Part shown: positions 1 to 64,000 of the stretch, one piece after another
Numbering within the stretch: position 1 is the stretch's first letter
Layout of the letters: every line of letters begins with the position of its first letter
Virus record (IMG/VR): IMGVR_UViG_3300047550_006373
Span: 1-64,000 of that record
Origin: a virus
Reading direction: 5' to 3' (one strand)
Length of the DNA stretch: 64,000 nt
Position numbers and translations under genes: made by a program
The notes under the pieces: model-generated
What the model was told of the DNA's origin: nothing
Databases searched by the model: none
Seen by the model: the letters and a program-made list of their open reading frames with translations, nothing else

Positions 1-1
1 T

Positions 2-1915
2 TTGAATTTTAAAGATCAGATCTTTATAAATCCAAATAAAATAATCAGAGATGATACTGAAGTAATTTTCGTAGCCGATCTTTTTGAAAATGACTATGCT
101 GGTGGAGCAGAGATGACTTCAGAAGCAATAATTCAAAGAGCTCCTTACAAAGTTCAGAAAATCTATTCGAAAGATTTGAATATTTCTCTCTTGAATCAAG
201 GATTAAAAAAGTTCTGGTTGTTTGGCAATTTTTCTCAAATCAATCCAGAACTAATACCGAGCATAGTTGCAAATCTTAAATACTCCATTCTTGAGTATGA
301 CTACAAGTATTGTAAGTACAGATCTCCTGAAAAACATCAGACGGTCGCAGGACAACAATGTGATTGTCACGAACAAATGAACGGAAAGCTTGTCTCTGCT
401 TTCTATTACGGTTCACAAGCTTTGTGGTGGATGTCTGAAAATCAGAAAAATCACTATTTCTCACTCTTCCCGTTTCTCCGCGAAAGAGATAACATTGTTC
501 TATCTTCTGTTTTTTCAAGTAAAACTCTTGCAACTTTAAGATTGTTAAGAAATTCATTAAAAAATGAAAAAAAGAGCGGATGGATTGTTCTTGGATCACA
601 ATCTTGGGTCAAAGGATTTGAAGAAGCAAAAAAATGGTGCGAAGACAACAATAAAACTTATGAAGTTGTATGGGATTTACCTTACGAAAATCTCTTGGCA
701 AAAATGGCATCCTCAGAAGGATTCGTTTATCTACCGGCAGGAGGAGATACCTGCCCACGAATGGTAATAGAGGCAAAACTACTTGGGTGTAATCTTCAAA
801 TAAACGAAAATGTTCAGCATAAAAATGAGGAATGGTTTAATACCAACGACCTAGATTCTATAGAAGAATACCTTTCTTTATCCCCAGACATTTTCTGGAA
901 GACCATTAGTAACATTATTAACAAGAAGCCAACAATTAGCGGTTATATCACGACATATAACTGTAAAAAACAAGGCTATCCATATGTCCAAGCTATCAAA
1001 TCTATGCTTGGTTTTTGTGATGAGGTTTGCATTGTAGACGGTGGTTCTACAGATGGAACATTTGAAACATTAGATAATCTTAGAGCTTCTGATCCTAGCA
1101 GAGTAAAGCTAAAGAAGATAGCAAGAGATTGGGGGCATCCGAGGCATGCAGTATTTGATGGATTGCAAAAAGCTGAAGCTAGAGATATGTGTACTTCTGA
1201 ATTTTGCTGGCAGATGGATTCAGATGAGGTAGTTCACGAAGATGATTATCAAAAGATAATAGATTTATGCAAAAAATTTCCAGCAAATGTAGAGATTCTC
1301 TCCTTGCCCGTGATTGAATACTGGGGTGGACCAGAAAAGATTAGGGCAGATATTCAGCCGTGGAAGTGGAGATTAAGTAGAAATCTTCCCCATATCACAC
1401 ATGGAATACCTTCTCATCTAAGAAGGCAAGATGAGCTTGGAACATATGCACTTCAAGGTACGGATGGATGTGACATGATTCACAAGGAAACAGGTCAGAT
1501 TATTAATCATCTAACCTTTCACAACGAAGAGTCTGAGAGAGTAAGAATCGCTGCAATTTCAGGCAATATCGAAGCAATTTCTGTTTACCAGAGCTGGTTC
1601 AATCAAATTATTGAAAATATACCTGGTGTATACCACTATTCTTGGTATGATATTCCTAGAAAGATGAGGCTTTACAGGGATTACTGGACACGTCACTGGA
1701 ATTCTCTTTTTAGAGGATCGCTAGAAGACACGTCAGAAACAAATATGATGTTCGATGTACCCTGGTCTCAAGTTACCGAAGAGATGATAGAGGAAAAAGC
1801 AAAACTCCTTTTAGAAAAAACAGGAGGATGGATTTGGCATAGAAAATGGGATGGTACCAATATTCCTCATATAAAAATCGCCAGATCTCAACCTAGGATA
1901 ATGAACGATGAATAA
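2..1915 (+). CDS. Two-domain glycosyltransferase (GT4-like + GT2), 5' end possibly cut
   Basis: This gene probably transfers two sugars, or one sugar with a second binding domain, in building a phage-encoded glycan in the cytoplasm. The N-terminal half (about residues 195-275) has the end of a GT-B fold: a G-SQSWVKGFEEA stretch and then GGDTCPRMVIEAKLLG, which resembles the donor-site EA motif of GT4 enzymes. From about residue 314 a GT-A fold of family GT2 begins (GYITTYN, then DGGSTDGT), with the metal-binding DSD at residues 406-408. The only visible start is a TTG at base 2, right at the window edge, so the true start may lie upstream. The stop overlaps the next gene by 8 bases, so the two are co-translated. 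Acceptor and donor sugars cannot be read. Confidence 0.8.
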   Translation: MNFKDQIFINPNKIIRDDTEVIFVADLFENDYAGGAEMTSEAIIQRAPYKVQKIYSKDLNISLLNQGLKKFWLFGNFSQINPELIPSIVANLKYSILEYDYKYCKYRSPEKHQTVAGQQCDCHEQMNGKLVSAFYYGSQALWWMSENQKNHYFSLFPFLRERDNIVLSSVFSSKTLATLRLLRNSLKNEKKSGWIVLGSQSWVKGFEEAKKWCEDNNKTYEVVWDLPYENLLAKMASSEGFVYLPAGGDTCPRMVIEAKLLGCNLQINENVQHKNEEWFNTNDLDSIEEYLSLSPDIFWKTISNIINKKPTISGYITTYNCKKQGYPYVQAIKSMLGFCDEVCIVDGGSTDGTFETLDNLRASDPSRVKLKKIARDWGHPRHAVFDGLQKAEARDMCTSEFCWQMDSDEVVHEDDYQKIIDLCKKFPANVEILSLPVIEYWGGPEKIRADIQPWKWRLSRNLPHITHGIPSHLRRQDELGTYALQGTDGCDMIHKETGQIINHLTFHNEESERVRIAAISGNIEAISVYQSWFNQIIENIPGVYHYSWYDIPRKMRLYRDYWTRHWNSLFRGSLEDTSETNMMFDVPWSQVTEEMIEEKAKLLLEKTGGWIWHRKWDGTNIPHIKIARSQPRIMNDE

Positions 1916-2816
1916 AATACCTGTCTGTATAGTGTCTTTTAATAGAGCTCTTTATCTAAATTCTTTGCTTCATTCATTGTCTAGTGAGCTAGAAGAATTT
2001 GAAATAATAGTTGCTGATAACAACTCTTCTGAAAAAAAGTTTAAGGAAGTAGTAGAAGAGTGGAAAGACAGAGTTACTTTTTTAAATCTGCAAGGCGGCG
2101 ACTGGATCAACGATGAGTACAAGGCTAAGAATTCTTTCTTGGATCATATTAGAAAAAATGGTCTAATAGAAAATGAATACAGCTTGTTTCTTCAAGATGA
2201 TATGCAGTACATTGGCCCTAAAAAATTTCTTAAAAATAAAGTAGAGAATGTAAAGAAAGAGAATTTTTTAAATGTTAGTCTTACAGGTGCAAGAAGATCT
2301 ACAATATCAAGTACTTATCTAGAAAAAATTGGAAATGTTTGGTCGTCTGTAGATAACCACTTCTTTACCACGGGACTCTTTAAAAATGAAGTTTTTAAGA
2401 ATGTAGGCTATTATTCTCAAAGTTACGAAACAAGAAAAGAATTTTGGGGTAGAGGAGAAGACGACTACAATAAAAGAGTTCAAGAATTTTACGGAAAAAA
2501 GTCAAAAATATCTTGTCATGGTCATGTCCCTCTATTCGTAGGTGTCTGGAATGATCCAAGGGGACACTATTCTTTTATAAGAAATAATAGACGATATGGC
2601 CATTATCTCCCCCCGGTCTCACCAAACAAGACATATTATAGAAATTTATCTGAAGATGAAATGAATGAGCTTTCTCTAAGACACCATCCTTTAGGATTTG
2701 CAGATGTTGCCCACCCAATTGGATGGCAATACGCAAAAAGCTTAGACGGAGATCAAGTAAAATATCCTCAAGAAAAAATAATATTAGAAGGACCAGTTGG
2801 AGATCTATATGAATAA
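1908..2816 (+). CDS. GT2-family glycosyltransferase
   Basis: A 302-residue protein with a GT-A fold of the GT2 type. It opens with PVCIVSFNRALYLNSLL and ADNNSS, the usual N-terminal nucleotide-binding pattern, and has a DD pair at residues 97-98 (LFLQDDMQ) where GT2 enzymes hold the metal and sugar nucleotide. The middle carries a W-G-RGEDDYNKR stretch, which resembles the ED base motif of GT2 enzymes. No signal peptide or membrane helix is visible, so it should act in the cytoplasm on a soluble or protein-linked acceptor. It starts 8 bases before the end of the preceding glycosyltransferase. Its first codons use ATA for isoleucine (residues 4 and 8), typical of this AT-rich part of the window. 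Confidence 0.8.
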   Translation: MNKIPVCIVSFNRALYLNSLLHSLSSELEEFEIIVADNNSSEKKFKEVVEEWKDRVTFLNLQGGDWINDEYKAKNSFLDHIRKNGLIENEYSLFLQDDMQYIGPKKFLKNKVENVKKENFLNVSLTGARRSTISSTYLEKIGNVWSSVDNHFFTTGLFKNEVFKNVGYYSQSYETRKEFWGRGEDDYNKRVQEFYGKKSKISCHGHVPLFVGVWNDPRGHYSFIRNNRRYGHYLPPVSPNKTYYRNLSEDEMNELSLRHHPLGFADVAHPIGWQYAKSLDGDQVKYPQEKIILEGPVGDLYE

Positions 2817-3528
2817 TTTTGTCTTTATTTCTCCAATGTTCAACGCATCAGAGACGCTGGCTAGAATGCTACATTCTCTATACGGTCAATCATATGATTC
2901 TTGGCGACTTTTTTTGGTCGATGATGTCTCGAATGAATTTCACGTAAATCGATCGAAAGAAATAATAAAGTCTTTCGAGTCCATCAAACCAGGAAAAATA
3001 ACTTCTGTCTGGAATGAAACAAAAGAATGGGAAGTTTCAAATGTCTTAAAGGGGTTAAAAACTTGTGACGATGACGATATTGTCTGTAGAATAGATGCAG
3101 ATGATTGGCTTACAGATTTAGACTGTCTAGCTATTTTAGACTACACTTATCAAGCTACAAAATGTGACATTGCTTGGACTGCTCACAGGTGGAGCTTTTC
3201 TGACAAGAACATAAGCGGTCCTATGAGTAATGATGCAGATCCGTATAGTCATCCCTGGGTTTCGAGTCACTTAAAAACTTTTAGAAAGAATCTTTTAAAT
3301 GGTGTTAGTGACCAAAATTATAGAGGGGAAGACGGCAGTTACATAAGAAGAGCAGGAGATCAAGCAATTTATCTTCCTGCACTTAGGAATTCAAAAAACA
3401 GGGTCTTTGTACCGAGAGTAATGTATCACTATACCATAAAAGATGAACCACAAACTTACCAGACCGAAGATGCAAAATTTCAAAGAGACGAAGCTGTCTT
3501 TCTTAGAAAACGTGGCTATGTAGGTTAA
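2809..3528 (+). CDS. GT2-family glycosyltransferase
   Basis: A 239-residue GT-A glycosyltransferase. The start FVFISPMFNASETLARML and the pattern YDSWRLFLVDDVS are classic for GT2, and D96-A97-D98-D99 (RIDADDW) is the DxD site. A GEDGSYIRRAGDQA stretch near residue 175 probably forms the acceptor side. I chose the ATG at 2809: it overlaps the stop of the gene before it and has GGAG at 2799-2802. An in-frame TTG at 2797 would add only four residues and has no such signal. It belongs to the same run of overlapping glycan genes. The sugar is unknown. Confidence 0.8.
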   Translation: MNNFVFISPMFNASETLARMLHSLYGQSYDSWRLFLVDDVSNEFHVNRSKEIIKSFESIKPGKITSVWNETKEWEVSNVLKGLKTCDDDDIVCRIDADDWLTDLDCLAILDYTYQATKCDIAWTAHRWSFSDKNISGPMSNDADPYSHPWVSSHLKTFRKNLLNGVSDQNYRGEDGSYIRRAGDQAIYLPALRNSKNRVFVPRVMYHYTIKDEPQTYQTEDAKFQRDEAVFLRKRGYVG

Positions 3529-3536
3529 TTAATCTT

Positions 3537-4133
3537 ATGAGAAGCTATAACTATAAAGACTATCAGAATTACATAGATGAACAAAAACAGCATCAAAAAA
3601 CAGCGGAGAGAACCAAAAGCAGAGAAAGAAGTGGCTATATCGAAAAGATAAGAAAAAATTTCCCAGATGCAAAGAGCGTCTTGTGTGTCGGAGCACGACA
3701 TCCAAGTGAAGTTAAAACATTTATAGAAGAAAAATTTGAAGCTTTAGGAATAGATCTTTTTTCTTCAGACCCGACGCTTATCAAAGTTGTTGACATGCAT
3801 AATATTAATGATGAATTTCAAGAAAATCAATTCGATCTAGTATTTTCTTGTCATTCCCTAGAACATTCATATGATCCCGGTTTGGTTCTTAGATCTTTTT
3901 ATAAAGTTTCTAAGATGGGAGCTTTTATAGTTCTTCCAATTTCAGAAAATCCCACTGCAAAAGATCCTTGTGTTTTTGATTTTATGACATACACAAATTC
4001 AAAACCTGAAGATGCTCTCATAGAGAAAGAAATGATAGAAGCATCAAAAATTAATTTGTCTATTAAAGAATCATCATATAAACCAACAGAAAGTGATGGT
4101 TTCTGGTTGTCGATTCAGTGGATTGGTAAATGA
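3537..4133 (+). CDS. Class I SAM-dependent methyltransferase-like protein
   Basis: A 198-residue protein that looks like a small Rossmann-fold methyltransferase of the Methyltransf_11 type. A basic, charged N-terminus (about 40 residues) precedes VLCVGARHPSEV, which takes the place of the glycine-rich SAM-binding motif. EALGIDLF follows as the acidic end of strand 2, DLVFSCHSLEHSYDP as the D-x-V-x-x-x-x-x-L-E-H motif IV, and then a strand GAFIVLPI. The glycine-rich loop is less regular than in well-studied enzymes. In this neighbourhood the likely task is methylation of a sugar or of a glycan end. The last four bases overlap the next gene as ATGA. Confidence 0.7.
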   Translation: MRSYNYKDYQNYIDEQKQHQKTAERTKSRERSGYIEKIRKNFPDAKSVLCVGARHPSEVKTFIEEKFEALGIDLFSSDPTLIKVVDMHNINDEFQENQFDLVFSCHSLEHSYDPGLVLRSFYKVSKMGAFIVLPISENPTAKDPCVFDFMTYTNSKPEDALIEKEMIEASKINLSIKESSYKPTESDGFWLSIQWIGK

Positions 4134-5047
4134 AAGCCTATATTAATAGAAAGCCCGTAATAGGGCCCTGGGGAGGTGGAAACCTCTGGGTAAAGTCGTC
4201 TCATGATCTATTTCCTCAGCTTGGTATTAATTTAGTCAATAATATTGAAGAAAAACCTGACGTCTTGTTCATAGCAGGTCTTAGTTCAGACGGAGATCGA
4301 GACAGCATCTCAGTATCTGAAGCAATTAAATACAAAGCTAGCAGAAAGCTAGCAGGCCACGATGTCAAATTGATTCTTAGAGTCAATGAAAATGATGCAA
4401 GAAAAGGTACTTTTGGAATTGATCAATCCATTAAGTCGGTAAGTAATGACATGGATTGTGTCATCTTCGTGTCTAAATGGCTTAAAGACTATTTCAATGC
4501 AGACACTTGGAATACACGCACCGAATACATCTATAATGGTGTAGATAAAGAAATATTTAAAACTACTTCGAAATTAAACAATCAAAAGATCAACATTGTT
4601 ACGCATCACTGGTCCGATAATTTTATGAAAGGATTTGATGTCTACGATTATCTTGACAGCTGGGTATCTTCAAATAAAGAATTTTCTTTCACTTATATCG
4701 GAAGAGACAGAGGAACTTTTAAAAATACAAAAGTAATCAAGCCTATATTCGGTAAATCTCTGGGGGAAGAATTATCTCGATACGACGTATATGTCTCAGC
4801 TTCCAGATTTGATCCAGGACCTAATCATATCATAGAATCAATTTCATGCGGTTTACCAACATACGTTCACAAAGATGGCGGCGGATGTGTAGAATTTGCA
4901 GGGGAAGATCACGTCTACAGTAATATAGCTAATCTTGTTGAAATACTTTTGTCAAAAAAGTACGAGAAGAACACAGTTTGGCATCCTGAAAATTGGAACA
5001 ACTGCGTCTCAAAATTTGCGTCTATTGCGAAAGAGCTATATCAATGA
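4130..5047 (+). CDS. GT4-like glycosyltransferase
   Basis: A 305-residue GT-B glycosyltransferase. After a short N-terminal half with IAGLSSDGDRD and VIFVSKWLKDYF, the C-terminal donor domain shows the GT4 layout: IVTHHWSDNFMKGFD, FTYIGRD, and then YVSASRFDPGPNHIIESISCGLPTYV in two adjoining blocks, which holds the E-x7-E-like donor-binding site. A GGGCVEFAG loop follows, as in other GT4 enzymes where a Gly-rich turn precedes the last helix. It starts with ATG inside the end of the methyltransferase gene and its own stop overlaps the start of the next gene, which fits a single translation-coupled operon. Confidence 0.78.
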   Translation: MKAYINRKPVIGPWGGGNLWVKSSHDLFPQLGINLVNNIEEKPDVLFIAGLSSDGDRDSISVSEAIKYKASRKLAGHDVKLILRVNENDARKGTFGIDQSIKSVSNDMDCVIFVSKWLKDYFNADTWNTRTEYIYNGVDKEIFKTTSKLNNQKINIVTHHWSDNFMKGFDVYDYLDSWVSSNKEFSFTYIGRDRGTFKNTKVIKPIFGKSLGEELSRYDVYVSASRFDPGPNHIIESISCGLPTYVHKDGGGCVEFAGEDHVYSNIANLVEILLSKKYEKNTVWHPENWNNCVSKFASIAKELYQ

Positions 5048-5400
5048 ACAGCATACACCAGACAATAAGCAAGATTTTAAACGATAGACTTCAAAGAAGA
5101 GTAGATCAAAAGCTTGACAGAACTGCATGCATAGAAATTTACGGAGATATCTTTTATTCACTTTCAGAGCTATTCAAACAATCTCAGACCCCGCTCAGTA
5201 ACGAATCGGTAAATATGCTGGCACAGATGTATTACGATGCAGTAACTGTGAACGGAAATCAAGAGCTTGATCCGACTATCTTTACAAAAAGAGCAAGAGT
5301 TGAAGAAATACCTACTAATGAACTTTCTTTGATGGCGACAATGTTAAATGGATCTCCTTTTGCTGATTTCTTCATTCTTGCAATTAAGAAGCGTTCATGA
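5044..5400 (+). CDS. Hypothetical protein in glycan operon
   Basis: A 118-residue protein I do not recognise. It is soluble and mixed alpha-helical by appearance, with no signal peptide, membrane helix or cysteine cluster. The ATG at 5044 overlaps the stop of the glycosyltransferase upstream (ATGA), and the stop overlaps the ATG of the next glycosyltransferase in the same way, so it is made together with them. An in-frame ATG at 4993 would overlap the upstream gene by 55 bases and is less likely. Being sandwiched between two glycosyltransferases suggests a small accessory or scaffold role, but that is only position. Confidence 0.75.
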   Translation: MNSIHQTISKILNDRLQRRVDQKLDRTACIEIYGDIFYSLSELFKQSQTPLSNESVNMLAQMYYDAVTVNGNQELDPTIFTKRARVEEIPTNELSLMATMLNGSPFADFFILAIKKRS

Positions 5401-6320
5401 TAATTCAATTTGATAATGTTAATTTTCAATCTCGAACGGGTCCCAATACATTTGCGCAAAGACTCGCAAAATCTTTTATAGATCTTGGCCACAAAGTAAC
5501 AAGTGAATCAAAAGATGCAAATGTTTCTCTGGTTTTTATTGAACCTTCTGGTAGGACTTTGTCCAATCGAATAGTTCAAAGGCTAGATGGAATCTGGTTT
5601 AAACCTGAAGAATTTCTTGAAAAGAACACAAGAATCAAGAAGACTTACGAGACTTCCGATTGTGTCATTTGGCAGTCTGAATTTGACAAGTCGATGGTTA
5701 CAAATTGGTGGGGACTACCTAGAAAAGGTGAAGTCATAAGGAACGGGATAACCATAGAAGAAAAAATTGATGAAAACTTAAAGATCGATCTAGAAAATTT
5801 AAGAAATAGGTACGATAAGATTTTTATTAGTTCTGCAAACTGGCATCCTCAAAAAAGGCTGGGAGAAAATCTTCGTCTTTTTGAGCAGCTAAAGAAAAAG
5901 TATAAAAATTCGTGTCTAATTGTCATGGGAAATAACGCATCTGTGTCGGGTGGAGATGTTTATGTCACAGGTAATTTAAATCATGATCAATGCATACAGG
6001 TATTTAAGAATTCAGACTGGATGTTGCATCTTGCTTGGCTTGATCATTGTCCCAATACTGTCGTAGAAGCTTTGTCGTGCAACGTACCCGTTATTTGCTC
6101 AGAAGACGGCGGAACAAAAGAGATAGTAGGCAGATACGGTATTGTCTTAAGGGAAAATTCAAGATACAACTTTGAATTAGTTGACTACGATAGGCCACCT
6201 TCATTAGATTTGAGTCAACTAAAAGAACTTCCACCGAGAGAAAGTCTAGGTGAACACTGTGTTGAAAGCATAGAATCTACTGCTAAAAAATACCTGAGAA
6301 CGTTTGAATCGATATTATAA
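5397..6320 (+). CDS. GT4-like glycosyltransferase
   Basis: A 307-residue GT-B enzyme. The N-terminal domain begins with IIQFDNVNFQSRTGPNTFAQRL, a form of the acceptor-domain loop with GPN-FA often seen in phage and capsule GT4 proteins. The C-terminal domain contains SANWHPQKRLGENLRLF, LIVMGNN and the donor-site run HLAWLDHCPNTVVEALSCNVPVIC in pieces, followed by EDGGTKEIVG. This is the last gene before a clear promoter, so it probably ends the first glycan transcription block. No membrane anchor is seen; the donor sugar is unknown. Confidence 0.78.
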   Translation: MIIQFDNVNFQSRTGPNTFAQRLAKSFIDLGHKVTSESKDANVSLVFIEPSGRTLSNRIVQRLDGIWFKPEEFLEKNTRIKKTYETSDCVIWQSEFDKSMVTNWWGLPRKGEVIRNGITIEEKIDENLKIDLENLRNRYDKIFISSANWHPQKRLGENLRLFEQLKKKYKNSCLIVMGNNASVSGGDVYVTGNLNHDQCIQVFKNSDWMLHLAWLDHCPNTVVEALSCNVPVICSEDGGTKEIVGRYGIVLRENSRYNFELVDYDRPPSLDLSQLKELPPRESLGEHCVESIESTAKKYLRTFESIL

Positions 6321-6333
6321 ATTTTTGTAAAAT

Positions 6334-6362
6334 TTGTCTTAGGCTGGAAAAGATGCTATAAT
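6334..6362 (+). promoter_or_regulatory. Sigma70-like promoter with extended -10
   Basis: TTGTCT at 6334-6339, a 17-base spacer, and TATAAT at 6357-6362 preceded by TGC, which makes an extended -10. It lies in the 61-base gap ahead of the carbamoyltransferase gene, with a Shine-Dalgarno AGGTGA at 6371-6376. It is the best promoter in the glycan island. The TGC next to the -10 recurs in other gaps of this window. Confidence 0.65.
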
Positions 6363-6381
6363 TCTAGTCTAGGTGACGATA

Positions 6382-8004
6382 ATGAAAATTGTAGGGCTTT
6401 GGTCGGGGCATGATTCTTCCTATTGTGTTTTAGAAGATGGATTTGTAACACAGCATGTTGAGCTAGAGAGGCACCTCAGAGAAAAAGAGCCTGCAGGAGA
6501 CTCTGCTGAGTTATTTTCAAATTTAAACGGAGACTTCAAAGATGCAATTTGTGCAACTACTGTTCACAAATCAGATAGGCTTACTTCTCAGCAAGGATGG
6601 AACAAATTTAAAGGAATAGACCTTTTTGTGTATGGTCACCATCAGTCTCACGCAGCAAACGCTTTCTATTCAAGTAATTTTGAAAATGCAGTAGTTTTAA
6701 CAATAGACGGCGGCGGAATAGAAAATGACAATGAGACGGCTTCTATAACTATCTGGAAGGGTTGCGGTACAAAGCTGGACAAGCTTCTTTCAATCTCTGA
6801 CGGAGATTTAAACATCGGAGGAGTTTGGACTAGAACGACAAGATACGTTTTTAGATATGAAAGCGGATGGCCTCAAGGTCATCAAGCAGGAACTGTCATG
6901 GCTCTTTCTGCATTGGGTGATCCTTCTGTGTGGAGATCCGAAGTAGCTAAGTGGTTTTTAGAAGATCATGCAAAAGTTTTAAGCACCCCAGTCGGTCATA
7001 TAAAGGGAATGAGTGCAAAAGATCCCCTGAGTCCAAAGCACGACTATCTTAAAAGATTTGAAGATATAGCACAGAGTAGCGATCAAGAAAAATATAATCT
7101 TGCCGCTTCTTTGCAAGAAGCCACTGAAAATTACATCTATGGACTCGTAAAAAAGTCTCTAGAACTATATCCAGGAGTTGAAAATATTTGTATTTCTGGG
7201 GGTGTGGCTTTGAATTCTGTAGCCATGGGAAAGATCTGGGAAAAATTCCCAGAATTAAAAGGTATTTACATACCTCCTGTTCCTTATGATGGAGGACTAT
7301 GTATTGGGTCTGCACAGTATCACTGGCATAACGTCTTAGGAAATCCAAGAATCAAGTGGGAAAATAATGCAAGTCCGTATCTTGGTATTTCTTACACTAG
7401 AGACGCAGTAGAAAAAGCAATAGAAAAATACAAAGATGTAGATGTCAGACATGACATAGATGATAACCTAGTTTCTGATTTGCTACTACAGGGAAATATT
7501 GTATCTGTCTACAATAGAAAAGCAGAATCAGGAAGGAGAGCCCTGGGGAATAGGTCCATTCTTGCAGATCCTAGAAATAAGGACATGAAAGATAGGGTCA
7601 ATCACAAGGTAAAGCACAGACAGTGGTTTAGGCCATTTGCACCTTCGATACTTAGAGAAGAAGTTAGCGCTTGGTTTGTCAGAGATGTTGACAGCCCTTA
7701 CATGGGTTTCGTGGTTCCATTTAGGGAAGAATCAAAGGACAAAGTACCAGCTGTTGTTCACTTTGATGGAACAGCAAGACTACAGACAGTAACAGAAAAA
7801 GACAACAGCTGGTACTATTCTTTTTTAAAGACTTGGCATCAAAAATCAGGAGTTCCTATACTTCTGAACACAAGCTTTAATGATAGAGAGCCGATATGTG
7901 AGACCCCAGAAAATGCGCTCAAGTGTTTTTATGAAACAGATATTGATTTTCTATATTTTCCTGAATACAGAATATTAGTAAGCAAAAATAAAAACACGCC
8001 ATGA
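6382..8004 (+). CDS. Carbamoyltransferase, NodU/CmcH family
   Basis: A 540-residue carbamoyltransferase that should move a carbamoyl group from carbamoyl phosphate, through a carbamoyl-adenylate, to a hydroxyl of a sugar or glycan. The N-terminal Kae1-like half has GHHQSHAANAFYSS with the metal-binding histidines and VVLTIDGGG. The region ISGGVALNSVAMGKIW and PYDGGLCIGSAQ is the ATPase core. The C-terminal YrdC-like half shows SGRRALGNRSILADPR and RPFAPSILRE, both diagnostic of this family. Length is near the family norm. The ATG at 6382 has AGGTGA at 6371-6376; an in-frame GTG at 6373 lies inside that signal and is unlikely. It has its own promoter, and overlaps the next glycosyltransferase by 4 bases. 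Confidence 0.9.
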   Translation: MKIVGLWSGHDSSYCVLEDGFVTQHVELERHLREKEPAGDSAELFSNLNGDFKDAICATTVHKSDRLTSQQGWNKFKGIDLFVYGHHQSHAANAFYSSNFENAVVLTIDGGGIENDNETASITIWKGCGTKLDKLLSISDGDLNIGGVWTRTTRYVFRYESGWPQGHQAGTVMALSALGDPSVWRSEVAKWFLEDHAKVLSTPVGHIKGMSAKDPLSPKHDYLKRFEDIAQSSDQEKYNLAASLQEATENYIYGLVKKSLELYPGVENICISGGVALNSVAMGKIWEKFPELKGIYIPPVPYDGGLCIGSAQYHWHNVLGNPRIKWENNASPYLGISYTRDAVEKAIEKYKDVDVRHDIDDNLVSDLLLQGNIVSVYNRKAESGRRALGNRSILADPRNKDMKDRVNHKVKHRQWFRPFAPSILREEVSAWFVRDVDSPYMGFVVPFREESKDKVPAVVHFDGTARLQTVTEKDNSWYYSFLKTWHQKSGVPILLNTSFNDREPICETPENALKCFYETDIDFLYFPEYRILVSKNKNTP

Positions 8005-8900
8005 GAAAAGTTTACGTTTTATCCCCAGGAGAGAACTGGATAGTTGACAGATTTGTCAAAGAATGGTATGAAGATAATCTTGATATTTCTACAAAGTCAC
8101 TAGTAGAATCTCAGGTTGTCTGGTTGTTAGCAGACTGGTGCTGGAATCAAGTTCCCATCGACATTCTGAGAAATAGAAAAGTATTAACAACTGTTCATCA
8201 CATAGTACCAGAAAAATTTGGGGAAAAAGAAAGAAAAGACTTTGAGTTAAGAGATGGCATCACAACTGCCTATCACGTGTTTAATCAGTCTACTTCTGAC
8301 TTCATAAGAAGCATTACTGATAAACCAATACACTTGATTCCATACTGGGCTAATCAAAAAATTTGGAGAAAAACTCAAGATAAACTATCCCTTAGAAAAA
8401 AATACAATATTCCAATTGATTCCTATGTAATTGGATCATTTCAAAGAGATACGGAAGGTCATGATCTAGTTAGTCCCAAACTTGAAAAAGGACCAGATCT
8501 TCTCGTAGATTTTATAGAGAAGAAAAGAGAAAAAGAAAGTTCTGTTTTCGTAGTCTTAGCCGGGTGGCGGAGACAGTATGTTATAAACAGACTTAAAGCT
8601 TCTAGCATACCTTACGTTTACTATGAGAGGCCTCCTCAGGAAACAGTTAACGAACTTTATCAGACTCTTGATCTATACCCTGTTTCAGCAAGATGCGAAG
8701 GAGGTCCACAGTCACTGATAGAGTGTGGTCTTTTAGGAGTTCCCGTTATATCAAGAAATATAGGGATATCAAGTCAAGTATTACCTTCTTCTTCGATAAA
8801 TGATGAATTGTCTTTAGCTGTTGAAAGCATACCGAGCGTAGAAGGCTGGGAGTTACCTAGGGGCTATGAAGTCTATAGAAATTTATTGATGAGTATTTAA
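8001..8900 (+). CDS. GT4-like glycosyltransferase
   Basis: A 299-residue GT-B protein. The N-terminal part includes VVWLLADWCWNQVP and TTVHHIVPEKFGEKE, and a histidine-containing strand LIPYWANQKIW. The C-terminal part has IGSFQRDTEG, FVVLAGW, and the donor motif ARCEGGPQSLIECGLLGVPV, where the glutamates sit as in GT4 enzymes. It follows the carbamoyltransferase with a 4-base overlap and ends one base before the start of the three-domain sugar-activation gene, so these three are one expression unit. Which sugar it transfers cannot be read. Confidence 0.78.
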   Translation: MRKVYVLSPGENWIVDRFVKEWYEDNLDISTKSLVESQVVWLLADWCWNQVPIDILRNRKVLTTVHHIVPEKFGEKERKDFELRDGITTAYHVFNQSTSDFIRSITDKPIHLIPYWANQKIWRKTQDKLSLRKKYNIPIDSYVIGSFQRDTEGHDLVSPKLEKGPDLLVDFIEKKREKESSVFVVLAGWRRQYVINRLKASSIPYVYYERPPQETVNELYQTLDLYPVSARCEGGPQSLIECGLLGVPVISRNIGISSQVLPSSSINDELSLAVESIPSVEGWELPRGYEVYRNLLMSI

Positions 8901-10769
8901 ATGAACATTATAGTTCCTCTTTTAGGCTCAGGATCTCGCTTTAAGGAAGCAGACTATCCCTCTTCAAAATCTTTAGTTAAGTACAAAACTAAAGAGATAA
9001 TTTTCTATCTTCTTGACCAACTTGTAGTCAATCAAGACAAAGTCTATGTTATTCATAGAAGTGATTTAGAAAATGAGAGGTTTAGTGAGAAAGTAAAGTC
9101 TCGGTATGGAGAAAGAGTCACTACACATCAAGTTAATTATAACACTTCGGGAGCAGCCCATACTCTCCAAATAGCTTTAAAGTCTTTTGATATTAATCTA
9201 GAAGATCCTTTAGCAGTATGTGACTCTGACACTTTTTATGACAAAGATCACATTAATGAAATAAGAGACGTAGGTAACTGTATTTTTCACTTTGAAGATC
9301 TTGGTAAAGATCCAATATATTCTTATATTAAAACTGATAAGACCGGAAAAGTCTTACGAATAAAAGAAAAGTCCAAGATTTCTAATCTTGCATCAGTGGG
9401 AACTTATTGTTTTGATAGTGGAATAACTGCTCTAAAATATTGTGAGAAAGTACTAAAGAAAGACATAAAGCAGAAGGGTGAGCATTACATCTCTTCAGTT
9501 TTTCAAGAAATGATAGATGACAATGTTACTGTTACGACTAAGCAGACGTCTAATTTCAAGTGTCTAGGAACTCCTGCTCAACTTCAGTCTGCAAAGACGG
9601 ATACGCTTCTTAGAATATGTTTTGATCTTGACAACACTTTAGTTACTGAACCAAGAATAAAAGGTGATTATTCAACAGTAGAACCAATACAGAAAAATAT
9701 AGACTTTCTTAATGACTTAAAGAGAGAGGGACACACTATTATCATTCACACAGCAAGAGGAATGAAGTCGTGTCAAGGTAAAGTAGGCGTACTCTCAGCA
9801 AACATAGGAAAAGTAACTTTCGATACATTAGAAAAGTTTCAAATTCCGTATGACGAAATCTACTTTGGAAAACCGTTTGCAGATGCTTACATTGACGACA
9901 AATCTGTAGACGCATACGGAGATCTAGAAAAACTAACTGGTGTCTACAGAAATCCTGTTATCAATAGAAATCATAACAGGGTCAGTCTAGAAGAAGAAGT
10001 TGTTAGAAAAATTTCAAAAAATAAATCTATTTCTGGAGAACTGTACTGGTATAAGAATTTGCCAAAAGAAGTTTCTCATTTATTTCCGAAGCTGGTATCC
10101 TCGAGAGAAGGTGATGAGACTGAAATTTGTACTCAAAAAATAGAAGGAACAACTCTTTCTAGAATGCTAATAAACGGTTCTGTAAATAGAGAAATAATTC
10201 ATGAACTTTTTAATTCAATTACTTTGATTCACTCTTCTGTATTAGGAGAAATCAATAATTCAAATCCATATGATAACTACGCTAGAAAGACAGAAGAACG
10301 TTTTCAAAAATTTGACTCTTCCCTTTTGCAAGACAAATCAAATGAATCTTTTTATTCCGACATAATAAGATTTCTTCATGATTACGAAGAAAATAATTCT
10401 GCATTAATAAGCAACATACACGGAGACCCAGTTTTTACAAATATTCTCATAGACAAAGACAATAGAATGAAGTTTATCGATATGAGAGGACTTCAAGGAA
10501 AAGTTTTGACAATTACTGGGGATAAAAACTATGATTATGCCAAGATATACCAGTCTTTGCTAGGATACGACAGTATTGTTCATGACTGTCATCTAGACGA
10601 TCAATATCTAGAATTTTTAAGAAAAGAATTCGTCGCTGTTAGCAAGTGTAACGTTGAGATAATAAGAAAATTATCAAGTTCTCTCTTATTTTCCTGTATA
10701 CCTCTTCAGCCAAGAAAATTGTGGTCAAAACTCCTATTCGTAGCAAAGGATAGTTTCTATAACAAATGA
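8901..10769 (+). CDS. Fusion: sugar nucleotidyltransferase + HAD phosphatase + APH-like kinase
   Basis: A 622-residue protein with three enzymes in one chain. Residues 1 to about 230 are an NTP-transferase domain (IIVPLLGSGSRF, then the lysine of SSKSLVKY), which activates a sugar- or alcohol-phosphate with a nucleotide. Residues about 236-345 are a HAD phosphatase like those of capsule loci: D242-L-D244-N-T246, HTARGM, and D332-D333 in YIDDKS. Residues about 370-610 are a kinase of the aminoglycoside/choline kinase fold: H507-G-D509 to N514 for the catalytic loop and D527 (FIDMRG) for magnesium. Kinase, phosphatase and nucleotidyltransferase would make a full activation path, as LicA plus LicC do for choline or HddA, GmhB and HddC for heptose. 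The substrate is unknown. It directly abuts its neighbours. Confidence 0.82.
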   Translation: MNIIVPLLGSGSRFKEADYPSSKSLVKYKTKEIIFYLLDQLVVNQDKVYVIHRSDLENERFSEKVKSRYGERVTTHQVNYNTSGAAHTLQIALKSFDINLEDPLAVCDSDTFYDKDHINEIRDVGNCIFHFEDLGKDPIYSYIKTDKTGKVLRIKEKSKISNLASVGTYCFDSGITALKYCEKVLKKDIKQKGEHYISSVFQEMIDDNVTVTTKQTSNFKCLGTPAQLQSAKTDTLLRICFDLDNTLVTEPRIKGDYSTVEPIQKNIDFLNDLKREGHTIIIHTARGMKSCQGKVGVLSANIGKVTFDTLEKFQIPYDEIYFGKPFADAYIDDKSVDAYGDLEKLTGVYRNPVINRNHNRVSLEEEVVRKISKNKSISGELYWYKNLPKEVSHLFPKLVSSREGDETEICTQKIEGTTLSRMLINGSVNREIIHELFNSITLIHSSVLGEINNSNPYDNYARKTEERFQKFDSSLLQDKSNESFYSDIIRFLHDYEENNSALISNIHGDPVFTNILIDKDNRMKFIDMRGLQGKVLTITGDKNYDYAKIYQSLLGYDSIVHDCHLDDQYLEFLRKEFVAVSKCNVEIIRKLSSSLLFSCIPLQPRKLWSKLLFVAKDSFYNK

Positions 10770-11650
10770 AAAAAACAGTATTTTCAATACTTGCGCATGA
10801 AAATATAGAGACAATAGTCGATCAAGTTCAGAATTTTATAAAATTCTGTCCAAATTCTCTTGTTGTTCTGCATCTTAGTGCAAACTCAAAAATTCTGGAT
10901 CAGAAGAAAAAACTAATTGACATATTGCCGGACGAGTGCTTAACAAATCCTACTTCAATTTTTGTAGATCGACACGATCTTATACAAGGACATATTTCTA
11001 ACTTTAGACATGTAAGAAAAATACTAGGAAGAGAACTCGGATATTTTTGTTTACATGCAAGTAATGACATGATCGTAAAAAGCGGTCTTGAGTCGTATGT
11101 TTTTTCTCATGAATGCGGTGTACACCAGTTAAAAAATTATGAAGAAATGCCCAACTGGACTCCCTACATTAGATCTAAATTCGATCCACAGTTTGTAGAA
11201 ATGTGCAAATACGTGGGAGCAAAAGATACGTTTGGTTCCCAGCCAGAAGGAACTTTCTACAAAGCTGAACTGTTTGAAGAGATGTGCAATATAGTTGAAA
11301 AGTACTTTGATAGAGAAAAAATTTCTTCATACATGACTAAAGACAAAGAAGATACAAATAACACTCTTTATGCAAGAGAAGAACTTTATTTCCCAACCTT
11401 GGTTTCTAGATTAAGCAATGACATAGTCTATCCTTATCTCTATAGTGAAGTAGTGGCTGCACAGAGAAAAATTACGATTCATCTAATTAATTCAATCAGG
11501 GACTGTTCTATAAGCTTGAGCGACTGTCTAGAGACGCACAGATTTAAAGGAATTCAAATTTACGATAAAGAAAATTTGTATGCAGTAAAAAGAATTCCAA
11601 GACGTATAGACGATGACTTAAGACAATTTATAAGAAGTCTAGAGTTGTAA
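10766..11650 (+). CDS. Possible Core-2/I-branching-type glycosyltransferase
   Basis: A 294-residue protein. The start TVFSILAHENIETIVDQV, then LVVLHLSANSK and YFCLHASNDMIV, resembles the GT14 (Core-2/I-branching N-acetylglucosaminyltransferase) family found in capsule and phage loci, where a haemolysin-like A-H-x-N opening and an S-x-N/D-D strand are common. The likeness is modest and I would accept plain 'glycan-island protein' as the safe name. It overlaps the fusion gene by 4 bases at its start. A promoter begins within its last codons, so it ends a transcription block. Confidence 0.55.
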   Translation: MKKTVFSILAHENIETIVDQVQNFIKFCPNSLVVLHLSANSKILDQKKKLIDILPDECLTNPTSIFVDRHDLIQGHISNFRHVRKILGRELGYFCLHASNDMIVKSGLESYVFSHECGVHQLKNYEEMPNWTPYIRSKFDPQFVEMCKYVGAKDTFGSQPEGTFYKAELFEEMCNIVEKYFDREKISSYMTKDKEDTNNTLYAREELYFPTLVSRLSNDIVYPYLYSEVVAAQRKITIHLINSIRDCSISLSDCLETHRFKGIQIYDKENLYAVKRIPRRIDDDLRQFIRSLEL

Positions 11651-11673
11651 GTCTTTTAATATTTGCTTATAAT
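11645..11673 (+). promoter_or_regulatory. Sigma70-like promoter
   Basis: TTGTAA at 11645-11650, a 17-base spacer, and TATAAT at 11668-11673, preceded by TGCT. The gap between genes is only 41 bases, and GAGGA at 11683-11687 sits just ahead of the ATG at 11692. The -35 overlaps the stop codon of the upstream gene. The TGC-T-TATAAT core matches the motif seen at 6354 and 44436. Confidence 0.6.
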
Positions 11674-11691
11674 CTTTTCTTTGAGGAATAC

Positions 11692-12552
11692 ATGATAAAT
11701 GACTACCAAGTAATTATTGCAACTCTTGTTTCCAATATAGAGACTACTGGGTATTCTATGGTAACTCCGCAAAGTTGCAAGTCTTGGTCTTCTATAGATT
11801 TTATAGACAAAGTACTTATTTTAGACGGTCAATCTATTGACGGAACTGAATCTCTTATAAAAGAGGCAGCACCCAGATGTGAAGTAGTAAAAAGCAGCGT
11901 AGTTTGGCCAGCAAATGTATGGACATGGGAAATACTCCAAGTTATAGAAAATGAGATAATAGATTTTGTCAACAAACTACCGCATCAGAATAAAATTTTA
12001 ATTACCGTGTCTTCAGACAACATCTTCACAGAAAAATCAATAGAAGATCTGAGAAATGCTTGCAAAGTTCTGATAGAATCAGAAGACAAAGACTTTATTA
12101 ACTTAACGTTCAGAAAAGCAATAACTTCAAAATACATTTCCAACATCTATCCAGTCATGAACGGATGGCACATTTCTTCCATAAGCAAATTTAGAGAAGG
12201 AATTGAGTGGAAAAAGGTAAAAATGGGAGAAGTGGGCATAGAAACAAACAGGCCCATTAGTCAACTACCATATAGTTTCAACTATTGCCCAATCAGCTAT
12301 GATATGTTTTGCTTTACTAGAAAGAACTTAGTAGAAAAGCTTGAAAGGCATCCCGACTTTCTAGGAAAGAAAAAACCAGATATTGATCATTATATTGAAA
12401 GTTACTGGCTTAATAAGTTAAACTCTATGGGAATAAACAGAATTGAATTGTATCAGCACCCAGAAGAGGCTAGAAAATTCATAGAATTAATTGATTATAA
12501 TCATTTTGGTTATGATCTTTTTGGTCATATAACGAGTGTGAGAATCAAATGA
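11692..12552 (+). CDS. GT2-like glycosyltransferase
   Basis: A 286-residue protein with a GT-A-like N-terminus: VIIATLVSNIETTGYSM, then VLILDGQSIDGTESLI, which is the GT2 strand followed by the D-G-x-S-x-D-G-T turn. A strand ILITVSSDNIFTEKS takes the place of the DxD site, with only one aspartate visible, so the metal site is unusual. The rest (FCFTRKNLVEKL, PDIDHYIESYW) resembles the C-terminal part of phage GT2 proteins. It heads the block of amino-sugar genes from its own promoter, with GAGGA at 11683-11687. It overlaps the next gene by 4 bases. Confidence 0.68.
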   Translation: MINDYQVIIATLVSNIETTGYSMVTPQSCKSWSSIDFIDKVLILDGQSIDGTESLIKEAAPRCEVVKSSVVWPANVWTWEILQVIENEIIDFVNKLPHQNKILITVSSDNIFTEKSIEDLRNACKVLIESEDKDFINLTFRKAITSKYISNIYPVMNGWHISSISKFREGIEWKKVKMGEVGIETNRPISQLPYSFNYCPISYDMFCFTRKNLVEKLERHPDFLGKKKPDIDHYIESYWLNKLNSMGINRIELYQHPEEARKFIELIDYNHFGYDLFGHITSVRIK

Positions 12553-13646
12553 AGATACCCTTTAGCGATTTATACAGTTTCAACAAGCCTTTCGAAGACG
12601 AATTTCTAACAGACGTTAGAGAGATTTTTAGAGACAGTAGCTTCGTAGGCGGGAAATTCATAGATAGATTTGAAAAAATTTTTTCTGAAACTACGAAAAA
12701 CAAATACTGCGTAGCGACTTCTTCGGGAACTGATTCTCTATCTGTAATACTAAGATCCCTTGACATACAGCCAGAAAAAGGGGTGATATATTATCCTGCT
12801 AACACTTTCATTGGCTCAATATTAGGTGCTCTTCAACTTGGATATAAGTGCAAGCCCTATGACGTAAGTTTAAAAACTTTTAATGCGGACGAAGAAACTT
12901 TTTCTACTATTGGAGACGATGCCTCTGTAGTAATTGCTGTCCATCTCTATGGCTATGGATTAAAACACATAGAAAAGCTAAAAGAATTATGTGAAAAGAA
13001 AAATGCAATATTGTTAGAGGATTGCTCTCAAGCTCATTTTCAAGAAATAAAAGACAAGCAAGTTTCAAACTTTGGAAAAGCTTCTTTTTATTCAATGTAT
13101 CCAGGAAAAAACTTTGGAGCAGCTGGCCAGGCTGGGGCGGTTTGCACTGATGACGAAGAGTTAGTTGCAAGAATGAAGGCAGTAAGAAATTACGGGGCTC
13201 CAAAAAAGTATGAGCATACGTTCAAAGGCTTCAACTACAGAATGGATTCGATACAGGCTGCTTTTCTATGCAGAAAATTCCCAGTAATGGGTGAAGAAAT
13301 TGAAAAAAGAAGAGACATTTCTAGAAGATTACTTTCAGAAATATCTAATCCTCAAATTTCTGTCATGCAAATCACACCTGAGGAAAGTGTTTGGCATCTA
13401 TTCCCAGTCTACTCTGAAAAAAGAGAAGAATTAATAAATCATCTTAATGCCAAAGATATTGAAACTGTAATACACTACCCTAAGAACTGTCATCATTTTA
13501 GCTGTTGGTCAAATCAGATATTGGCTGGGTCGACTAGCAATGCTGACACTTTGTCGTCAGGTATTTTAAGTCTTCCATGTCACGGAGCAATGAGCAAAGA
13601 TCAAGTAAATTATCTAATAGAGGCAATAAATGAATTTGGTAAATAA
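12549..13646 (+). CDS. DegT/DnrJ/EryC1/StrS-family sugar aminotransferase
   Basis: A 365-residue PLP enzyme that puts an amino group on a keto-sugar nucleotide. The fold-type I markers are all there: SSGTDSL for the phosphate of PLP (about residues 58-64), D158 in ILLEDCSQAH for the pyridine nitrogen, and K187 in MYPGKNFG as the Schiff-base lysine. The C-terminal GFNYRMDSIQAAFL and VIHYPKNCHH are typical of the family. The YPGKN-G-A form of the lysine loop resembles 3-aminotransferases such as QdtB/FdtB more than the WbpE form. The next gene, a sugar oxidoreductase that could make its keto substrate, overlaps it by 17 bases. Confidence 0.9.
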   Translation: MKIPFSDLYSFNKPFEDEFLTDVREIFRDSSFVGGKFIDRFEKIFSETTKNKYCVATSSGTDSLSVILRSLDIQPEKGVIYYPANTFIGSILGALQLGYKCKPYDVSLKTFNADEETFSTIGDDASVVIAVHLYGYGLKHIEKLKELCEKKNAILLEDCSQAHFQEIKDKQVSNFGKASFYSMYPGKNFGAAGQAGAVCTDDEELVARMKAVRNYGAPKKYEHTFKGFNYRMDSIQAAFLCRKFPVMGEEIEKRRDISRRLLSEISNPQISVMQITPEESVWHLFPVYSEKREELINHLNAKDIETVIHYPKNCHHFSCWSNQILAGSTSNADTLSSGILSLPCHGAMSKDQVNYLIEAINEFGK

Positions 13647-14463
13647 CCCAGAAAAAACTTTGCTTATTGGACACGGTTACTGGGGTAAGATTATTGAGAA
13701 GAATCTTAAAAACAGACCTGTTATTTTTGATATTTCCAAAAATTCAAAAGAGAGCCTTGATGATCTAGTCAAAGAGTGCAGTCATGTAATTATTTCAACA
13801 CCTGCTTCGACTCATTTTGACATAGTTGACAAAGCTCTTGATAATAACTGTAAAATTTTTTGTGAAAAACCGCTAACTGTGACTCTCGAAGAAGCTATGC
13901 ACCTCTACGAGAAAGCTGACAGTCTGCAAAAATCCTTCTATGTAGACTGGATCTTTCTGTGCAACCCAGTTATTAGATCTATCAAAGAACTAATAAGGAC
14001 GGGTGACGTTGGAGATCTAAAATACGCAACTATGAACAGATTAAATCTTGGACCCGCGAGAACGGATGTTAATGCAAGGTTTGATCTATCTTCACACGAT
14101 CTTTCAATACTTGTTCATTTTTTAGGAAGCAATCTTAGCGTTACTCACTACGATCTTTATCAAAAAGACGAAAAAATGGCAGGAACGAGCTGCTCTCATG
14201 TTAAGTGGGAAAATGGAGAAGGAACAATCAATACAAGCTGGAACTATCCCGTGAAAGACCGAACCTGCATTTTTACATTTGAAAAATGTACTTTTCACTG
14301 GGATGACTCAAAGTCAATAGCTGTCATGAATGGGACACCATTAATTTTTAACAAAAATGAAACTCCACTGCAGATTTCTTTAAGAGATTTTTTTGAAGAC
14401 TCTTATGATTTTGAAGAAAATAAAAGAGTTACATTAGAAGTTACAAAACTACTGCGTGATTGA
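13630..14463 (+). CDS. Gfo/Idh/MocA-family sugar oxidoreductase
   Basis: A 277-residue NAD(P)-dependent oxidoreductase. Residues 12-19 (LIGHGYWG) are the dinucleotide-binding turn, VIISTPASTHFD is the substrate-side strand, and E79-K80-P81 is the family's signature EKP. The stretch ARFDLSSHDLSIL holds the catalytic-region histidine. It is shorter than the usual 310-380 residues, mostly in the C-terminal beta-sheet domain. With the overlapping aminotransferase it matches the GnnA/GnnB or WbpB/WbpE pairs: oxidation at C3 of UDP-GlcNAc or its uronic acid, then transamination. The exact substrate is inference. Confidence 0.85.
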   Translation: MNLVNNPEKTLLIGHGYWGKIIEKNLKNRPVIFDISKNSKESLDDLVKECSHVIISTPASTHFDIVDKALDNNCKIFCEKPLTVTLEEAMHLYEKADSLQKSFYVDWIFLCNPVIRSIKELIRTGDVGDLKYATMNRLNLGPARTDVNARFDLSSHDLSILVHFLGSNLSVTHYDLYQKDEKMAGTSCSHVKWENGEGTINTSWNYPVKDRTCIFTFEKCTFHWDDSKSIAVMNGTPLIFNKNETPLQISLRDFFEDSYDFEENKRVTLEVTKLLRD

Positions 14464-14464
14464 A

Positions 14465-15577
14465 ATGAATGTATTTATTTTTCCAACTGACGATAGATTA
14501 GGACAGCTTTCTCTTATAGACCATTATAGCAGACTTGGTCATAACGTTTTCTTGCCTGCCAAAGGCACTCTTTCTTTGGACTGGTCAAAAATTGCAACAT
14601 GGCCTGCTCTTCTTTGCAATGACTTCAGCGGAAGAAGAAATTTAGAAGTCAAGAATTTTGATGTTAATGATCCATCCGTTTTTGGTGAAGATCTTTTTCT
14701 CACGCTAGAGCAGATACCAATAACCAACCACGGGCTTAAGTGCGAGATAATAGATCTCGAAAAAGAAAATATTCAAATAGACATATTTCATACTTTGCGA
14801 GGCGGTGAATCTTTTCTTAGAGAGTACCTAAACATTTCAAAAAAGTTTTTTCCCAAAGCAAAATGGGTGTCATCGACTCTAAGTGCACACGACCACAATC
14901 CTGCAGGTCAATCTCCAGAAAACTTGGCAGGATTTATACCCGCTCCTTACGAAAACATGTCAAAAAAGATGAGACTGTTTTCAACTGATGCGGCACTCAA
15001 GGTTTTTGGAATTTCACGTCAAGATCCTGAGATACAAAGATGCAAAGAATTTGCATCATTCAATCACAACTTTCACATAAGACAACCAGAAGACTTTCAG
15101 ATTTATACCAAGATTAATGAGCTTCTAAGAAAAAACAATACTCCTGAAGTAAAAAACTACGGAGGAAATATAAGAAGAATGGGAGCAGACTTAAGATACA
15201 ATAGCGGCGGTCCGACTGGAAATTTTGAAACTTTATCTCCCGTAAATGCTTTGAAAAAGATATCTTGCCTTAGCGGAGTACTTCATTTAAAAAATACTGA
15301 CTGGGGTGGTGGAGTTTTTTATGATTCTTTGCAAACTGACACTCCCATTATTACGACAAGAAGATATGTTAAGAATTCTAATTCTTCAAAGTATCTGATT
15401 GACGGTGTTAACTGTATTCATATTGACACTCCCGAAGAAGCATTCAAAGCAATAGTAAAAATTACAGAAGACGACAATTTCTCAAGAAGCCTTAGAGAAG
15501 GAATGAAATCAGTCAGAGAAGCAATTTTCAAAAATTACTGGGACGACTGGGAGAGATTTTTAAACAGCCTAGTATAA
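14465..15577 (+). CDS. Putative GT-B glycosyltransferase
   Basis: A 370-residue protein. The N-terminus NVFIFPTDDRLGQLSLIDHY with LGHNVFLPAKG looks like a GT-B acceptor domain. The C-terminus (LSGVLHLKNTDWGGGVFYD, then TPIITTRRYV and LIDGVNCIHIDTPEEAF) looks like a donor domain in which the usual E-x7-E run is replaced by GGGVFYDSLQ. The likeness is in layout more than in exact motifs. I chose the ATG at 14465, two bases after the upstream stop; an in-frame GTG at 14456 would overlap by eight bases. It stands between the amino-sugar oxidoreductase and the acyltransferase. Confidence 0.6.
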   Translation: MNVFIFPTDDRLGQLSLIDHYSRLGHNVFLPAKGTLSLDWSKIATWPALLCNDFSGRRNLEVKNFDVNDPSVFGEDLFLTLEQIPITNHGLKCEIIDLEKENIQIDIFHTLRGGESFLREYLNISKKFFPKAKWVSSTLSAHDHNPAGQSPENLAGFIPAPYENMSKKMRLFSTDAALKVFGISRQDPEIQRCKEFASFNHNFHIRQPEDFQIYTKINELLRKNNTPEVKNYGGNIRRMGADLRYNSGGPTGNFETLSPVNALKKISCLSGVLHLKNTDWGGGVFYDSLQTDTPIITTRRYVKNSNSSKYLIDGVNCIHIDTPEEAFKAIVKITEDDNFSRSLREGMKSVREAIFKNYWDDWERFLNSLV

Positions 15578-15588
15578 TTCTTCTTGAA

Positions 15589-16236
15589 ATGAGCATTCAC
15601 CCTACAGCAATCATTGAAGACTCTGTTATTTTAGGAGAAAACGTAACAATTGGACCGTATTCTGTAATAACAGGTAAGGTCATTATTGGCAGCGGAACCA
15701 CGATATATTCTCACTGTACCATAGGAGGACTAGGAGAATATCCTTCTAAGAGAATGGATGAGATACAGGATAATGTGGGAGTAGTTATAGGAGAAAATTG
15801 TATCATAAGAGAGTCTGTTAACATCAATGCAGCAACAATAGCCAATCAAAATACTGTTATTGGTAATAACTGCTATATTATGACCAAATCACATGTAGGA
15901 CACGATGTTATACTTGAAGAAGGAGTCGTAATATGCAGCTGTGCTGTTATAGGCGGATACTCAAAGATAGGAACAAAGACTTACGTGGGTCTGAACTCTT
16001 CGATACACCAACGATCTGATGTTGGAGGCTATTGCATAATTGGAGCACAATCCTTCTTTAAAGGTGAAAGCCCTGACGGAATAACCTGGGCGGGTACACC
16101 TGCAACTCCAAAAAAGGTCAATTTTTTTAATCTAAATAAGAATCTAAAAGATGGATCTCAAAAATCGGGAATAGTAGATAAAGCTGAGCTTTATATTAAA
16201 AATTTCTCTAAATCTCAAAAGAAAGAAAAAGAATGA
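15589..16236 (+). CDS. LpxA-like left-handed beta-helix acyltransferase
   Basis: A 215-residue acyltransferase. From residue 3 on it is built of hexapeptide repeats (IHPTAIIEDSVILGENVTIG and further [LIV]-G-x4 turns) that form a left-handed beta-helix. H102 and H105 in SHVGHD match the position of the catalytic histidines of LpxA, and the order IGE-N-CIIRESVNIN also follows LpxA. The C-terminal helix region is short and lysine-rich. LpxA acylates UDP-GlcNAc, or UDP-GlcNAc3N where GnnA and GnnB make it. Here the aminotransferase and oxidoreductase lie just upstream, so N-acylation of an amino-sugar nucleotide is the likely role; acetyl or longer chain cannot be told. Confidence 0.82.
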   Translation: MSIHPTAIIEDSVILGENVTIGPYSVITGKVIIGSGTTIYSHCTIGGLGEYPSKRMDEIQDNVGVVIGENCIIRESVNINAATIANQNTVIGNNCYIMTKSHVGHDVILEEGVVICSCAVIGGYSKIGTKTYVGLNSSIHQRSDVGGYCIIGAQSFFKGESPDGITWAGTPATPKKVNFFNLNKNLKDGSQKSGIVDKAELYIKNFSKSQKKEKE

Positions 16237-17171
16237 TTTCAAGAAGTTCTATTGCTGTTATCGGACAAGGTTTCGTGGGTGGTTCCATTACCACAGTTTT
16301 TTCAGAACACGGTTTTGAAGTTTTTGTTCATGATAAAACTGGTAAAGTATCCCCTGGAGGTAAGCAACCTGAAATCGCTGGTGGTACACATGCAAGTAAT
16401 GTCAAAGAATTCGTAACAGCTTGCGAAAAAGTTGTGGACTTTTCAAAAGTATACTTCGTGTGTCTTCCAACTCCCATGTATGAAGACGGATCTGCAGACC
16501 TCAGTATAGTCGAGGGTGTGCTTGACGAGATAGCATCTGTTCCAGGTGACAGGATTGCTGTCGTGAAGTCAACTATTCCTCCCGGCTCTACTGAAGGCTG
16601 GAACAAGAAGTACGAATCTACAGGGCTGAGAGTGATCTTCAATCCAGAGTTCCTCACAGAAGCAAACGCGCTCGACGACATGAGAAACCAGAACAGGATC
16701 ATCATCGGTGGACCAAGACCTTGGATCAATTCAGTGAAGCAGATATTTCAAACTGCCTTCCCCAAGGTTCCGATTATCAAGACTTCCTCGACGACTGCAG
16801 AAATGGTCAAGTACCTCACTAACAACTTCCTCACGGTCAAAGTTGCATTCGCGAATGAGATGGCTCAGATTTGTGAGGCCCTAGACGCTTCAGGTCTCAA
16901 CGTGGACTACGACAAGGTTGTCGAATATGCCAAGTACGACCGCCGACTCGGAGACTCTCATTGGGGAGTACCAGGACCTGACGGTGCCCGAGGGTATGGA
17001 GGTCACTGCTTCCCCAAGGACATCAATGCAATGATCGATGTCGCTAAGAAGAACGGTGTAGATCCCAAAGTTCTCACCTCCTCCTGGGAGAAGAACCTTG
17101 AGGTGAGACAACCTGAACACAGAGATTGGGAGAAGATGTCAGGCAGGGCAGTGTCAAAACGCAGTACTTGA
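16233..17171 (+). CDS. UDP-glucose/UDP-GlcNAc 6-dehydrogenase-like, short form
   Basis: A 312-residue nucleotide-sugar dehydrogenase. It has the NAD-binding turn VIGQGFVGG, FVCLPTPM, KSTIPPGST, FNPEFLTEA, and the catalytic C259 in GYGGHCFPKD. This enzyme oxidises C6 of a UDP-hexose to the uronic acid, with two NAD+. Typical members have about 400 or more residues; here the chain stops soon after the central helix, so the C-terminal UDP-binding domain is missing or reduced. Base composition changes inside the gene: the first 70-90 codons are AT-rich like the upstream genes, and the rest prefers AAG, GAG, CTC and GAC. It overlaps the acyltransferase by 4 bases. Confidence 0.85.
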   Translation: MISRSSIAVIGQGFVGGSITTVFSEHGFEVFVHDKTGKVSPGGKQPEIAGGTHASNVKEFVTACEKVVDFSKVYFVCLPTPMYEDGSADLSIVEGVLDEIASVPGDRIAVVKSTIPPGSTEGWNKKYESTGLRVIFNPEFLTEANALDDMRNQNRIIIGGPRPWINSVKQIFQTAFPKVPIIKTSSTTAEMVKYLTNNFLTVKVAFANEMAQICEALDASGLNVDYDKVVEYAKYDRRLGDSHWGVPGPDGARGYGGHCFPKDINAMIDVAKKNGVDPKVLTSSWEKNLEVRQPEHRDWEKMSGRAVSKRST

Positions 17172-17197
17172 ACTATAGAAGTCTGACATGCTACTAT
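17168..17197 (+). promoter_or_regulatory. Possible promoter, extended -10, leaderless arrangement
   Basis: TTGAAC at 17168-17173, an 18-base spacer and TACTAT at 17192-17197 preceded by TGC. Transcription would start close to 17204, only a few bases before the ATG at 17207, and no Shine-Dalgarno is seen ahead of that ATG. It is the same TGC-plus-A/T-rich core as in the other gaps, but weaker. Confidence 0.35.
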
Positions 17198-17206
17198 TAA
17201 AACAAC

Positions 17207-18019
17207 ATGTCAGAAAATCAATTTCAAGTACTCCCAACAGGCAAACCTCACGTATCTTTTTCTGAGGTGAAGACCTGGAAGGATTGCTCCTATAGGCACC
17301 ACCTCACCCACGTGAAGAAGATCGATTTCTTCAAACCCTCACCTGTACTTGAGTTCGGCACAGCGGTGCACGCTTCATGCGAGAAGTACCTGCTCACTCG
17401 TGAGATGGATGTGAAGTTGTGCCACGATGCCCTCGATGAGGCATGGGCCAAACATGGTGGTCAGGAAGAATTCACAGAAAAGGCATTAAAGGTTGCCAAG
17501 ACTGAGTCTGAAGCAATTCTCTCCGAGGTACCTGCATTCCTGGACAGGGAGTTTCCCGAGTGGTCTGTTGTGGATGCGGAGCACGCCCTGTATGAATCTG
17601 TGGAGGGTCATCCCCACGCATTCAAGGGCTTCATCGACGGCGTTATCAAGTGTAAAGGTAAGCGAGGAGAAGACCTCTATTGGATCATCGACTGGAAGAC
17701 GTCTGCTAACGGCTGGAGACGAGAGAAACGTTCGGATGAGATGGTGAAGGCCCAATTGGCCCTCTATAAGAACTACTGGCACCAGAAGAATCCACAGGTT
17801 CCCTTCAAAGACATCAGATGTGCATTCGCCATCCTCAAGAAGTCGGCGAAGCCTGGGCAGCACTGTGAGCTCTTTTCCGTCTCTATGGGTGACGTCCCTA
17901 TTAAAAAGTCCTTAAAAGTAGTGAGCAACATGATTACCTCTGTTAAGAGAGGAATTTCTCTTAAAAATCGTGATTCTTGTACGTACTGTGAATACAAAGG
18001 AACAGAGTACTGCACTTAA
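17207..18019 (+). CDS. Cas4/RecB-like PD-(D/E)XK nuclease with Fe-S cysteines
   Basis: A 270-residue DNA nuclease of the RecB/Cas4 group. The active-site set is complete: H55 (GTAVHASCEKY), D144 (GFIDGVI), D162-W-K164 (IIDWKTS) and the QxxxY motif Q183-Y187. Four cysteines are placed as for a 4Fe-4S cluster: C27 near the N-terminus and C258, C261 and C269 at the very end (C-x2-C-x7-C). Such enzymes trim or resect DNA ends; phages use them in recombination, host DNA breakdown or packaging. It sits oddly inside the glycan island and shares with the dehydrogenase gene a higher-GC codon use until about base 17890. No Shine-Dalgarno is visible. Confidence 0.85.
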   Translation: MSENQFQVLPTGKPHVSFSEVKTWKDCSYRHHLTHVKKIDFFKPSPVLEFGTAVHASCEKYLLTREMDVKLCHDALDEAWAKHGGQEEFTEKALKVAKTESEAILSEVPAFLDREFPEWSVVDAEHALYESVEGHPHAFKGFIDGVIKCKGKRGEDLYWIIDWKTSANGWRREKRSDEMVKAQLALYKNYWHQKNPQVPFKDIRCAFAILKKSAKPGQHCELFSVSMGDVPIKKSLKVVSNMITSVKRGISLKNRDSCTYCEYKGTEYCT

Positions 18020-18064
18020 CTAAACTTTTGTTACAACTTTTTCTTTTTGCGTAATATAGGGACA

Positions 18065-19318
18065 ATGCAGAATCAAAAGAAGACCATTTTATTTTTGTCA
18101 GATCACCCTTTATCAACTTCAGGGGTGGGAACTCAGGCAAGGTGGCTAATAAGCGGATTGATCAATACGGGAAAATACAGCTTCAAGTGTTTTGGCGGAG
18201 CGATTAGACACGACAACTACGAAACCGTTGTAGTAAACCCTGACTTTATCATTAAGCCGACAAACGGGTTTGGGGACAAATCACTTTTAAGAAAAACGCT
18301 TGCTCAAGTTAGACCTGATGCTCTCTTTTTATTCACAGACCCAAGATTTTTCATCTGGACGTGGGAGATGGCTGACGAAATACAACAAATTTGCCCCATA
18401 GTGTATTGGCACCTTTGGGACAATCCCCCGTGGCCAGCCTTTAATTCCCCGCTATATGAATCCACCGATCTAATCAATTGCATTAATTATCCAACATATG
18501 AGATGGTAAAAGAAAGATTTCCAGAGAAGACAAACTATATACCGCATGCAGTACCTGAGGATCTTTATTCACCGCTTCCAAAAGAAGATTCTCAAAAGTT
18601 TAAAAATGCACTTCTTGGCCCGAGCAAGTCTGATCACTTCACATGCTTGTACGTCTCTAGAAATGCAAGAAGAAAGATGATAAGCGACATTCTTGTTTCT
18701 TGGCGAGATTTTATTGAAGAATTGCAACAAAAGTATGGGCACAAGAAAGCTACGATGGTTCTTCACACAGACCCTCTAGATCAAGAAGGTACAAATTTGC
18801 ATCAGGTCATAGACCTGCTAGGAATAAGAGAAAATATAGTCTTTTCCAAAGATAGAATAGGCTTTAATGAAATGAGATCTCTTTACAACATGTGCGACAC
18901 TATTGTAAATAGAAGCTGCAATGAAGGATTTGGATTGCCCACTCTTGAAATGATGATGTGCGGTAAGCCAATCATTGCATTAAAAACGGGCGGCCTTACA
19001 CGACAAGTCGAGGATCCTGACACAGGTGAGCAGTTTGGAATCGGAATGGACCCAGAAGTCAGGACCATGGTGGGAAATCACATGGTCCCCTACATCTATG
19101 AAGACTTTGTATCTCATAAAACGGTTACCAATGCATTTATGAAGATGTATGAATTAGGACCAGAAGAAAGAGAAGCTTTAGGTAACAGAGCGATGGAACG
19201 CGCCAAGAAGGAATATAATCTTAAAAATGTAGTTTCAGAATGGGACAGAACTCTTACAGAAACGATTGATAAGTGGAATTCTAAGATAGAGCCGAGATGG
19301 AAGGTATCTGAGATATGA
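18065..19318 (+). CDS. GT4 glycosyltransferase
   Basis: A 417-residue GT-B enzyme, the clearest GT4 member in the window. The acceptor domain opens with LFLSDHPLSTSGVGTQARWL. The donor domain has CLYVSRNARRK, TMVLHTDP, GFNEMRSLYNMCD, and the motif NEGFGLPTLEMMMCGKPIIA, where the two glutamates lie seven residues apart as GT4 requires. I chose the ATG at 18065, which has AGGGA just ahead; the in-frame TTG at 18047 would lie in an A/T-rich promoter-like stretch. The nuclease gene ends 45 bases upstream, and the stop overlaps the next glycosyltransferase by 4 bases (ATGA). Confidence 0.85.
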   Translation: MQNQKKTILFLSDHPLSTSGVGTQARWLISGLINTGKYSFKCFGGAIRHDNYETVVVNPDFIIKPTNGFGDKSLLRKTLAQVRPDALFLFTDPRFFIWTWEMADEIQQICPIVYWHLWDNPPWPAFNSPLYESTDLINCINYPTYEMVKERFPEKTNYIPHAVPEDLYSPLPKEDSQKFKNALLGPSKSDHFTCLYVSRNARRKMISDILVSWRDFIEELQQKYGHKKATMVLHTDPLDQEGTNLHQVIDLLGIRENIVFSKDRIGFNEMRSLYNMCDTIVNRSCNEGFGLPTLEMMMCGKPIIALKTGGLTRQVEDPDTGEQFGIGMDPEVRTMVGNHMVPYIYEDFVSHKTVTNAFMKMYELGPEEREALGNRAMERAKKEYNLKNVVSEWDRTLTETIDKWNSKIEPRWKVSEI

Positions 19319-20508
19319 ATCTTTTTGAAATATCTGGGATGAAGAAGAAGAAGATTCTTGTCAGAGGACCCGTATTGACTCAATCTGGCTATGGTGTTCA
19401 TGCTCGTCAAATAGTAAAGTGGTTATTTGACAGAAAAGAACTAGACGTAGATGTGCAGGCTCTTCCTTGGGGAGATACTCCTTGGTTAATTGATAAAAAC
19501 CTATATGACGGTTTTATTGGTAGAATTATGGAAAAAACTGTAGACCCAGCTGGGAGGGTCTATGATGCGACCATACAGATACAGCTCCCCAATGAATGGG
19601 ATACTTCTTTCTCAAAGACAAACATTGGAGTCACAGCTTCTGTAGAGACTGACAAATGTAATCCTGAATGGATCAATGACTGCAACAAGATGAGTCTCGT
19701 TATTGTCCCTTCGCAGCACGCTAAGAATAGTTTAACATCAACAGGAACGGTAACAACTCGACTTTGTGTAGTTCCAGAAGCATTCTCCGAAGCTATCACT
19801 AGAAATGAGAAATCTAAAGTAGATGACGTTTGTTTCTCTACGAATTTCAACTTCTTAATTTTCGGCCAGATAACAGGGAACAACCCAGAAAATGAGAGAA
19901 AGAATATTTTCTATACTGTTAAGTGGCTCTGTGAAGTCTTTGAAAAGGACAAAGACGTAGGAATTATCATAAAAACAAATTCAGGTAGAAACACTTGCAT
20001 TGATAGAAAGCTTATTCAACAAACTTTTGAAAATCTTGTCAAGGAAGTTAGAAAAGGACCTTTCCCAAAGATTCATCTGTTACATGGAGATCTTTCTGAT
20101 GAAGAAGTGGCTTCTCTATATAAGCATCGTAGTGTCAAGTCCTTAATCTCACTTACAAAAGGAGAAGGATACGGTCTTCCTATATTAGAAGCTGCGGCGT
20201 CGGCGCTTCCTGTTATTGCAACTAACTGGTCAGGTCACAAAGATTTTCTGTCTCATGGGAAATTTATTGAAATTGACTACAGACTACTAGAAATACATGG
20301 TTCGCGTGTTGACAACAAGATCTTCATGAAGGGTAGCAAATGGGCTAATCCAATAGAGGAAGATTTTAAAAGAAAAGTTGCTAAGTTTAGATCTGGTTCT
20401 CTGATTCCAAAAGAGTGGGCTATCAGTCTGTCTCAAAAAATTCAAGAGAAATACTCTATAGAAGCTGTAAAATCACAGTATGACGAGGTAACAAAAGACT
20501 TAATATGA
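19315..20508 (+). CDS. GT4 glycosyltransferase
   Basis: A 397-residue GT-B enzyme. Near the N-terminus KILVRGPVLTQSGYGVHARQ is the acceptor-side loop, and GVTASVETDKCNPEWI, the strand that normally precedes the active-site groove. The donor domain shows ICFG-like FLIFGQITGNNPENERKN, IHLLHGDLSDEEVASLY, and LTKGEGYGLPILEAAASALP with the E-x7-E pair. It is coupled to the preceding GT4 by an ATGA overlap; the two may act in sequence on one acceptor. A second in-frame ATG lies at 19339. This is the last sugar gene before the virion-gene block. Confidence 0.83.
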   Translation: MNLFEISGMKKKKILVRGPVLTQSGYGVHARQIVKWLFDRKELDVDVQALPWGDTPWLIDKNLYDGFIGRIMEKTVDPAGRVYDATIQIQLPNEWDTSFSKTNIGVTASVETDKCNPEWINDCNKMSLVIVPSQHAKNSLTSTGTVTTRLCVVPEAFSEAITRNEKSKVDDVCFSTNFNFLIFGQITGNNPENERKNIFYTVKWLCEVFEKDKDVGIIIKTNSGRNTCIDRKLIQQTFENLVKEVRKGPFPKIHLLHGDLSDEEVASLYKHRSVKSLISLTKGEGYGLPILEAAASALPVIATNWSGHKDFLSHGKFIEIDYRLLEIHGSRVDNKIFMKGSKWANPIEEDFKRKVAKFRSGSLIPKEWAISLSQKIQEKYSIEAVKSQYDEVTKDLI

Positions 20509-20819
20509 TTATTGCAATATTTTCATGTTTTTCGATTTCTCTTCTCAGTGCGCTTGTGATGAGCGTAAAGAAGAACATTGAATTCATGGAAACTTTTGAT
20601 GATATTCAAGAATCCTTACAGCGTTCTCTTGAAATTCTAGAAGAACAAAAGGAAAAGATAAGTCAGAAATCAAAACTCGAAGTTTTTTCTGATGAACCAG
20701 TGGTAAGAAATCTAATAAGAGACATAGTTGAATCAAAAAATGCAGTCATTAGTGTCGCAAAATTACTTGATGATTCTTTAGTCGAAGAAATAAATGAAAG
20801 CAAAGAAGCAAAAGAATGA
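20505..20819 (+). CDS. Small membrane protein with coiled-coil tail
   Basis: A 104-residue protein that I do not recognise by family. Residues 1-19 (IIAIFSCFSISLLSALVMSV) form one hydrophobic helix that should anchor it in the inner membrane or serve as an uncleaved signal. The rest is strongly charged, rich in Glu, Lys and Ser, and likely helical (residues 22-55 have a heptad look). It overlaps both the glycosyltransferase before it and the sigma factor after it by 4 bases, so it is made together with late regulators. No function can be given. Confidence 0.7.
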   Translation: MIIAIFSCFSISLLSALVMSVKKNIEFMETFDDIQESLQRSLEILEEQKEKISQKSKLEVFSDEPVVRNLIRDIVESKNAVISVAKLLDDSLVEEINESKEAKE

Positions 20820-21604
20820 AAACAAACATTCCCAAAAAGAGAAGGGAGAGAAAGAATAAGAAAATCTCCGAAGAAATTGGATCTGATCCATCTCAAAAGA
20901 AAGAATCCAAAGAGGAGAAGGATAAGCTGAAGCTTTATTTCAATTCTGACACTCAGGATGCAATAGTTGCATATCAGTCTGAGTCTTCCAAAAAAGAAAA
21001 AGACAAGCTTTATGTAGAGAAAATTCTTCCTGCTTTTAAAAAACTTGTAGAGAATTTAATAAACATTCACAAGTTTACTGGGATGCATGACACATACGAA
21101 GAGCTAAAGAACGACTGTGTGAATTTTTTATTTGAGACAATTCATAAGTTTGATGCCTCGCGTGGAACAAATGCTTTTTCTTATTTCAATGTTGTAGCAA
21201 AAAACTGGCTGATCATAAAGACAAAACAAAAGTCGCAAAGGACGAAGAAGAGTGTAAGTCTGGATGATCCGTTGTCACTCACGACTCATGAATCTTTAAT
21301 AATAGAAGAACACAACACTGTAGAAGTAAACGACCTCTTCTTTGAGACAAATAGCTCAGGAGAAAGCACCGTAGGCCTCCTATATGAAATAAGATCCAGG
21401 GTAAAGACTGAAAATGAGCTTACTTGTATCAATGCAATAATTACAATTTTTGAAAATATAGATGAGATAGATTTGCTTAACAAGAGCGCAGTCCTTTTAT
21501 ACATGAGAGAGTTGTCAGGATTGTCTCCAAAACAATTAACAACTGCAATGCAATCAATAAAGAGAAGATACAAGAAGTCTAGATTTGACTTTAGAGATGC
21601 ATAA
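20816..21604 (+). CDS. 55: T4 gp55-like late sigma factor
   Basis: A 262-residue sigma70-family protein that should redirect host RNA polymerase to phage late promoters. A lysine-rich, disordered start (residues 1-45) is followed by a region-2-like helix set: VAYQSESSKKEKDKLY, LPAFKKLVENLINIHKF, then CVNFLFETIHKFDASRGTN and AFSYFNVVAKNWLI, which is the region 2.1-2.4 pattern of gp55 (the KFD-x-RG-N-x-FSYF run is characteristic). The C-terminal 100 residues resemble the gp55 tail only loosely. In T4-like phages gp55 works with gp33 and gp45 for late transcription. Its position directly upstream of the baseplate genes fits that role. Confidence 0.8.
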   Translation: MKTNIPKKRRERKNKKISEEIGSDPSQKKESKEEKDKLKLYFNSDTQDAIVAYQSESSKKEKDKLYVEKILPAFKKLVENLINIHKFTGMHDTYEELKNDCVNFLFETIHKFDASRGTNAFSYFNVVAKNWLIIKTKQKSQRTKKSVSLDDPLSLTTHESLIIEEHNTVEVNDLFFETNSSGESTVGLLYEIRSRVKTENELTCINAIITIFENIDEIDLLNKSAVLLYMRELSGLSPKQLTTAMQSIKRRYKKSRFDFRDA

Positions 21605-21621
21605 GTCTATTGGTGACTGTC

Positions 21622-21975
21622 ATGAAAAAAGTAAAAACAGATATGACACTTGAAGAAAAAATTAAAGATTTTTCAGACTTGTTGCATCAAATAGATGGGG
21701 TTACTGATAAGAAGAAGAGATTGTGGAAAGAAATATATGAAAATGCTGTAACTGATAGACAGAATGCATATGTTTTGTTCACAACATTGGTAGAAATGGT
21801 ACAGGACAAGAGCACTGAACATGCCATCCACGGAAAAACAATGGCCACCTATATAGAAAGAATGAGCAGGGCTAACGATCAAATAATAAAACTTGCAGAG
21901 CTTGTATCTAAGTCAGAAGAAAAGCAAGAAGAAGAAATAGACCCAGAAGAAATGTTTAAAAAGATAGGGTCGTAG
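21622..21975 (+). CDS. Small helical protein, possible gp16-like small terminase
   Basis: A 117-residue, all-helical, charged protein. Residues 45-95 (NAYVLFTTLVEMV, then MATYIERMSRANDQIIKLAEL) resemble in pattern the central helical hairpin of T4 gp16, the small terminase subunit, which has F-x-T-L-x-x-x-M and N-x-x-I-L-K-L at similar spacing; the C-terminus is acidic. The likeness is weak and I put it forward only as a candidate. I chose the ATG at 21622, with GGTGA at 21612-21616; an in-frame TTG at 21610 would remove that signal. It lies between the sigma factor and the first baseplate gene. Confidence 0.5.
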   Translation: MKKVKTDMTLEEKIKDFSDLLHQIDGVTDKKKRLWKEIYENAVTDRQNAYVLFTTLVEMVQDKSTEHAIHGKTMATYIERMSRANDQIIKLAELVSKSEEKQEEEIDPEEMFKKIGS

Positions 21976-21977
21976 TT

Positions 21978-23441
21978 ATGACGCTTAAGTCTTCTACAAA
22001 AACCAAATTTTCTGACAACCTTCGAGAAATAGCAGAAGGAAGATTTGACTCTGAAAATTATGTTCCTTCTCCTCACCAATCGTCTACATTTGTAAGAATG
22101 ATTGTAATGGACGTAGTTTCTGATCCAAACACGGATCTAAAGACTGAAGATAAGAAGATTTTATGGCAGTCACTTGGCGTGACGAACATGAAGTATGCAG
22201 ATTCTTTGCCAAGAAATACAATTATTGCAAAAAAAATAGGGGCAGACGAAGGCCCGATGTTCGTCTTTCCCTTCTTTCCGTCACACCTTTCCATGCCGTG
22301 TAAACCCGGAGAATGCATGTGGGTTATGTTTGAAAATCCCAATGCATCAGAAGCAGATATGGCATTCTGGTTCTGCAGAATAGTTGAGCCACATTTCTCT
22401 GATGACGTTAATCACACACATCTGGGAAATTCTTTTGAGACCTCTAGGTCTCTTACAAAGAAAGAAAGAGTTGAAAGAGAAAAATCAGGTCAATCGCCTG
22501 CCGCAGAAGCAAGTGAGTTAAGAAATGGGCCAGTGATTCTTGTCGAAGGTGAGAGAAGAACTGCAACAAGTAACATCTTTCTAAGAGGAGAAAGCGAAGA
22601 TATCTTCGAAAAAATAATAACCAATTCAGATGCTTCAAAATTAATGTCTTATGGATCAATTCCAAGATTCAGAAAAAGACCTGGAGATGTTGTCTTAGAG
22701 GGTACAAATAATACGCTTGTTGTTCTTGGAACCGATAGATTAGGAGACATAAAAAAGACAGAATTTGAAAGTGGAGCTATTGATATAGTGGCCGGTAGAG
22801 GACAAATTTCTGAAACTTACGGAAAAGAAATATCGACCACAAGTCTTAAAAATAAAGAAAAAGAAATAAAGAAAGAGATTAGTAAATCTCTAGAAGATTT
22901 AAAGACCAGAGAGGGAGATCCTGATTTTAGAAATGACAGGAGCAGAATTTTAATTTCTCAGCGTACTTCCGTAGATAAAAATTTCGAAATAACATCTTAC
23001 AATCAGAAATTTCAAAAGCCTGAAGTCAAAGACTCAGATTCGGGAGACGCAGCAATTGTCATCAAGTCTGATAAGATCAGAATGATATCTCGATCTGATG
23101 TTGAGATACTTGTTACAGGATTTGAAACAGTAGCTGCTCCTGACAAGAGCGAAAAGAAAGAACAGAACGACGACTCAGATAAATGGGCATCCATTGTGAT
23201 AAAATCTAACGGAGACATAGTCTTTACTCCCTCTAAAAAAGGTGTTATTAAGCTGGGTGGAGATGATGCTCATCTTGCAGTATTGTGTGAATCTGCAAGT
23301 CCCGGGTATGAAGTGACGGGAGAAGTAAAAGGCACACCAATAATTGACACAATGGGAGGAATTCAAGGTTCTTCTCCTGATGGTGTGCTTAAAGGTGGTA
23401 CGGGATTAGGAACATTTGCTAAAAAAGTACTTCTGAAGTAA
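21978..23441 (+). CDS. Baseplate hub/spike-like structural protein
   Basis: A 487-residue protein that I take for a baseplate hub component of the gp5 type without the lysozyme part. Residues about 90-155 (FPFFPSHLSMPCKPGECMWV, EADMAFWFCRIV, SDDVNHTHLG) are an OB-like block that I know from hub proteins of marine T4-like phages. The middle is charged and probably flexible (lysine-glutamate rich near residues 285-310). The C-terminus (IVIKSNGDIVFTPS, VIKLGGDDAH) resembles a beta-helical or OB spike end. It lies directly before gp25 and gp6, the order found in T4-like marine phages. No glycoside-hydrolase motif was found. Confidence 0.6.
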   Translation: MTLKSSTKTKFSDNLREIAEGRFDSENYVPSPHQSSTFVRMIVMDVVSDPNTDLKTEDKKILWQSLGVTNMKYADSLPRNTIIAKKIGADEGPMFVFPFFPSHLSMPCKPGECMWVMFENPNASEADMAFWFCRIVEPHFSDDVNHTHLGNSFETSRSLTKKERVEREKSGQSPAAEASELRNGPVILVEGERRTATSNIFLRGESEDIFEKIITNSDASKLMSYGSIPRFRKRPGDVVLEGTNNTLVVLGTDRLGDIKKTEFESGAIDIVAGRGQISETYGKEISTTSLKNKEKEIKKEISKSLEDLKTREGDPDFRNDRSRILISQRTSVDKNFEITSYNQKFQKPEVKDSDSGDAAIVIKSDKIRMISRSDVEILVTGFETVAAPDKSEKKEQNDDSDKWASIVIKSNGDIVFTPSKKGVIKLGGDDAHLAVLCESASPGYEVTGEVKGTPIIDTMGGIQGSSPDGVLKGGTGLGTFAKKVLLK

Positions 23442-23449
23442 ATTTTCTG

Positions 23450-23457
23450 TATAAAAA
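23450..23457 (+). promoter_or_regulatory. Possible T4-type late promoter
   Basis: TATAAAAA, one base off the T4 late consensus TATAAATA, about 40 bases ahead of the gp25 ATG in a 55-base gap. No -35 is needed for gp55-type sigma factors. It is a weak signal in AT-rich DNA, but the place before the baseplate wedge genes is fitting. Confidence 0.3.
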
Positions 23458-23496
23458 CTTCATACGTCAAAGCGGACTGATTGATAGTTAAGTCCT

Positions 23497-23964
23497 ATGG
23501 CGTCATATAGTTTCAAAAGTGTCGGAAAGACAAAAGAGAAAATTGCAGAAGAGACTATAACGAAGTCTCTTATACCGTACGGAATCAAGACACCCATGTC
23601 TCTTGGCGTCGGAGAAGGAATTTTTTCTATGAACTATAGCTTGGCGGATCAATTCTCTGACAATTTAAGAAATTTACTCTTAACAAATTGGGGAGAAAGA
23701 TTAGGCCTCTATGACTTTGGAGCAAATTTAAGACCCCTAACCACTGAATTTTCATCTCAGGATAATTTTGATAATGAAGCTATAAGCAGAATAAAAAGTG
23801 CAGTTCAGAAATGGATGCCCTTCATCGATCTAGAAGATTTTACTTCAACTGTAGACAGACAGGAAAATAAGAACACTGCAATTATTAAGGTAACTATCAC
23901 ATACAACATACCTGCACTTGAGGTAACAAAAAAGTCTCTTCAAATTGTTCTATACGTTATATGA
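23497..23964 (+). CDS. 25: Baseplate wedge protein gp25
   Basis: A 155-residue protein of the GPW/gp25 family, the small wedge protein that ties the tail-sheath start to gp6 in contractile tails and in type VI secretion. The typical order is present: GIKTPMSLGVGEGIFSMNYS, then FSDNLRNLLLTNWGERLGLYDFG, where the N-L-x-x-L-L-x-T-x-x-GER motif is the family signature, and then a ferredoxin-like second half (AIIKVTITYNIP). It is a little longer than T4 gp25 (132 residues), by a basic N-terminal extension. It stands just before gp6, as in T4-like phages. Confidence 0.88.
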   Translation: MASYSFKSVGKTKEKIAEETITKSLIPYGIKTPMSLGVGEGIFSMNYSLADQFSDNLRNLLLTNWGERLGLYDFGANLRPLTTEFSSQDNFDNEAISRIKSAVQKWMPFIDLEDFTSTVDRQENKNTAIIKVTITYNIPALEVTKKSLQIVLYVI

Positions 23965-23994
23965 TAATTTGCTTATTTACAGATGGAATTAAAA

Positions 23995-25854
23995 ATGGCA
24001 ATCAACGATAACAAAACTGCGATTAAGTCTGTAAGACAAAGAAATTATTTAGCAAGAGATTTTGATGGATTCAGGACAGTCCTGTTGGACTACGCAAGAC
24101 AATATTATCCAGATAGAATACAAGACTTTTCTGAATCTTCCGTGGGCGGCCTTTTTTTGGACATGGCAGCTTACATTGGCGACAACATGTCTTTCTATCT
24201 GGACCACCTCTACGGAGAACTCAATAACGAAACAGTTGTTGAGACAGTTAACATAGAGAGAGCATTGAGAAGCTCAGGGGTTCCAATCGTTGGGGCATCT
24301 TCATCTATTGCAACAGTAGATTTTTACATAGAGGTACCTGTATTGGGAGACGGTACATTAAAGCCTAATCCAAATCTTCTTCCGACAATCCTGGCGGGTG
24401 CAATAATTTCGTCGGATAGCGGGATAGAATTTACGCTCTTAGAAGATGTTCAATTTTGGGACGTAAATTCGAAAACCGGCGAAATAGTAGTGGATTCAAA
24501 AGTAGAAGTAGTAAATGGAAGGCGAATTAATGGTGAAATAGTAACAAAAATTTTAAAGAAACCAGGAGTATGTGCGTCTGGAGCGCAGGCAACTGACACC
24601 TTTACCATAGGTGATTTCGTACAGTTCAGAAAACTCTCCCTAGGTAATTCAAATGTAACACAAATTCTTTCTGTTACGGACTCGCTGGGAAACACTTACT
24701 ACGAAGTAGAAAATCTGACACATGACGTAGTCTACAAGAGTGTTATTAATAACTCTAACACTTCTCTAGTACGTGACAATCTAAAAGCAGTCCCTGCGCC
24801 TTACAGATTTGTCAAAGAAGTCTCTTTGACTGACAGGAGAACAACACTTATTTTCGGAGGCGGCACGGCGGACAATCTAGAAGACGATGTCGTCCCTGAT
24901 CCGTCAGAGTTCTCTATTCCGCTTCCCTTCTCTCAGACTTTTTCAAGAGTGCCTGTTAATCCTCAGAAACTACTTCAGACATCTACGCTAGGAGTTGCTG
25001 GTGCAAATACAACACTAAGTGTAACTTATAGATACGGTGGCGGTCTTTCGCACAATGTTCCTGCCAATACAATTAGAAGCATTTCAAATATCTCAATATC
25101 ATTTCCAAACAACCCGACCCCAGGACAGCAAGCGCAAATTAGAGGCTCAATAGAAGCTTCTAACCCAAATGCAGCCTCTGGTGGTGAAGATTCTCCTACT
25201 GCAGAAGAACTGCTAGCTCTTGCCCCTACAATTAGAAACTCTCAGGAAAGAATTGTTACCAAGGAAGATCTTCTCTCGAGAGTTTATACGATGCCAAGTA
25301 ACTTTGGAAGAGTATTTAGAGCTTCGATTGTAAAGAACCCAAACAATCCAATGGCGTCGAGACTCTTCATAATATCGAGAAATCCCGACAACGAATTAAT
25401 CATCTCGCCAGATGATTTAAAAATAAACTTAAAGAGATACTTGAATTCTTACAGAATGATATCCGATGCAATCGACGTCATGGATGCAGGAATAATAAAC
25501 CTCGAGATATTCTTTCAAATAGTCGTAGATCCTTCTCTTAATAAACAGCTCGTGCTACAGAGCATAATTTCCGATCTTAAGACCCAATTTGCAATAAAAA
25601 ACTTTCACATTGGACAGCCGATAGTCATATCAGACATAGTCTCAACAATATTTTCAAAATCCGGCGTAATATCAGTCGATTCCATTAAGATTAATAATCT
25701 GAACGGAACAGTGAAAAATAGACAGTATTCTCCCGTATCATTCGATGTACAGCTCAATACCAAGAATCAGATAATCTACCCACCAGAAGGAACTATATTC
25801 GAGATAAAATACCCAGACATCAACATCGTTGGAAAGTGTGTCACTAATCTTTGA
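23995..25854 (+). CDS. 6: Baseplate wedge protein gp6 (Baseplate J-like)
   Basis: A 619-residue wedge protein. The N-terminus NYLARDFDGFRTVLLDYARQ and GLFLDMAAYIGDNMSFYLDH is the well-conserved start of gp6 and gpJ-like proteins in marine T4-like phages; the C-terminal half has RIVTKEDLLSRVYTMPSNFG and the DDLKINLKRYLNSYRMISD region that forms the dimer. T4 gp6 has 660 residues, so the length is right. I chose the ATG at 23995, with GGA eight bases upstream; an ATG at 23983 has no such signal and would start upstream of the probable transcription start near 23986. Confidence 0.88.
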   Translation: MAINDNKTAIKSVRQRNYLARDFDGFRTVLLDYARQYYPDRIQDFSESSVGGLFLDMAAYIGDNMSFYLDHLYGELNNETVVETVNIERALRSSGVPIVGASSSIATVDFYIEVPVLGDGTLKPNPNLLPTILAGAIISSDSGIEFTLLEDVQFWDVNSKTGEIVVDSKVEVVNGRRINGEIVTKILKKPGVCASGAQATDTFTIGDFVQFRKLSLGNSNVTQILSVTDSLGNTYYEVENLTHDVVYKSVINNSNTSLVRDNLKAVPAPYRFVKEVSLTDRRTTLIFGGGTADNLEDDVVPDPSEFSIPLPFSQTFSRVPVNPQKLLQTSTLGVAGANTTLSVTYRYGGGLSHNVPANTIRSISNISISFPNNPTPGQQAQIRGSIEASNPNAASGGEDSPTAEELLALAPTIRNSQERIVTKEDLLSRVYTMPSNFGRVFRASIVKNPNNPMASRLFIISRNPDNELIISPDDLKINLKRYLNSYRMISDAIDVMDAGIINLEIFFQIVVDPSLNKQLVLQSIISDLKTQFAIKNFHIGQPIVISDIVSTIFSKSGVISVDSIKINNLNGTVKNRQYSPVSFDVQLNTKNQIIYPPEGTIFEIKYPDINIVGKCVTNL

Positions 25855-25866
25855 TAGGAAAAGATA

Positions 25867-27363
25867 ATGATAAAAATAGTCAAAGCAGACAAAGACGCCT
25901 ACATTACCAACAAGGTAATTCGTGGTGAAAGAAAAAATAATTCAAACACGGGCGGATCTGGTACGCTTGACTTGTTCAAGATTTATGGTGCGTCTTTTTC
26001 AGGATCGTCTCCAAACACAGAACTTTCACGGATTCTAATTCACTTTGATATATCGTCTGTAAAATACTTGGCAAGCCAAGGGAAGCTGGATTTTGGTGAC
26101 AGCAGTTTTTGGTGTAAATTATACCTGAATGATGTATATGGCGGACAGACAACTCCTGTAAACTTCGACGTGAGCGTATTTCCGCTTTCTTCTTCTTTTA
26201 GTGAGGGTGTAGGAAAAGATATAACTTACTTTTCAGACTATGATTCATGCAACTGGATCTCTTCTTCTATGGGCGAGACTTGGGGTTCTGAGGGCTGCAG
26301 CTTGGCTTGCTTTGCAACAGGATCTGGCGATTACATAACAAGCTCGATTAGTCTTCCGAGCACTGAGGTGGTTCAAAGGTTCGTTGATGGGTCTGAAGAT
26401 CTCATAATAGATGTGACATCTATTATGTCTGCAACTCTGTCTGGAGAGCTGCCCGATAGCGGTCTTAGAATAAGTTTAAAAAATACTTTAGAGAACAATA
26501 ATCAGACTTATTTTGTCAAAAGATTCGCGTCACGTAGTGCTTACAGTGAATTAAAAAGACCAAAAATGGTGTTTGGGTTTGATGATTCTGTTTCGGACGA
26601 TACACAAAATTTGACATTTGATACAAACTGCAAGATAAATCTCTACAATTATGCAGGCGGATCTTTGACTGATATTCTATCAGGTAGCAGCTTAACTACA
26701 ATATCTGGTGAAAACTGTTTGCTTCTTAAGCTTTTAACAGAAGTATCTGGCGGGTCTTACGCCGCTGTCGTCACAGGTTCACAGCTTAAAAAGGGACAAA
26801 ATGCAGTGGATGGTGTGTATTCTGCAACGGTAAACTTGTCATCGAGCGATCCCGTTTTTAGCTCAAAGCTTTTACAGTCGAGCTCAATTGAATTCACACC
26901 AGTCTGGTCGTCTCTTGATAATACAGTCGGGTATTTGACAGGAAGCAAGATATATTTCAAAAAACCAGAAAGAAAATCGTCTGTAGATGCTAAGAAATTT
27001 GTGATTACAATCACAGACCTAAAAGATTCCTATGATATCACAGAAGAACAGCATGTCAGAGTAAACATATTTGATGAATCCAATCCCAAGATCAAATTGT
27101 CAAGACTTCCCGTAGAGTCTCCTCGATCAGTGATAAAAAGCGTTTTTTATCAAGTGAGAGATGCAGTATCGCAAGATGTGGTAATTCCTTTTGACGAAGA
27201 GAAGAATTCAACAAAAGTTTCAAGTGATTCCGACGGAATGTTTTTTGTTCTTGACATGTCGAACCTTTCCCGTGGAAGAACTTACAAAATAGACGTAATG
27301 ATATCTCATAACGGAATGAGAAGTACATTTCAAGACGTCTCAGGAATTTTCAAGATTGAATAG
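25867..27363 (+). CDS. Virion structural protein with DNRLRE-like domain
   Basis: A 498-residue protein. Residues 1 to about 235 resemble a DNRLRE (CBM96-like) carbohydrate-binding domain: an opening DAYITNKVIRGERKNNSNTG, then SRILIHFDISSV, which is the R-x-L-[IL]-x-F-D-[IL]-S strand of that family, and FDVSVFPLSSSFSEGVGKD later. The rest is beta-rich with no hits I can name. The Shine-Dalgarno AGGAAAAG directly precedes the ATG. It follows gp6 and probably belongs to the baseplate or proximal tail; the carbohydrate-binding fold hints at a surface position. Confidence 0.6.
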   Translation: MIKIVKADKDAYITNKVIRGERKNNSNTGGSGTLDLFKIYGASFSGSSPNTELSRILIHFDISSVKYLASQGKLDFGDSSFWCKLYLNDVYGGQTTPVNFDVSVFPLSSSFSEGVGKDITYFSDYDSCNWISSSMGETWGSEGCSLACFATGSGDYITSSISLPSTEVVQRFVDGSEDLIIDVTSIMSATLSGELPDSGLRISLKNTLENNNQTYFVKRFASRSAYSELKRPKMVFGFDDSVSDDTQNLTFDTNCKINLYNYAGGSLTDILSGSSLTTISGENCLLLKLLTEVSGGSYAAVVTGSQLKKGQNAVDGVYSATVNLSSSDPVFSSKLLQSSSIEFTPVWSSLDNTVGYLTGSKIYFKKPERKSSVDAKKFVITITDLKDSYDITEEQHVRVNIFDESNPKIKLSRLPVESPRSVIKSVFYQVRDAVSQDVVIPFDEEKNSTKVSSDSDGMFFVLDMSNLSRGRTYKIDVMISHNGMRSTFQDVSGIFKIE

Positions 27364-27380
27364 AGCATGAGGAGAAAAAA

Positions 27381-30300
27381 ATGACAACACGTTCCAACTC
27401 TCCTTTTGTTCCGTCTTTCTTAAAGAGTTCTACAAAAGAATCAAAACCAATACAGTTGAGTTATTCAGATTTTAATCTTTCCGACTCAAACAGTGATAGT
27501 CAAGATTCTTTCAAATATGATCCACTGGATTACCCTTTAAAAAGCACGCAGCAATTAAATCTAGACTGGTCAAAATTTGAAAATCATACGTTCTTCTCTT
27601 CAGCAGAGGTGAAAGTTAACGAAGCTTTCAACAAGATCATTAACAGCTATCCCTTTGACGGAACAAAAAAAGAAGTCGAACAATTTCTTGACTCTCTTAC
27701 TGGGTACGAAAAGTGGATTTTTGATTCTTTTCCATGCTGGTCTGGCGCATTACACTTTTCAGGTACACAAGTTGGAGAAGTTCCTTCATTAACAAGCGGA
27801 AATTGGATTTCTGTAAAGGACAAATCGGGTACTTTATTCCCTGAATTGTCAAAGAATAACACAGGCGAGACGGTCTTAAATCCAGACGAAGAAGCGTCTC
27901 TTTCAGTAGAATTTCTTTTATCTCTACCGACAATCACAAATGATACGCAAGTTATTTTTCAGAAATCATCATCTACCGACAACGGATTTACTTTTTATCT
28001 TCAGCCTTCTGCCGCTACAAACGTTGCAAATGCTGTCTTTTGTGTAACTTCTGGATCTGTGAGAAACAGTGTGTCTGCTCCTCTTGAAAAGGGAAGATAC
28101 AATCATATTTGTTTGATTTTAAACAAGCAAGACGCAAGAGAACACACGCTTCAATTTTTTGTCAATGAGAGGCTTGTGTCACAGAGCAGCGAGCTTTTGA
28201 GAATCAAGAAGCTTAATATTGATGATTCAAATTTTCTAATCGGATCAGGAAGTTCTTTTTATTCTACAAACTCTCTCATCACACCAACACAAACGCTAAG
28301 TGGATCACTCGATGAGTTTAGAGTTTTTCACTCCGTGAGAGATGAAAAGCTGCAAAAACTATATTCATCGAGAGGTCTGTATTCATCCCCAGACTTAAAG
28401 CTTTATTATAGATTTAATGAGCCATCAGGATCACTATCGCTAAGTGAAAACTCTTCAATAAATTCAATAGTTCTTGACAGCTCAGGAAATTCTCTTCATT
28501 CAAACATAAACAATTATAATCAGGGTCTACGGCTGGATGTTTCTTCCGATGAAAACAATCTGCTGGTGAATGAGAAAAAAGAATTTCAAAAGATACTATT
28601 CCCAGCACACTCAGAAATACTCAATTTTAATGCCAATCTTTTAGTATCGGCAAGTAATTTTGACAGAAGCAATCCAAACAATATTATAAAGCTAATACCT
28701 CAACACTATCTTTTGGAGGGTGCTTCTCAAGATGGATTTTCAAGCGTAGAAGGCAATGGTGGAGACCCATATGGAGGAGATGGAATACCAGGACAAGGAA
28801 AAAAGGGGTCTGTACAAATTATACTGTCTTTTCTTTACATCTGGGCTAAGTTCTTTGACGAATTAAAAGCGTACGTCGACGCCTTCGCGACGCTAAAGAC
28901 AGTCAGCTATGATGAAAAAGAAAGTGTACCTGACAATTTCTTGGAAGACATAGTCAGGCACTACGGATTCTATCTTCCGAAATTCTTTAACAATACGTCT
29001 GTGGAGCAATTTTCAGAAGGAGAGTCGATCGACGGCTTCACGAGTTATGAAACTCCTTTAAAAAAGATACAGTCGATTTTATTGAGAAGAGTGCTAATAA
29101 ACATGCCTGATATCATCAGATCAAAGGGCACTCAGCACAGCATAAGATCTTTCTTGAGATCAATAGGAATAGATCCTGACAATAGTCTCAAGATAAGGGA
29201 GTATGGTGGCCCTTCAATAAAGCAGATATCCGCTTCAAGAGAGAAACGAATTGAATCTTCTGCGATGGTGGATTTTTTAACTTCCTCGCTTGTCATGACT
29301 TCGCCTCTTTCGGCATCAAGAATAGAACCAGGATTCCCAGAGCCAGTAGGAAATTTTTATCTAGACGCTGGTGGCACTTCGGCTGGTACAAACTATAGAT
29401 GGGACGGATTGCTGACTTCAGGATCGTGGAACGTAGAAGGAATTTTTAAGATTCCGCCTCAAAATCTCGTCTCCGCGGGCGACCAAGTACAGTCTCTATT
29501 CAGAATGATTGTCACCGGTAGTAATTCAACTTCTCAGGTTGGTTTGATCACAAATGTTGTTGCAACTCAAAAATCAGACTATCCAAAACAATCTTCAAAG
29601 CTGCAGGTTTTTATCAGACCGGGTATGTCGACTTCATCTCCCGTGTTAACGCTAAGCCTTGACATGAGAGGAAAAGGAATTTTTGATGGAGATGTGTGGA
29701 ATGTTGCTCTAGGCTGTGAGAGAAATGATCAAATTGGATCAAATATTTCATCATCTTATTACCTGAGAGTGGGCAAGTGCGACGCAGGCCAATTATCTGA
29801 GACTTACGTTACATCTTCATATTTCTACGAACAAGTTTCAGGAGAAGGAAATGCATTCAGGACAGGATCTCTTGAGAATAATTCTCTCGGTCCAATTATT
29901 TCCATCGGAAAGAATCAAATTATTCCAAGCGGAATAGGCTATCTTTTCTTGAACGATACAATCAATGTCGATGATGAGGCAAGATTCACACAATTCTCAG
30001 GCAGAGCTGCAAATCTAAGATTCTGGTCGAAGTCTATGTCCATTGAAGAGTGGAAGGAGCACGTAAGAAATCCAAAATCGGTCGGAGTAAGTGATCCTCT
30101 AGTCAATTACAATTTTACAAAAAATTTGTCAGGATCATTCCAGAAATTGAGAATGGATACTCTTCAAAAACAACCAGAGAAAAATTCAAATAATACTGGA
30201 AACATACAGTTCCTAGACTTCAGTAAAAATAATCTGACAGCATCTGGCTCTGGTTTCGGAGCAGGCGGGAAAGTCTTGGTTGGAGAAATTCTCAATTATT

Positions 30301-30875
30301 CTTATCTTTCTCCTTACTTTGATGAGGCCGCAACTGAAGACAAGATAAGAATTAGAAGCTTTGAAGAAGTCAATAATCTTGATGAAAATCCCTGGTCGTT
30401 ACCTGCTCCAACATATCTTAGTGTAGAGAGATTTTTACAAGAGGAGCCCGAAGACGACTTGAGACTGTCAATAGAATTTTCGATGGTTGACTCACTCGAC
30501 AAAGACATTGTTTCAATGTTCTCCTCTTTTGACGTCTTAAATAATGCACTGGGATCTCCTGAGCTGATGTTCTCGCCTGATTATCCGGACCTCGATCGAC
30601 TCAGGGACGTCTATTTCAATAGATTGTCATCGAAGCCAGACTTCAGGAAATTTCTTGAATTCTACAGATGGTTCGACGTGTCAATCTCGTCATTTGTAGA
30701 GCAACTAATACCTAGCAAAACTCTTTACAAAGGTACGAACTATGTTGTTGAGTCTCACATGCTTGAGCGTCACAAAAACATTTATAGACACAGCGAAAAT
30801 TATATGGGAGACAGACAAGTAATCGAAGATAGTTTACTTGTACAGCAAATTGTCGGAAAGTTGAAGAAGTACTGA
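27381..30875 (+). CDS. Large baseplate/tail protein with LamG-like domain
   Basis: An 1164-residue virion protein. Residues about 172-345 form a LamG/concanavalin-like jelly roll: VIFQKSSSTDNGFTFYL, RYNHICLILNK, then LSGSLDEFRVFHSVRDEKL and LYYRFNEPSGS, in the order usual for that fold; a second looser copy may lie near residues 680-910 (WNVALGCERND, LRFWSKSMSIEEWKEH). Between them LINMPDIIRSKGTQHSIRSF (near residue 580) is a pattern typical of phage baseplate proteins, with the K-G-T-x-x-S-I helix. Length and place after gp6 recall gp7 of T4 (1032 residues), but I see no direct match. GAGGAG precedes the ATG. Confidence 0.6.
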   Translation: MTTRSNSPFVPSFLKSSTKESKPIQLSYSDFNLSDSNSDSQDSFKYDPLDYPLKSTQQLNLDWSKFENHTFFSSAEVKVNEAFNKIINSYPFDGTKKEVEQFLDSLTGYEKWIFDSFPCWSGALHFSGTQVGEVPSLTSGNWISVKDKSGTLFPELSKNNTGETVLNPDEEASLSVEFLLSLPTITNDTQVIFQKSSSTDNGFTFYLQPSAATNVANAVFCVTSGSVRNSVSAPLEKGRYNHICLILNKQDAREHTLQFFVNERLVSQSSELLRIKKLNIDDSNFLIGSGSSFYSTNSLITPTQTLSGSLDEFRVFHSVRDEKLQKLYSSRGLYSSPDLKLYYRFNEPSGSLSLSENSSINSIVLDSSGNSLHSNINNYNQGLRLDVSSDENNLLVNEKKEFQKILFPAHSEILNFNANLLVSASNFDRSNPNNIIKLIPQHYLLEGASQDGFSSVEGNGGDPYGGDGIPGQGKKGSVQIILSFLYIWAKFFDELKAYVDAFATLKTVSYDEKESVPDNFLEDIVRHYGFYLPKFFNNTSVEQFSEGESIDGFTSYETPLKKIQSILLRRVLINMPDIIRSKGTQHSIRSFLRSIGIDPDNSLKIREYGGPSIKQISASREKRIESSAMVDFLTSSLVMTSPLSASRIEPGFPEPVGNFYLDAGGTSAGTNYRWDGLLTSGSWNVEGIFKIPPQNLVSAGDQVQSLFRMIVTGSNSTSQVGLITNVVATQKSDYPKQSSKLQVFIRPGMSTSSPVLTLSLDMRGKGIFDGDVWNVALGCERNDQIGSNISSSYYLRVGKCDAGQLSETYVTSSYFYEQVSGEGNAFRTGSLENNSLGPIISIGKNQIIPSGIGYLFLNDTINVDDEARFTQFSGRAANLRFWSKSMSIEEWKEHVRNPKSVGVSDPLVNYNFTKNLSGSFQKLRMDTLQKQPEKNSNNTGNIQFLDFSKNNLTASGSGFGAGGKVLVGEILNYSYLSPYFDEAATEDKIRIRSFEEVNNLDENPWSLPAPTYLSVERFLQEEPEDDLRLSIEFSMVDSLDKDIVSMFSSFDVLNNALGSPELMFSPDYPDLDRLRDVYFNRLSSKPDFRKFLEFYRWFDVSISSFVEQLIPSKTLYKGTNYVVESHMLERHKNIYRHSENYMGDRQVIEDSLLVQQIVGKLKKY

Positions 30876-30878
30876 GCC

Positions 30879-32207
30879 ATGAGTCAAGAGGCAAGAAAAA
30901 TAGTCTTTATCAATATCGACAGTGATTCAAATTATTTTGACACAAAAGAGCAGGTCAAAATAAGGCAAACGAATTACTTCGTAGAAACGACATCGGCGTC
31001 GAGAATCTCTGGCTCTAATTCTGTCGCTGGTTTGATGTCAAGAAAAAGAATTGTAAAGGACGACATCGTAAACAATTCAGATTCATACTTGACGAGCTCA
31101 ACTTCCATAGATTCAAGCGGAAATCAAAGAAAGATACTGTCTTCTACTAACGACTACCTCATTTCATCGAGTATTGATGCATATAGGAACGGAGTAGAGA
31201 TAACTCAAGAAAAACACTGGACTGCTGGAACGGCAAAGATAACAGCAGGAACTCCCGGACACATCTATGAGTCTCTTAGATACGGATACACAGACCTCGA
31301 CATACAATCACCAGATTCTTACTACGAGGTCAATGTATTCAACCCAGTTTCTTTCGTAGAATCAGGAGAAAATTTTACCTATCCAATAATAACTTCTAAC
31401 AGCAATGAGTCAGAGAACTATGTTCTGAATGGAATAATTGAACCGTTTCCTATTAGATCAGTAATATCTCAATTCTCAATTAACTTTCCTTTTGAGCCTC
31501 ACTCAACAAAAGCCGAATTTGGCTGCGGTAACACAGATTCTCATTTTTCTTCTGATCAAGTTCTTTCAGTGGACTATTCTCTTCCCACAAGACAAAACAA
31601 AACGCCTTTTCTCGATGCAGTCGATTTGATGGGAATTTCAACCGGAGACGGATCAGGCGTTGTAATTGGACCATCTATAGGCTACATCTCCAACGACAAG
31701 AACGTCGTTCCTTTCTTTGAGGACATAGTCTATTCGAGGGGAGAAAAATATAGCTCAACGTATTCTTCTGACTTTGTCGATGCATTAAATCAGCTTCCTG
31801 TCGGAGGAACAACTTACATTACATCAAAAGAAAAATCTGCGACTTGTGGTACTGATTACGATCAGACAATTAGAGGCACAGAATCAATAGCTTTTGGAAA
31901 TTATTTGAGAAGCAATTTTAGAAAACAAAATAAGTCCATCATAACAATAAGAGACGAATCTTCTTTTATTTCGTCAGATTCTCAATTCAACGATTTAAAG
32001 ACAGTAACCTGTAATCAGCAATCAATTGAGTATCCTTCGATGATACCTTCTGCCTTATTGACTTCTTCAATTCAAGTCCTTTCAAAGTCGTCAGCTGAAA
32101 TATGCACAATTAATGGAATTCGAGTAGAAAGAACAATCAAGCCAGGAATGTTTGATTCTTCTCTAAAAGATAGTATTATTCTAACTGAAAGATTGATGAA
32201 TTCATGA
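30879..32207 (+). CDS. Virion structural protein, unknown
   Basis: A 442-residue protein I do not recognise. It is beta-rich, with many Ser, Thr, Asn and short strands, and no catalytic motif, signal peptide or membrane helix. The composition is like that of the neighbouring tail proteins. It starts three bases after the LamG protein's stop and ends 4 bases into the next gene, so it is one of five virion genes made as a block. A role in the baseplate periphery or as adaptor for fibres is likely from its place only. Confidence 0.55.
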   Translation: MSQEARKIVFINIDSDSNYFDTKEQVKIRQTNYFVETTSASRISGSNSVAGLMSRKRIVKDDIVNNSDSYLTSSTSIDSSGNQRKILSSTNDYLISSSIDAYRNGVEITQEKHWTAGTAKITAGTPGHIYESLRYGYTDLDIQSPDSYYEVNVFNPVSFVESGENFTYPIITSNSNESENYVLNGIIEPFPIRSVISQFSINFPFEPHSTKAEFGCGNTDSHFSSDQVLSVDYSLPTRQNKTPFLDAVDLMGISTGDGSGVVIGPSIGYISNDKNVVPFFEDIVYSRGEKYSSTYSSDFVDALNQLPVGGTTYITSKEKSATCGTDYDQTIRGTESIAFGNYLRSNFRKQNKSIITIRDESSFISSDSQFNDLKTVTCNQQSIEYPSMIPSALLTSSIQVLSKSSAEICTINGIRVERTIKPGMFDSSLKDSIILTERLMNS

Positions 32208-34045
32208 AGCCTTTTTCTGAGGATGCAAGATTTGAACAAGGAAAAAATAATGATCCTTTCTATTCGACAGGCTCTGTTGGATCAATAGGAGAAAATCCCG
32301 GTAGTTTCTCAAGGTCTCTCTTCGGTAAGGAGCAAATTAAAGTATCATTTGGAGTGAAGATAAAAACTTCGATGCTTCCCAACAGCTGTAGCATTTATTA
32401 TTTTAACAAAGTGTCTGGTGAGTGGAGAATTCCCTCAAGAGCCTTGGGTGACCATGTTGGCCCCTTCGACAAATTTGCTATAGGCACTGTTTGGAGTCCT
32501 GCATCTGGTTCTACAGGTGCAGGTTTCACAAGAGGCTCCACGATAATAGAAGACGCAAAATGTTTCGACGCATATGGCAGACTGGTTTCGTCTGGTAGTT
32601 TGGATATCAACAGACAAGTCACCGAGAGCGATAACCGAGGTCTTGGCAACAGCAATGGTTCTTCTAAATACATTGGCTCGTCGGTGTCAGGAAACAGATT
32701 TGTCGATTATCAGTTTCGACGTGGTGCAAGTGTCATTGAAGCACTGCTTGAAGATTTTCCAAAGTCGGTACAGCGATCACAGTTGTATGATGCTACAGAC
32801 AATGAAACCTTTGAACTTAACATAGACAGACCATTTTTGATGGAAAAAGCAGTATTTGAAATACCATTCTGCCTAGGTCAAACATGGTTTCAAGACAGGA
32901 CTGTAACAACGTTCGCCGCGGCGACAGGAACATATACCCCTACGAATACACCGATCAATCTTTATACCCATGCTGACTCAGGTGGTCCTGCTTTGACCGT
33001 GTCTCTCTTTTGTCAAAAAAAGTATGGACAGGAGAATATAAGAGATTTAATTGCAAAAGGAACCATAACTCACTTTGACGACTCAAAATTGACAGCAATT
33101 GCAAGACGTTTGCCGTTGGGACTCGCTGAAAGAGGTGCTTATGGAGTTGCAGTCGAGCCGTATGGAATAAGGAATCCAAACGCCGTCGTTTATCAGCCTG
33201 CTCCAAACTCTCCATTTACTGGTTCTGTTGCAGTAAAAACGACTGCAAGCATATCGAACGGTGTGAACGCAGCATCATTTGGCATATGGTTCATGACTTC
33301 AAGTTTACCAAATGCTGCAGTCGATGCCTATAAACAGCCTGGATATGAAGTTTATTACTTGCGTGAAGTTTTATCAAAATATGCTGAGCTTATAAAATTT
33401 CCTGAAGACTATGGAAAAACTAAGCTTACTTTGTCTTCTTTTGCTCAACTAGGGGCTTCTTTGGCTTCTTCTTTGGACACGTTCGGAAGAGGTATGACAG
33501 GATTTTCTCCAAGTGGAGGTTCGATATTTGGAGGAGAATACGCAACTAGTCAAGCGTTCAGTAAAACAGGGGATCCAATCATATCAAATCCCTATTACTC
33601 AGACAACTCCACAGCGACAGAAAGAGCTGCAGCTTTCAATAAACTGGATATATTTTTCAATCAACTCGACATTGATATGCAAAGTTATGTGCCAAATTAC
33701 AATGGAGTTCCGGCAAATACTCCATATCCTGGTGTATTCACACCCCAGGCATGGATTTACAACGTTTATCCAGCAGAAGTCTTCACAACTTCTAAAGATT
33801 CACCGTACTTATTAAACCCAGGTGATAAGCTGGTTTTGGCCATTTCCAAGACAAGACCTGCAATTTCTGCTAGCGGCCATGACATCAAGAGTGCGGCGGA
33901 TGTGAATATAGGTAAAAGTGTTTTAACTAAATTAATTCCTGTCACTGGATCAGTTTCTGGTCATGATGTGACTTTAAATACAGGCAGCATCAACATGACG
34001 TTCTACGGTTCCTACGTAAGAGCGGGTGATAGTTACACACCATGA
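32204..34045 (+). CDS. Virion structural protein, unknown
   Basis: A 613-residue protein with many glycine-serine turns and beta-strand patterns (KVSFGVKIKTSMLPNSCSIY, RRGASVIEALLEDFPKSVQR). I see no family-defining motif. It shares with the next gene and the one before the phrasing TGSV/GSVTG and small repeats around Ser-Gly, which suggests a common origin of these outer tail proteins. Translation is coupled on both sides by 4-base overlaps. Outer baseplate or short-fibre attachment is the most likely place. Confidence 0.55.
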   Translation: MKPFSEDARFEQGKNNDPFYSTGSVGSIGENPGSFSRSLFGKEQIKVSFGVKIKTSMLPNSCSIYYFNKVSGEWRIPSRALGDHVGPFDKFAIGTVWSPASGSTGAGFTRGSTIIEDAKCFDAYGRLVSSGSLDINRQVTESDNRGLGNSNGSSKYIGSSVSGNRFVDYQFRRGASVIEALLEDFPKSVQRSQLYDATDNETFELNIDRPFLMEKAVFEIPFCLGQTWFQDRTVTTFAAATGTYTPTNTPINLYTHADSGGPALTVSLFCQKKYGQENIRDLIAKGTITHFDDSKLTAIARRLPLGLAERGAYGVAVEPYGIRNPNAVVYQPAPNSPFTGSVAVKTTASISNGVNAASFGIWFMTSSLPNAAVDAYKQPGYEVYYLREVLSKYAELIKFPEDYGKTKLTLSSFAQLGASLASSLDTFGRGMTGFSPSGGSIFGGEYATSQAFSKTGDPIISNPYYSDNSTATERAAAFNKLDIFFNQLDIDMQSYVPNYNGVPANTPYPGVFTPQAWIYNVYPAEVFTTSKDSPYLLNPGDKLVLAISKTRPAISASGHDIKSAADVNIGKSVLTKLIPVTGSVSGHDVTLNTGSINMTFYGSYVRAGDSYTP

Positions 34046-36615
34046 GCAACGAACAATTCTTCACTGACGTAGTCAAGGATGTCATTGGCAATGACCCAGT
34101 CGTCGATCAGTTTGACACGTATTATGAAGCGTCCTTCTACGGGACGATGCAAGATGACTTCGTGACGGGCTCGATAATATCTGAGATCATATCAGACTAC
34201 ACTAAGTCCAAATCAGGTGGAAAAGACAGAATTTTCGTAACGGGATCTCGAGGAAAACTTTTTAGTAAATACTATGCAGAATCCTTCCCGGCGCTCAATT
34301 CGACATACGGCTCAGATGCAGTTAGACTTGTTCCTAGCCTTGCCTATAGACTTGTTCCGTGGCACGAAAAAACATCAACGACAGCGTATAGAATAAATCA
34401 ACATTTTGACCCTAATGAAAGATACTACGACTCTTGCTTGCCAAACATATCGGAGTGCCTAGGCTTAGAAGGATCAAGAGTTTGGACGAGCCAGAATTCT
34501 GAGCACAGCGTTCTTTCACCTTACGGATCTGTCGTAACAGGTAGCGCAGGTTATCTCATTTTTAATTCTATTCCGCAAGATAGAACGCAGGACGGCTATG
34601 ATACTGATCCGACGCTTAACAACGATTGGACTTGGTCTTTTCCTTTCGAAGCAAAGTATAAACCGGGCAATAGATTCGTGGGATTTGATAAGTCTTTAGG
34701 CTTGAAAGCCAATCTTTCTGCAAGACTTCCGCTATATGACAAGAGAGAAAGAGAATTCAAAAGTTTCGACTCAAGCACCAATGACTCGGATACGACCCCT
34801 GTCGAGCTCGTTGAGCTTAATAAAGTTTTGAAGGTTGAGAATTTCTTTCCTCTTCTCCCGGGATATAACGAAAATGTGAGAAATTCACTTCGAACAAAGT
34901 CTAACATTGAAGGAGCTCTGGGTACGGGCAAGATAAGACCGGGATGGTACGGACCAGAAACAGGAGAAGAGTGGTCTTATAAGCGAGTTGCTGACAAGTC
35001 TTACGGCTATTCTCTTCTAGTTCCAGGCGATGTCAATCTCTCAAAATTTTCTGACAGAGAGTTTCTTTCAACTTATGTGAATGCAGAAGCGGGATCGATG
35101 CTGTTGACTCAATCGATGGGAACTGATGATAACATAAAATTTCTATTCGGATTTGGAGATGTCAACAACGTAACGTACGGAAAGAGATCTTTTGATTCAA
35201 CGAAATATATTTCGTCATACAAACTCGATCTTGAAGACATAGCTGACGGAACAAAACCTCACCAATTTTCAGCTTATGACTCAGACGGTCTCAAAGTTAA
35301 TTGGTCTTTTAATCCTTACAATCTTTCAGATTCAAATTATCACAATGTGTGGTGTGTTGCAAGCAAGCAAGCAACCGCAGGCGGATACAACATAGTGAGC
35401 GGATCATCTATTACTTCAAGTATAGGATGGATTCCGTCCACCGGTGGCAATAAGGTGATTGTTTCAAATACGTCTGTCGATTATAACGGAACGATGGATA
35501 ATTCAGGAGATGCACTGTCTATAATCATAGTCGATATTACATCTTCTTACCCGTGGAACTTTAGCTACGATAGAGCGATAGCAGGCCAGAAAGATTACGG
35601 AAGTTTTGCTACTTATTTTGCAGCATACCCGGGACAGACTTCTCATGTTCTCGCGGCGAACGGCGGCAAGCCAGGTCTAGGACAGTTGTCAATACCTAAC
35701 AACTACATCGATTATTTAGAACCAAACATTATTGATGCACCTTTTGACACATTCGTCACCATGTCTCTGTATGATTTTAAAGAAAAATATTATCAGTCAC
35801 AAGGCGACGGTGCATACCCAGCTTCACCGCTTGGCGATTACATATTAGACGCAGGCGAATATAGGCTTGTCTTTCAATATAACTTTACCGACGCTCCAAT
35901 CACCGAACCTCAATCTGCTGCACTTGACAACTTTGAGATCTTTACGTACAGAGAAGAGTCATTTCCTGTCATCAGTAACAGCAGAATAGGTGGAAATAAT
36001 TACCCTAAATTCAAAGGGTATAGAACAGACGACAGATTAAATCCAATTCTTTCTGGAACGTCTGCCTTTAATAGCGAATACTTGATATCTGGTTCCGCTG
36101 CAACTTCAAAGTCTGTGGTGTTTGGTGTCTCTCCTGAAATCAGGGGTTGGAAATATGGCCTCTACAGTGGTCTCCCATCAAACTCAAAAGCGATATTTAG
36201 AAGAGATAAATACGGACAGTTCAGGGACATGCTCGAGCAAAGGCCCTACACAAAGTTTGTGAACGTAAATTCATCTGTTGTTGACGACGACGCGATGACT
36301 AACAACAACTTCGACAATCAGACAGAATCAAAATTGACCATCTTGAAGCAGATCACGAGCACAGGACCCGCCGTGGCAGAAGTCAATTTCGTACGTCAGC
36401 GCTACAAGAAAGACGAAAGAGGAATTGGATACATTTACAACGAAAAGGTCGATCCTCGTCTGACAATATCACAAAATATGAGCCCAGAAGTCACTTCTTC
36501 TCTTCCGTATTTTGATGGCGACGCAAAACTTAGACAAGAAGAAGATCTGTTATTAATTACTGATGCAACACTCACGTCGTTGCAATTCGGACCAGGCGGA
36601 CTGACGGTAACTTAA
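34042..36615 (+). CDS. Virion structural protein, unknown
   Basis: An 857-residue protein rich in aromatic and acidic residues, with runs such as [20 protein letters not shown] and [20 protein letters not shown]. There is no signal peptide and no enzyme motif. Its place just before the three giant fibre genes and its size suggest that it forms part of the fibre-bearing edge of the baseplate, perhaps the socket for the first fibre. It ends one base before the start of the collagen-bearing fibre gene. Unknown family. Confidence 0.55.
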
Positions 36616-36616
36616 T

Positions 36617-39600
36617 ATGGCAATAAACAAAAAACCTAACGATGTGATCGTTTTTGTTTCAGAAAACGGCAGTATCAAAAGGACTGTTCTAACTACGGAT
36701 GTTCAGGTCGGTACGGCCGGATCTACGTCTGACCTTCAGATTACAGGTGATTTATTTCTTAGCACAAAATCTGTCAGCTTAAATCCCGGAGGATCCTACA
36801 ATATTGGTAAAGCTTCTACGTTGCTTGATGTTACAATCAAGAGTGGTAGCGGAAATGTGACAATCTACCTACCGGCTCAGTCGAGAGACGGTGTACTCTA
36901 CTACATAAAAGATTCTTCAGGTAAAGCATCTACAAATAACATTATCATAAAAGCTGCTGGCTCTGATCTAATAGATGGCACAAATTCAAAGACGTTAGCA
37001 AGCAATTATGACTGTGCAGCTCTCGCAAGAGTCGGAGGAAAATGGATAACTCTTAGCGAGCAAACAGGCGGCGGCGGCGGAGCAACTGGTCCTACTGGTC
37101 CTACTGGTCCTACGGGCGCAACAGGAGCAACAGGCTCCTCCGGAAGTCCAGGCGCTGCAGGGCCAACCGGTGCAACTGGTCCTACTGGTCCTACGGGCGC
37201 AACAGGAGCTACTGGTGCCACTGGAGCCACAGGTGCTACAGGAAGTACTGGTCCCGTAGGCGGATCAGACACGCAGGTTGTTTTTAACGACGGAGGTGTG
37301 GCTGCAGGATCTTCTGGGCTTACCTATAACAAGTCAACTCAGTCACTCACGGGAACCTACGTTGTTGCATCTACAGGATTTTCAGGATCTCTAACGCGTC
37401 TCACAGATGGAACTTCATACCTTGTTGCCGGCAACGGCATCGGAATAGTCTCCGGAGCAAACGGCTCAGTTACAATATCGAACACCGCACCCCGATTTTA
37501 TCAGTGGAGTGAACTTTCACCATCTCCTTCACTAAACACGACAGCGTCCATCTCAATAGCAGGTGCGCTAGGTTCTTCTTACAGTGTTACGAATGTCGGA
37601 TCTGATGTTTTCTTCTTTGTAAGTGGCTCTATAACAGGATCTGGTTCCAATGCAAAGAAATCTGTCTTCGGAGGAGATGTTTCTGTCAGTGGCTCTCTTG
37701 AGATGTTTGGAGATGTACTAGAGGTCAGTGGTACGATCGTCGCGACAGAAGGAATTAGCGGTTCTCTCACAAGACTTTCAGATGGAACTTCCTATCTCAT
37801 AGCCGGAAATAATATTGGAATATCTTCAGCATCTAACGGTTCTGTCACAATAAGCACGACTGCAACGGCAAATCAAGACTTCTTCTTCAGCACAACGCCT
37901 GGGTCTATTTACACTACGGGCTCTGCTGCATTTATAGGAAATCAAGTCGGAGTAGATTCTCCTTATGATATAGGCGCCCACGTAAACTTCTACGTTTCAG
38001 GAACGAGAACTTCCACGGGCGCTGATGATCCATCAATAGTTTTCAGAGGGGACACATTTATATCAGGCGCATTCGGTGTGTCTGACTACATTCAGATGAA
38101 ACCCGTTGGATCACTTAGAATACCAACAAACACCACTGCGTCCTACATCTATACGTCAGGCTCCACCAACGACATATACTTCACACAATACCAGCCTGGA
38201 ACGGGATACACAAACACGACTCGTCTCAGGTGGATCGAAGGAGGATTATCAACGGGTCTCCTCAACGGAGGTGTCCTATCGACAACTGTTGGGTCTACGA
38301 ACTTCAATATCACTGCCGGCTCCGGCATTATTCTAACTTACAATGCCTCTACTGTTTCTGATCCCTATCCGACTATCAGATACATCACGTGGCCGGCTAG
38401 CTCTTCAATATCCCTTACATACAGCGGATCTGCACAGATCACGTACGTTGGAATCAATTCTTCTGGGGGTGTTATTCAGCAGACTACGCCTTTCTCCGGC
38501 AACGATTTTGCTGACAGAATAGCCATCGGAAGAGTACTACATCAGACAGGTAGCGTTACGAATGGAACGATTACTGCTCCTGCTGTTGCCTATGCAAATA
38601 GTTTTACAAATGAACAATTCAATAGAGCGTTTGGACCTCTCAAAGTGTCAGGCCACGTGTTGTCCAACAGCGGCTCTAACTTATCAATTGCAAAGACGGC
38701 AGGAGTTTCTTACGTCATAGGAAGAAATTACACTTCCAATCCCGACTCTCCCAACTTAGTACTTCCGACAACGGACCCAGCGCCCACGACGTGCAAGATA
38801 TTCAGAGAATATCTGAGTGGTTCAACTTCAGTTATAGACACAGGCGTAGGAACTGCCGGATATGCTGTAATAGATCCAACAAAATACAACAACAACGGAA
38901 CTCTGGCTGCAGTTGCTGCAGGTCAATTTACGATTCAACGCGTCTTTTGGTACCCAAATTCTGTAAACAAGGCGCTTTACGTCTATTACGGAAATAGCAC
39001 GTATGCAACTCTTGACCTTGCAGAAGCAGGACTCGCGACAGAGATATTCACAGAAGGAGACAACACTTTAGAAGCAGCTGTGTATGTCGGTGCAGTCCTT
39101 GTAAAAGGAAATGCAACTGATTTATCAAATACATCACAAGCTCGATTCGTTCAAGGCGGTCTTTTTAGAGGTTCCGGAATAGGAGGCGGCGGCGCAGGAA
39201 TTGGAGCAACTGTTCCTGGTGGTCTCGACACATACGTCCAGTTCAACGACGGCGGCTCAACATTTGGCGGCGACCCAGGTCTAACGTTTGACAAGATCAA
39301 TCACATACTACGTGTTGGAGACGGAATCACTTCCGCTAAGATCATCACTGCAGGCTCAAACTTTGATCTCATCAATACCTCAGCAACGACAGTAAACTTT
39401 GCAGGTGCGGCGACTGCCATTAACATGGGTACGTCTACCGGAACAAACGTCATCTCCGGAACGATAAAAGCACCACAAGGATTTAGCGGCTCTCTCACGA
39501 GACTCACAGATGGCTCTCAGTACATTATAGCGGGAGACAACGTTACAATTGTCACAGGTTCAAATGGGTCCATAGCGATAAGTTCGAGCTCGCCCCCAGG

Positions 39601-42600
39601 AACAGTTTCTGGTACTGGAACAATAAATTACATACCAGTTTGGACGGGTGCAAATACAATTTCAGACTCAAGCGTCATCTATAACGCAGGCAACAGCGTC
39701 GGAATCGGAACGACAGAGACGAATGGCAACACTCTTTCAGTCAATGGACTTACAGCAATCACAGGTTCAATCTTTCCGGGAATAAGTCTGACACACGACC
39801 TAGGATCTTTAGCAAAATCTTGGAGAGATCTGTATGCTCGCACAGGTTCGTTTTCAGGAGACTTAACTGTTTCAGGTGATCTAAGGGTGCTTGGAACGTC
39901 CTCAATTATTAACTCTGAGATAGTAAACATCAAGGATAATGCCATCCTCCTCAATGCAGGTCCTTCTCCGTTGTCTTTCGGCGGTGTATACGTTGCAGAT
40001 ACTACCGCAGGTACAACTGGATCGATCATATGGGATGCAGTCACAGACAGATGGAAGGCAGGTTACGTCGGAAACGAGATCAACCTTGTCACCACGGGAT
40101 CGACAGACAATCTCTACAATAAGACAATTACGATATCAGGCGCCTCTTTTAACACAATTTCTGGTGGGACGCAAGGTGGTGTCGGATACTTCAATACATC
40201 GGGCTATCTCTCTTCTTCTGCTGTAGGTACTTTGGGTCAAATACTTCAATCCGCGGGTACTTCTTCACCTACATGGATCGACTTTGGGTTACTCGTTAGC
40301 GGTAGCAGTGTCATCACGGGCAGCGGCACCGCAAACTACCACGCAAAGTTCACGAGTGGAAATGCCATAGCAAATAGTCTTGTATACGATGATGGCACCT
40401 CCGTCGGTGTGAACAACACGTCACCTTCGGCCACTCTTCACGTGGGCAACAACGATTCAGCAACTCTTTTGCTGAATGGAGCTTCAAAGCTTTTATTCAG
40501 AGATTCCGGAACTTACATACAGGAATTAAGCGGCCTGCAGCTGGAATCTGGTGTCGGAAGAGCCATAGCACTCAGAACATCAAACTCAGAGAGAGTGAGG
40601 ATCGATACAAGCGGAAATGTTGGAATCGGTACGAATACTTACGGTTCGAGGCTCTACGTTTCAGGATCTTCATCCTCGACGTCGCCTGTGGTAACGATCA
40701 GAGAAGGTGTAGCTGCGTCCACGACGGCAGTGGGCGTACTTGATGCACAGAGTTATACAGGAACTTCTCTTCTCTTTGTCAGCGGTAGTGGGTTCGTTGG
40801 TATCGGTACAAACACTCAAAACGGAACTTCTGCCGGAAGTATTCTGCACGTCTCAAGTAGTCTAACAGGCAACGCAAATTCTCAACTGATCATAGGTGCA
40901 CAGTTCTTCGGAACTTCTATAAACCTATACAGAGGATTCACACAGGTATTCCAGCTCGCAGATGGCACAGAGTCCATGAGAATAGCTTTCAACGGTAACG
41001 TTGGAATTGGAACGGCTTCTGGCATCAATAGCAAGCTGGTAGTAAATGGTTCTTTGTCTGTGACAGGGTCGATACTCCCAGGATCCGACAACTCCTATAC
41101 GCTAGGATCTTCTTCTGCAAGATGGTCCAATATGGTGGCTACTTCTATCAGCGGATCTCTCACGAGACTCAGTGACGGAACATCATATATTGTAGCAGGT
41201 AACAACGTAACAGTTGCGACAGGATCAAACGGGTCAGTAACAGTTTCTGCTCCGAATCTCGCTTCTTCTACGGCGGCTTTTGTTACAATAGGCAACGATT
41301 CTACGCTCACAAATGAGAGGGCGCTCGCCGCAGGAACGGGATTAAATCTTGTTGACGGCGGATCTAACAGTAGCGTTACACTGGGAATAAATGATTCCGT
41401 TGTAGCAACAATAAGCGGCTCCACATTTGCAGGTGCTGTCAAGTTCAATCAGGGTCTCAGCGGATCTTTAACTAAGTTAATTGATGGAACATCGTACTTA
41501 ATTGCAGGATCTAACGTGACAGTTGTCACAGGCTCAAACGGCGCTGTGACACTCTCTGCACCAAATCTTGCTCCGTCCACCTCGGCATTCGTCACAGTAG
41601 GAAACGATTCAAATCTTTCGAATGAGAGAGCTCTTACGTCCGGAACAGGCTTGATCCTCACGGACGGTGGTGCAAATAACAATGTGACTCTTGGAATAAG
41701 CGATTCTGTCGTTGCCACGATTAGTGGATCGACCTTCACGGGAGCAGTTAAGTTTAACGCTGGACTGAGCGGATCTCTCACCCAGCTCACGAATGGTACT
41801 TCGTACCTAGTTGCAGGCTCCAACGTCGCAATTACGACTGGATCGAACGGTCAGGTTACTATAGCGTCTTCGTCGCCTTCGGGAACAGTTACGGGAACGG
41901 GTACCACCAACTTCCTTACAAAGTGGACAGGAACTTCGACAATAGGGGATAGCGTTCTGTCGTCTGTTGGAAGCGAAGTGGGAGTCACAGGTTCTATACT
42001 GCCTGGAGTTGACAACACATATAATCTTGGGTCGTCTGCGAAGAGATGGAACAGCATCTATGCCTTCAACATCAGCGGTTCATTAACTGGCAGTAACGTC
42101 GTTTCAGGACAGGTTGTGGTGGCAGGAAATGGCGGCGTACTCAGCGGTTCCAACAACTTCTGGTGGGACAACTCAAATAGCAGAGTGGGAATAGGAACAA
42201 GTAGCCCTACTGCAAATCTAACAGTTTTTGGATCTTCGGCAAACACTAACGTCAGAATTGGTGAAGTATTTACAAACTATGTTGGAATCAACCTAAATGG
42301 CAGTACTTCTGTCAACGACTACAACATCTTGTCGAGAGCATCTGACCAAACTCTCTACATAAACAGACCTTCGGGAAATGCAATAAGGTTCAGAGAGTCC
42401 AATTCTGATCAAATTGTAATAGCTTCTGGTGGAAGTGTTGGAATTGGAACTGCAACAGCAACATCTGACAGACTTACGATCTATGCCCAAGGAAATCAAG
42501 CCAACCCAACTTCTGTTGACATAGCATCTTCGGACGGAACTACTTACGGAGATGCTAGACTTACGCTAAGCCAGCAGCTTGGTACAAGAGATTTAACGCT

Positions 42601-44386
42601 TCTTGTTGCAGGAACAGATTCTAGGACAGACGGTCTAACAGCGAACGACACATACATTTACGGATCACAGCGCCTTGGTTTGTACAGTAAGGGCAATGGA
42701 TCAACAATGAACGTTGGGATCCACCTGGGAACAAATATAGGATCTAATTACGGTGGCATCTCATTCTTCACGGCAGCACAAAATGCAGCTGCAGCTACTA
42801 GAATGGTCGTAGACTCCTCAGGGAATGTGGGAATAGGAACTACGCAACCGAGCCTGCCGCTCGATGTAGCAGGCTATACAAGATCGTCTTCTGGGTTCCT
42901 ATCTCCGCTCACAAATTCGGGCTATGGATTCCATCCAGGTAGAAGCTCTTCAACAACAGGCGCAACAATTGGTGCTTCTTCGGGCGTGAGCAGCAATTAC
43001 AACGGCCTTTTTCTAGAGTCAAATGCTTTTACAGGATCACAGGCAAATACTTCTCTTCCGACGTGGAGAATTCTTCTCGGCGGCGGGGCCCTAGAATGGG
43101 GAACAGACGCTTTTTCAGTCGGCAGAGTTGCAGCTGGTGGCACATTCTCAACACCTTCAACTCTTTTCACGCTTAATAGCTCAGGTCACGCACTTCCTGG
43201 TACCGATGATGCACAGGATCTTGGATCATCGACAAAGAGATGGAGAAATCTCTATGCAACTTCGATATCTGGTTCAATAACCGGCAGCAATGTTTCTGCA
43301 GGTCAAGTCGTTGTAGCAGGTACGGGAGGCGTATTAAGTGGCTCAAACAACTTCTGGTGGAACAATACATCTAGAAGCGTAGGAATAGGAACTTCTTCTC
43401 CTGCCGGGTTGTTTGAGGTGTCGAGCAGCCTTTCAGGAAACAGGAATGCCAATCTAAGAATTGGAATTGATTTCTTGGGATTGATTTCTGTAAACACATA
43501 CAAGGCCAACACACAAATCTGGTATCACGCCGATGGTACGCAGAGGATGGCCATCGATGGAAACGGCAATGTCGGAATTGGAACACACACAATAAATACG
43601 GCCCGACTTCACGTGTCAGGAAGCGTTGATTCTCAAGCAACCTTCATAGCTCAGGCTCCGCAAGAACAAACGGGTGGAGTTGCCGTTCTTGAAGTGAACA
43701 AATCTTCTGGTGCGTCTTTGTTGTTCGTAAGCGGCAGCGGCAACGTCGGAATCGGAACTCGAACACCAGCGGAAAATCTTTCAATCCATAGATCAGGCGG
43801 ACAGGACAGGGTCGGTTTTGGCGTATCAAGCGCAGTTTCAACTATTTATCTCGGTTCCACCACGAGCACGGAAGCTTACAGGGCTATTGAGTTCGATCGA
43901 TCTGTAGGAAAGCTATTCTTCAAGTACGGAACGGTAGGATCGTCTCTCTCGACCTCTACGACCATAGATAGCTCAGGAAATGTCGGAATCGGAACGACAT
44001 CACCTGGATTTAGCCTCGAAGTCAACGGAACATTCGCAGCAACGACCAAGAGCTTCGTGATTGCTCACCCGACAAGACCTGGATGGAAACTTCGGTATGG
44101 ATCTCTTGAGGGACCTGAAAACGGAGTGTACGTCAGGGGAACGGGAGATTCAGAAACCATCGAGCTACCAGAATATTGGGAACCTCTCGTCGACGAAGCT
44201 TCTATCACGGTACAGATCACACCTGTAGGAAGATGGCAGTCTTTGTTCGTAGAGAGCGTTGAAAATAATCGAATTAAAATTGGAAGAGGATGGTTAATGA
44301 AGCTATTCGGAATTAAACCACAGTTCTTCTACACTGTCACTGCAAACAGAAAAGACGTCAAATTTGAAGCTGAGTATGTTGCTTAG
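36617..44386 (+). CDS. Giant tail fibre with collagen-like stretch and cyanophage-type C-terminal domain
   Basis: A 2589-residue fibre protein. Residues 1-150 are a head domain with a short beta-structure ([31 protein letters not shown]). Residues 155-214 are 20 Gly-X-Y triplets (mostly GPT and GAT), which should form a collagen-like triple helix. The bulk is a trimeric beta-rich shaft: about eleven VGIGT turns, each followed by a strand, alternating with [16 protein letters not shown] units and LGSSAKRW units. From about residue 2478 a compact domain begins ([58 protein letters not shown]), which I know from fibres of marine T4-like phages. I see no S74 self-cleaving peptidase. Confidence 0.88.
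37079..37258 (+). repeat. Collagen-like Gly-X-Y coding repeat
   Basis: Twenty triplets in a row, chiefly Gly-Pro-Thr and Gly-Ala-Thr, with one variant run (GSS GSP GAA). At DNA level the 9-base unit ggtcctact and related forms are repeated, so the stretch can change length by slippage. Such repeats form rod-like triple helices in phage fibres. Confidence 0.9.
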
Positions 44387-44435
44387 TGAAGTTTCTTACT
44401 TCCAAGAGGCTTAACTTGGTCGAAGCTTGATCTCT

Positions 44436-44445
44436 TGCTGATAAT
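44436..44445 (+). promoter_or_regulatory. Possible promoter core ahead of fibre gene
   Basis: TGCTGATAAT lies 11 bases ahead of the ATG of the second fibre gene, in a 70-base gap, with TTGGTC at 44416-44421 at 18 bases from GATAAT. It matches the TGCTTATAAT at 11664. Upstream in the same gap a 5-base hairpin (CCAAG/CTTGG, 44402-44419) is too weak to call a terminator. Confidence 0.4.
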
Positions 44446-44456
44446 TAGAGACCGAA

Positions 44457-47400
44457 ATGCCGCGCGACATATTAATAGATCCTCAAAGAACAGGATCGGG
44501 AAATCCTAACATTCAGTTCAGCGGATCTGCGGGCAACCCGTTGAGACTTGAAGTGCTCAGTGAAGGATCTGTTCAATTCACTGGTGTGTCAGGATCTTTA
44601 TTCAAGATATCAGATTTCCCAGTCGCCGGTGGCGGTCTAAACTCTCTTTTTCTCAGTGGAACAACTGCGATTACAGGATCATTCTTGCCTGGTGTCACAG
44701 ATCTTTATGATCTCGGATCTAGCACAAAACGTTGGGCAAACATATTTGCAACAAGTATTAGCGGTTCCTTGACAGGAAGCAATGTCCTCGCAGGGCAGGT
44801 CGTAGTAGCAGGCACAGGCGGAGTGCTCAGTGGGTCCAACGTCTTTTGGTGGGACAATACGAACAAAAGAGTAGGAATAGGTACGAGTTCAGGACTCACA
44901 ACTCTTCTCTATTTGACGGGTTCCAGCTCTGACGGCATCACAATAAGAACAGACACAGCACCCAGAGTCTCATACCAGAGAAGCAGCGACGGACAAGGCT
45001 GGAGTGCTGGGTATGACATAGTCAACAATGGATTTGTAATTTCCCAGAGTCCAACTTCTCTTACGACGACGCAAAGACTCTTTATTAATAGTGGAGGCTA
45101 TGTAGGTGTTGGAACCGTTACACCTCTTGCTCGTTTTTATATAACGGGCTCCTCTACAGCTTCGGACACAACATTCCTTGTTCGAGAAGGTGTGACATCT
45201 CCCGTAGGAAGCGCAAATATTTTAAATGTACAGAACTCATCTGGCACTTCCATTCTCATGGTTAGTGGAAGCGGTAAAGTTGGAATCGGTGCGGCACCTG
45301 CATATTCTTCCCCGCTCTATGTTTTTGGAAATAATAGCTTCCCGCAGATTACGGCAGCAGGTTCTTCTGGAATATCTCCGAATGGAACCTCGGGCTACAA
45401 TCTAAAAATAGATTCAACAGATCTGTGGCAGCTAATAACTGATAACAACGCTTCTAACTTTTTCTTTTTACAATACAATAACACTTCGCTGGGAAGGTAT
45501 TTGTCTGTTTCAACTACGGGAAATGTTGGTATTGGAACGACAATTCCCAATAGTAATTCAGGATACACTACTCTTACTCTGGCAAGTTCTACTACGGGCG
45601 GAAGAACCGACTATAACCAGTCCTCTACTGCCGTAGGAAGCATCTATAATGATTCAAGTGCGCTGTATGTACAAGGAAATGCAAGCAAAATATTAGTTCT
45701 TGGAACTAATGCTTCGGAAAAAGTAAGAATCGATACATCGGGAAACGTTGGTATTGGAACAGCAACACCTGCTGCTCTCCTTACAGTCAGCGGAACCATC
45801 GTCACGAAGTACAGCACAGGTCTCGAATCTTACATAGCTGCAGGAACTTACTCAGCAGGGGCAGCTGGTTTTTATCCCATCTATAACACTCAATCTGCGA
45901 CTGGCGGTCTCTTCGGAGCAAATGACACTGTCATCAAATACGCCGCGGCAGGAAACAATTTTGTTCTTCTTCACGGCACGACTGTCGTGATGACAGCAAA
46001 TTCAAGCGAAAGCGTTGGAATTGGATCAACAACATCTATCTCTGCAAGATTCCAAGTAAGCGGATCTTCCACTTCTTCCACACCCACTATGATCGTTCGT
46101 GAAGGCGTTGTATCTCCAACGGCGGGAGTCGGAGTCTTTGACGTTCAAAACTCTGCCGGAACATCGATACTTTTCGTAACAGGATCACAGAGAGTCGGCA
46201 TTGGTACTACGGCTCCGCAGGCCGCTTTCCACGTTGTCAATGGATCCGTGCCAAACGCTGCGAACCTCTATGTCGGATACGTGGGATCCAACAACTACTA
46301 CGATGCCAACCAGCACTATTACAGGGATGGCAGCGGCAACACGAGACTCACCATCTCTTCAGGTGGAAATGTTGCTCCCGGCAGTGACAACACACAAGAC
46401 CTGGGATCCACAGCGCTTCGTTGGAGAAATGTATACGCCACGTCTGTGTCCGGTTCCCTCACCGGAAGCAACGTCCTTGCAGGTCAGGTCGTTGTCGCCG
46501 GAACAGGCGGAGTCCTCAGTGGAACTAATAATTTTACCTATGATAATTCAACAGGTAACTTGACAATTAGCGGATCTCTCCGATCTGTTTATTCAGTCGG
46601 AGATGAAGGTGGAGAGATATTCTTTGCCAAGCCGCAGACAAACACGTCGATCAACACAGGCGTCACGATCGACATGTATCAAAACAAGATAAGAATATTT
46701 GAGACGGGCGGAACAAACCGCGGCGGCTACTTTGACATTACGTCTCTCGGAGCCGCGGCGTCTACGAATCTTGCTGGCAGCGGCGGGGCGACTTCTACAA
46801 ACTATTGGTTTGAGTCTGCTATCAACACGATCTATTCGACAGGAAGTGTTGGCGTTGGAACAAACAGCTACGCTGCAAGATTCTTCGTGTCGGGATCGAG
46901 TACCGCTTCTACGCCTACAATGATAGTTCGTGAAGGTGTCTCCTCTCCCACAAGTGGCGTCGGAATATTAAACGTTCAGAACTCTGCGGGAACTTCAATT
47001 CTTTTCGTGAGCGGCAGCGGAAATGTTGGTATTGGCACGGCGACCCCCGGCGCGAAACTTCACGTTATTGGTAGTACCAACGTTTCAGCAATTTTCTCTA
47101 CTACCAATGCTACGCAATCTTATATTCAGTTAGCCTACAACACAGGCACAACGTTTGGTTATGTAGGAAATGGAACAAGTCTCGTCACGGGAGCGGGAAA
47201 TACAGACCTTGCTTTGAGGTCTGAGACTGGCGGCAACATACTGTTTGCTTCTGGTGGTTCGACTGAGAGGGTCAGAATAGACACCAGTGGCAACGTCGGC
47301 ATCGGAACGTCTTCTTACACCGGACGCCTCTACATCTCAGGATCATCAACGGCTTCGACTCCCACAATGGTAGTCCGCGAAGGCGTGGTCTCACCGACAG

Positions 47401-50099
47401 GTGGCGCAGGAACCTTTGATGTTCAGAATTCTGCAGGAACATCACTCCTCTTCGTGAGTGGTAGCGGAAGAGTCGGCATCGGAACGACTGCACCGTATCA
47501 GAAGTTCACTCTCTACAACGGCTCCCTCGCGATCGACGCAGGTACTACGTCGCAGTACGTTCGAATCTCCCAAAACTCCACCACGTCTTTCATAGATTCC
47601 ATGGCTTCAGGCGGTTCTTTCCGCGTGAGAGTCAATGCAGGAGCGACGGAAGCAATATTCGCAGACTCCAGCGGAAATGTCGGCATCGGAACAACCAGCC
47701 CGAGTGCCAAGCTGAACGTAAACGGAACGGGATTGATTTCAAGCTATGTTGGAATAGGTCCCAATATCGACTCTACGGTGAAGCTGTATGTCACCAATCC
47801 AGACTCCTCGTCGACTAGCTACATAGGGTTGTTTACCCAGAATGGAGGCGTGCAAGCCGCCGCTTTCATGGGAGACTTGACAGTCAGACTTGCAAACAAC
47901 GCTTTGCGAGTCGATGGTTCGACAGGAAACGTTGGCATTGGATTTACTGGTACTACTGCTAGGCTTTTTGTTTCAGGCTCTTCAACTGCCTCCACACCAA
48001 CAATGGTGGTCCGCGAAGGCGTGGTCTCACCCACAGGTGGAGCAGGAACCTTCGATGTACAAAACTCTGCTGGAACAACGTTGCTCTTCGTTTCAGGAAG
48101 CGGAAGAATCGGTATCGGCACGTCATCACCAGGTTACGATGTGCAGATTGGAAGCACATCAACTTTAGGAACTCGCACGCTAGTACTAACTGACTTAGGA
48201 TATGGAATCAAGATCGCGGGAGGAAATGGTAACGGAATAATTCAAAGTCTCGGCACAGGTGTTCCCCTAGAGCTTCAGTCAGCCAACAGCAACAACGGCA
48301 ACTACATCTTCTCCAGCACAGGAAACGTAGGAATAGGAACCGCCACCGTCACATCGAAGCTTCACGTCTACACCACACAGAGCGACGCAACCGCAACGCC
48401 AAGCGTCGACATAAATGCGGCATTTGCCAGGATAGGCGATGCAACTACAGGACTTACTTTCAACAACGGAGTTGGAATAAAGTTTCACGATGCAGGAAAT
48501 GTTCACTACAGCATAGGACAGCTTTCCGGAAACTTCTACATGTCGCAGACTAGCGACAATGGAAACGTTCTCTTTTCACCCGCAAGAACAGACGTAATTG
48601 TCTTCAACTCTTCTGGTAACGTGGGAATAGGTAGCACCACGCCTGGTTATAAACTCGATGTCAACGGCGACATAAATCTAGCTTCGACAAAAATTCTCAG
48701 AGTTAACGGGACTGCTGTTGTCAATACACAGGGATCAAACGGCTCTGACATTTACATGAATGCCAGAGCCGTCAGGAATGAATCTTCTGTAAACACGGAC
48801 GGTTTGTATCTCGGATACGGAAACAGCGGCACTACCGCAGGCCACATTAGGTTCTTTGCGAATGGAACCACTGAGAGAATGAAGATAGCTGCTGACACGG
48901 GGTCTGTCATAATAAGCGATCTCGCAGGAAGTGTTTCAACATCAACCGCAAGACTTCTTGTCTCTGGTTCCACTACTTCGACTACTCCCACGATGGTGGT
49001 GAAAGAAGGAACAACAGCTTCCAGTACTGCTGTTGGTGTTCTAGACGCACAAAGTTACACAGGTAACTCTCTATTCTTTGTCAGCGGAAGCGGATTCGTT
49101 GGAATTGGAACAAATACTCCTTCGTCTCCTACATTTCCAATTGCAGGAGGAAAATTTCAGGTATCAAGCAGTAACACAGGAACATCGGCATTCGGTCTCA
49201 TCGTAGGCGCACAGTTCGTAGGTTACTCACTCAACTATTACGATGCTTCAACACACATCTTCAGACACTCAGACGGATCAACTAGAAAGATATCTCTAGA
49301 CAGCAACGGAAACGTTGGAATAGGAAACGTTGCCGCTATCGGATCAGGGTATAGCCCGCTCGCTCGCCTTATGGTTACGGGATCTAGCGATTCCACTGCG
49401 GCAGGGCTTACAGTAAAATCGGGTCTCCCATCACCAGTAGCTTCAGTTCTTGATATTCAAAATAATGATGGGACAACGTTATTTTTTGTCTCAGGATCAG
49501 GAAACGTAGGAATTGGAACGAATATTTCCAACGGAAATAAATTGTCTGTCAGCGGTGAGACCGCAATCACGGGATCGGTTACTCCCGGCGTCGATAACAC
49601 ATATAGCTTAGGTTCTTCCGGAAAGCGCTGGAAGACCATCTACGTTGCGACCGGCTCGATAGCGAACGTCGTATTCTCACCAGTCTCTACGGGTGCTACT
49701 TACGTCACAACGTTCGCTTCTGGCGAGTCTGGTCGTCTGACTGCTACAAAGACGATTAACTCTTCCACAAATACCACGTTCTTCACTGTCGCAGAGAATA
49801 ACGGAGCATCGATGTTTGACGTATCTTTTGTGGTGAGTGAAGGTGGTTTCTCTGTTGCAAGAAAATATTCTGTTGCTTCACAGTACGGAACGAGCTCAAC
49901 AAACGTCGTGTCTTTCAAGACAGTCGACACAGGGCCGTATTCAGGAAATGATCTGACAGTTACTTTTACTAAGACGTCGGCGACTGTAACAACTTGTACT
50001 GTATCTCAGAATTCAGGTGGTGCAGTCAACATAGCAATGACAATAGATATTTCTGCGATATCCTCGGGAGGAGCTCCCACCACGGTCACAATCTTCTAA
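44457..50099 (+). CDS. Giant tail fibre with VREG/VGIGT modules
   Basis: An 1880-residue fibre. It has some nineteen VGIGT-type turns and five or six copies of a longer module that reads SGSSTASTPTMIVREGVVSP, then DVQNSAGTSILFVSG, then VGIGT. Such modules probably stack as a trimeric beta-prism shaft. Residues 1-60 (PRDILIDPQRTGSGNPNIQF) differ from the other fibres and should be the attachment end. The last 130 residues (from about LTATKTINSSTNTTF on) are a separate beta-domain, rich in Thr and Val, and the likely receptor-binding tip. It shares an [20 protein letters not shown] unit with the preceding fibre. Confidence 0.87.
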   Translation: MPRDILIDPQRTGSGNPNIQFSGSAGNPLRLEVLSEGSVQFTGVSGSLFKISDFPVAGGGLNSLFLSGTTAITGSFLPGVTDLYDLGSSTKRWANIFATSISGSLTGSNVLAGQVVVAGTGGVLSGSNVFWWDNTNKRVGIGTSSGLTTLLYLTGSSSDGITIRTDTAPRVSYQRSSDGQGWSAGYDIVNNGFVISQSPTSLTTTQRLFINSGGYVGVGTVTPLARFYITGSSTASDTTFLVREGVTSPVGSANILNVQNSSGTSILMVSGSGKVGIGAAPAYSSPLYVFGNNSFPQITAAGSSGISPNGTSGYNLKIDSTDLWQLITDNNASNFFFLQYNNTSLGRYLSVSTTGNVGIGTTIPNSNSGYTTLTLASSTTGGRTDYNQSSTAVGSIYNDSSALYVQGNASKILVLGTNASEKVRIDTSGNVGIGTATPAALLTVSGTIVTKYSTGLESYIAAGTYSAGAAGFYPIYNTQSATGGLFGANDTVIKYAAAGNNFVLLHGTTVVMTANSSESVGIGSTTSISARFQVSGSSTSSTPTMIVREGVVSPTAGVGVFDVQNSAGTSILFVTGSQRVGIGTTAPQAAFHVVNGSVPNAANLYVGYVGSNNYYDANQHYYRDGSGNTRLTISSGGNVAPGSDNTQDLGSTALRWRNVYATSVSGSLTGSNVLAGQVVVAGTGGVLSGTNNFTYDNSTGNLTISGSLRSVYSVGDEGGEIFFAKPQTNTSINTGVTIDMYQNKIRIFETGGTNRGGYFDITSLGAAASTNLAGSGGATSTNYWFESAINTIYSTGSVGVGTNSYAARFFVSGSSTASTPTMIVREGVSSPTSGVGILNVQNSAGTSILFVSGSGNVGIGTATPGAKLHVIGSTNVSAIFSTTNATQSYIQLAYNTGTTFGYVGNGTSLVTGAGNTDLALRSETGGNILFASGGSTERVRIDTSGNVGIGTSSYTGRLYISGSSTASTPTMVVREGVVSPTGGAGTFDVQNSAGTSLLFVSGSGRVGIGTTAPYQKFTLYNGSLAIDAGTTSQYVRISQNSTTSFIDSMASGGSFRVRVNAGATEAIFADSSGNVGIGTTSPSAKLNVNGTGLISSYVGIGPNIDSTVKLYVTNPDSSSTSYIGLFTQNGGVQAAAFMGDLTVRLANNALRVDGSTGNVGIGFTGTTARLFVSGSSTASTPTMVVREGVVSPTGGAGTFDVQNSAGTTLLFVSGSGRIGIGTSSPGYDVQIGSTSTLGTRTLVLTDLGYGIKIAGGNGNGIIQSLGTGVPLELQSANSNNGNYIFSSTGNVGIGTATVTSKLHVYTTQSDATATPSVDINAAFARIGDATTGLTFNNGVGIKFHDAGNVHYSIGQLSGNFYMSQTSDNGNVLFSPARTDVIVFNSSGNVGIGSTTPGYKLDVNGDINLASTKILRVNGTAVVNTQGSNGSDIYMNARAVRNESSVNTDGLYLGYGNSGTTAGHIRFFANGTTERMKIAADTGSVIISDLAGSVSTSTARLLVSGSTTSTTPTMVVKEGTTASSTAVGVLDAQSYTGNSLFFVSGSGFVGIGTNTPSSPTFPIAGGKFQVSSSNTGTSAFGLIVGAQFVGYSLNYYDASTHIFRHSDGSTRKISLDSNGNVGIGNVAAIGSGYSPLARLMVTGSSDSTAAGLTVKSGLPSPVASVLDIQNNDGTTLFFVSGSGNVGIGTNISNGNKLSVSGETAITGSVTPGVDNTYSLGSSGKRWKTIYVATGSIANVVFSPVSTGATYVTTFASGESGRLTATKTINSSTNTTFFTVAENNGASMFDVSFVVSEGGFSVARKYSVASQYGTSSTNVVSFKTVDTGPYSGNDLTVTFTKTSATVTTCTVSQNSGGAVNIAMTIDISAISSGGAPTTVTIF
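45157..49116 (+). repeat. Direct repeats of fibre module (VREG-DVQN-VGIGT)
   Basis: Copies near 45157-45297, 46062-46206, 46881-47039, 47331-47488, 47964-48121 and 48950-49116. Two copies (47353-47490 and 47985-48122) are nearly the same at DNA level, with a shared run of 20 bases or more around ccgcgaaggcgtggtctcac. Copies also occur, more diverged, in the fibre genes at 50112 and 61086. Unequal crossing-over could change fibre length. Confidence 0.8.
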
Positions 50100-50111
50100 C
50101 GAGAAAAACAC

Positions 50112-53100
50112 ATGGCAACAAACTTTTCATTTAACGACTTTCTCGTAATCGACACAACGGGTTCTATAGGGATAGGTTCAACTAATCCGCAGGCAAGACT
50201 GTTTGTGACAGGATCTAATTCAGTCACGAGTCAAACGACTGTAATTTTTAGACCTGGTACATCGGATCAATTAGCTGGTGCTGCCGTATTAGATGTTCAA
50301 AATTCAGGCGGTTCATCTTTGCTATTTGTGAGCGGAAGCGGAAATATTGGAATTGGAACTACGCCTTCGTACAAGCTCGATGTCAACGGGCAGGTGCGTG
50401 CATCTGCACTTGTAGATCTTCAGAATACATCTTATCTTGTTGACCCAGCAAGTACTTCAGTTTTAAATCTAGTCAATGCTACCGGCTTCTATGATGCCGA
50501 CGGAGGAAGTGCTCGAAGATTTGTCAATCCTGGTGGTGGATCTATAACTGGAACGACTCCGTCTCAGACGGGAGCGCTTAAAATAAGATTTCCGTCTTCG
50601 AGGAACAATTCCTCGACAATGATAATTTTGACTGTTAAGATCTATGAGTATGTCACAGGTCGCACGCAAGAGTACAGAATTGGCGGCTACAATTATGCAC
50701 TTGGCAATTGGTACAACGTATTTGCATATAATTTAACCGATTCAGGTCCCAACTACTCGATAAGATTTGGATACGACGGCACGAGCGACTGCATATGGAT
50801 CGGAGAGACGACGTCAACCTGGACTTACCCGCAGGCTTACATTACCGAGGTACTGACGGGATATTCTGGTTTTAGTGCAGACTGGTCGAACGGATGGTCG
50901 ATGTCCTGGATCACTACCTTTGACACAGTTGAGCAAGGTCCTTATACACCGAACAGATTCTGGGGGAACAGCAATGACGGTACAGGAAGCGGTCTCGATG
51001 CAGACCTCCTCGATGGATATCACGCGTCCTCTTTTGGACTTGGCACAGGAACGCAGAATTATGTTGCAAAATGGACGGCAACAAGTAATGCCCTTGGAAA
51101 TTCACAAATTTATGATGACGCAACGAACGTAGGCGTCGGAACTGCAACTACTCACGGAAAACTAACCATCTACAAAGACGGAACAGGTAATGCAGAGATC
51201 CTTACTCTAAAGACGACTTATCCCAGCGACAGCACTTATAAGTCTTTAACGTGGCGAGATGGATCAAACATTACGGGACAAATTGATACACGCTACAACG
51301 GTACAACTGTCGACATGGTATTTGGAAGTCTCTACAACAGCGGCTATAACACCACAGAGCGGCTCAGGATTACGGGTGCAGGAAATATAGGAATTGGAAC
51401 CACAAATGCCACCGCAAAACTAACGATATCTTCTTCCACTCCGGCTTCAATAGACGTTGGTCTGAATAGATCTTATACAGTGTTAAATAGCAACACGGGA
51501 TCCATCAATTTTGTCTCTCTTCCGTCAGTAGGAACGAGAGGAACTCACGACTATGGGTCAATAGTTGTAAAGGGAAACAGCCCTAGCGGAGTTAACGATG
51601 GAGGTTCTTCTGTATTTGAATTAAAAGTGGGCGGAGCATCATCTGCAGCTACAGATCTAGGCGTTTTTCTTAGGGGCGAGGCGATTGCAGGATCTTCTAA
51701 TGGACCCGACATGGTCTCTATATTTTCGAGGTCTACGAGAGGACTGGTAGTTAGCGGTACGTCTGCTAATGTAGGAATTGGTACTACGATTCCTGCTTAT
51801 CCTCTTCACGTATACAGAAGCGGACTCGCAGACGGTAGCACAAATACACACCTCATGTTTGATGGAAAGTTTTCCGCTGCAGGAATCGACCAGAACGACA
51901 TGATCGGAATGTCTTCTCGTCTTGAAAACTCCGGCGGAGGAAGCCAGACAACATTCAATATTGGTTTTTCATATCAGGCGGGAGCAAATGCAATACTCCT
52001 TCAGCCCACCTCTGGGTACGTAGGAATCGGAACCAATAATCCTTCTTCTAAGCTTCATGTTGTCAGCGGTGACATAAGGTTTGACAACACATACGGAGTT
52101 ATCGGCGCGACAAATACTGCAGGATATGTCCTCCGTGCCGACGGCACGAGATTCGTCCCCGCCCAGCTGTCTTATTCTGATCTCAGTACAACGAACATGC
52201 CCGTGAGGACAGCGTCCTACACTTCGATAACAGGAGTCACAGGTGACTGGTTTCCCATATTCAAATTCGGGAATAACGATAACACCGGTGCTGCTATATG
52301 CACGTTGACGACTGCAGCTCACAGCTCAGTCACATTTACCGTGAGCAAGGGCTGGGTGGGCAGCGATGTATATGCGATAAACGTTCTCAACTGTATTGTC
52401 AATGAAAATGGAGGATTCCCAGCTGTACGTGAAGTCAGAATAATCAGGGACACAGTGAGCACGTATGACGGTTGGGTAGAGGCAAGGCTCTATTGGAGTT
52501 CTGGTCCGACAGTTTTAGTCAAGGCAACGGTGATGACGTCTCCCGTGGGAGACATAACGTTCGCAGCATCTCTTGCAACATCTGCGGCTACAGTTGGTGG
52601 AACAGTGTCAGTTGGTGACAGCGTCGCATTTTCTGCCACTAACTACAACATCATGAGGGCAAAGGGAAACATCATCACCCCCTCAAAGATTGGAATCGGA
52701 ACGACAGACCCCAGTTACAAACTTTCTATATATGATTCTTCGCAAGATCAGATCTACATTCGAGGAACTAGCACGAGTAGGTCTGGTATTAGAATAGACA
52801 ACACAGCTGGGTATCAGTCTCAGATTCTCTTGGCTGATGGAGGGACAGACAAGTGGCAATTTGGAAAGCAGACTGATAATACGTTCTTCTTGTATGATGC
52901 AACAGCAACCAAGAACATAATCCAGGGAACATACAGAAACCTTGGCAGGTCAGACATATCTCTTGTTCCATATCAAGACGGACGTGCAGGAATAGGAACA
53001 GATCCATCTACTAATGGAAAGCTTGAGATCTACGCGACAGGATCTGCGCAGGGTATCTACCAGAGCGATGGAACTCGATGGATGAGAGTTCTTGCAGGTA

Positions 53101-55868
53101 CAACTAGCGCTGGGTCTTATAATGATATCACTCAGGCTAACGATTCAGCAATCATCTTCAGTGCCGGATCGTCAGGTACGGGAGCTTTCGTTCTTGCTCC
53201 ATGGACAACCGGTACGAATGGCTTGAGGATGGATTCTTCTGGCAATGTCGGAATTGGAGAAACTAGTCCGGGGAGTCACTACGGAGAAGCGAATAGACTC
53301 GTAGTCAGAAACGACAACAACGGCCTGACAGCCTTGTCCGTGACAAATGCCACGGTAGGAACCAGTGCCGTCACCAGAATTGGAATGATAGGTGGAACAG
53401 GCTACTCATATGCTCGCCACGAACTCTACGACAACAACGGGTCTCCCTATCTCAATTACACCATAGGTCAAGGTGTTAAGTCTTACAACATAAACATGGG
53501 TGTTGGTGGTAACACTGCCATGGTTTTGTCTGCAAGCAGCACATCAACTACCGTAGGCATTGGAATGACTGCAACTGCTGCTGCTCCCTTTGCAGCGTCA
53601 GGGTATGGATGGCTAGCAGTCAATGGAACGGGCGGCGCTGTTCATTCTCATATTCAAAATGGAAGTGAAATATTCAGGATTCAGTCTGACGGTGGAGCCC
53701 ACAGCATATTGGGAATCTCAGGCGTTCCCATGGTGTTCAAGACCGTTAACAACGAAGCGATGAGGATCGATACCTCGCAGAGAGTCGGCATCGGAACTGC
53801 AAGTCCTGGATCGAAACTCCATGTGTGGACCACGTCAGACTACGATGGGTTGCAAATTGATGGTATAAACGGAGCGGCAACATTCCGATCGTGGTTAAGG
53901 TTGTTCCCATCGGGATCTGCAGGTGCATACAATCCGCTTGTGGGTCAAGGCGATTCTGCGATAATTTTTTCGAGAAACTCAACAGACACTGGAAATCTCG
54001 TAATAGCTCCCTGGACGAACTCGACCAATGGAATCAAGATGGACAACACTGGTAGAGTTGGCATCGGAACGTCGTCGATGTCCGTAAAACTTGTCGTTCA
54101 TGCTTCTGACGCTCTCATCAATAGTCACACTGTGGGAAGAGGGAGCGCTTCGGCTGATAGCACTAACGTTGCGCTTGGATCCGCTGCCAACTCAACAGTA
54201 ACTTCAGGTCAGTACAACACTGCCGTCGGATTCTATGCCAACAGGCAGAGCAACGGCGGCGAGAACACTGCAATAGGTTACGTTGCAATGGATGGCAACA
54301 CTGCTTCCTATAATACTGCTGTAGGGTCTCAGGCTCTCTATGCAGTTACATCGGGACCATACAACACAGCTGTTGGTTACAAGTCTCTATATTCTGCAGG
54401 TGCATCGAACTACAGTGTAGGTGTAGGTGCAGAAGCAGGTTATGGAGGCAGCTCTGCAGGAAGAACCGCGATAGGTTATCAAGCCCTTGCAGGTGCAGCT
54501 GCAGCATACACGACAGCTGTGGGATACAGATCTCTCAATGCAAATACTACGGGAACAGACAACGTTGGATTAGGAGCATACACGCTTGAATTAAACGACA
54601 CAGGCAATAACAACACGGCGATCGGATCAAATGCTCTTTCAAAGCTCTCCAAGTACAATAGAAACACTGCTGTTGGCGCATTGGCTATGGCAACATCAAC
54701 GCAAGGGCAAGACAGCGTTGCCGTTGGATACAAGACGCTTTATTCGACAAGCACAGACGTCGCGAATGTCGCAGTAGGTTCATATTCACTTCAAACAGTT
54801 GCAGGAGGAAGCTACAACGTAGGAATTGGCTACAGCTCTCTCTACAGTGTATCCACGGGTGGTTTCAACGTGGCTCTCGGACCACAGGCTGGAACGAGCA
54901 TCACGTCTGGTGGTGGCAACGTGGTCATAGGTGGGTACGGAGCAGGTGGATCATTTGCCACACAGACAAACAACATCTTCTTGTCTGACGGAAACGGAAA
55001 CCTAAGGATGATCATTACGGGATCTACGGGTTTCGTTGGAATAGGAACGACACAACCCAATTCAAGCGTGGCCGTATACAACTCGTCAACTAACGGAACT
55101 ACTTCTGTGGAAGTTCAAGCACCTCCATATAGCGGTGTTAGCTCAAGTACAGCTAAATTTTCTCTTTCTATAGCGGGAACAGAATACGGAAGAATGCAAG
55201 TTAGGTACGGATTATCGGCACCTGCTGAAACAGTAATTGCAGCAGTCGGCTCTGGTCAAGCGCTTGCTCTCGAAACAAATTCTGCAAGAGCTGTAACTAT
55301 TGACACCTCCCAGAGAGTTGGTGTTGGAACAGGAACTCCTGACACGACAGCGAACACAAAGCTTCACGTCTACAACGGTAATGCAATTTTTAACAACACG
55401 TACGGCGTCAATTGGACTGGTTTGACAGGCCCTACAAACGGAACAAGAACAGGACAGACACTAGATCACTACGACTATGGAACTTGGTCCCCTGCTTTCG
55501 CAGGTTCTTCAGCAGCAGGCACATATACGCTTGCAAACACAAAAGCCTACTATGTAAGAGTCGGAAAGCTGGTCGTTGTTTCTATGTACACCGAGGTAAG
55601 CTCTATTGGAACAGCAGGAAGCGGAGATTGGAGAATAACGGGTCTTCCTTACTCCTCGTCTTCAGGTATCGGCATAGCTTCTGTTGGAAAATATTCAGGA
55701 TTGGCATCTAACGTCGCGACGATATCAGGTGTGGTTGAAGAAGGAAATACTTACGTTGAAATGTATGTCACTACCGCGAGCGGCGCAGCGAACACAAAGG
55801 CCCCCATCGGCACTTATGTTGGAGCAGGCACAAAGATAGCCATGACCATCACTTACAGAGTGACATGA
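50112..55868 (+). CDS. Giant tail fibre with YadA-head-like repeats and receptor-tip domain
   Basis: A 1918-residue fibre. A shaft of about fourteen VGIGT-type turns fills most of the length, with an inserted lectin-like region near residues 150-290 (FYDADGGSARRFVNPGG, then DGTGSGLDADLLDGYHASSF, a common phage-fibre motif). From about residue 1350 to 1610 there are fifteen units of 16-17 residues of the form NTAVGYxSLYSxTSGxY, the pattern of the YadA/Hep_Hag left-handed parallel beta-roll head. The last 130 residues (LDHYDYGTWSPAFAG, YYVRVGKLVVVSMYTEV, ITGLPYSS) are a fibre-tip domain often found at receptor-binding ends. GAGAAAA precedes the ATG. Confidence 0.87.
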   Translation: MATNFSFNDFLVIDTTGSIGIGSTNPQARLFVTGSNSVTSQTTVIFRPGTSDQLAGAAVLDVQNSGGSSLLFVSGSGNIGIGTTPSYKLDVNGQVRASALVDLQNTSYLVDPASTSVLNLVNATGFYDADGGSARRFVNPGGGSITGTTPSQTGALKIRFPSSRNNSSTMIILTVKIYEYVTGRTQEYRIGGYNYALGNWYNVFAYNLTDSGPNYSIRFGYDGTSDCIWIGETTSTWTYPQAYITEVLTGYSGFSADWSNGWSMSWITTFDTVEQGPYTPNRFWGNSNDGTGSGLDADLLDGYHASSFGLGTGTQNYVAKWTATSNALGNSQIYDDATNVGVGTATTHGKLTIYKDGTGNAEILTLKTTYPSDSTYKSLTWRDGSNITGQIDTRYNGTTVDMVFGSLYNSGYNTTERLRITGAGNIGIGTTNATAKLTISSSTPASIDVGLNRSYTVLNSNTGSINFVSLPSVGTRGTHDYGSIVVKGNSPSGVNDGGSSVFELKVGGASSAATDLGVFLRGEAIAGSSNGPDMVSIFSRSTRGLVVSGTSANVGIGTTIPAYPLHVYRSGLADGSTNTHLMFDGKFSAAGIDQNDMIGMSSRLENSGGGSQTTFNIGFSYQAGANAILLQPTSGYVGIGTNNPSSKLHVVSGDIRFDNTYGVIGATNTAGYVLRADGTRFVPAQLSYSDLSTTNMPVRTASYTSITGVTGDWFPIFKFGNNDNTGAAICTLTTAAHSSVTFTVSKGWVGSDVYAINVLNCIVNENGGFPAVREVRIIRDTVSTYDGWVEARLYWSSGPTVLVKATVMTSPVGDITFAASLATSAATVGGTVSVGDSVAFSATNYNIMRAKGNIITPSKIGIGTTDPSYKLSIYDSSQDQIYIRGTSTSRSGIRIDNTAGYQSQILLADGGTDKWQFGKQTDNTFFLYDATATKNIIQGTYRNLGRSDISLVPYQDGRAGIGTDPSTNGKLEIYATGSAQGIYQSDGTRWMRVLAGTTSAGSYNDITQANDSAIIFSAGSSGTGAFVLAPWTTGTNGLRMDSSGNVGIGETSPGSHYGEANRLVVRNDNNGLTALSVTNATVGTSAVTRIGMIGGTGYSYARHELYDNNGSPYLNYTIGQGVKSYNINMGVGGNTAMVLSASSTSTTVGIGMTATAAAPFAASGYGWLAVNGTGGAVHSHIQNGSEIFRIQSDGGAHSILGISGVPMVFKTVNNEAMRIDTSQRVGIGTASPGSKLHVWTTSDYDGLQIDGINGAATFRSWLRLFPSGSAGAYNPLVGQGDSAIIFSRNSTDTGNLVIAPWTNSTNGIKMDNTGRVGIGTSSMSVKLVVHASDALINSHTVGRGSASADSTNVALGSAANSTVTSGQYNTAVGFYANRQSNGGENTAIGYVAMDGNTASYNTAVGSQALYAVTSGPYNTAVGYKSLYSAGASNYSVGVGAEAGYGGSSAGRTAIGYQALAGAAAAYTTAVGYRSLNANTTGTDNVGLGAYTLELNDTGNNNTAIGSNALSKLSKYNRNTAVGALAMATSTQGQDSVAVGYKTLYSTSTDVANVAVGSYSLQTVAGGSYNVGIGYSSLYSVSTGGFNVALGPQAGTSITSGGGNVVIGGYGAGGSFATQTNNIFLSDGNGNLRMIITGSTGFVGIGTTQPNSSVAVYNSSTNGTTSVEVQAPPYSGVSSSTAKFSLSIAGTEYGRMQVRYGLSAPAETVIAAVGSGQALALETNSARAVTIDTSQRVGVGTGTPDTTANTKLHVYNGNAIFNNTYGVNWTGLTGPTNGTRTGQTLDHYDYGTWSPAFAGSSAAGTYTLANTKAYYVRVGKLVVVSMYTEVSSIGTAGSGDWRITGLPYSSSSGIGIASVGKYSGLASNVATISGVVEEGNTYVEMYVTTASGAANTKAPIGTYVGAGTKIAMTITYRVT
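54163..54940 (+). repeat. YadA-head-like 16-17 residue repeats
   Basis: Fifteen tandem units inside the fibre gene at 50112, each with a core N-[TV]-A-[VI]-G-Y-x-[AS]-L. Such units form a trimeric left-handed beta-roll in adhesins. DNA copies differ in the third codon position, so the repeats are old and not freshly duplicated. Confidence 0.85.
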
Positions 55869-55891
55869 GATAAATTAGAAAAAGGAAATTT

Positions 55892-56149
55892 ATGTACGCC
55901 ACTATACAGCCACTAAGCTACAGGCAAGGAAACGCAACAATTCTCTCAATAACTCAGACGAGCGTTGATCTGAGTAGAGGAGCAGCTGTGAGCTGGTCAC
56001 TCATGAACGAAGACAGAACAGTCCTGTTTGAGCACGGAACCAGTCTGCTTGGAGGTGAAGAGTATTCGTCTTGGCTCGGAGATGACGAGTACGTCATGAG
56101 ATGGCTTGCAGAAAAATTAAGTGTTACTATCGTTGAGATACACACCTAA
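55892..56149 (+). CDS. Small fibre-linked protein, paralogue of the gene at 56904
   Basis: An 85-residue protein with no named family. It has the form MYA-I-PL-YRQGNATIL, then AVSWSLMNEDRT, GGEEYSSWLGDDEYVMRWLA and a hydrophobic C-terminal strand. The gene at 56904 has the same layout (MYAKIEPITYRTGQA, VVEWSLMGDQET, SGEEYLAWGQSDDYVYEWLA), so they are paralogues with the unknown gene between them. AAGGAA ahead of the ATG is a good Shine-Dalgarno. Its place behind the fibre genes suggests a small capping or assembly protein. Confidence 0.65.
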   Translation: MYATIQPLSYRQGNATILSITQTSVDLSRGAAVSWSLMNEDRTVLFEHGTSLLGGEEYSSWLGDDEYVMRWLAEKLSVTIVEIHT

Positions 56150-56170
56150 TTCTTGATTAATATTTCTGCG

Positions 56171-56881
56171 ATGGAGCAGATAAAAAAGATCATAGAGGTT
56201 GGCTGTAGAGGACTAGCAAAAGATCCTGTCTCGCTGTCTGAGATAGTCACGAGAGAAGAAAAAGAAATCTATCTCGTGTCAGATGCTGACTGTCCTACGT
56301 ACAGCTTCTTGATGATACTTTCAGACAAGAGGAGCAAGAAGAACAATCACAAAAATTTAGGTCTCTATTCGGGGGTGATTGAACATTCCCCCAAGACAAA
56401 TTTGAGTCTCGATGGAATCTTCTCCGTTAAAAAACATCACGCCGGCGGCTACGAAGCTGTATATCTTTGGGCGAACTCACCGATTGAGGCAACAATACTC
56501 TACTGTCTTGGATTGAGAGTATGGAAGAAAATATCCTCTGACAGAGGAGACTCTCCTGCTGTCAATTCTGTGCTAGATAGACTTAGAAAGACAGATGGTA
56601 ACAATCTAGAAAATGAGTACAACATTCGAGCTGGACTGGAGAGTCTCCCGTATGGAAGAGACGTGAAGATTATTGCTCTTGGATCGGCTGGTTCTTACGA
56701 TCTTATGCAAGATGAACCAAGCTACGTTATTGCTGAAAGAATTGCAGAAGCAAACAGGGACATGTATCTTCGACATGATTCGGCTTTCGACGAGATGCAC
56801 AGAATAGCAAAGCTATTTGGTCTGTCCCTGCCCGCAAATCAGAAAGACTGGGAAAACAAATCAAACTTCGATAATAAATAA
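56171..56881 (+). CDS. Hypothetical protein between fibre-linked paralogues
   Basis: A 236-residue protein that I do not recognise. It is of mixed alpha-beta type, with IYLVSDADCPTYSFLMIL and KHHAGGYEAVYLWANSPIEA, no signal peptide and no membrane helix. Start choice is uncertain: ATG at 56171 lacks a Shine-Dalgarno, and an in-frame TTG at 56153 four bases after the upstream stop would also be possible by translational coupling. It lies between two small paralogues and just after the fibre cluster, so fibre assembly or fibre variation is a fair guess. Confidence 0.6.
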   Translation: MEQIKKIIEVGCRGLAKDPVSLSEIVTREEKEIYLVSDADCPTYSFLMILSDKRSKKNNHKNLGLYSGVIEHSPKTNLSLDGIFSVKKHHAGGYEAVYLWANSPIEATILYCLGLRVWKKISSDRGDSPAVNSVLDRLRKTDGNNLENEYNIRAGLESLPYGRDVKIIALGSAGSYDLMQDEPSYVIAERIAEANRDMYLRHDSAFDEMHRIAKLFGLSLPANQKDWENKSNFDNK

Positions 56882-56903
56882 CATAGCGAAAGGCCAAACA
56901 TAA

Positions 56904-57209
56904 ATGTACGCAAAGATCGAACCAATCACATACAGAACAGGACAGGCGAAGTGCATCGTCGTAAGAAACACATCGGTACAGCTTGGAAGCCGAGCCGTCG
57001 TTGAGTGGTCGCTCATGGGAGATCAAGAGACGGATCGTAGAGACTATGAATCGGGAGGAACTCAGCTCTCAGGCGAGGAATATCTTGCGTGGGGTCAAAG
57101 CGACGACTACGTATACGAGTGGCTCGCCGCACAACTCAATCTCACAATAACGTCTATAGAGAGCGGAAGCTACTGGGACAACCCACCAGCCCCACCTCCC
57201 GCTGCGTGA
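56904..57209 (+). CDS. Small fibre-linked protein, paralogue of the gene at 55892
   Basis: A 101-residue protein, 16 longer than its paralogue through a loop after WSLMGDQE and a proline-rich end (PPAPPPAA). Shared blocks are MYAxIxPxxYRxGxA, V-x-WSLM, [SG]GEEYxxW and DDYVxxWLA. The C-terminal Pro/Ala tail has no match in the paralogue. It is the last gene of the long plus-strand run; a hairpin follows 25 bases after its stop. Confidence 0.62.
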   Translation: MYAKIEPITYRTGQAKCIVVRNTSVQLGSRAVVEWSLMGDQETDRRDYESGGTQLSGEEYLAWGQSDDYVYEWLAAQLNLTITSIESGSYWDNPPAPPPAA

Positions 57210-57227
57210 TTTACTGTCACTTAATGA

Positions 57228-57755
57228 CTAGCTGAGGACATCGCCTATGACGATGTCCTCTTCTGTTTCTTGCTGCAAAAGACCCAGACCCAGCTGAGGA
57301 TCTAGAAATAACTTTGTAAAATCAAACTTAGAAACAATCTTTCCCTTGACTTGAGTTATTTTTATACCTTCAGGTGTAATCTTAGCATTCCAGGGAACAG
57401 CATCAGAAGTCGTCCAGCCTGAATACACTTCCATGAGACCCATTTTTTCCTCTGTGCCTTTGAGAGGTGTAATTTTACCAATTCTAACCTTGTCGTATTT
57501 GTCAAAGATTCCGCCTCTTCTCAGGTATTCTTGTGGATCGTCCGAATCTCCATCGTCAAAGATCCACTCAGACCCAACCCACTCTACTTCGAGAATCTCT
57601 CCGCGGTTCAGAGACACAATTTTTCTGTATTCTTCTTCAAATCCGTCCGGGTATGGAGGCTCATCTTTTAGATAATAGGCAGACTCTACAGAGTCATACA
57701 ACGTGAAAGATACAGGTGACGAACCTCGTTTTAGACTAAGCTGAACTTTCTTCAC
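57228..57755 (-). CDS. Hypothetical acidic protein, last gene of the tRNA operon
   Basis: A 175-residue, acidic, beta-rich protein with no family I can name. Visible pieces are VSFTLYDSVESAYYL, ILEVEWVGSEWIFDDGDSDD and KIVSKFDFTKLFLDPQ. It starts with GTG at 57755-57753, supported by GAGGAAAA just upstream. It follows the tilS gene at 24 bases on the same strand, so it is probably co-transcribed with the tRNAs. Its last 27 bases contain the stem-loop that ends the opposite operon. Confidence 0.65.
   Translation of the reverse strand: MKKVQLSLKRGSSPVSFTLYDSVESAYYLKDEPPYPDGFEEEYRKIVSLNRGEILEVEWVGSEWIFDDGDSDDPQEYLRRGGIFDKYDKVRIGKITPLKGTEEKMGLMEVYSGWTTSDAVPWNAKITPEGIKITQVKGKIVSKFDFTKLFLDPQLGLGLLQQETEEDIVIGDVLS
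57234..57271 (+). terminator. Rho-independent terminator at convergent gene ends
   Basis: A perfect 10-base stem, GAGGACATCG (57234-57243) with CGATGTCCTC (57251-57260), around a 7-base loop, followed on the plus strand by TTCTGTTTCTT. It closes the plus-strand fibre block. It also codes for the last residues of the minus-strand gene at 57228; on the minus strand no T-rich tail follows, so it should act mostly in the plus direction. Confidence 0.7.
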
Positions 57756-57779
57756 GTTTTCCTCGACATTGTAAGTATT

Positions 57780-58400
57780 CTACAAGGAAACTCGAATCTC
57801 GCTAGCCATCAATAATTCGTATTTCTTCTTGAGGACCTTTCCAATACCAGGATTCACCTTCAGTGCCTCGGGAACGATCGCCATTCGAATGAGGTTGCGC
57901 ATGTACTTAGGATCGCTGTTGGACTCGTCCTCGATCCACGTGAGATTCCTCCTCGAAGCCCAGGATCGGATCTCCTCCTTCGGTGTGACCAAGAACGGAC
58001 GGATCACATTTCCACGAGAATAAGGAATCAACTTGGATTCTCCGTGAAGTGAGGTGAAGATCCACGTCTCGATCGCGTCACCCAGGTGGTGACCCGTCAC
58101 CACAGGACCTCCCAGGGAGTCCAGGAATGTGTACCGTTCATTCCTCCAAAATTCCTCGGGGGAAACGTCCTTGGATTTCTTGGAATTAATCCGTCCAATC
58201 CTGAGGGGTACGTGGCGTTCCTCCGCGAATTTTCGAACAAACTCCTCGGCACGTTCGGAGTTGATCGTTCCGTGGTGGAAGAACGCGAGGGTCACGTCAC
58301 GTTTTCCGTTCAAAAGAAAGTCGGAGATCACCACGGAATCGATGCCACCTGAGAAGGCGATTGTACACTTCCGCGGAAGATCCCCGATAAACTTCAGCAT
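57780..58400 (-). CDS. tilS: TilS-like tRNA(Ile) lysidine synthetase, minimal form
   Basis: A 206-residue PP-loop ATPase. TilS joins lysine to C34 of tRNA-Ile with CAU anticodon, which turns a Met-reading tRNA into one for AUA. The ATP loop S17-G-G-I-D21-S22, then T102-G-H-H-L-G-D108 with E111-T, RPFLVTPKEEI, and D158-E-S-N161 with RN at 168-169 and R172 are the TilS order. E. coli TilS has about 430 residues; here only the catalytic domain is present, and the C-terminal tRNA-binding domains are lacking. Codon use is more GC-rich than in the virion genes. A tRNA with CAU anticodon lies 20 bases upstream on the same strand. Confidence 0.88.
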   Translation of the reverse strand: MLKFIGDLPRKCTIAFSGGIDSVVISDFLLNGKRDVTLAFFHHGTINSERAEEFVRKFAEERHVPLRIGRINSKKSKDVSPEEFWRNERYTFLDSLGGPVVTGHHLGDAIETWIFTSLHGESKLIPYSRGNVIRPFLVTPKEEIRSWASRRNLTWIEDESNSDPKYMRNLIRMAIVPEALKVNPGIGKVLKKKYELLMASEIRVSL

Positions 58401-58420
58401 GACTTCCTCTTAGAAAATAG

Positions 58421-58494
58421 TGGAACCACTCGGACTTGAACCGAGAGCCGGCTGATTATGAGTCAGATGCTCTAACCTATTGAGCTATGGTTCC
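58421..58494 (-). tRNA. tRNA with CAU anticodon: probably tRNA-Ile2, else elongator Met
   Basis: On the minus strand a 74-base cloverleaf is seen: acceptor GGAACCA/TGGTTCC (7 pairs), D-stem GCTC/GAGC with loop AATAGGTTA, anticodon stem TCTGA/TCAGC around the loop CTCATAA, 5-base variable loop, and T-stem CTCGG/CCGAG with loop TTCAAGT. The anticodon is CAT. The first pair of the anticodon stem is a U-C mismatch. A G1-C72 pair and no GGG/CCC in the anticodon stem rule out initiator tRNA. The CCA end is not coded. The adjacent tilS gene makes the Ile2 (AUA) reading the more likely one; sequence alone does not decide between Ile2 and Met. Confidence 0.85.
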
Positions 58495-58506
58495 GTTGAA
58501 TATCAG

Positions 58507-58588
58507 TACCGCCCGTGGGAGTTGAACCCACATGCCTTTCGGCGCCGGGATTTGAATCCGGAGTGTATGCCAGTTCCACCAGAGCGGC
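58507..58588 (-). tRNA. tRNA-Leu(CAA)
   Basis: An 82-base minus-strand class II tRNA. Acceptor GCCGCTC pairs with GGGCGGT (two G-U wobbles), D-stem GTG/CAC, anticodon loop TTCAAAT with anticodon CAA, a long variable arm with the hairpin GCC-GAAA-GGC, and T-stem GTGGG/CCCAC with loop TTCAACT. The innermost pair of the anticodon stem CCGGA/CCCGG is an A-C mismatch. CCA is not coded. It would read UUG, which the AT-rich genes of this phage use often. Confidence 0.83.
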
Positions 58589-58624
58589 CTTGATGATATT
58601 AACTTACCCTATACTGAGCTAACT

Positions 58625-59011
58625 TTACAATAACTTTAAGTTACGAGTTATCTCATCGATCTTTCGTGAATCGTCGGGACCAATAGCGACGCAAAGAGTC
58701 TCTGTGCCGCCCTCTTCGTCAAACATTTTTCCTTCCACGGGATAACACTGAAGACCAGCAAGTTCCGCCTTAAAAGTTAAACTTTTAAGAGTTGTCTCCG
58801 ATCCTACGCCCAAAACTACGCGAATAGAGCCGCTGTTGATCCAGTCTGTCTCTTCGGGAGTGAGCCTGACTGAAAGAGTGTCGCCCCGCTCAGATTCGTC
58901 ATTCACTAGAAAAAATTCTGTAGAAGCCTTTGCAACCAGAGAGGCAACCTGGGATTTTTTCATCTTCAGATCTTGACGTACAAGGATAACTTGTTTCAGA
59001 TCGCTGGGCAT
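58625..59011 (-). CDS. Pth2-like peptidyl-tRNA hydrolase
   Basis: A 128-residue protein of the archaeal/eukaryotic Pth2 type, which frees tRNAs from stalled peptidyl-tRNA. It has LKQVILVRQDLKMKKSQVAS at the N-terminus and, at the end, GTETLCVAIGPDDSRKIDEI with NLKLL, the most telling block (family form: the T-V-x-A-I-G-P start and the H-L-K-L-L end). The family's glycine-lysine after the R-x-D-L-x-M run is changed to Lys-Ser and the His of the A-Q-x-x-H-A helix to Lys, so activity is uncertain. AGGAGGT at 59017-59023 is an ideal Shine-Dalgarno. It is the first gene of the tRNA/tilS operon. Confidence 0.75.
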   Translation of the reverse strand: MPSDLKQVILVRQDLKMKKSQVASLVAKASTEFFLVNDESERGDTLSVRLTPEETDWINSGSIRVVLGVGSETTLKSLTFKAELAGLQCYPVEGKMFDEEGGTETLCVAIGPDDSRKIDEITRNLKLL

Positions 59012-59042
59012 AACTGACCTCCTAACTTCTACATCTACTCTA

Positions 59043-59071
59043 ATTTAAATTGTCTGGGAGAAAGTGGTAAA
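59043..59071 (-). promoter_or_regulatory. Possible promoter of the minus-strand tRNA/tilS operon
   Basis: Read on the minus strand: TTTACC (59071-59066), a 17-base spacer and TTAAAT (59048-59043), giving a start near 59036, 13 bases ahead of the AGGAGGT of the Pth2 gene. Both boxes are only moderate matches. The plus-strand patatin gene starts on the other side of this 135-base divergent gap. Confidence 0.35.
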
Positions 59072-59146
59072 ATTTTCTTATGCAAACGTTTGTTGAATCG
59101 AAATTTCTACTAATCATAAGTAATCACAACAACGGAGATCATCACC

Positions 59147-60217
59147 ATGAAAGATAATAAGAAGTTTGCATTAGTTCTTTCAGGGGGAGGCGTAAAAGGA
59201 GCCTGGGAGGCTGGATTCCTAAAGTACATAGCAGAGAGATGGGGGCATAAATTTGAAACAGTTTCGGGAGCTTCTATTGGGGCTCTCAATGGTCTAGTTT
59301 ATTGTGCTGCAGCTCACGATGAAAAGAAGCTGCCTGATGCAATTGTGGATCCGTGGAACAAAATAAGCTTTGGACAGGTCGCAAAGGTTCCGTGGAGTGA
59401 TATATTCCATCTAAGATTCTATTCCGTACTCGATAACTCTCCGCTGCTAGAATTTGTGAATAAAAATCTTAATCTGGAACAATATAGAAAAAACATAGAC
59501 ACAGGAATCGTTACTGCAAACGTTCTTGCGACTACAGAACTTACTTCCAAACGTCTTCACATGTGGGTAGACTCTAAGGACAATAAAACATACGATTCTC
59601 CGGCGTGGATCACAAAGAAGCAGGAGCTGAATGGAACACACGCTGTCGCTTCAGGCGCTGTACCAATTGCCTTTAGATCACAACAACTGGGCGACGGCGG
59701 ATGGCACGTGGACGGTGGTCTTTGTGAGAACACACCTATAGCACCCATCCTGATGTCTTTCTATGATGATCGTACGGACAATCCTGACACGACTAACGAT
59801 CCAAAGGTAAAGATACTAGTATTGACACTTCCCGAACCAGACGTCCAGCAGGAGTGGACAAGAGAACCTACGATTCTTACTCAAACATCACGCATGTTTG
59901 AAGCTCTCACTGTCAATCAAATCATGCAAGATGTTGCGAAGGCAAAGGCAATCAACGACTTCCTCGACACCCTTGGTACAGAATCTTACGGAAAGTACAG
60001 AAAACTAGACCTTCTTGTGGTAAGGCCCTCGACTTCTCTAGATGCTCTAGCTGGTAGTGTACAGAAAGAAATTGCGTGGGGACTGTTCCCAACTAACTGG
60101 ATATCTTCTCTCTCTTTTCTATTGATATTTCAACCTTATGTACAGGTCTTACTTAAGGCGGGATACGCCGAGGCCGAGAAGATGCACGATCAACTGGAGG
60201 AGTTCTTCAACTCCTGA
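59147..60217 (+). CDS. Patatin-like phospholipase
   Basis: A 356-residue lipid acyl hydrolase. The oxyanion loop S12-G-G-G-V-K-G18, the nucleophile S43 in GASIG (41-45) and the partner D189 in D-G-G (189-191) are all present, so it should be active. Members cleave acyl chains from phospholipids (phospholipase A1/A2). No signal peptide or membrane helix is visible, so it stays in the cytoplasm unless carried by the virion. It is divergent from the tRNA operon and converges with the NADAR gene, which it overlaps by 28 bases. Likely uses are lysis help, membrane remodelling during infection, or a weapon against rivals; sequence does not choose. GGAGAT precedes the ATG. Confidence 0.88.
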   Translation: MKDNKKFALVLSGGGVKGAWEAGFLKYIAERWGHKFETVSGASIGALNGLVYCAAAHDEKKLPDAIVDPWNKISFGQVAKVPWSDIFHLRFYSVLDNSPLLEFVNKNLNLEQYRKNIDTGIVTANVLATTELTSKRLHMWVDSKDNKTYDSPAWITKKQELNGTHAVASGAVPIAFRSQQLGDGGWHVDGGLCENTPIAPILMSFYDDRTDNPDTTNDPKVKILVLTLPEPDVQQEWTREPTILTQTSRMFEALTVNQIMQDVAKAKAINDFLDTLGTESYGKYRKLDLLVVRPSTSLDALAGSVQKEIAWGLFPTNWISSLSFLLIFQPYVQVLLKAGYAEAEKMHDQLEEFFNS

Positions 60218-60711
60218 CGAACCTCCATCAGGATCTTACCGAGGAGGTTGGCGCCGGCGCCCCTGCATACGCCCCACACACGATCATTCCAGCTGTTGTT
60301 ATGCACCAATTCGGCATCACCTGTCTTCAAGAGTAGGTCGGCCAGGAACGGTGATTCAAACTTCTTTCGGATGAAGTCCCGCATCAACCCCTCCTTCACC
60401 GCATCCCAATCAGGTCGCATCTCAACGCCTCTCCCAAGCTTTTTGGCCATGGCAGGATCCTTGGCCTTTCGAATCATCTCTCGAGATTCCTCATTGAGGG
60501 TCTTGTGGGCCTGGTATGCATGCTCGACAGTGGGGTAACTTTTCCCGTCTATCCATATCGTTGACGGATGGAAATTGGACAGAAAAGCGTATCCTGATGC
60601 TAATGTGAACGAATCGATTATTTTTCTATCGGTCATCTGGAGGCCCAGGTGGGCATCGAATCCCACTCCTCCCGGAGGCGTTCCCTCAAACTGCTGGGCC
60701 TGGTGTGTCAC
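60190..60711 (-). CDS. NADAR/YbiA-like N-glycosidase
   Basis: A 173-residue protein with the NADAR fold. The family markers are S45-N-F47, Y59-P-T-V-E63-H-A-Y-Q-A, R-P-D-W (99-102), K-x-G-L-M and N142-D143 with W146-G147. YbiA cleaves N-glycosidic bonds in riboflavin intermediates; other NADAR proteins remove ADP-ribose from guanine and serve as antitoxin in DarT1-type systems. Start is the GTG at 60711, overlapping the TGA of the lipoprotein gene (GTGA); residues 1-25 precede the normal domain start, and an in-frame ATG at codon 26 is an alternative. Codon use is GC-richer than in the virion genes. Confidence 0.87.
   Translation of the reverse strand: MTHQAQQFEGTPPGGVGFDAHLGLQMTDRKIIDSFTLASGYAFLSNFHPSTIWIDGKSYPTVEHAYQAHKTLNEESREMIRKAKDPAMAKKLGRGVEMRPDWDAVKEGLMRDFIRKKFESPFLADLLLKTGDAELVHNNSWNDRVWGVCRGAGANLLGKILMEVRQELKNSSS
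60198..60215. other. Short inverted repeat at convergent 3' ends
   Basis: AGGAGTT (60198-60204), loop CTTC, AACTCCT (60209-60215), in the 28 bases shared by the patatin and NADAR genes. No T-run follows on either strand, so a terminator is only possible. Confidence 0.3.
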
Positions 60712-60962
60712 TTCTTGATCGTCGTTGTCGGAACAACAACCGGAGCCGCGGGAGTGTTGACAGTTTCAGCTGGAGCTGCTGTTGGAGCAGTAAGCGGAGC
60801 AACGGCAGCCGCGCCATCAGCCTCGCAGCAAGCGGGAGCGACAACACCTGCGTCGACTGCTTCTGCGACTGCTGCATCAACAACCTGAACTTCGACCTTC
60901 TTCTCGCATCCAACAAGAGCAAAAGCTGCAACGAGTAAGAATAAACCTGTAAATGACTTCAT
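60708..60962 (-). CDS. Small lipoprotein, Ala/Val/Pro-rich
   Basis: An 84-residue lipoprotein. The N-terminus KSFTGLFLLVAAFALVGC has a lysine, a hydrophobic core and the lipobox L16-V-G-C19, with C19 as the lipid-bearing residue. The mature part is low-complexity Ala, Val, Pro and Thr, with few charges apart from EKK next to the Cys. I chose the ATG at 60962, with AGGAGA nine bases upstream; an in-frame TTG at 60986 would run through that signal. It could be an outer-membrane protein such as a superinfection blocker or an o-spanin-like partner, but nothing in it proves either. The NADAR gene is coupled by a GTGA overlap. Confidence 0.8.
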   Translation of the reverse strand: MKSFTGLFLLVAAFALVGCEKKVEVQVVDAAVAEAVDAGVVAPACCEADGAAAVAPLTAPTAAPAETVNTPAAPVVVPTTTIKK

Positions 60963-61085
60963 AATCTTTTTTCTCCTATGCGGCAAAGATAGTTAAATTT
61001 CTGTCCGCGAATCTTATTTATAACAGTACGCAGCAAGTGTATACAAAATAACTTCAGTGTAATTAAAGACGAAAGAAAAGAAAAA

Positions 61086-64000
61086 ATGTCTAGAGATTCT
61101 CAAAGATATAGGAAAACCTACTCGTATTATAGAGTTCAACCAAAAACTGAACTGCTAGAGGTTATAGTTGACGAAACACTAGACTGGAAGAAGTCTGTAA
61201 GAGCTGCTTCGACCACCAGTGTCGCCCTCGCGGGTTCGACTCCACTTGTTATAGACGACGTGACGCTCTCAGACGAAGATAGAGTCCTCCTAAAAGATCA
61301 AAGCGCTGGGAGCGAAAATGGAATTTACTTCTATGAAGTGACGGAGAACAACTATGTTCTTACTAGAGCATCTGATGCAAGATCAGGAACAATAAGCTGC
61401 GGTGCAACTACGTACGCGGAGGAGGGCACCCTTAATTCGGGAAAAATTTACATAATGTCGACCACGGGAGAAATATCTGTGGGCGTCACTGCAATGTCTT
61501 GGACACAATTTTCTGGTGCTGGTGGCGGCGTGGGCGGAAGCGGAACATCAGGATTTGTCTCTAAATTTACTGCTGCAGGCACGATTGGTAACAGCATTGT
61601 AAGCGACGATGGATCTAACGTTGGAATAGGTACTAATTCGGCGACGGGACGTCTTTATGTTTCAGGGTCTTCGACTGCATCTCAACCTACCGCTGTAATA
61701 AAGGGAGGAGTTATTTCTCCTACAGATAATGTTGGTCTACTTGATGTTCAGAATTCTTCAGGAACATCCATTCTCTTCGTGTCAGGCACCCGCGCGACAA
61801 TCGGCGGACGTGTAGGCATAGGCACAAATAGGCCGAGCGCCCTGTTTCATGTATCGGGAACATATGCAGGATCTTCATTTGGAATTAAGGTAGGAGAACC
61901 AAACGTCTTTGGGGTTGCAACCAGCACATACACGTCTCTGCAGCACACTTTTTATGGAGGCGACGGAACTACACAGCGCCTAATAATCGACAGCAACGGC
62001 AACATTCTTGCGGGTGGAAACCTCGGGTTTGTTGCAAATACAGCGAGATTTTACGTATCAGGATCCTCAACAGCAACAGATCAGGGAATAGTCTATAAAT
62101 CGGGCGTCTCTTCACCTATGGGCGCGCTTCTTGACATCAAAGACTATCAGGGAAACTCAATAATATTCGTAAGCGGTAGTGGTCTAAGCGGTTCGCTGAC
62201 AAAATTGACAGATGGAACTTCTTATCTTGTGGCTGGTGATAATGTCACAATTACTACGGGCTCGAGCGGAGCAGTGACGATTGCTGCGTCGTCAAGTGGT
62301 CTTGGTGGCAGCGGAACAACTAATTTCATACCCAAATTTGCAACTTCAACGACACTGGGAGATTCTATACTTGAGGAAGGCCTTGGAGTCAACTACGCAG
62401 GTTCTTCAAACACAGCTTTTCTCACAAGCAGCGGCTACGGAATCACATTCACACAGCCTCAGATCTGGTCACTCCCAGACAACGCATTCGCGCTCAACAT
62501 CGACGGCAAATTTAAGTTTGACACTAGTGGTGGAGGTAGCCTCGGAATAGGAACACCCTCATCACCGGCGCAAAAGCTTCACATTGTAATCTCAGAACCT
62601 TCTACAGATACTCCTTTCGCTAGTGATGCACCCAGAGTCATAAGATTGCAGAACACAAGTACAACAGCAAACAACTCCACGTCCATAGTAAATGCTGACG
62701 GAAGTGGAGGAGACATAAACTCTTACATACGCTTCATAAACGTAGATCACAGTTCTGACAAAGGTGCACTCACATTCGGGACGCGTAACGGCGCATCAAG
62801 CGGCGAGAGAATGAGGATCGACGAGTCGGGTAACATTGGAATAGGCTCCGTAGCACCGACAAGCATAGGAACAGATGTATTCCTCTTTGTCAGTGGATCG
62901 AGTGGCTCTCTTGGTACTTCAGACAGGGGAGTATCAGCTTTTGGCGGAGATGTTATCATCAGTGGATCCTTAAAGGTAGGAACAGGGTCCGTCCTCGTTA
63001 CATCAAACGACATTCAGTTCGGAACTTCCGGTATGCGCATTCAGAAGAGCGGAAACGATATGAAGTTCTTCGATCTCAACAACACTGACGGTAAGACTCT
63101 AACAGAGCTCGCGGCTGCTGGAGGCGGGAGCGCAAGCCCAGAGTATTGGATGTCCCCATCTAACGGAGTAATTTATGCCACAGGTAGTGTGGGAATAGGA
63201 ACAACGACAGCGAGGAGCAAGCTGCATGTTTTCGGAAATGGTCAGACCACTGCAGCCATAACGGATGCAGGTGACAGGGGAAGCTTCATTCGAATAAGTC
63301 ACAACGATAACACGCAGGGTTCGGGCGGTGGCATCCTTTTCACCAACTATCAGGGAGACAACGCAAATTCTGTTGGCTTCGCCGCTATAAAAGGATTGCT
63401 CTACGATGGCTCAGGGAATACAACGGGTGACCTGGCTGTCTCTACTCGATCTAGCACGTCAAGTACATCACTTACAGAGAGACTGCGCATTACTCATGAT
63501 GGAAAAATAGGTATCGGAAACACATCGCCTGGAGCTGCACTCGATGTGAGTAAGAGCAACGGAATTCCGGACATCAGGCTCTCACACGCAGGAACTGCAT
63601 ACATGAACTTGTACGGCGGCAGCGGTGTTGGAGCTTTGACTCTTCTCGCAGTTCAATCAGAACCTCTCGTTCTAGGGACGGCAAATGCAGAGAAGATGAG
63701 AATTACTTCTGGAGGAAACGTTGGTATCGGAACTGCAGTCCCAGATGCTCGACTGCACATCGGCTCTTCAGGCTACGGAGGCTCTTCCCCCGCACTAAAA
63801 CTTAATCACGCGGCCGGTAGTGGGTATGGATATGCACAGTTCGGAGATAGCTCCACTAACACACAAAACTGGCATGTGGGATCAGAAGGAGATGGATCAT
63901 TTAGATGGTACAGCGGCAACTGGGGGGCTGGCACAGAGATAATGAGGATAAACTCAGCCGGAAGTGTTGGTGTTGGAACCTCTAATCCTGTAAATAAGCT
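61086..64000 (+). CDS. Tail fibre (partial, 3' end outside window)
   Basis: An open frame of 971 codons from the ATG at 61086 to the window end, with no stop. Residues about 38-95 are a domain common at the start of phage fibres: VRAASTTSVALAGSTPLVID, then DEDRVLLKDQ and NGIYFYEV. After a Gly-Ser linker (GAGGGVGGSGTSGF) come the same modules as in the other three fibres: VGIGT turns, SGSSTAS-Q-P-T, LDVQNSSGTSILFVSG and [17 protein letters not shown]. The start has no strong Shine-Dalgarno (GAAAAG). It stands apart from the main fibre cluster, behind the minus-strand genes. Confidence 0.85.
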   Translation, partial: MSRDSQRYRKTYSYYRVQPKTELLEVIVDETLDWKKSVRAASTTSVALAGSTPLVIDDVTLSDEDRVLLKDQSAGSENGIYFYEVTENNYVLTRASDARSGTISCGATTYAEEGTLNSGKIYIMSTTGEISVGVTAMSWTQFSGAGGGVGGSGTSGFVSKFTAAGTIGNSIVSDDGSNVGIGTNSATGRLYVSGSSTASQPTAVIKGGVISPTDNVGLLDVQNSSGTSILFVSGTRATIGGRVGIGTNRPSALFHVSGTYAGSSFGIKVGEPNVFGVATSTYTSLQHTFYGGDGTTQRLIIDSNGNILAGGNLGFVANTARFYVSGSSTATDQGIVYKSGVSSPMGALLDIKDYQGNSIIFVSGSGLSGSLTKLTDGTSYLVAGDNVTITTGSSGAVTIAASSSGLGGSGTTNFIPKFATSTTLGDSILEEGLGVNYAGSSNTAFLTSSGYGITFTQPQIWSLPDNAFALNIDGKFKFDTSGGGSLGIGTPSSPAQKLHIVISEPSTDTPFASDAPRVIRLQNTSTTANNSTSIVNADGSGGDINSYIRFINVDHSSDKGALTFGTRNGASSGERMRIDESGNIGIGSVAPTSIGTDVFLFVSGSSGSLGTSDRGVSAFGGDVIISGSLKVGTGSVLVTSNDIQFGTSGMRIQKSGNDMKFFDLNNTDGKTLTELAAAGGGSASPEYWMSPSNGVIYATGSVGIGTTTARSKLHVFGNGQTTAAITDAGDRGSFIRISHNDNTQGSGGGILFTNYQGDNANSVGFAAIKGLLYDGSGNTTGDLAVSTRSSTSSTSLTERLRITHDGKIGIGNTSPGAALDVSKSNGIPDIRLSHAGTAYMNLYGGSGVGALTLLAVQSEPLVLGTANAEKMRITSGGNVGIGTAVPDARLHIGSSGYGGSSPALKLNHAAGSGYGYAQFGDSSTNTQNWHVGSEGDGSFRWYSGNWGAGTEIMRINSAGSVGVGTSNPVNK

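What the first reader, a model, noticed from the sequence alone, without database searches (positions are those of the whole stretch)
12549..17171. Probable pathway to an acylated 3-amino sugar nucleotide
Aminotransferase, Gfo/Idh/MocA oxidoreductase, LpxA-like acyltransferase and a UDP-sugar dehydrogenase lie in a row. The first three repeat the GnnA-GnnB-LpxA set (UDP-GlcNAc3N, then N-acylation); all four together recall WbpA/B/E/D (UDP-diacetamido-uronic acid). Either route in a phage is unusual. An LpxA-like enzyme in a phage would be notable because it could alter lipid A.
Basis: partly seen in the sequence, partly recalled or inferred. Interest (0 to 1): 0.72.

Follow-up and report, generated by a model that had tools for sequence, protein, structure and literature searches.

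The report
Phage module for acylated 3-amino sugar
A phage known only from environmental sequence carries three nearby genes that probably turn a common cell-wall sugar nucleotide into a version with an acylated amino group at carbon 3, more likely for decorating a polysaccharide than for changing lipid A, while the fourth gene that seemed to belong to the set is part of the phage's standing backbone.

Summary
The four ORFs are real and at the stated coordinates, but they are not one four-gene pathway. An unmentioned 373-aa ORF lies between the oxidoreductase and the LpxA-like gene. The dehydrogenase (16233-17171) is a backbone gene: it recurs in 43 related phage loci; none of the 36 with at least 6 kb upstream shows the oxidoreductase within the fetched ~7 kb. 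It lacks the UDP-binding C-terminal domain. In the closest relative of the cassette (L051, same lineage) it lies about 8 kb from the aminotransferase/oxidoreductase pair. The WbpA/B/E/D reading is therefore not supported. The other three genes do look like a module: the families occur together in 5 of 11 phage loci and 25 of 69 bacterial loci examined, and six bacterial loci have acyltransferase-oxidoreductase fusions. Best explanation: 3-oxidation, 3-amination and 3-N-acylation (probably acetylation) of UDP-GlcNAc for a surface or virion glycan. The oxidoreductase's fold is nearest GnnA, but tree and motifs place it outside the lpxA-linked GnnA group; the aminotransferase groups with QdtB; the acyltransferase lacks LpxA's C-terminal domain, and three SAR11 genomes hold a similar short protein besides a true LpxA. 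A lipid A role is unlikely. Substrate, acyl donor and purpose are inferred, not shown.

The parts
12549..13646 (+). DegT/DnrJ/EryC1/StrS sugar aminotransferase, probably acting at C3; probable PLP lysine K187
   Evidence: PF01041 E 9.7e-76; best solved relatives 5u1z (236 bits; named WlaRG from memory), 7n63 (229) and QdtB 3frk (222.5), against 174 for 7b0d and 122 for WbpE; K187 aligns with the residue at which chains 5u1z (K) and 5u21 (A) differ; tree groups it with these three at 98/97*
13630..14463 (+). Gfo/Idh/MocA oxidoreductase, probable nucleotide-sugar 3-dehydrogenase; EKP lysine K80 and H156
   Evidence: PF01408 E 6.4e-15; best NCBIfam NF040723 UDP-GlcNAc 3-dehydrogenase 65.4 bits, far below cut-off 450; K80 and H156 invariant in 24 of 24 aligned rows (that they are catalytic is recalled); model mean pLDDT 93.6, nearest fold GnnA 7bvj Z 30.8
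14456..15577 (+).
   Evidence: no Pfam, NCBIfam or PHROGs match; relatives in L024, L039 and L051; profile comparison with GT4-type proteins only suggestive, P 0.0053 at probability 6.8
15589..16236 (+). LpxA-like left-handed beta-helix acyltransferase, short form; probable sugar N-acyltransferase (N-acetyl more likely than long-chain)
   Evidence: TIGR01852 130.6 bits under cut-off 231; phmmer to LpxA chains E 4.4e-23 and to 8e62 E 2e-14, 8e62 being Pcryo_0615, an N-acetyltransferase of a diacetamido-dideoxy sugar (title); no PF13720; H105, H140 and N178 align with residues conserved in LpxA
16233..17171 (+). Truncated UDP-glucose/GDP-mannose dehydrogenase: phage backbone gene, probably NOT part of the module
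   Evidence: 43 related loci at 49-83% identity; 20 of 20 scanned have PF03721 and PF00984, 0 of 20 PF03720; C259, K193, N197, D263 invariant in 20 of 20 (that they are catalytic is recalled)
2..12552 (+). Rest of the sugar island: glycosyltransferases, methyltransferase, carbamoyltransferase, a nucleotidyltransferase-HAD fusion, two ORFs without family match
   Evidence: Pfam, NCBIfam and PHROGs scans; GC 33-39%
17207..25854 (+). Conserved backbone after the dehydrogenase: PD-(D/E)XK nuclease, two glycosyltransferases, late sigma-factor-like protein, ORFs without family, baseplate wedge proteins
   Evidence: synteny; Pfam and PHROGs matches

Best explanation
The cassette in a T4-like phage's sugar island encodes a three-enzyme module. 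The Gfo/Idh/MocA enzyme oxidises C3 of UDP-GlcNAc to a ketone with NAD+, the DegT-family enzyme puts an amino group there with PLP, and the short LpxA-like enzyme acylates that amine, most likely with an acetyl group from acetyl-CoA. The product (UDP-2,3-diacetamido-2,3-dideoxyglucose or a close relative) is a donor for the glycosyltransferases around it, which build or modify a glycan on the infected host's surface or on the virion. Shown: gene content, kept catalytic residues, co-occurrence of the three families, separateness of the dehydrogenase. Inferred: substrate, cofactor, acyl donor, product and purpose.
For: Gfo, DegT and a hexapeptide acyltransferase within 4 kb in 5 of 11 phage loci and 25 of 69 bacterial loci; the loci were chosen for their Gfo relative, so these are not population frequencies. 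Of the 25, L086 and L190 are one genome stretch fetched twice, and in L183 the acyltransferase is a true LpxA. A dehydrogenase of the UGD family is in the fetched locus in 0 of those 5 and 5 of those 25. One ORF holds both acyltransferase and Gfo in L162, L163, L167, L172, L174 and L191 (five of them also visible). Gfo model of high confidence with GnnA as nearest fold by Foldseek (ranks 1-4 and 6) and VIA-align (Z 30.8 and 30.5, next 28.8). Aminotransferase closest to solved QdtB-type chains. Acyltransferase resembles LpxA and, more weakly, the solved N-acetyltransferase Pcryo_0615 (8e62). The acyltransferase type differs between relatives of the pair: LpxA-like in the window, L053, L055, L058; another hexapeptide type in L051 and L052, as expected if N-acylation in general is what is needed. 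No match to a ketoisomerase (PF05523), 4,6-dehydratase (PF16363) or 2-epimerase (PF02350) in the record.
Against: No substrate was shown. The Gfo lies outside the lpxA-linked GnnA and the UGD-linked rows, on long branches, in a phage-only group that also holds Gfo proteins without an aminotransferase within 4 kb (L054, L056, L060, L061, L062). Its motifs (NRLNLGPARTD...DLSSHDLSI, SWNYPVK) differ from those of lpxA-linked GnnA (R-APFKxR...DLMxHDxD, ASR). Its NF040723 score is far below the cut-off. The aminotransferase groups with enzymes of dTDP-sugar routes (substrates recalled), not with the lpxA-linked or WbpE rows, and several rows of that tree have an odd letter make-up. The record is a fragment, so missing partners are weak evidence. 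The acyltransferase's structure model was unusable. Neither 'GlcNAc' nor 'acetyl' is tested by any search.
Confidence: 0.5

Rival explanations
1. Four-gene uronic acid route as in WbpA/B/E/D: the dehydrogenase first makes UDP-GlcNAcA, then 3-oxidation, amination and acetylation give UDP-GlcNAc3NAcA.
For: All four enzyme classes lie side by side here; the dehydrogenase keeps its conserved Cys, Lys, Asn and Asp; 5 of 25 bacterial trio loci have a UGD-family gene in the locus; the Gfo shares the SWxxPxK and HDxS motifs with the UGD-linked L171; L051's phage too has both, about 8 kb apart.
Against: The dehydrogenase occurs in 43 related phage loci; none of the 36 with 6 kb or more upstream shows the Gfo, although a pair further than the fetched ~7 kb, as in L051, would be missed. 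It lacks the UDP-binding domain in 20 of 20. The aminotransferase is not in the WbpE group. 0 of 5 phage trio loci have a UGD-family gene within the locus, and 1 of 5 of their records has one (the others may be fragments).
Confidence: 0.12
2. Lipid A route as GnnA-GnnB-LpxA: the phage makes UDP-GlcNAc3N and attaches a hydroxyacyl chain, changing host lipid A.
For: Nearest fold of the Gfo is GnnA; the acyltransferase is LpxA-like, with residues conserved in LpxA kept.
Against: No C-terminal domain PF13720, present in 2 of 2 true LpxA scanned; 130.6 bits against a cut-off of 231; SAR11 genomes G006, G007 and G008 have a true LpxA (313-330 bits) and a separate short LpxA-like protein (108-118 bits); Gfo outside the lpxA-linked GnnA group; aminotransferase apart from the one lpxA-linked row.
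Confidence: 0.06
3. A 3-acylamino-3,6-dideoxyhexose route (Qui3NAc or Fuc3NAc type) on dTDP, with the Gfo in another role.
For: The aminotransferase groups with QdtB, 5u1z and 7n63 at 98/97*.
Against: No FdtA/QdtA-type ketoisomerase or 4,6-dehydratase match in the record, which may be a fragment; such routes need no Gfo 3-dehydrogenase (recalled); Gfo and DegT families lie together in other phages and bacteria.
Confidence: 0.15
4. The genes are stuffer DNA or independently acquired sugar genes that do not act together.
For: The island is variable: of 43 related backbone loci none has the Gfo or the LpxA-like gene by BLAST and 3 have an aminotransferase match; phage Gfo proteins also occur without an aminotransferase within 4 kb.
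Against: Kept conserved residues, overlapping reading frames, the repeated trio in different gene orders, and acyltransferase-Gfo fusions.
Confidence: 0.12

Closest known systems
WbpB/WbpE/WbpD (WlbA/WlbC/WlbB) route to UDP-GlcNAc3NAcA (PMC10622841, passages read)
   Same: 3-dehydrogenase, 3-aminotransferase and N-acetyltransferase steps; some Gfo motifs shared with the UGD-linked L171
   Different: The WbpA step is not tied to the module; aminotransferase outside the WbpE group; acyltransferase LpxA-like
GnnA/GnnB and LpxA (lipid A with 2,3-diaminoglucose; PMC7663294, passages read)
   Same: Gfo fold nearest GnnA; acyltransferase LpxA-like; no uronic acid step needed
   Different: Gfo motifs and group, aminotransferase group, missing LpxA C-terminal domain
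QdtB and related sugar 3-aminotransferases (3frk, 5u1z, 7n63)
   Same: Closest solved relatives and tree neighbours of the aminotransferase
   Different: No QdtA-type ketoisomerase found in the record; partner is a Gfo oxidoreductase
Pcryo_0615 (8e62), LpxA-like N-acetyltransferase of a diacetamido sugar
   Same: Short LpxA-like helix protein acting on an amino sugar (title only)
   Different: Only E 2e-14 by sequence; LpxA chains score better
SAR11 Gfo / LpxA-like / DegT loci
   Same: The same three families near each other in L071 and L073; the short LpxA-like proteins of SAR11 and phages form one group with the window's (90/88, not starred)
   Different: Other order, with a ~692-aa protein between; 12 further SAR11 loci have the LpxA-like gene but no DegT within 4 kb of the Gfo
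Host recognition cluster of pelagimyophages (PMC7029224, passages read)
   Same: Variable, glycosyltransferase-rich island in T4-like phages; UDP-glucose 6-dehydrogenase is named among sugar genes of these phages
   Different: 'aminotransferase' has 0 occurrences in the main text
Megavirinae sugar clusters (PMC10117803, passages read)
   Same: A virus-encoded nucleotide-sugar route with aminotransferase and acetyltransferase, giving a diacetamido sugar (bacillosamine) in virion fibrils
   Different: Giant viruses of amoebae; a 4,6-dehydratase route with the amino group at another carbon (carbon recalled); no Gfo 3-dehydrogenase in the passages seen

Membership tests
GnnA/GnnB/LpxA lipid A route | 3-dehydrogenase with GnnA-like fold | tested here: met
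   Foldseek ranks 1-4 and 6, VIA Z 30.8 against 28.8 for the next other entry; a general Gfo fold, so weak on substrate
GnnA/GnnB/LpxA lipid A route | Gfo in the group, and with the motifs, of lpxA-linked GnnA | tested here: not met
   the group is L181, L182, L183, L188, of which L183 matches GnnA 7bvj at 254.6 bits
GnnA/GnnB/LpxA lipid A route | Aminotransferase with GnnB | tested here: inconclusive
   window with QdtB-type rows at 98/97*, lpxA-linked L183 elsewhere; but only one GnnB-type row, identified by context, and odd letter make-up in several rows
GnnA/GnnB/LpxA lipid A route | Acyltransferase with LpxA C-terminal domain PF13720 | tested here: not met
   absent in the window protein and 3 other short ones, present in 2 of 2 true LpxA scanned
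GnnA/GnnB/LpxA lipid A route | Hydroxyacyl-ACP as donor | not testable with these tools
   needs assay
WbpA/B/E/D uronic acid route | UDP-GlcNAc 6-dehydrogenase with UDP-binding domain PF03720 | tested here: not met
   0 of 20, window included
WbpA/B/E/D uronic acid route | 6-dehydrogenase travelling with the trio | tested here: not met
   0 of 36 backbone loci show the Gfo within ~7 kb; about 8 kb apart in L051's record
WbpA/B/E/D uronic acid route | Aminotransferase in the WbpE group | tested here: not met
WbpA/B/E/D uronic acid route | Hexapeptide N-acetyltransferase | tested here: inconclusive
   hexapeptide protein present, LpxA-like (the WlbB-type chain 3mqg only E 2.4e-4); donor unknown
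QdtA/B/C or FdtA/B/C route | QdtB-like 3-aminotransferase | tested here: met
QdtA/B/C or FdtA/B/C route | 3,4-ketoisomerase and 4,6-dehydratase | tested here: inconclusive
   PF05523 and PF16363 not found in the 64,948-base record, which may be a fragment
Gfo-DegT-hexapeptide 3-acylamino sugar module (as defined by co-occurrence here) | The three genes within 4 kb with conserved residues kept | tested here: met

The most novel reading that the evidence does not exclude
Large T4-like phages carry an exchangeable cassette, of a type also found in SAR11 and other bacteria, that makes an N-acylated 3-amino sugar nucleotide without a uronic acid step. With it they rewrite the host's surface glycan during infection or coat their own virions. 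The acyl transfer is done by a class of short LpxA-like enzymes distinct from lipid A LpxA.
Probability: 0.35. Interest if true: 0.6.

Novelty: new variant of a known kind. Interest (0 to 1): 0.4.

Why it matters
T4-like phages are known to carry glycosyltransferases and some sugar genes in variable islands (PMC7029224, passages). A complete 3-amino sugar module would mean that some also bring an unusual sugar of their own, which could explain surface conversion or virion glycosylation, as giant viruses do with bacillosamine (PMC10117803, passages). The short LpxA-like proteins are easily misread as lipid A enzymes; separating them avoids false claims of phage lipid A metabolism. The truncated dehydrogenase, conserved across the lineage, is a separate puzzle.

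Tried and rejected
Treating the dehydrogenase as the first step of the pathway: rejected. The control has a limit: the 43 loci hold about 7 kb on each side, so a pair lying further off, as in L051, would not be seen.

LpxA-like hits in the phage collection as precedents: of 7 records I inspected 2. H1 lies in an lpxD-fabZ-lpxA block beside yaeT, so probably bacterial sequence filed as phage; H6 has no annotation.

Structure of the LpxA-like protein: the model (mean pLDDT 79.5) matched nothing by Foldseek at E 0.001 and superposed on LpxA chains at about 11-12 A rmsd despite Z up to 16.3, probably a helix of the wrong hand. I drew no conclusion about its fold from it and use only the title of entry 8e62.

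Identity of the 373-aa ORF: profile comparison with glycosyltransferases gave P 0.0053 and probability 6.8; left open.

Tree of the acyltransferase: 7 of 29 inner branches starred, the window row has a very long end branch (3.75); weak support only. Left out of it: L006.

Gfo tree: of 80 loci tried, 74 gave an ORF; the six fusions (L162, L163, L167, L172, L174, L191) gave none there. I dropped 14 of the 74 (fragments, a long composite ORF, near-duplicates or distant rows: L064, L066, L072, L074, L075, L080-L083, L085, L087, L088, L090, L091). L059, one of the 12 loci, was left out as a near copy of L057. Several rows in both trees are flagged for odd letter make-up.

Paper searches for a phage-encoded 3-amino sugar route: (1 paper; 6; 2; 1; 320 held the terms, 10 listed, unrelated) listed none; nothing beyond this open-licence library was searched. 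PMC9529941 (passages) reports lpxA/D among potential viral genes, so LpxA-type genes in viral contigs have been named before. PMC8040287 was seen only in a search listing with the start of its abstract.

Full report
What is there. The window is part of a 64,948-base virus record with a late sigma-factor-like protein (phrog_234, E 6.6e-6) and baseplate wedge proteins, which suggests a T4-like phage. Upstream of about 16.2 kb lies an island of glycosyltransferases and sugar genes with GC 33-39%. The reported stretch holds five ORFs, not four: aminotransferase 12549-13646, Gfo/Idh/MocA oxidoreductase 13630-14463, an ORF of 373 aa without family match 14456-15577, an LpxA-like protein 15589-16236 and a nucleotide-sugar dehydrogenase 16233-17171. 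No DNA match was found in 50,697 phage records, and no relative of the oxidoreductase at E 1e-5 by tblastn; the aminotransferase has matches in 65 records and the dehydrogenase in 47, all under 60% identity.

The dehydrogenase is probably not part of the set. A scan of viral contigs with it found 44 loci, 43 of them close (49-83% identity by blastp; several are near-identical contigs). In these 43, relatives of the window's next genes were found as follows: PD-(D/E)XK nuclease in 34 (in 28 within about 1.1 kb after the dehydrogenase), the two glycosyltransferases in 32 and 28, the sigma-like gene in 24 (some loci end before these genes). The oxidoreductase and the LpxA-like gene were found in 0 of 43, the aminotransferase in 3, by blastp. 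With profiles, of the 36 loci with at least 6 kb upstream, 0 match the oxidoreductase, 1 (L028) weakly the LpxA-like protein (33 bits), and 6 some aminotransferase (L017, L028 weak, L029 partial, L031, L034, L043). All 20 dehydrogenases scanned have the NAD-binding and central domains and none PF03720; C259, K193, N197 and D263 are invariant. GC rises from 36.9% to 47.4% at the border but falls again further on. In the nearest relative of the cassette, L051, the aminotransferase is 62% and the oxidoreductase 54% identical; its record carries a sigma-like gene 62% identical to the window's and its dehydrogenase at 45871-46755, about 8 kb after the oxidoreductase (positions). So adjacency in the window seems to reflect where the island ends. 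A pair 8 kb off would have been missed in the 43 loci; the argument is that the dehydrogenase keeps its place next to the nuclease whatever lies before it.

The other three genes look like a module. Around relatives of the oxidoreductase (11 of the 12 loci; L059 left out), profile searches found an aminotransferase within 4 kb in 6 of 11 phage loci, and both an aminotransferase and a hexapeptide acyltransferase in 5 (L051, L052, L053, L055, L058; L052 is the contig of L002). In bacterial loci the counts are 33 and 25 of 69, with 19 more having an acyltransferase but no aminotransferase near. The loci were chosen for their oxidoreductase. L086 and L190 are the same stretch; L183 among the 25, and L181, L182, L188 among the 19, count through a true LpxA. 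Six loci (L162, L163, L167, L172, L174, L191) have one ORF holding both acyltransferase and oxidoreductase. A UGD-family gene is in the fetched locus in 0 of the 5 phage trios and 5 of the 25 bacterial ones (L155, L161, L166, L168, L171); of the five phage records searched whole, 1 has it (L051's; the others may be fragments).

Oxidoreductase. The model is of high confidence (mean pLDDT 93.6). Its nearest solved folds are GnnA of Acidithiobacillus ferrooxidans: Foldseek ranks 1-4 and 6, VIA-align Z 30.8 and 30.5 at 2.2-2.3 A over 265-266 residues, the next entry 28.8; WlbA comes at 26.6. By sequence alone the best chains are weak, 3c1a at 1.2e-8 and GnnA 7bvj at 1.6e-7. In the tree of 61 rows it sits with L051 and L052 (98/81*) in a group of phage proteins (95/85*), outside the four lpxA-linked rows (98/87* in the drawn tree) and the UGD-linked L171. 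Its motifs resemble those of SAR11 and bacterial trio proteins (RxNLGPxRxD, DLxxHDLSI, SWxxPxK), several of them also L171's, and not those of the lpxA-linked ones. So the chemistry may be that of GnnA, but it is not in the lipid A GnnA group.

Aminotransferase. Best solved relatives are 5u1z (236 bits; WlaRG by recall), 7n63 (229) and QdtB 3frk (222.5); 7b0d has 174 and WbpE 122. In the tree of 48 rows window, L051 and L052 group with those three at 98/97*, while the lpxA-linked L183 groups with the WbpE rows (97/94*). The phage branches are long, and 5u1z, 7n63 and L052 are among rows of odd letter make-up, so this grouping could be an artefact. That QdtB and WlaRG work on dTDP-3-keto-6-deoxy sugars is recalled. 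K187 aligns with the lysine that is alanine in 5u21.

Acyltransferase. By sequence it is nearest LpxA (E 4.4e-23); 8e62 follows at 2e-14, which the title names Pcryo_0615, an N-acetyltransferase for a diacetamido-dideoxy sugar. It scores 130.6 bits against LpxA's cut-off of 231 and lacks PF13720, which 2 of 2 true LpxA scanned have. Residues conserved in LpxA are kept (H105, H140, N178; their roles are recalled). SAR11 genomes G006, G007 and G008 carry a true LpxA (313-330 bits) and a separate short LpxA-like protein (108-118 bits); in G001 and G010 no such short one appeared, and G011 showed only the short one (genomes may be incomplete). The short genes lie near the oxidoreductase. In L051 and L052 the acyltransferase is of another type, best matched by the NeuD/PglB/VioB acetyltransferase model below its cut-off. 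The simplest reading is an N-acetyltransferase; a longer acyl chain is not excluded.

Mechanism. Most likely: UDP-GlcNAc to the 3-keto, 3-amino and 3-N-acyl forms, then transfer by the island's glycosyltransferases. This is inference from families. Published routes of this chemistry are WbpB/E/D on UDP-GlcNAcA (PMC10622841, passages) and GnnA/GnnB on UDP-GlcNAc (PMC7663294, passages). The record has no match to PF05523, PF16363 or PF02350. Purpose: T4-like pelagimyophages have a variable, glycosyltransferase-rich island whose authors suggest change of the host O-chain to avoid coinfection (PMC7029224, passages). The same could hold here; virion glycosylation is as open.

Novelty. The paper searches listed no phage-encoded 3-amino sugar route. 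Two neighbours in print: lpxA/D named among potential viral genes (PMC9529941, passages) and a bacillosamine route in giant viruses (PMC10117803, passages). I rate it a new variant of a known kind: bacterial 3-acylamino sugar chemistry in a phage island, with a short LpxA-like acyltransferase.

Noticed in passing
16233-17171: Nucleotide-sugar dehydrogenase without the UDP-binding C-terminal domain, with conserved residues kept across a phage lineage (20 of 20 scanned). How it works without that domain is unknown.
   Followed up: partly
8901-10769: One ORF of 622 aa joining a sugar-phosphate nucleotidyltransferase, an EcbF-BcbF-type HAD phosphatase part and a C-terminal part matching PHROGs of unknown function, perhaps a kinase.
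   Followed up: no
6373-8004: NodU/NolO-type carbamoyltransferase (phrog_1601 E 5.6e-115) in the same island; 0 of the 43 related backbone loci have one in the fetched stretch.
   Followed up: no
18047-20508: Two glycosyltransferases kept between the nuclease and the sigma-like gene, found in 32 and 28 of 43 related loci, outside the variable island; their target is unknown.
   Followed up: partly
16233: GC step: 36.9% in the LpxA-like gene, 47.4% and 48.3% in the next two genes, then back to 31-41%.
   Followed up: partly
L070, L072, L078, L080, L083, L084, L085, L087, L088: SAR11 contigs with the oxidoreductase facing a 692-693-aa protein followed by the short LpxA-like gene, in a repeated arrangement.
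   Followed up: partly
L162, L163, L167, L172, L174, L191: Single ORFs combining a hexapeptide acyltransferase and a Gfo oxidoreductase in bacterial genomes.
   Followed up: partly
L198: A record filed as Acinetobacter phage MD-2021a carries yaeT, lpxD, fabZ, lpxA and recA, so that contig looks like bacterial chromosome.
   Followed up: no
57780-58588: A protein with a weak QueC-like match beside tRNA-Met and tRNA-Leu genes on the minus strand.
   Followed up: no

What the first reader, a model, noticed from the sequence alone, without database searches (positions are those of the whole stretch)
57780..58588. Phage-coded AUA-decoding module: tRNA(CAU) next to tilS
A tRNA with CAU anticodon lies 20 bases from a gene with all TilS catalytic motifs, on the same strand. 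TilS acts only on tRNA-Ile2(CAU), so the pair looks like a self-contained supply of AUA-reading tRNA. The AT-rich genes use ATA often (for instance isoleucines 4 and 8 of the gene at 1908). The TilS is minimal, without tRNA-binding C-terminal domains, so it may be tuned to this one tRNA.
Basis: partly seen in the sequence, partly recalled or inferred. Interest (0 to 1): 0.85.

Follow-up and report, generated by a model that had tools for sequence, protein, structure and literature searches.

The report
Phage operon for reading AUA codons
A large phage from an environmental sequence collection carries, side by side, a transfer RNA of the kind that reads the isoleucine codon AUA and a stripped-down version of the bacterial enzyme that such a tRNA needs before it can work, which probably lets the phage translate its AUA-rich genes without relying on the host's scarce supply.

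Summary
tRNA(CAU) (58420-58494, minus strand) ends 19 nt upstream of a 206-aa TilS gene (57780-58400). The TilS passes NCBI's TilS equivalog-domain cut-off, and its predicted structure best matches Aquifex TilS. The tRNA classes as tRNA-Ile2, not Met or fMet. AUA is the commonest Ile codon (41%) and aligns to Ile/Val in relatives, so it is read as Ile. The unit is larger than reported: PTH2 - tRNA-Leu(CAA) - tRNA-Ile2 - tilS - ORF175, conserved across lineages down to 58% TilS identity. In ten lineages tRNA(CAU) lies directly upstream of tilS, or is separated from it only by an endonuclease-like insert. 'Tuned to this one tRNA' is not supported: nearly the same TilS (about 90% identical) sits beside three different tRNA bodies. 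The TilS has only the N-terminal catalytic domain, as in every phage relative (195-214 aa; bacterial ones checked 270-470), and phage TilS form one clade: a third architecture beside published types I and II. Phage tilS genes nearly lack AUA (19 seen, 118 expected); bacterial tilS genes do not (432 vs 405). Phage TilS (2019) and phage tRNA-Ile2 were known separately; the operon and NTD-only class look new. No activity has been shown.

The parts
57780..58400 (-). tilS: NTD-only tRNA(Ile)-lysidine synthetase, 206 aa
   Evidence: TIGR02432 111.5 bits vs cut-off 93.6; Pfam ATP_bind_3 5.6e-32; AlphaFold pLDDT 90.8; best PDB fold matches Aquifex TilS 2e21/1wy5, E 1e-14, TM 0.81
58420..58494 (-). tRNA(CAU), class I, tRNA-Ile2 type; CCA not encoded
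   Evidence: ARAGORN, RF00005 70.6 bits; Ile2 63.7 vs eMet 38.4 vs fMet -22.9, leave-one-out 45/45; same result without the acceptor stem
58506..58588 (-). tRNA-Leu(CAA), class II, reads UUG; 11 nt upstream of tRNA(CAU)
   Evidence: ARAGORN, RF00005 39.9 bits; conserved in L024, L025/L026/L005, L034/L035, L036
58601..58630 (-). promoter-like element TTGTAA-N18-TAnnnT upstream of the tRNA pair (overlaps the PTH2 stop)
   Evidence: same 18-nt spacing read off in all 8 aligned lineages; but not flagged by the consensus scan, and TTGTAA includes the PTH2 stop codon, so weak
58625..59011 (-). PTH2-type peptidyl-tRNA hydrolase, 128 aa
   Evidence: Pfam PTH2 8.1e-19; TIGR00283 69.4 bits, below its cut-off of 82; same place in L024, L025/L026/L005, L034/L035, L036
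57228..57755 (-). ORF175, unknown function, directly downstream of tilS
   Evidence: no Pfam or PHROG match; conserved downstream of tilS in L024, L025/L026/L005, L034/L035, L036, L028

Best explanation
A phage operon that supplies AUA-decoding capacity. tRNA-Leu(CAA), tRNA-Ile2(CAU) and tilS lie on one strand and are probably transcribed together. The phage TilS, an N-terminal-domain-only enzyme, adds lysine to C34 of the tRNA(CAU), turning it from a Met-like AUG reader into an Ile-charged AUA reader (charging by host IleRS). PTH2 next door would recycle peptidyl-tRNAs that drop off. The tRNA-Leu(CAA) adds UUG reading. TilS probably recognises mainly the anticodon arm and so can also serve the host's tRNA-Ile2. 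Shown by sequence: gene identities, tRNA class, co-localisation across lineages, AUA read as Ile, AUA avoidance in phage tilS. Inferred: co-transcription, lysidine formation, charging with Ile, benefit to the phage.
For: TilS equivalog-domain match and fold. Window tRNA classes as Ile2, nearest references are Ile2-type tRNAs. tRNA(CAU) 15-90 nt upstream of tilS on the same strand in window, L024, L025/L026/L005, L007, L008, L030, L036; 830-1030 nt upstream with only an endonuclease-like gene between in L034, L032, L038. Whole PTH2-Leu-Ile2-TilS-ORF175 block conserved down to L036 (PTH2 44%, ORF175 36%). AUA 27.5/1000 codons, 41% of Ile; AUA columns align to I/V as AUU/AUC do. Phage tilS O/E for AUA 0.16, the most depleted codon tested, vs 1.07 in 56 bacterial tilS. 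Precedents: a phage-coded tRNA(CAU) in a T4-like vibriophage carries lysidine at C34 (review PMC13191261); L. curvatus prophages carry tRNA-Ile2(CAU) with raised AUA use (PMC10688831).
Against: No enzymology. TilS type I needs its C-terminal domains for efficient reaction (PMC12514573, citing work on CTD2), and this protein lacks them. In several close relatives the CAU tRNA has a degenerate or class II (leucine-like) body that my classifier cannot call Ile2, although AUA still means Ile there. Many phages of the family have TilS without a CAU tRNA nearby. AUA avoidance is shared by other core genes (sliding-clamp-like, capsid-like, recombinase-like, named by eye), so it marks AUA as a slow codon rather than proving a TilS-specific circuit. 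The host is unknown, so host AUA use and host Ile2 supply could not be compared.
Confidence: 0.8

Rival explanations
1. The tRNA(CAU) is an elongator Met tRNA and not a TilS substrate; the phage TilS works on the host's tRNA-Ile2, and the adjacency only reflects clustering of translation genes.
For: ARAGORN names it Met, as it does all CAU tRNAs; phage G017 has TilS and no tRNA, G018/G019 have TilS with an eMet-like CAU tRNA far away; CAU-tRNA bodies in L024 and L008 score eMet over Ile2.
Against: Window tRNA scores 25 bits better as Ile2 than as eMet, and 20 bits better without the acceptor stem; same-strand adjacency recurs in ten lineages and no other tRNA sits at that place.
Confidence: 0.12
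2. Replacement rather than extra supply: the operon restores Ile2 (and Leu-CAA) tRNAs that are lost when host tRNAs are degraded or cut in the anticodon loop during infection, and variable bodies help phage tRNAs escape host nucleases. This is compatible with the same chemistry as the best explanation and differs in what creates the need.
For: CAU-tRNA bodies change quickly while the CUCAUAA loop, A73 and (mostly) the acceptor and T stems stay; PTH2 in the operon fits tRNA rescue; vibriophage work reports host DNA and RNA decay during infection (PMC13191261).
Against: The anticodon loop, the usual target of anticodon nucleases, is exactly what is conserved; no anti-defence gene was found next to it; AUA-rich coding explains the pair without it.
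Confidence: 0.2
3. The protein is a TilS-derived PP-loop enzyme with another job (for example another base or another tRNA).
For: NTD only; PP-loop enzymes such as TtuA and LarE share the fold; TilS also occurs in a phage without tRNAs.
Against: Passes the TilS equivalog-domain cut-off while other PP-loop models score far below theirs; TilS structures rank first; tRNA(CAU) is its recurrent neighbour.
Confidence: 0.04
4. AUA is reassigned in these phages (to Leu or Met), and the Leu-bodied CAU tRNAs of relatives deliver it.
For: Class II, leucine-like CAU tRNAs in L032/L033 and L009/L038, and class II in L007, L030.
Against: AUA positions align to Ile and Val, with Leu no commoner than for AUU in the same loci.
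Confidence: 0.02

Closest known systems
TilS type I (E. coli, Geobacillus 3a2k) and type II (Aquifex 1wy5/2e21)
   Same: Same N-terminal lysidine-synthetase domain, motifs and fold
   Different: Type I has CTD1 and CTD2, type II lacks CTD2 (PMC12514573; that Aquifex is type II is from my own knowledge); the phage protein ends right after the N-terminal domain and lacks both (195-214 aa in all phage relatives vs 270-470 aa in bacterial TilS checked)
TilS of Pseudomonas jumbo phages MIJ3 / PA5oct (PMC6892783, 2019)
   Same: 44.6% identical, same NTD-only length; the paper calls it the first TilS reported in a phage and leaves its function open
   Different: There the CAU tRNAs lie about 7-10 kb away in a tRNA array, annotated as Met; no tRNA-tilS unit was described in the passages read
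Phage-coded tRNA-Ile2(CAU), e.g. L. curvatus prophages (PMC10688831) and a T4-like vibriophage (PMC13191261)
   Same: Phage tRNA(CAU) that reads AUA after lysidine is added
   Different: For L. curvatus the paper points to the strains' own tilS; the review passage on the vibriophage does not say which enzyme adds the lysidine; here the phage carries tilS next to the tRNA

Membership tests
TilS, tRNA(Ile)-lysidine synthetase | N-terminal PP-loop lysidine-synthetase domain above curated cut-off | tested here: met
   TIGR02432 111.5 vs 93.6 bits
TilS, tRNA(Ile)-lysidine synthetase | PP-loop SGGxDS, HHx(x)DxxET and DxSNxxxxxRN motifs | tested here: met
   Key residues invariant or nearly so in 15 aligned phage TilS; first D of HHxDD is G in the window clade
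TilS, tRNA(Ile)-lysidine synthetase | Fold of solved TilS N-terminal domains | tested here: met
   Model pLDDT 90.8; 2e21/1wy5/1ni5 top hits, TM 0.81
TilS, tRNA(Ile)-lysidine synthetase | C-terminal tRNA-binding domain(s), CTD1 with or without CTD2 (types II and I) | tested here: not met
   Protein ends after the NTD in all phage relatives. So it is not a type I or II TilS, but a TilS-domain enzyme of a third architecture
TilS, tRNA(Ile)-lysidine synthetase | Makes lysidine at C34 of tRNA-Ile2 | not testable with these tools
   needs biochemistry
tRNA-Ile2(CAU) | CAU anticodon in CUCAUAA loop, A73, Ile2-like rather than Met/fMet body | tested here: met
   reference classes were labelled by me from acceptor-stem features, then tested with the acceptor left out (43/45 leave-one-out)
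tRNA-Ile2(CAU) | C4-G69 and C29-G41 pairs known from E. coli Ile2 (recalled from the literature) | tested here: not met
   Window has A4-U69, C5-G68 and U29-A41 (sequence); Bacteroidota Ile2-type references also have U29-A41, so this is not decisive
PTH2 peptidyl-tRNA hydrolase | Pfam PTH2 above cut-off | tested here: met
   68.4 vs 23 bits; the stricter TIGR00283 equivalog cut-off is not reached, 69.4 vs 82

The most novel reading that the evidence does not exclude
Phages have evolved a third, NTD-only type of TilS that reads only the anticodon arm, so it can lysidinylate CAU tRNAs on almost any body, including class II leucine-like ones, letting phages build AUA-reading tRNAs from different scaffolds and swap them freely beside the same enzyme.
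Probability: 0.4. Interest if true: 0.78.

Novelty: new variant of a known kind. Interest (0 to 1): 0.62.

Why it matters
Phages are known to carry tRNAs, but a tRNA-Ile2 transcript is useless for AUA, and could misread AUG, until C34 is lysidinylated. A phage that brings the modifying enzyme with the tRNA solves this in one unit and makes a clear, testable prediction. The NTD-only phage TilS (hundreds of matching stretches in viral contigs) asks how TilS tells Ile2 from Met without the domains that are thought to read the tRNA body, and is a natural minimal enzyme for studying codon decoding.

Tried and rejected
AUA reassignment to Leu or Met: rejected by codon alignments. 'AUA avoidance is unique to tilS': weakened; other core-looking genes avoid AUA too, and within two jumbo phages tilS ranks only 51/311 and 25/245 by binomial P because it has just 10 Ile codons. 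'TilS tuned to its tRNA': rejected. tRNAs missed by ARAGORN near tilS in loci without one: none found by loop-pattern search, which turned up one unlisted tRNA-like stretch 7 kb from tilS in L021, or by Rfam in L006, L028, L029, L031. Sigma-70 consensus scan gave no promoter above chance near the operon; the conserved TTGTAA-N18-TAnnnT came from comparing relatives and may partly reflect the PTH2 stop codon. Two reference-tRNA pattern searches used a wrong spacing and gave nothing useful; repeated correctly.

Full report
What is there. The window is nearly all of a 64,948-base virus record from IMG/VR. It is a tailed-phage fragment (baseplate-wedge and tail-fibre matches) with a mostly 35-40% GC half rich in glycosyltransferase and sugar-metabolism genes and a 45-50% GC half. 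Near the right end, on the minus strand, lie in order of transcription a PTH2-type peptidyl-tRNA hydrolase (58625-59011), tRNA-Leu(CAA) (58506-58588), tRNA(CAU) (58420-58494), a 206-aa TilS (57780-58400) and ORF175 (57228-57755). These are the only two tRNAs in the record.

The enzyme. The protein passes the curated TilS equivalog-domain cut-off. Its closest solved relatives by sequence are Aquifex, E. coli and Geobacillus TilS, and an AlphaFold model (pLDDT 90.8) matches Aquifex TilS best (TM 0.81). It stops right after the N-terminal domain. All the roughly 100 phage loci examined (some overlapping) encode 195-214 aa; bacterial TilS in related genomes run 270-470 aa from match to stop (one, on L136, ended after 97 aa and was set aside). 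In a tree of 37 phage-type and 28 bacterial N-terminal domains, the phage proteins form one clade (support 0.995). Published TilS are type I (two C-terminal domains) or type II (one) (PMC12514573). An NTD-only group is, as far as I could find, undescribed as such, though phage TilS itself was reported for MIJ3 in 2019 with unknown function (PMC6892783).

The tRNA. ARAGORN calls every CAU tRNA 'Met'. I collected 45 CAU tRNAs from bacterial genomes, labelled them fMet, eMet or Ile2 from acceptor-stem and D-stem features, and built position profiles (leave-one-out 45/45). The window tRNA scores Ile2 63.7, eMet 38.4, fMet -22.9. Without the acceptor stem, so without most of the features used for labelling, it is Ile2 55.7, eMet 35.5; on the anticodon arm alone 24.0 vs 8.1. 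Its nearest references (80% identical) are Ile2-type tRNAs from Bacteroidota genomes. The labels are mine, so this is strong but not independent proof.

AUA. AUA is 539 of 1323 Ile codons, about what A-ending usage in other codon boxes predicts, so AUA is simply not avoided. In homologous proteins from other loci, AUA columns hold Ile and Val as AUU/AUC columns do, both in the window and in relatives with odd tRNAs, so AUA means Ile. Phage tilS genes themselves avoid AUA: 19 seen, 118 expected over 32 loci, O/E 0.16, the lowest of all codons tested (19 vs 107 over 30 loci). The window's own tilS has 0 of 17 (P about 1e-4). Fifty-six bacterial tilS genes show 432 vs 405. Other core-looking phage genes avoid AUA too, so I read this as AUA being a slow codon for the phage, with tilS at the extreme.

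Neighbourhood. tRNA(CAU) lies 15-90 nt upstream of tilS, same strand, in window, L024, L025/L026/L005, L007, L008, L030 and L036. In L034/L035, L032/L033 and L009/L038 it lies 830-1030 nt upstream, and the gap holds an antisense gene that looks like a homing endonuclease (NUMOD3-like motif below cut-off in one of the three, shared RGKV...YYPDF...VEVKGYE-like core). The full five-part block occurs in window, L024, L025/L026/L005, L034/L035 and the more distant L036. In the 53-58% clade of large phages no CAU tRNA lies near tilS. G018 and G019 have tRNA arrays in which ARAGORN finds only an eMet-like CAU tRNA, and G017 (263.7 kb) has no tRNA detectable by Rfam. There TilS presumably acts on host tRNA-Ile2.

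Body swapping. Among close relatives the CAU tRNA keeps the CUCAUAA loop and A73, and mostly the acceptor and T stems, but changes body: ordinary class I (window, L034), other class I forms (L024, L025, L008, L036), class II with long variable arm (L007, L030) and class II leucine-like (L032, L038). TilS about 90% identical sits beside three different bodies, and near-identical tRNAs sit beside TilS 62% identical. So tRNA and enzyme recombine independently, perhaps helped by the endonuclease, and the enzyme is not tuned to one body.

Mechanism. Most likely the pair is made together, TilS lysidinylates C34, host IleRS charges the tRNA with Ile, and AUA translation in the phage's genes is relieved, with PTH2 recycling dropped peptidyl-tRNA. 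Precedents exist for phage tRNA-Ile2 and for lysidine on a phage tRNA (PMC10688831; PMC13191261). Activity, co-transcription and benefit are inferred. The literature library holds only open-licence papers, so an earlier description elsewhere cannot be excluded.

Noticed in passing
L031:6973-7348 (+): Phage-coded tmRNA (RF00023, 76 bits) a few kilobases downstream of tilS in a related phage contig.
   Followed up: no
L034, L032, L038: between tRNA(CAU) and tilS: Antisense, endonuclease-like genes (NUMOD3-like motif in one, shared RGKV...PDF...VEVKG core) sit exactly between tRNA and tilS in three lineages.
   Followed up: partly
L032, L033, L009/L038, L007, L030 CAU tRNAs: tRNAs with CAU anticodon on class II bodies (long variable arm; leucine-like D arm in L032/L038).
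   Followed up: partly
L277, L279 (G021, G028): tRNA-Leu(CAA) of class I shape, 76 nt, without the long variable arm usual for leucine tRNAs.
   Followed up: no
G017/L073, 263.7 kb: Large phage record with TilS but no tRNA detectable by Rfam; it also carries genes starting like a phosphate-binding PstS and an outer-membrane porin (named from sequence by eye).
   Followed up: partly
window 58625-59011: PTH2-type (archaeal/eukaryotic-like) peptidyl-tRNA hydrolase in a phage; related genes occur in XacN1, Myrna and other phages.
   Followed up: partly
window 59147-60711: Patatin-like phospholipase and NADAR-domain genes next to the operon, conserved in close relatives.
   Followed up: no
window 16233-18019: UDP-glucose/GDP-mannose dehydrogenase and a PD-(D/E)XK nuclease in a higher-GC island with few or no AUA codons.
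   Followed up: no
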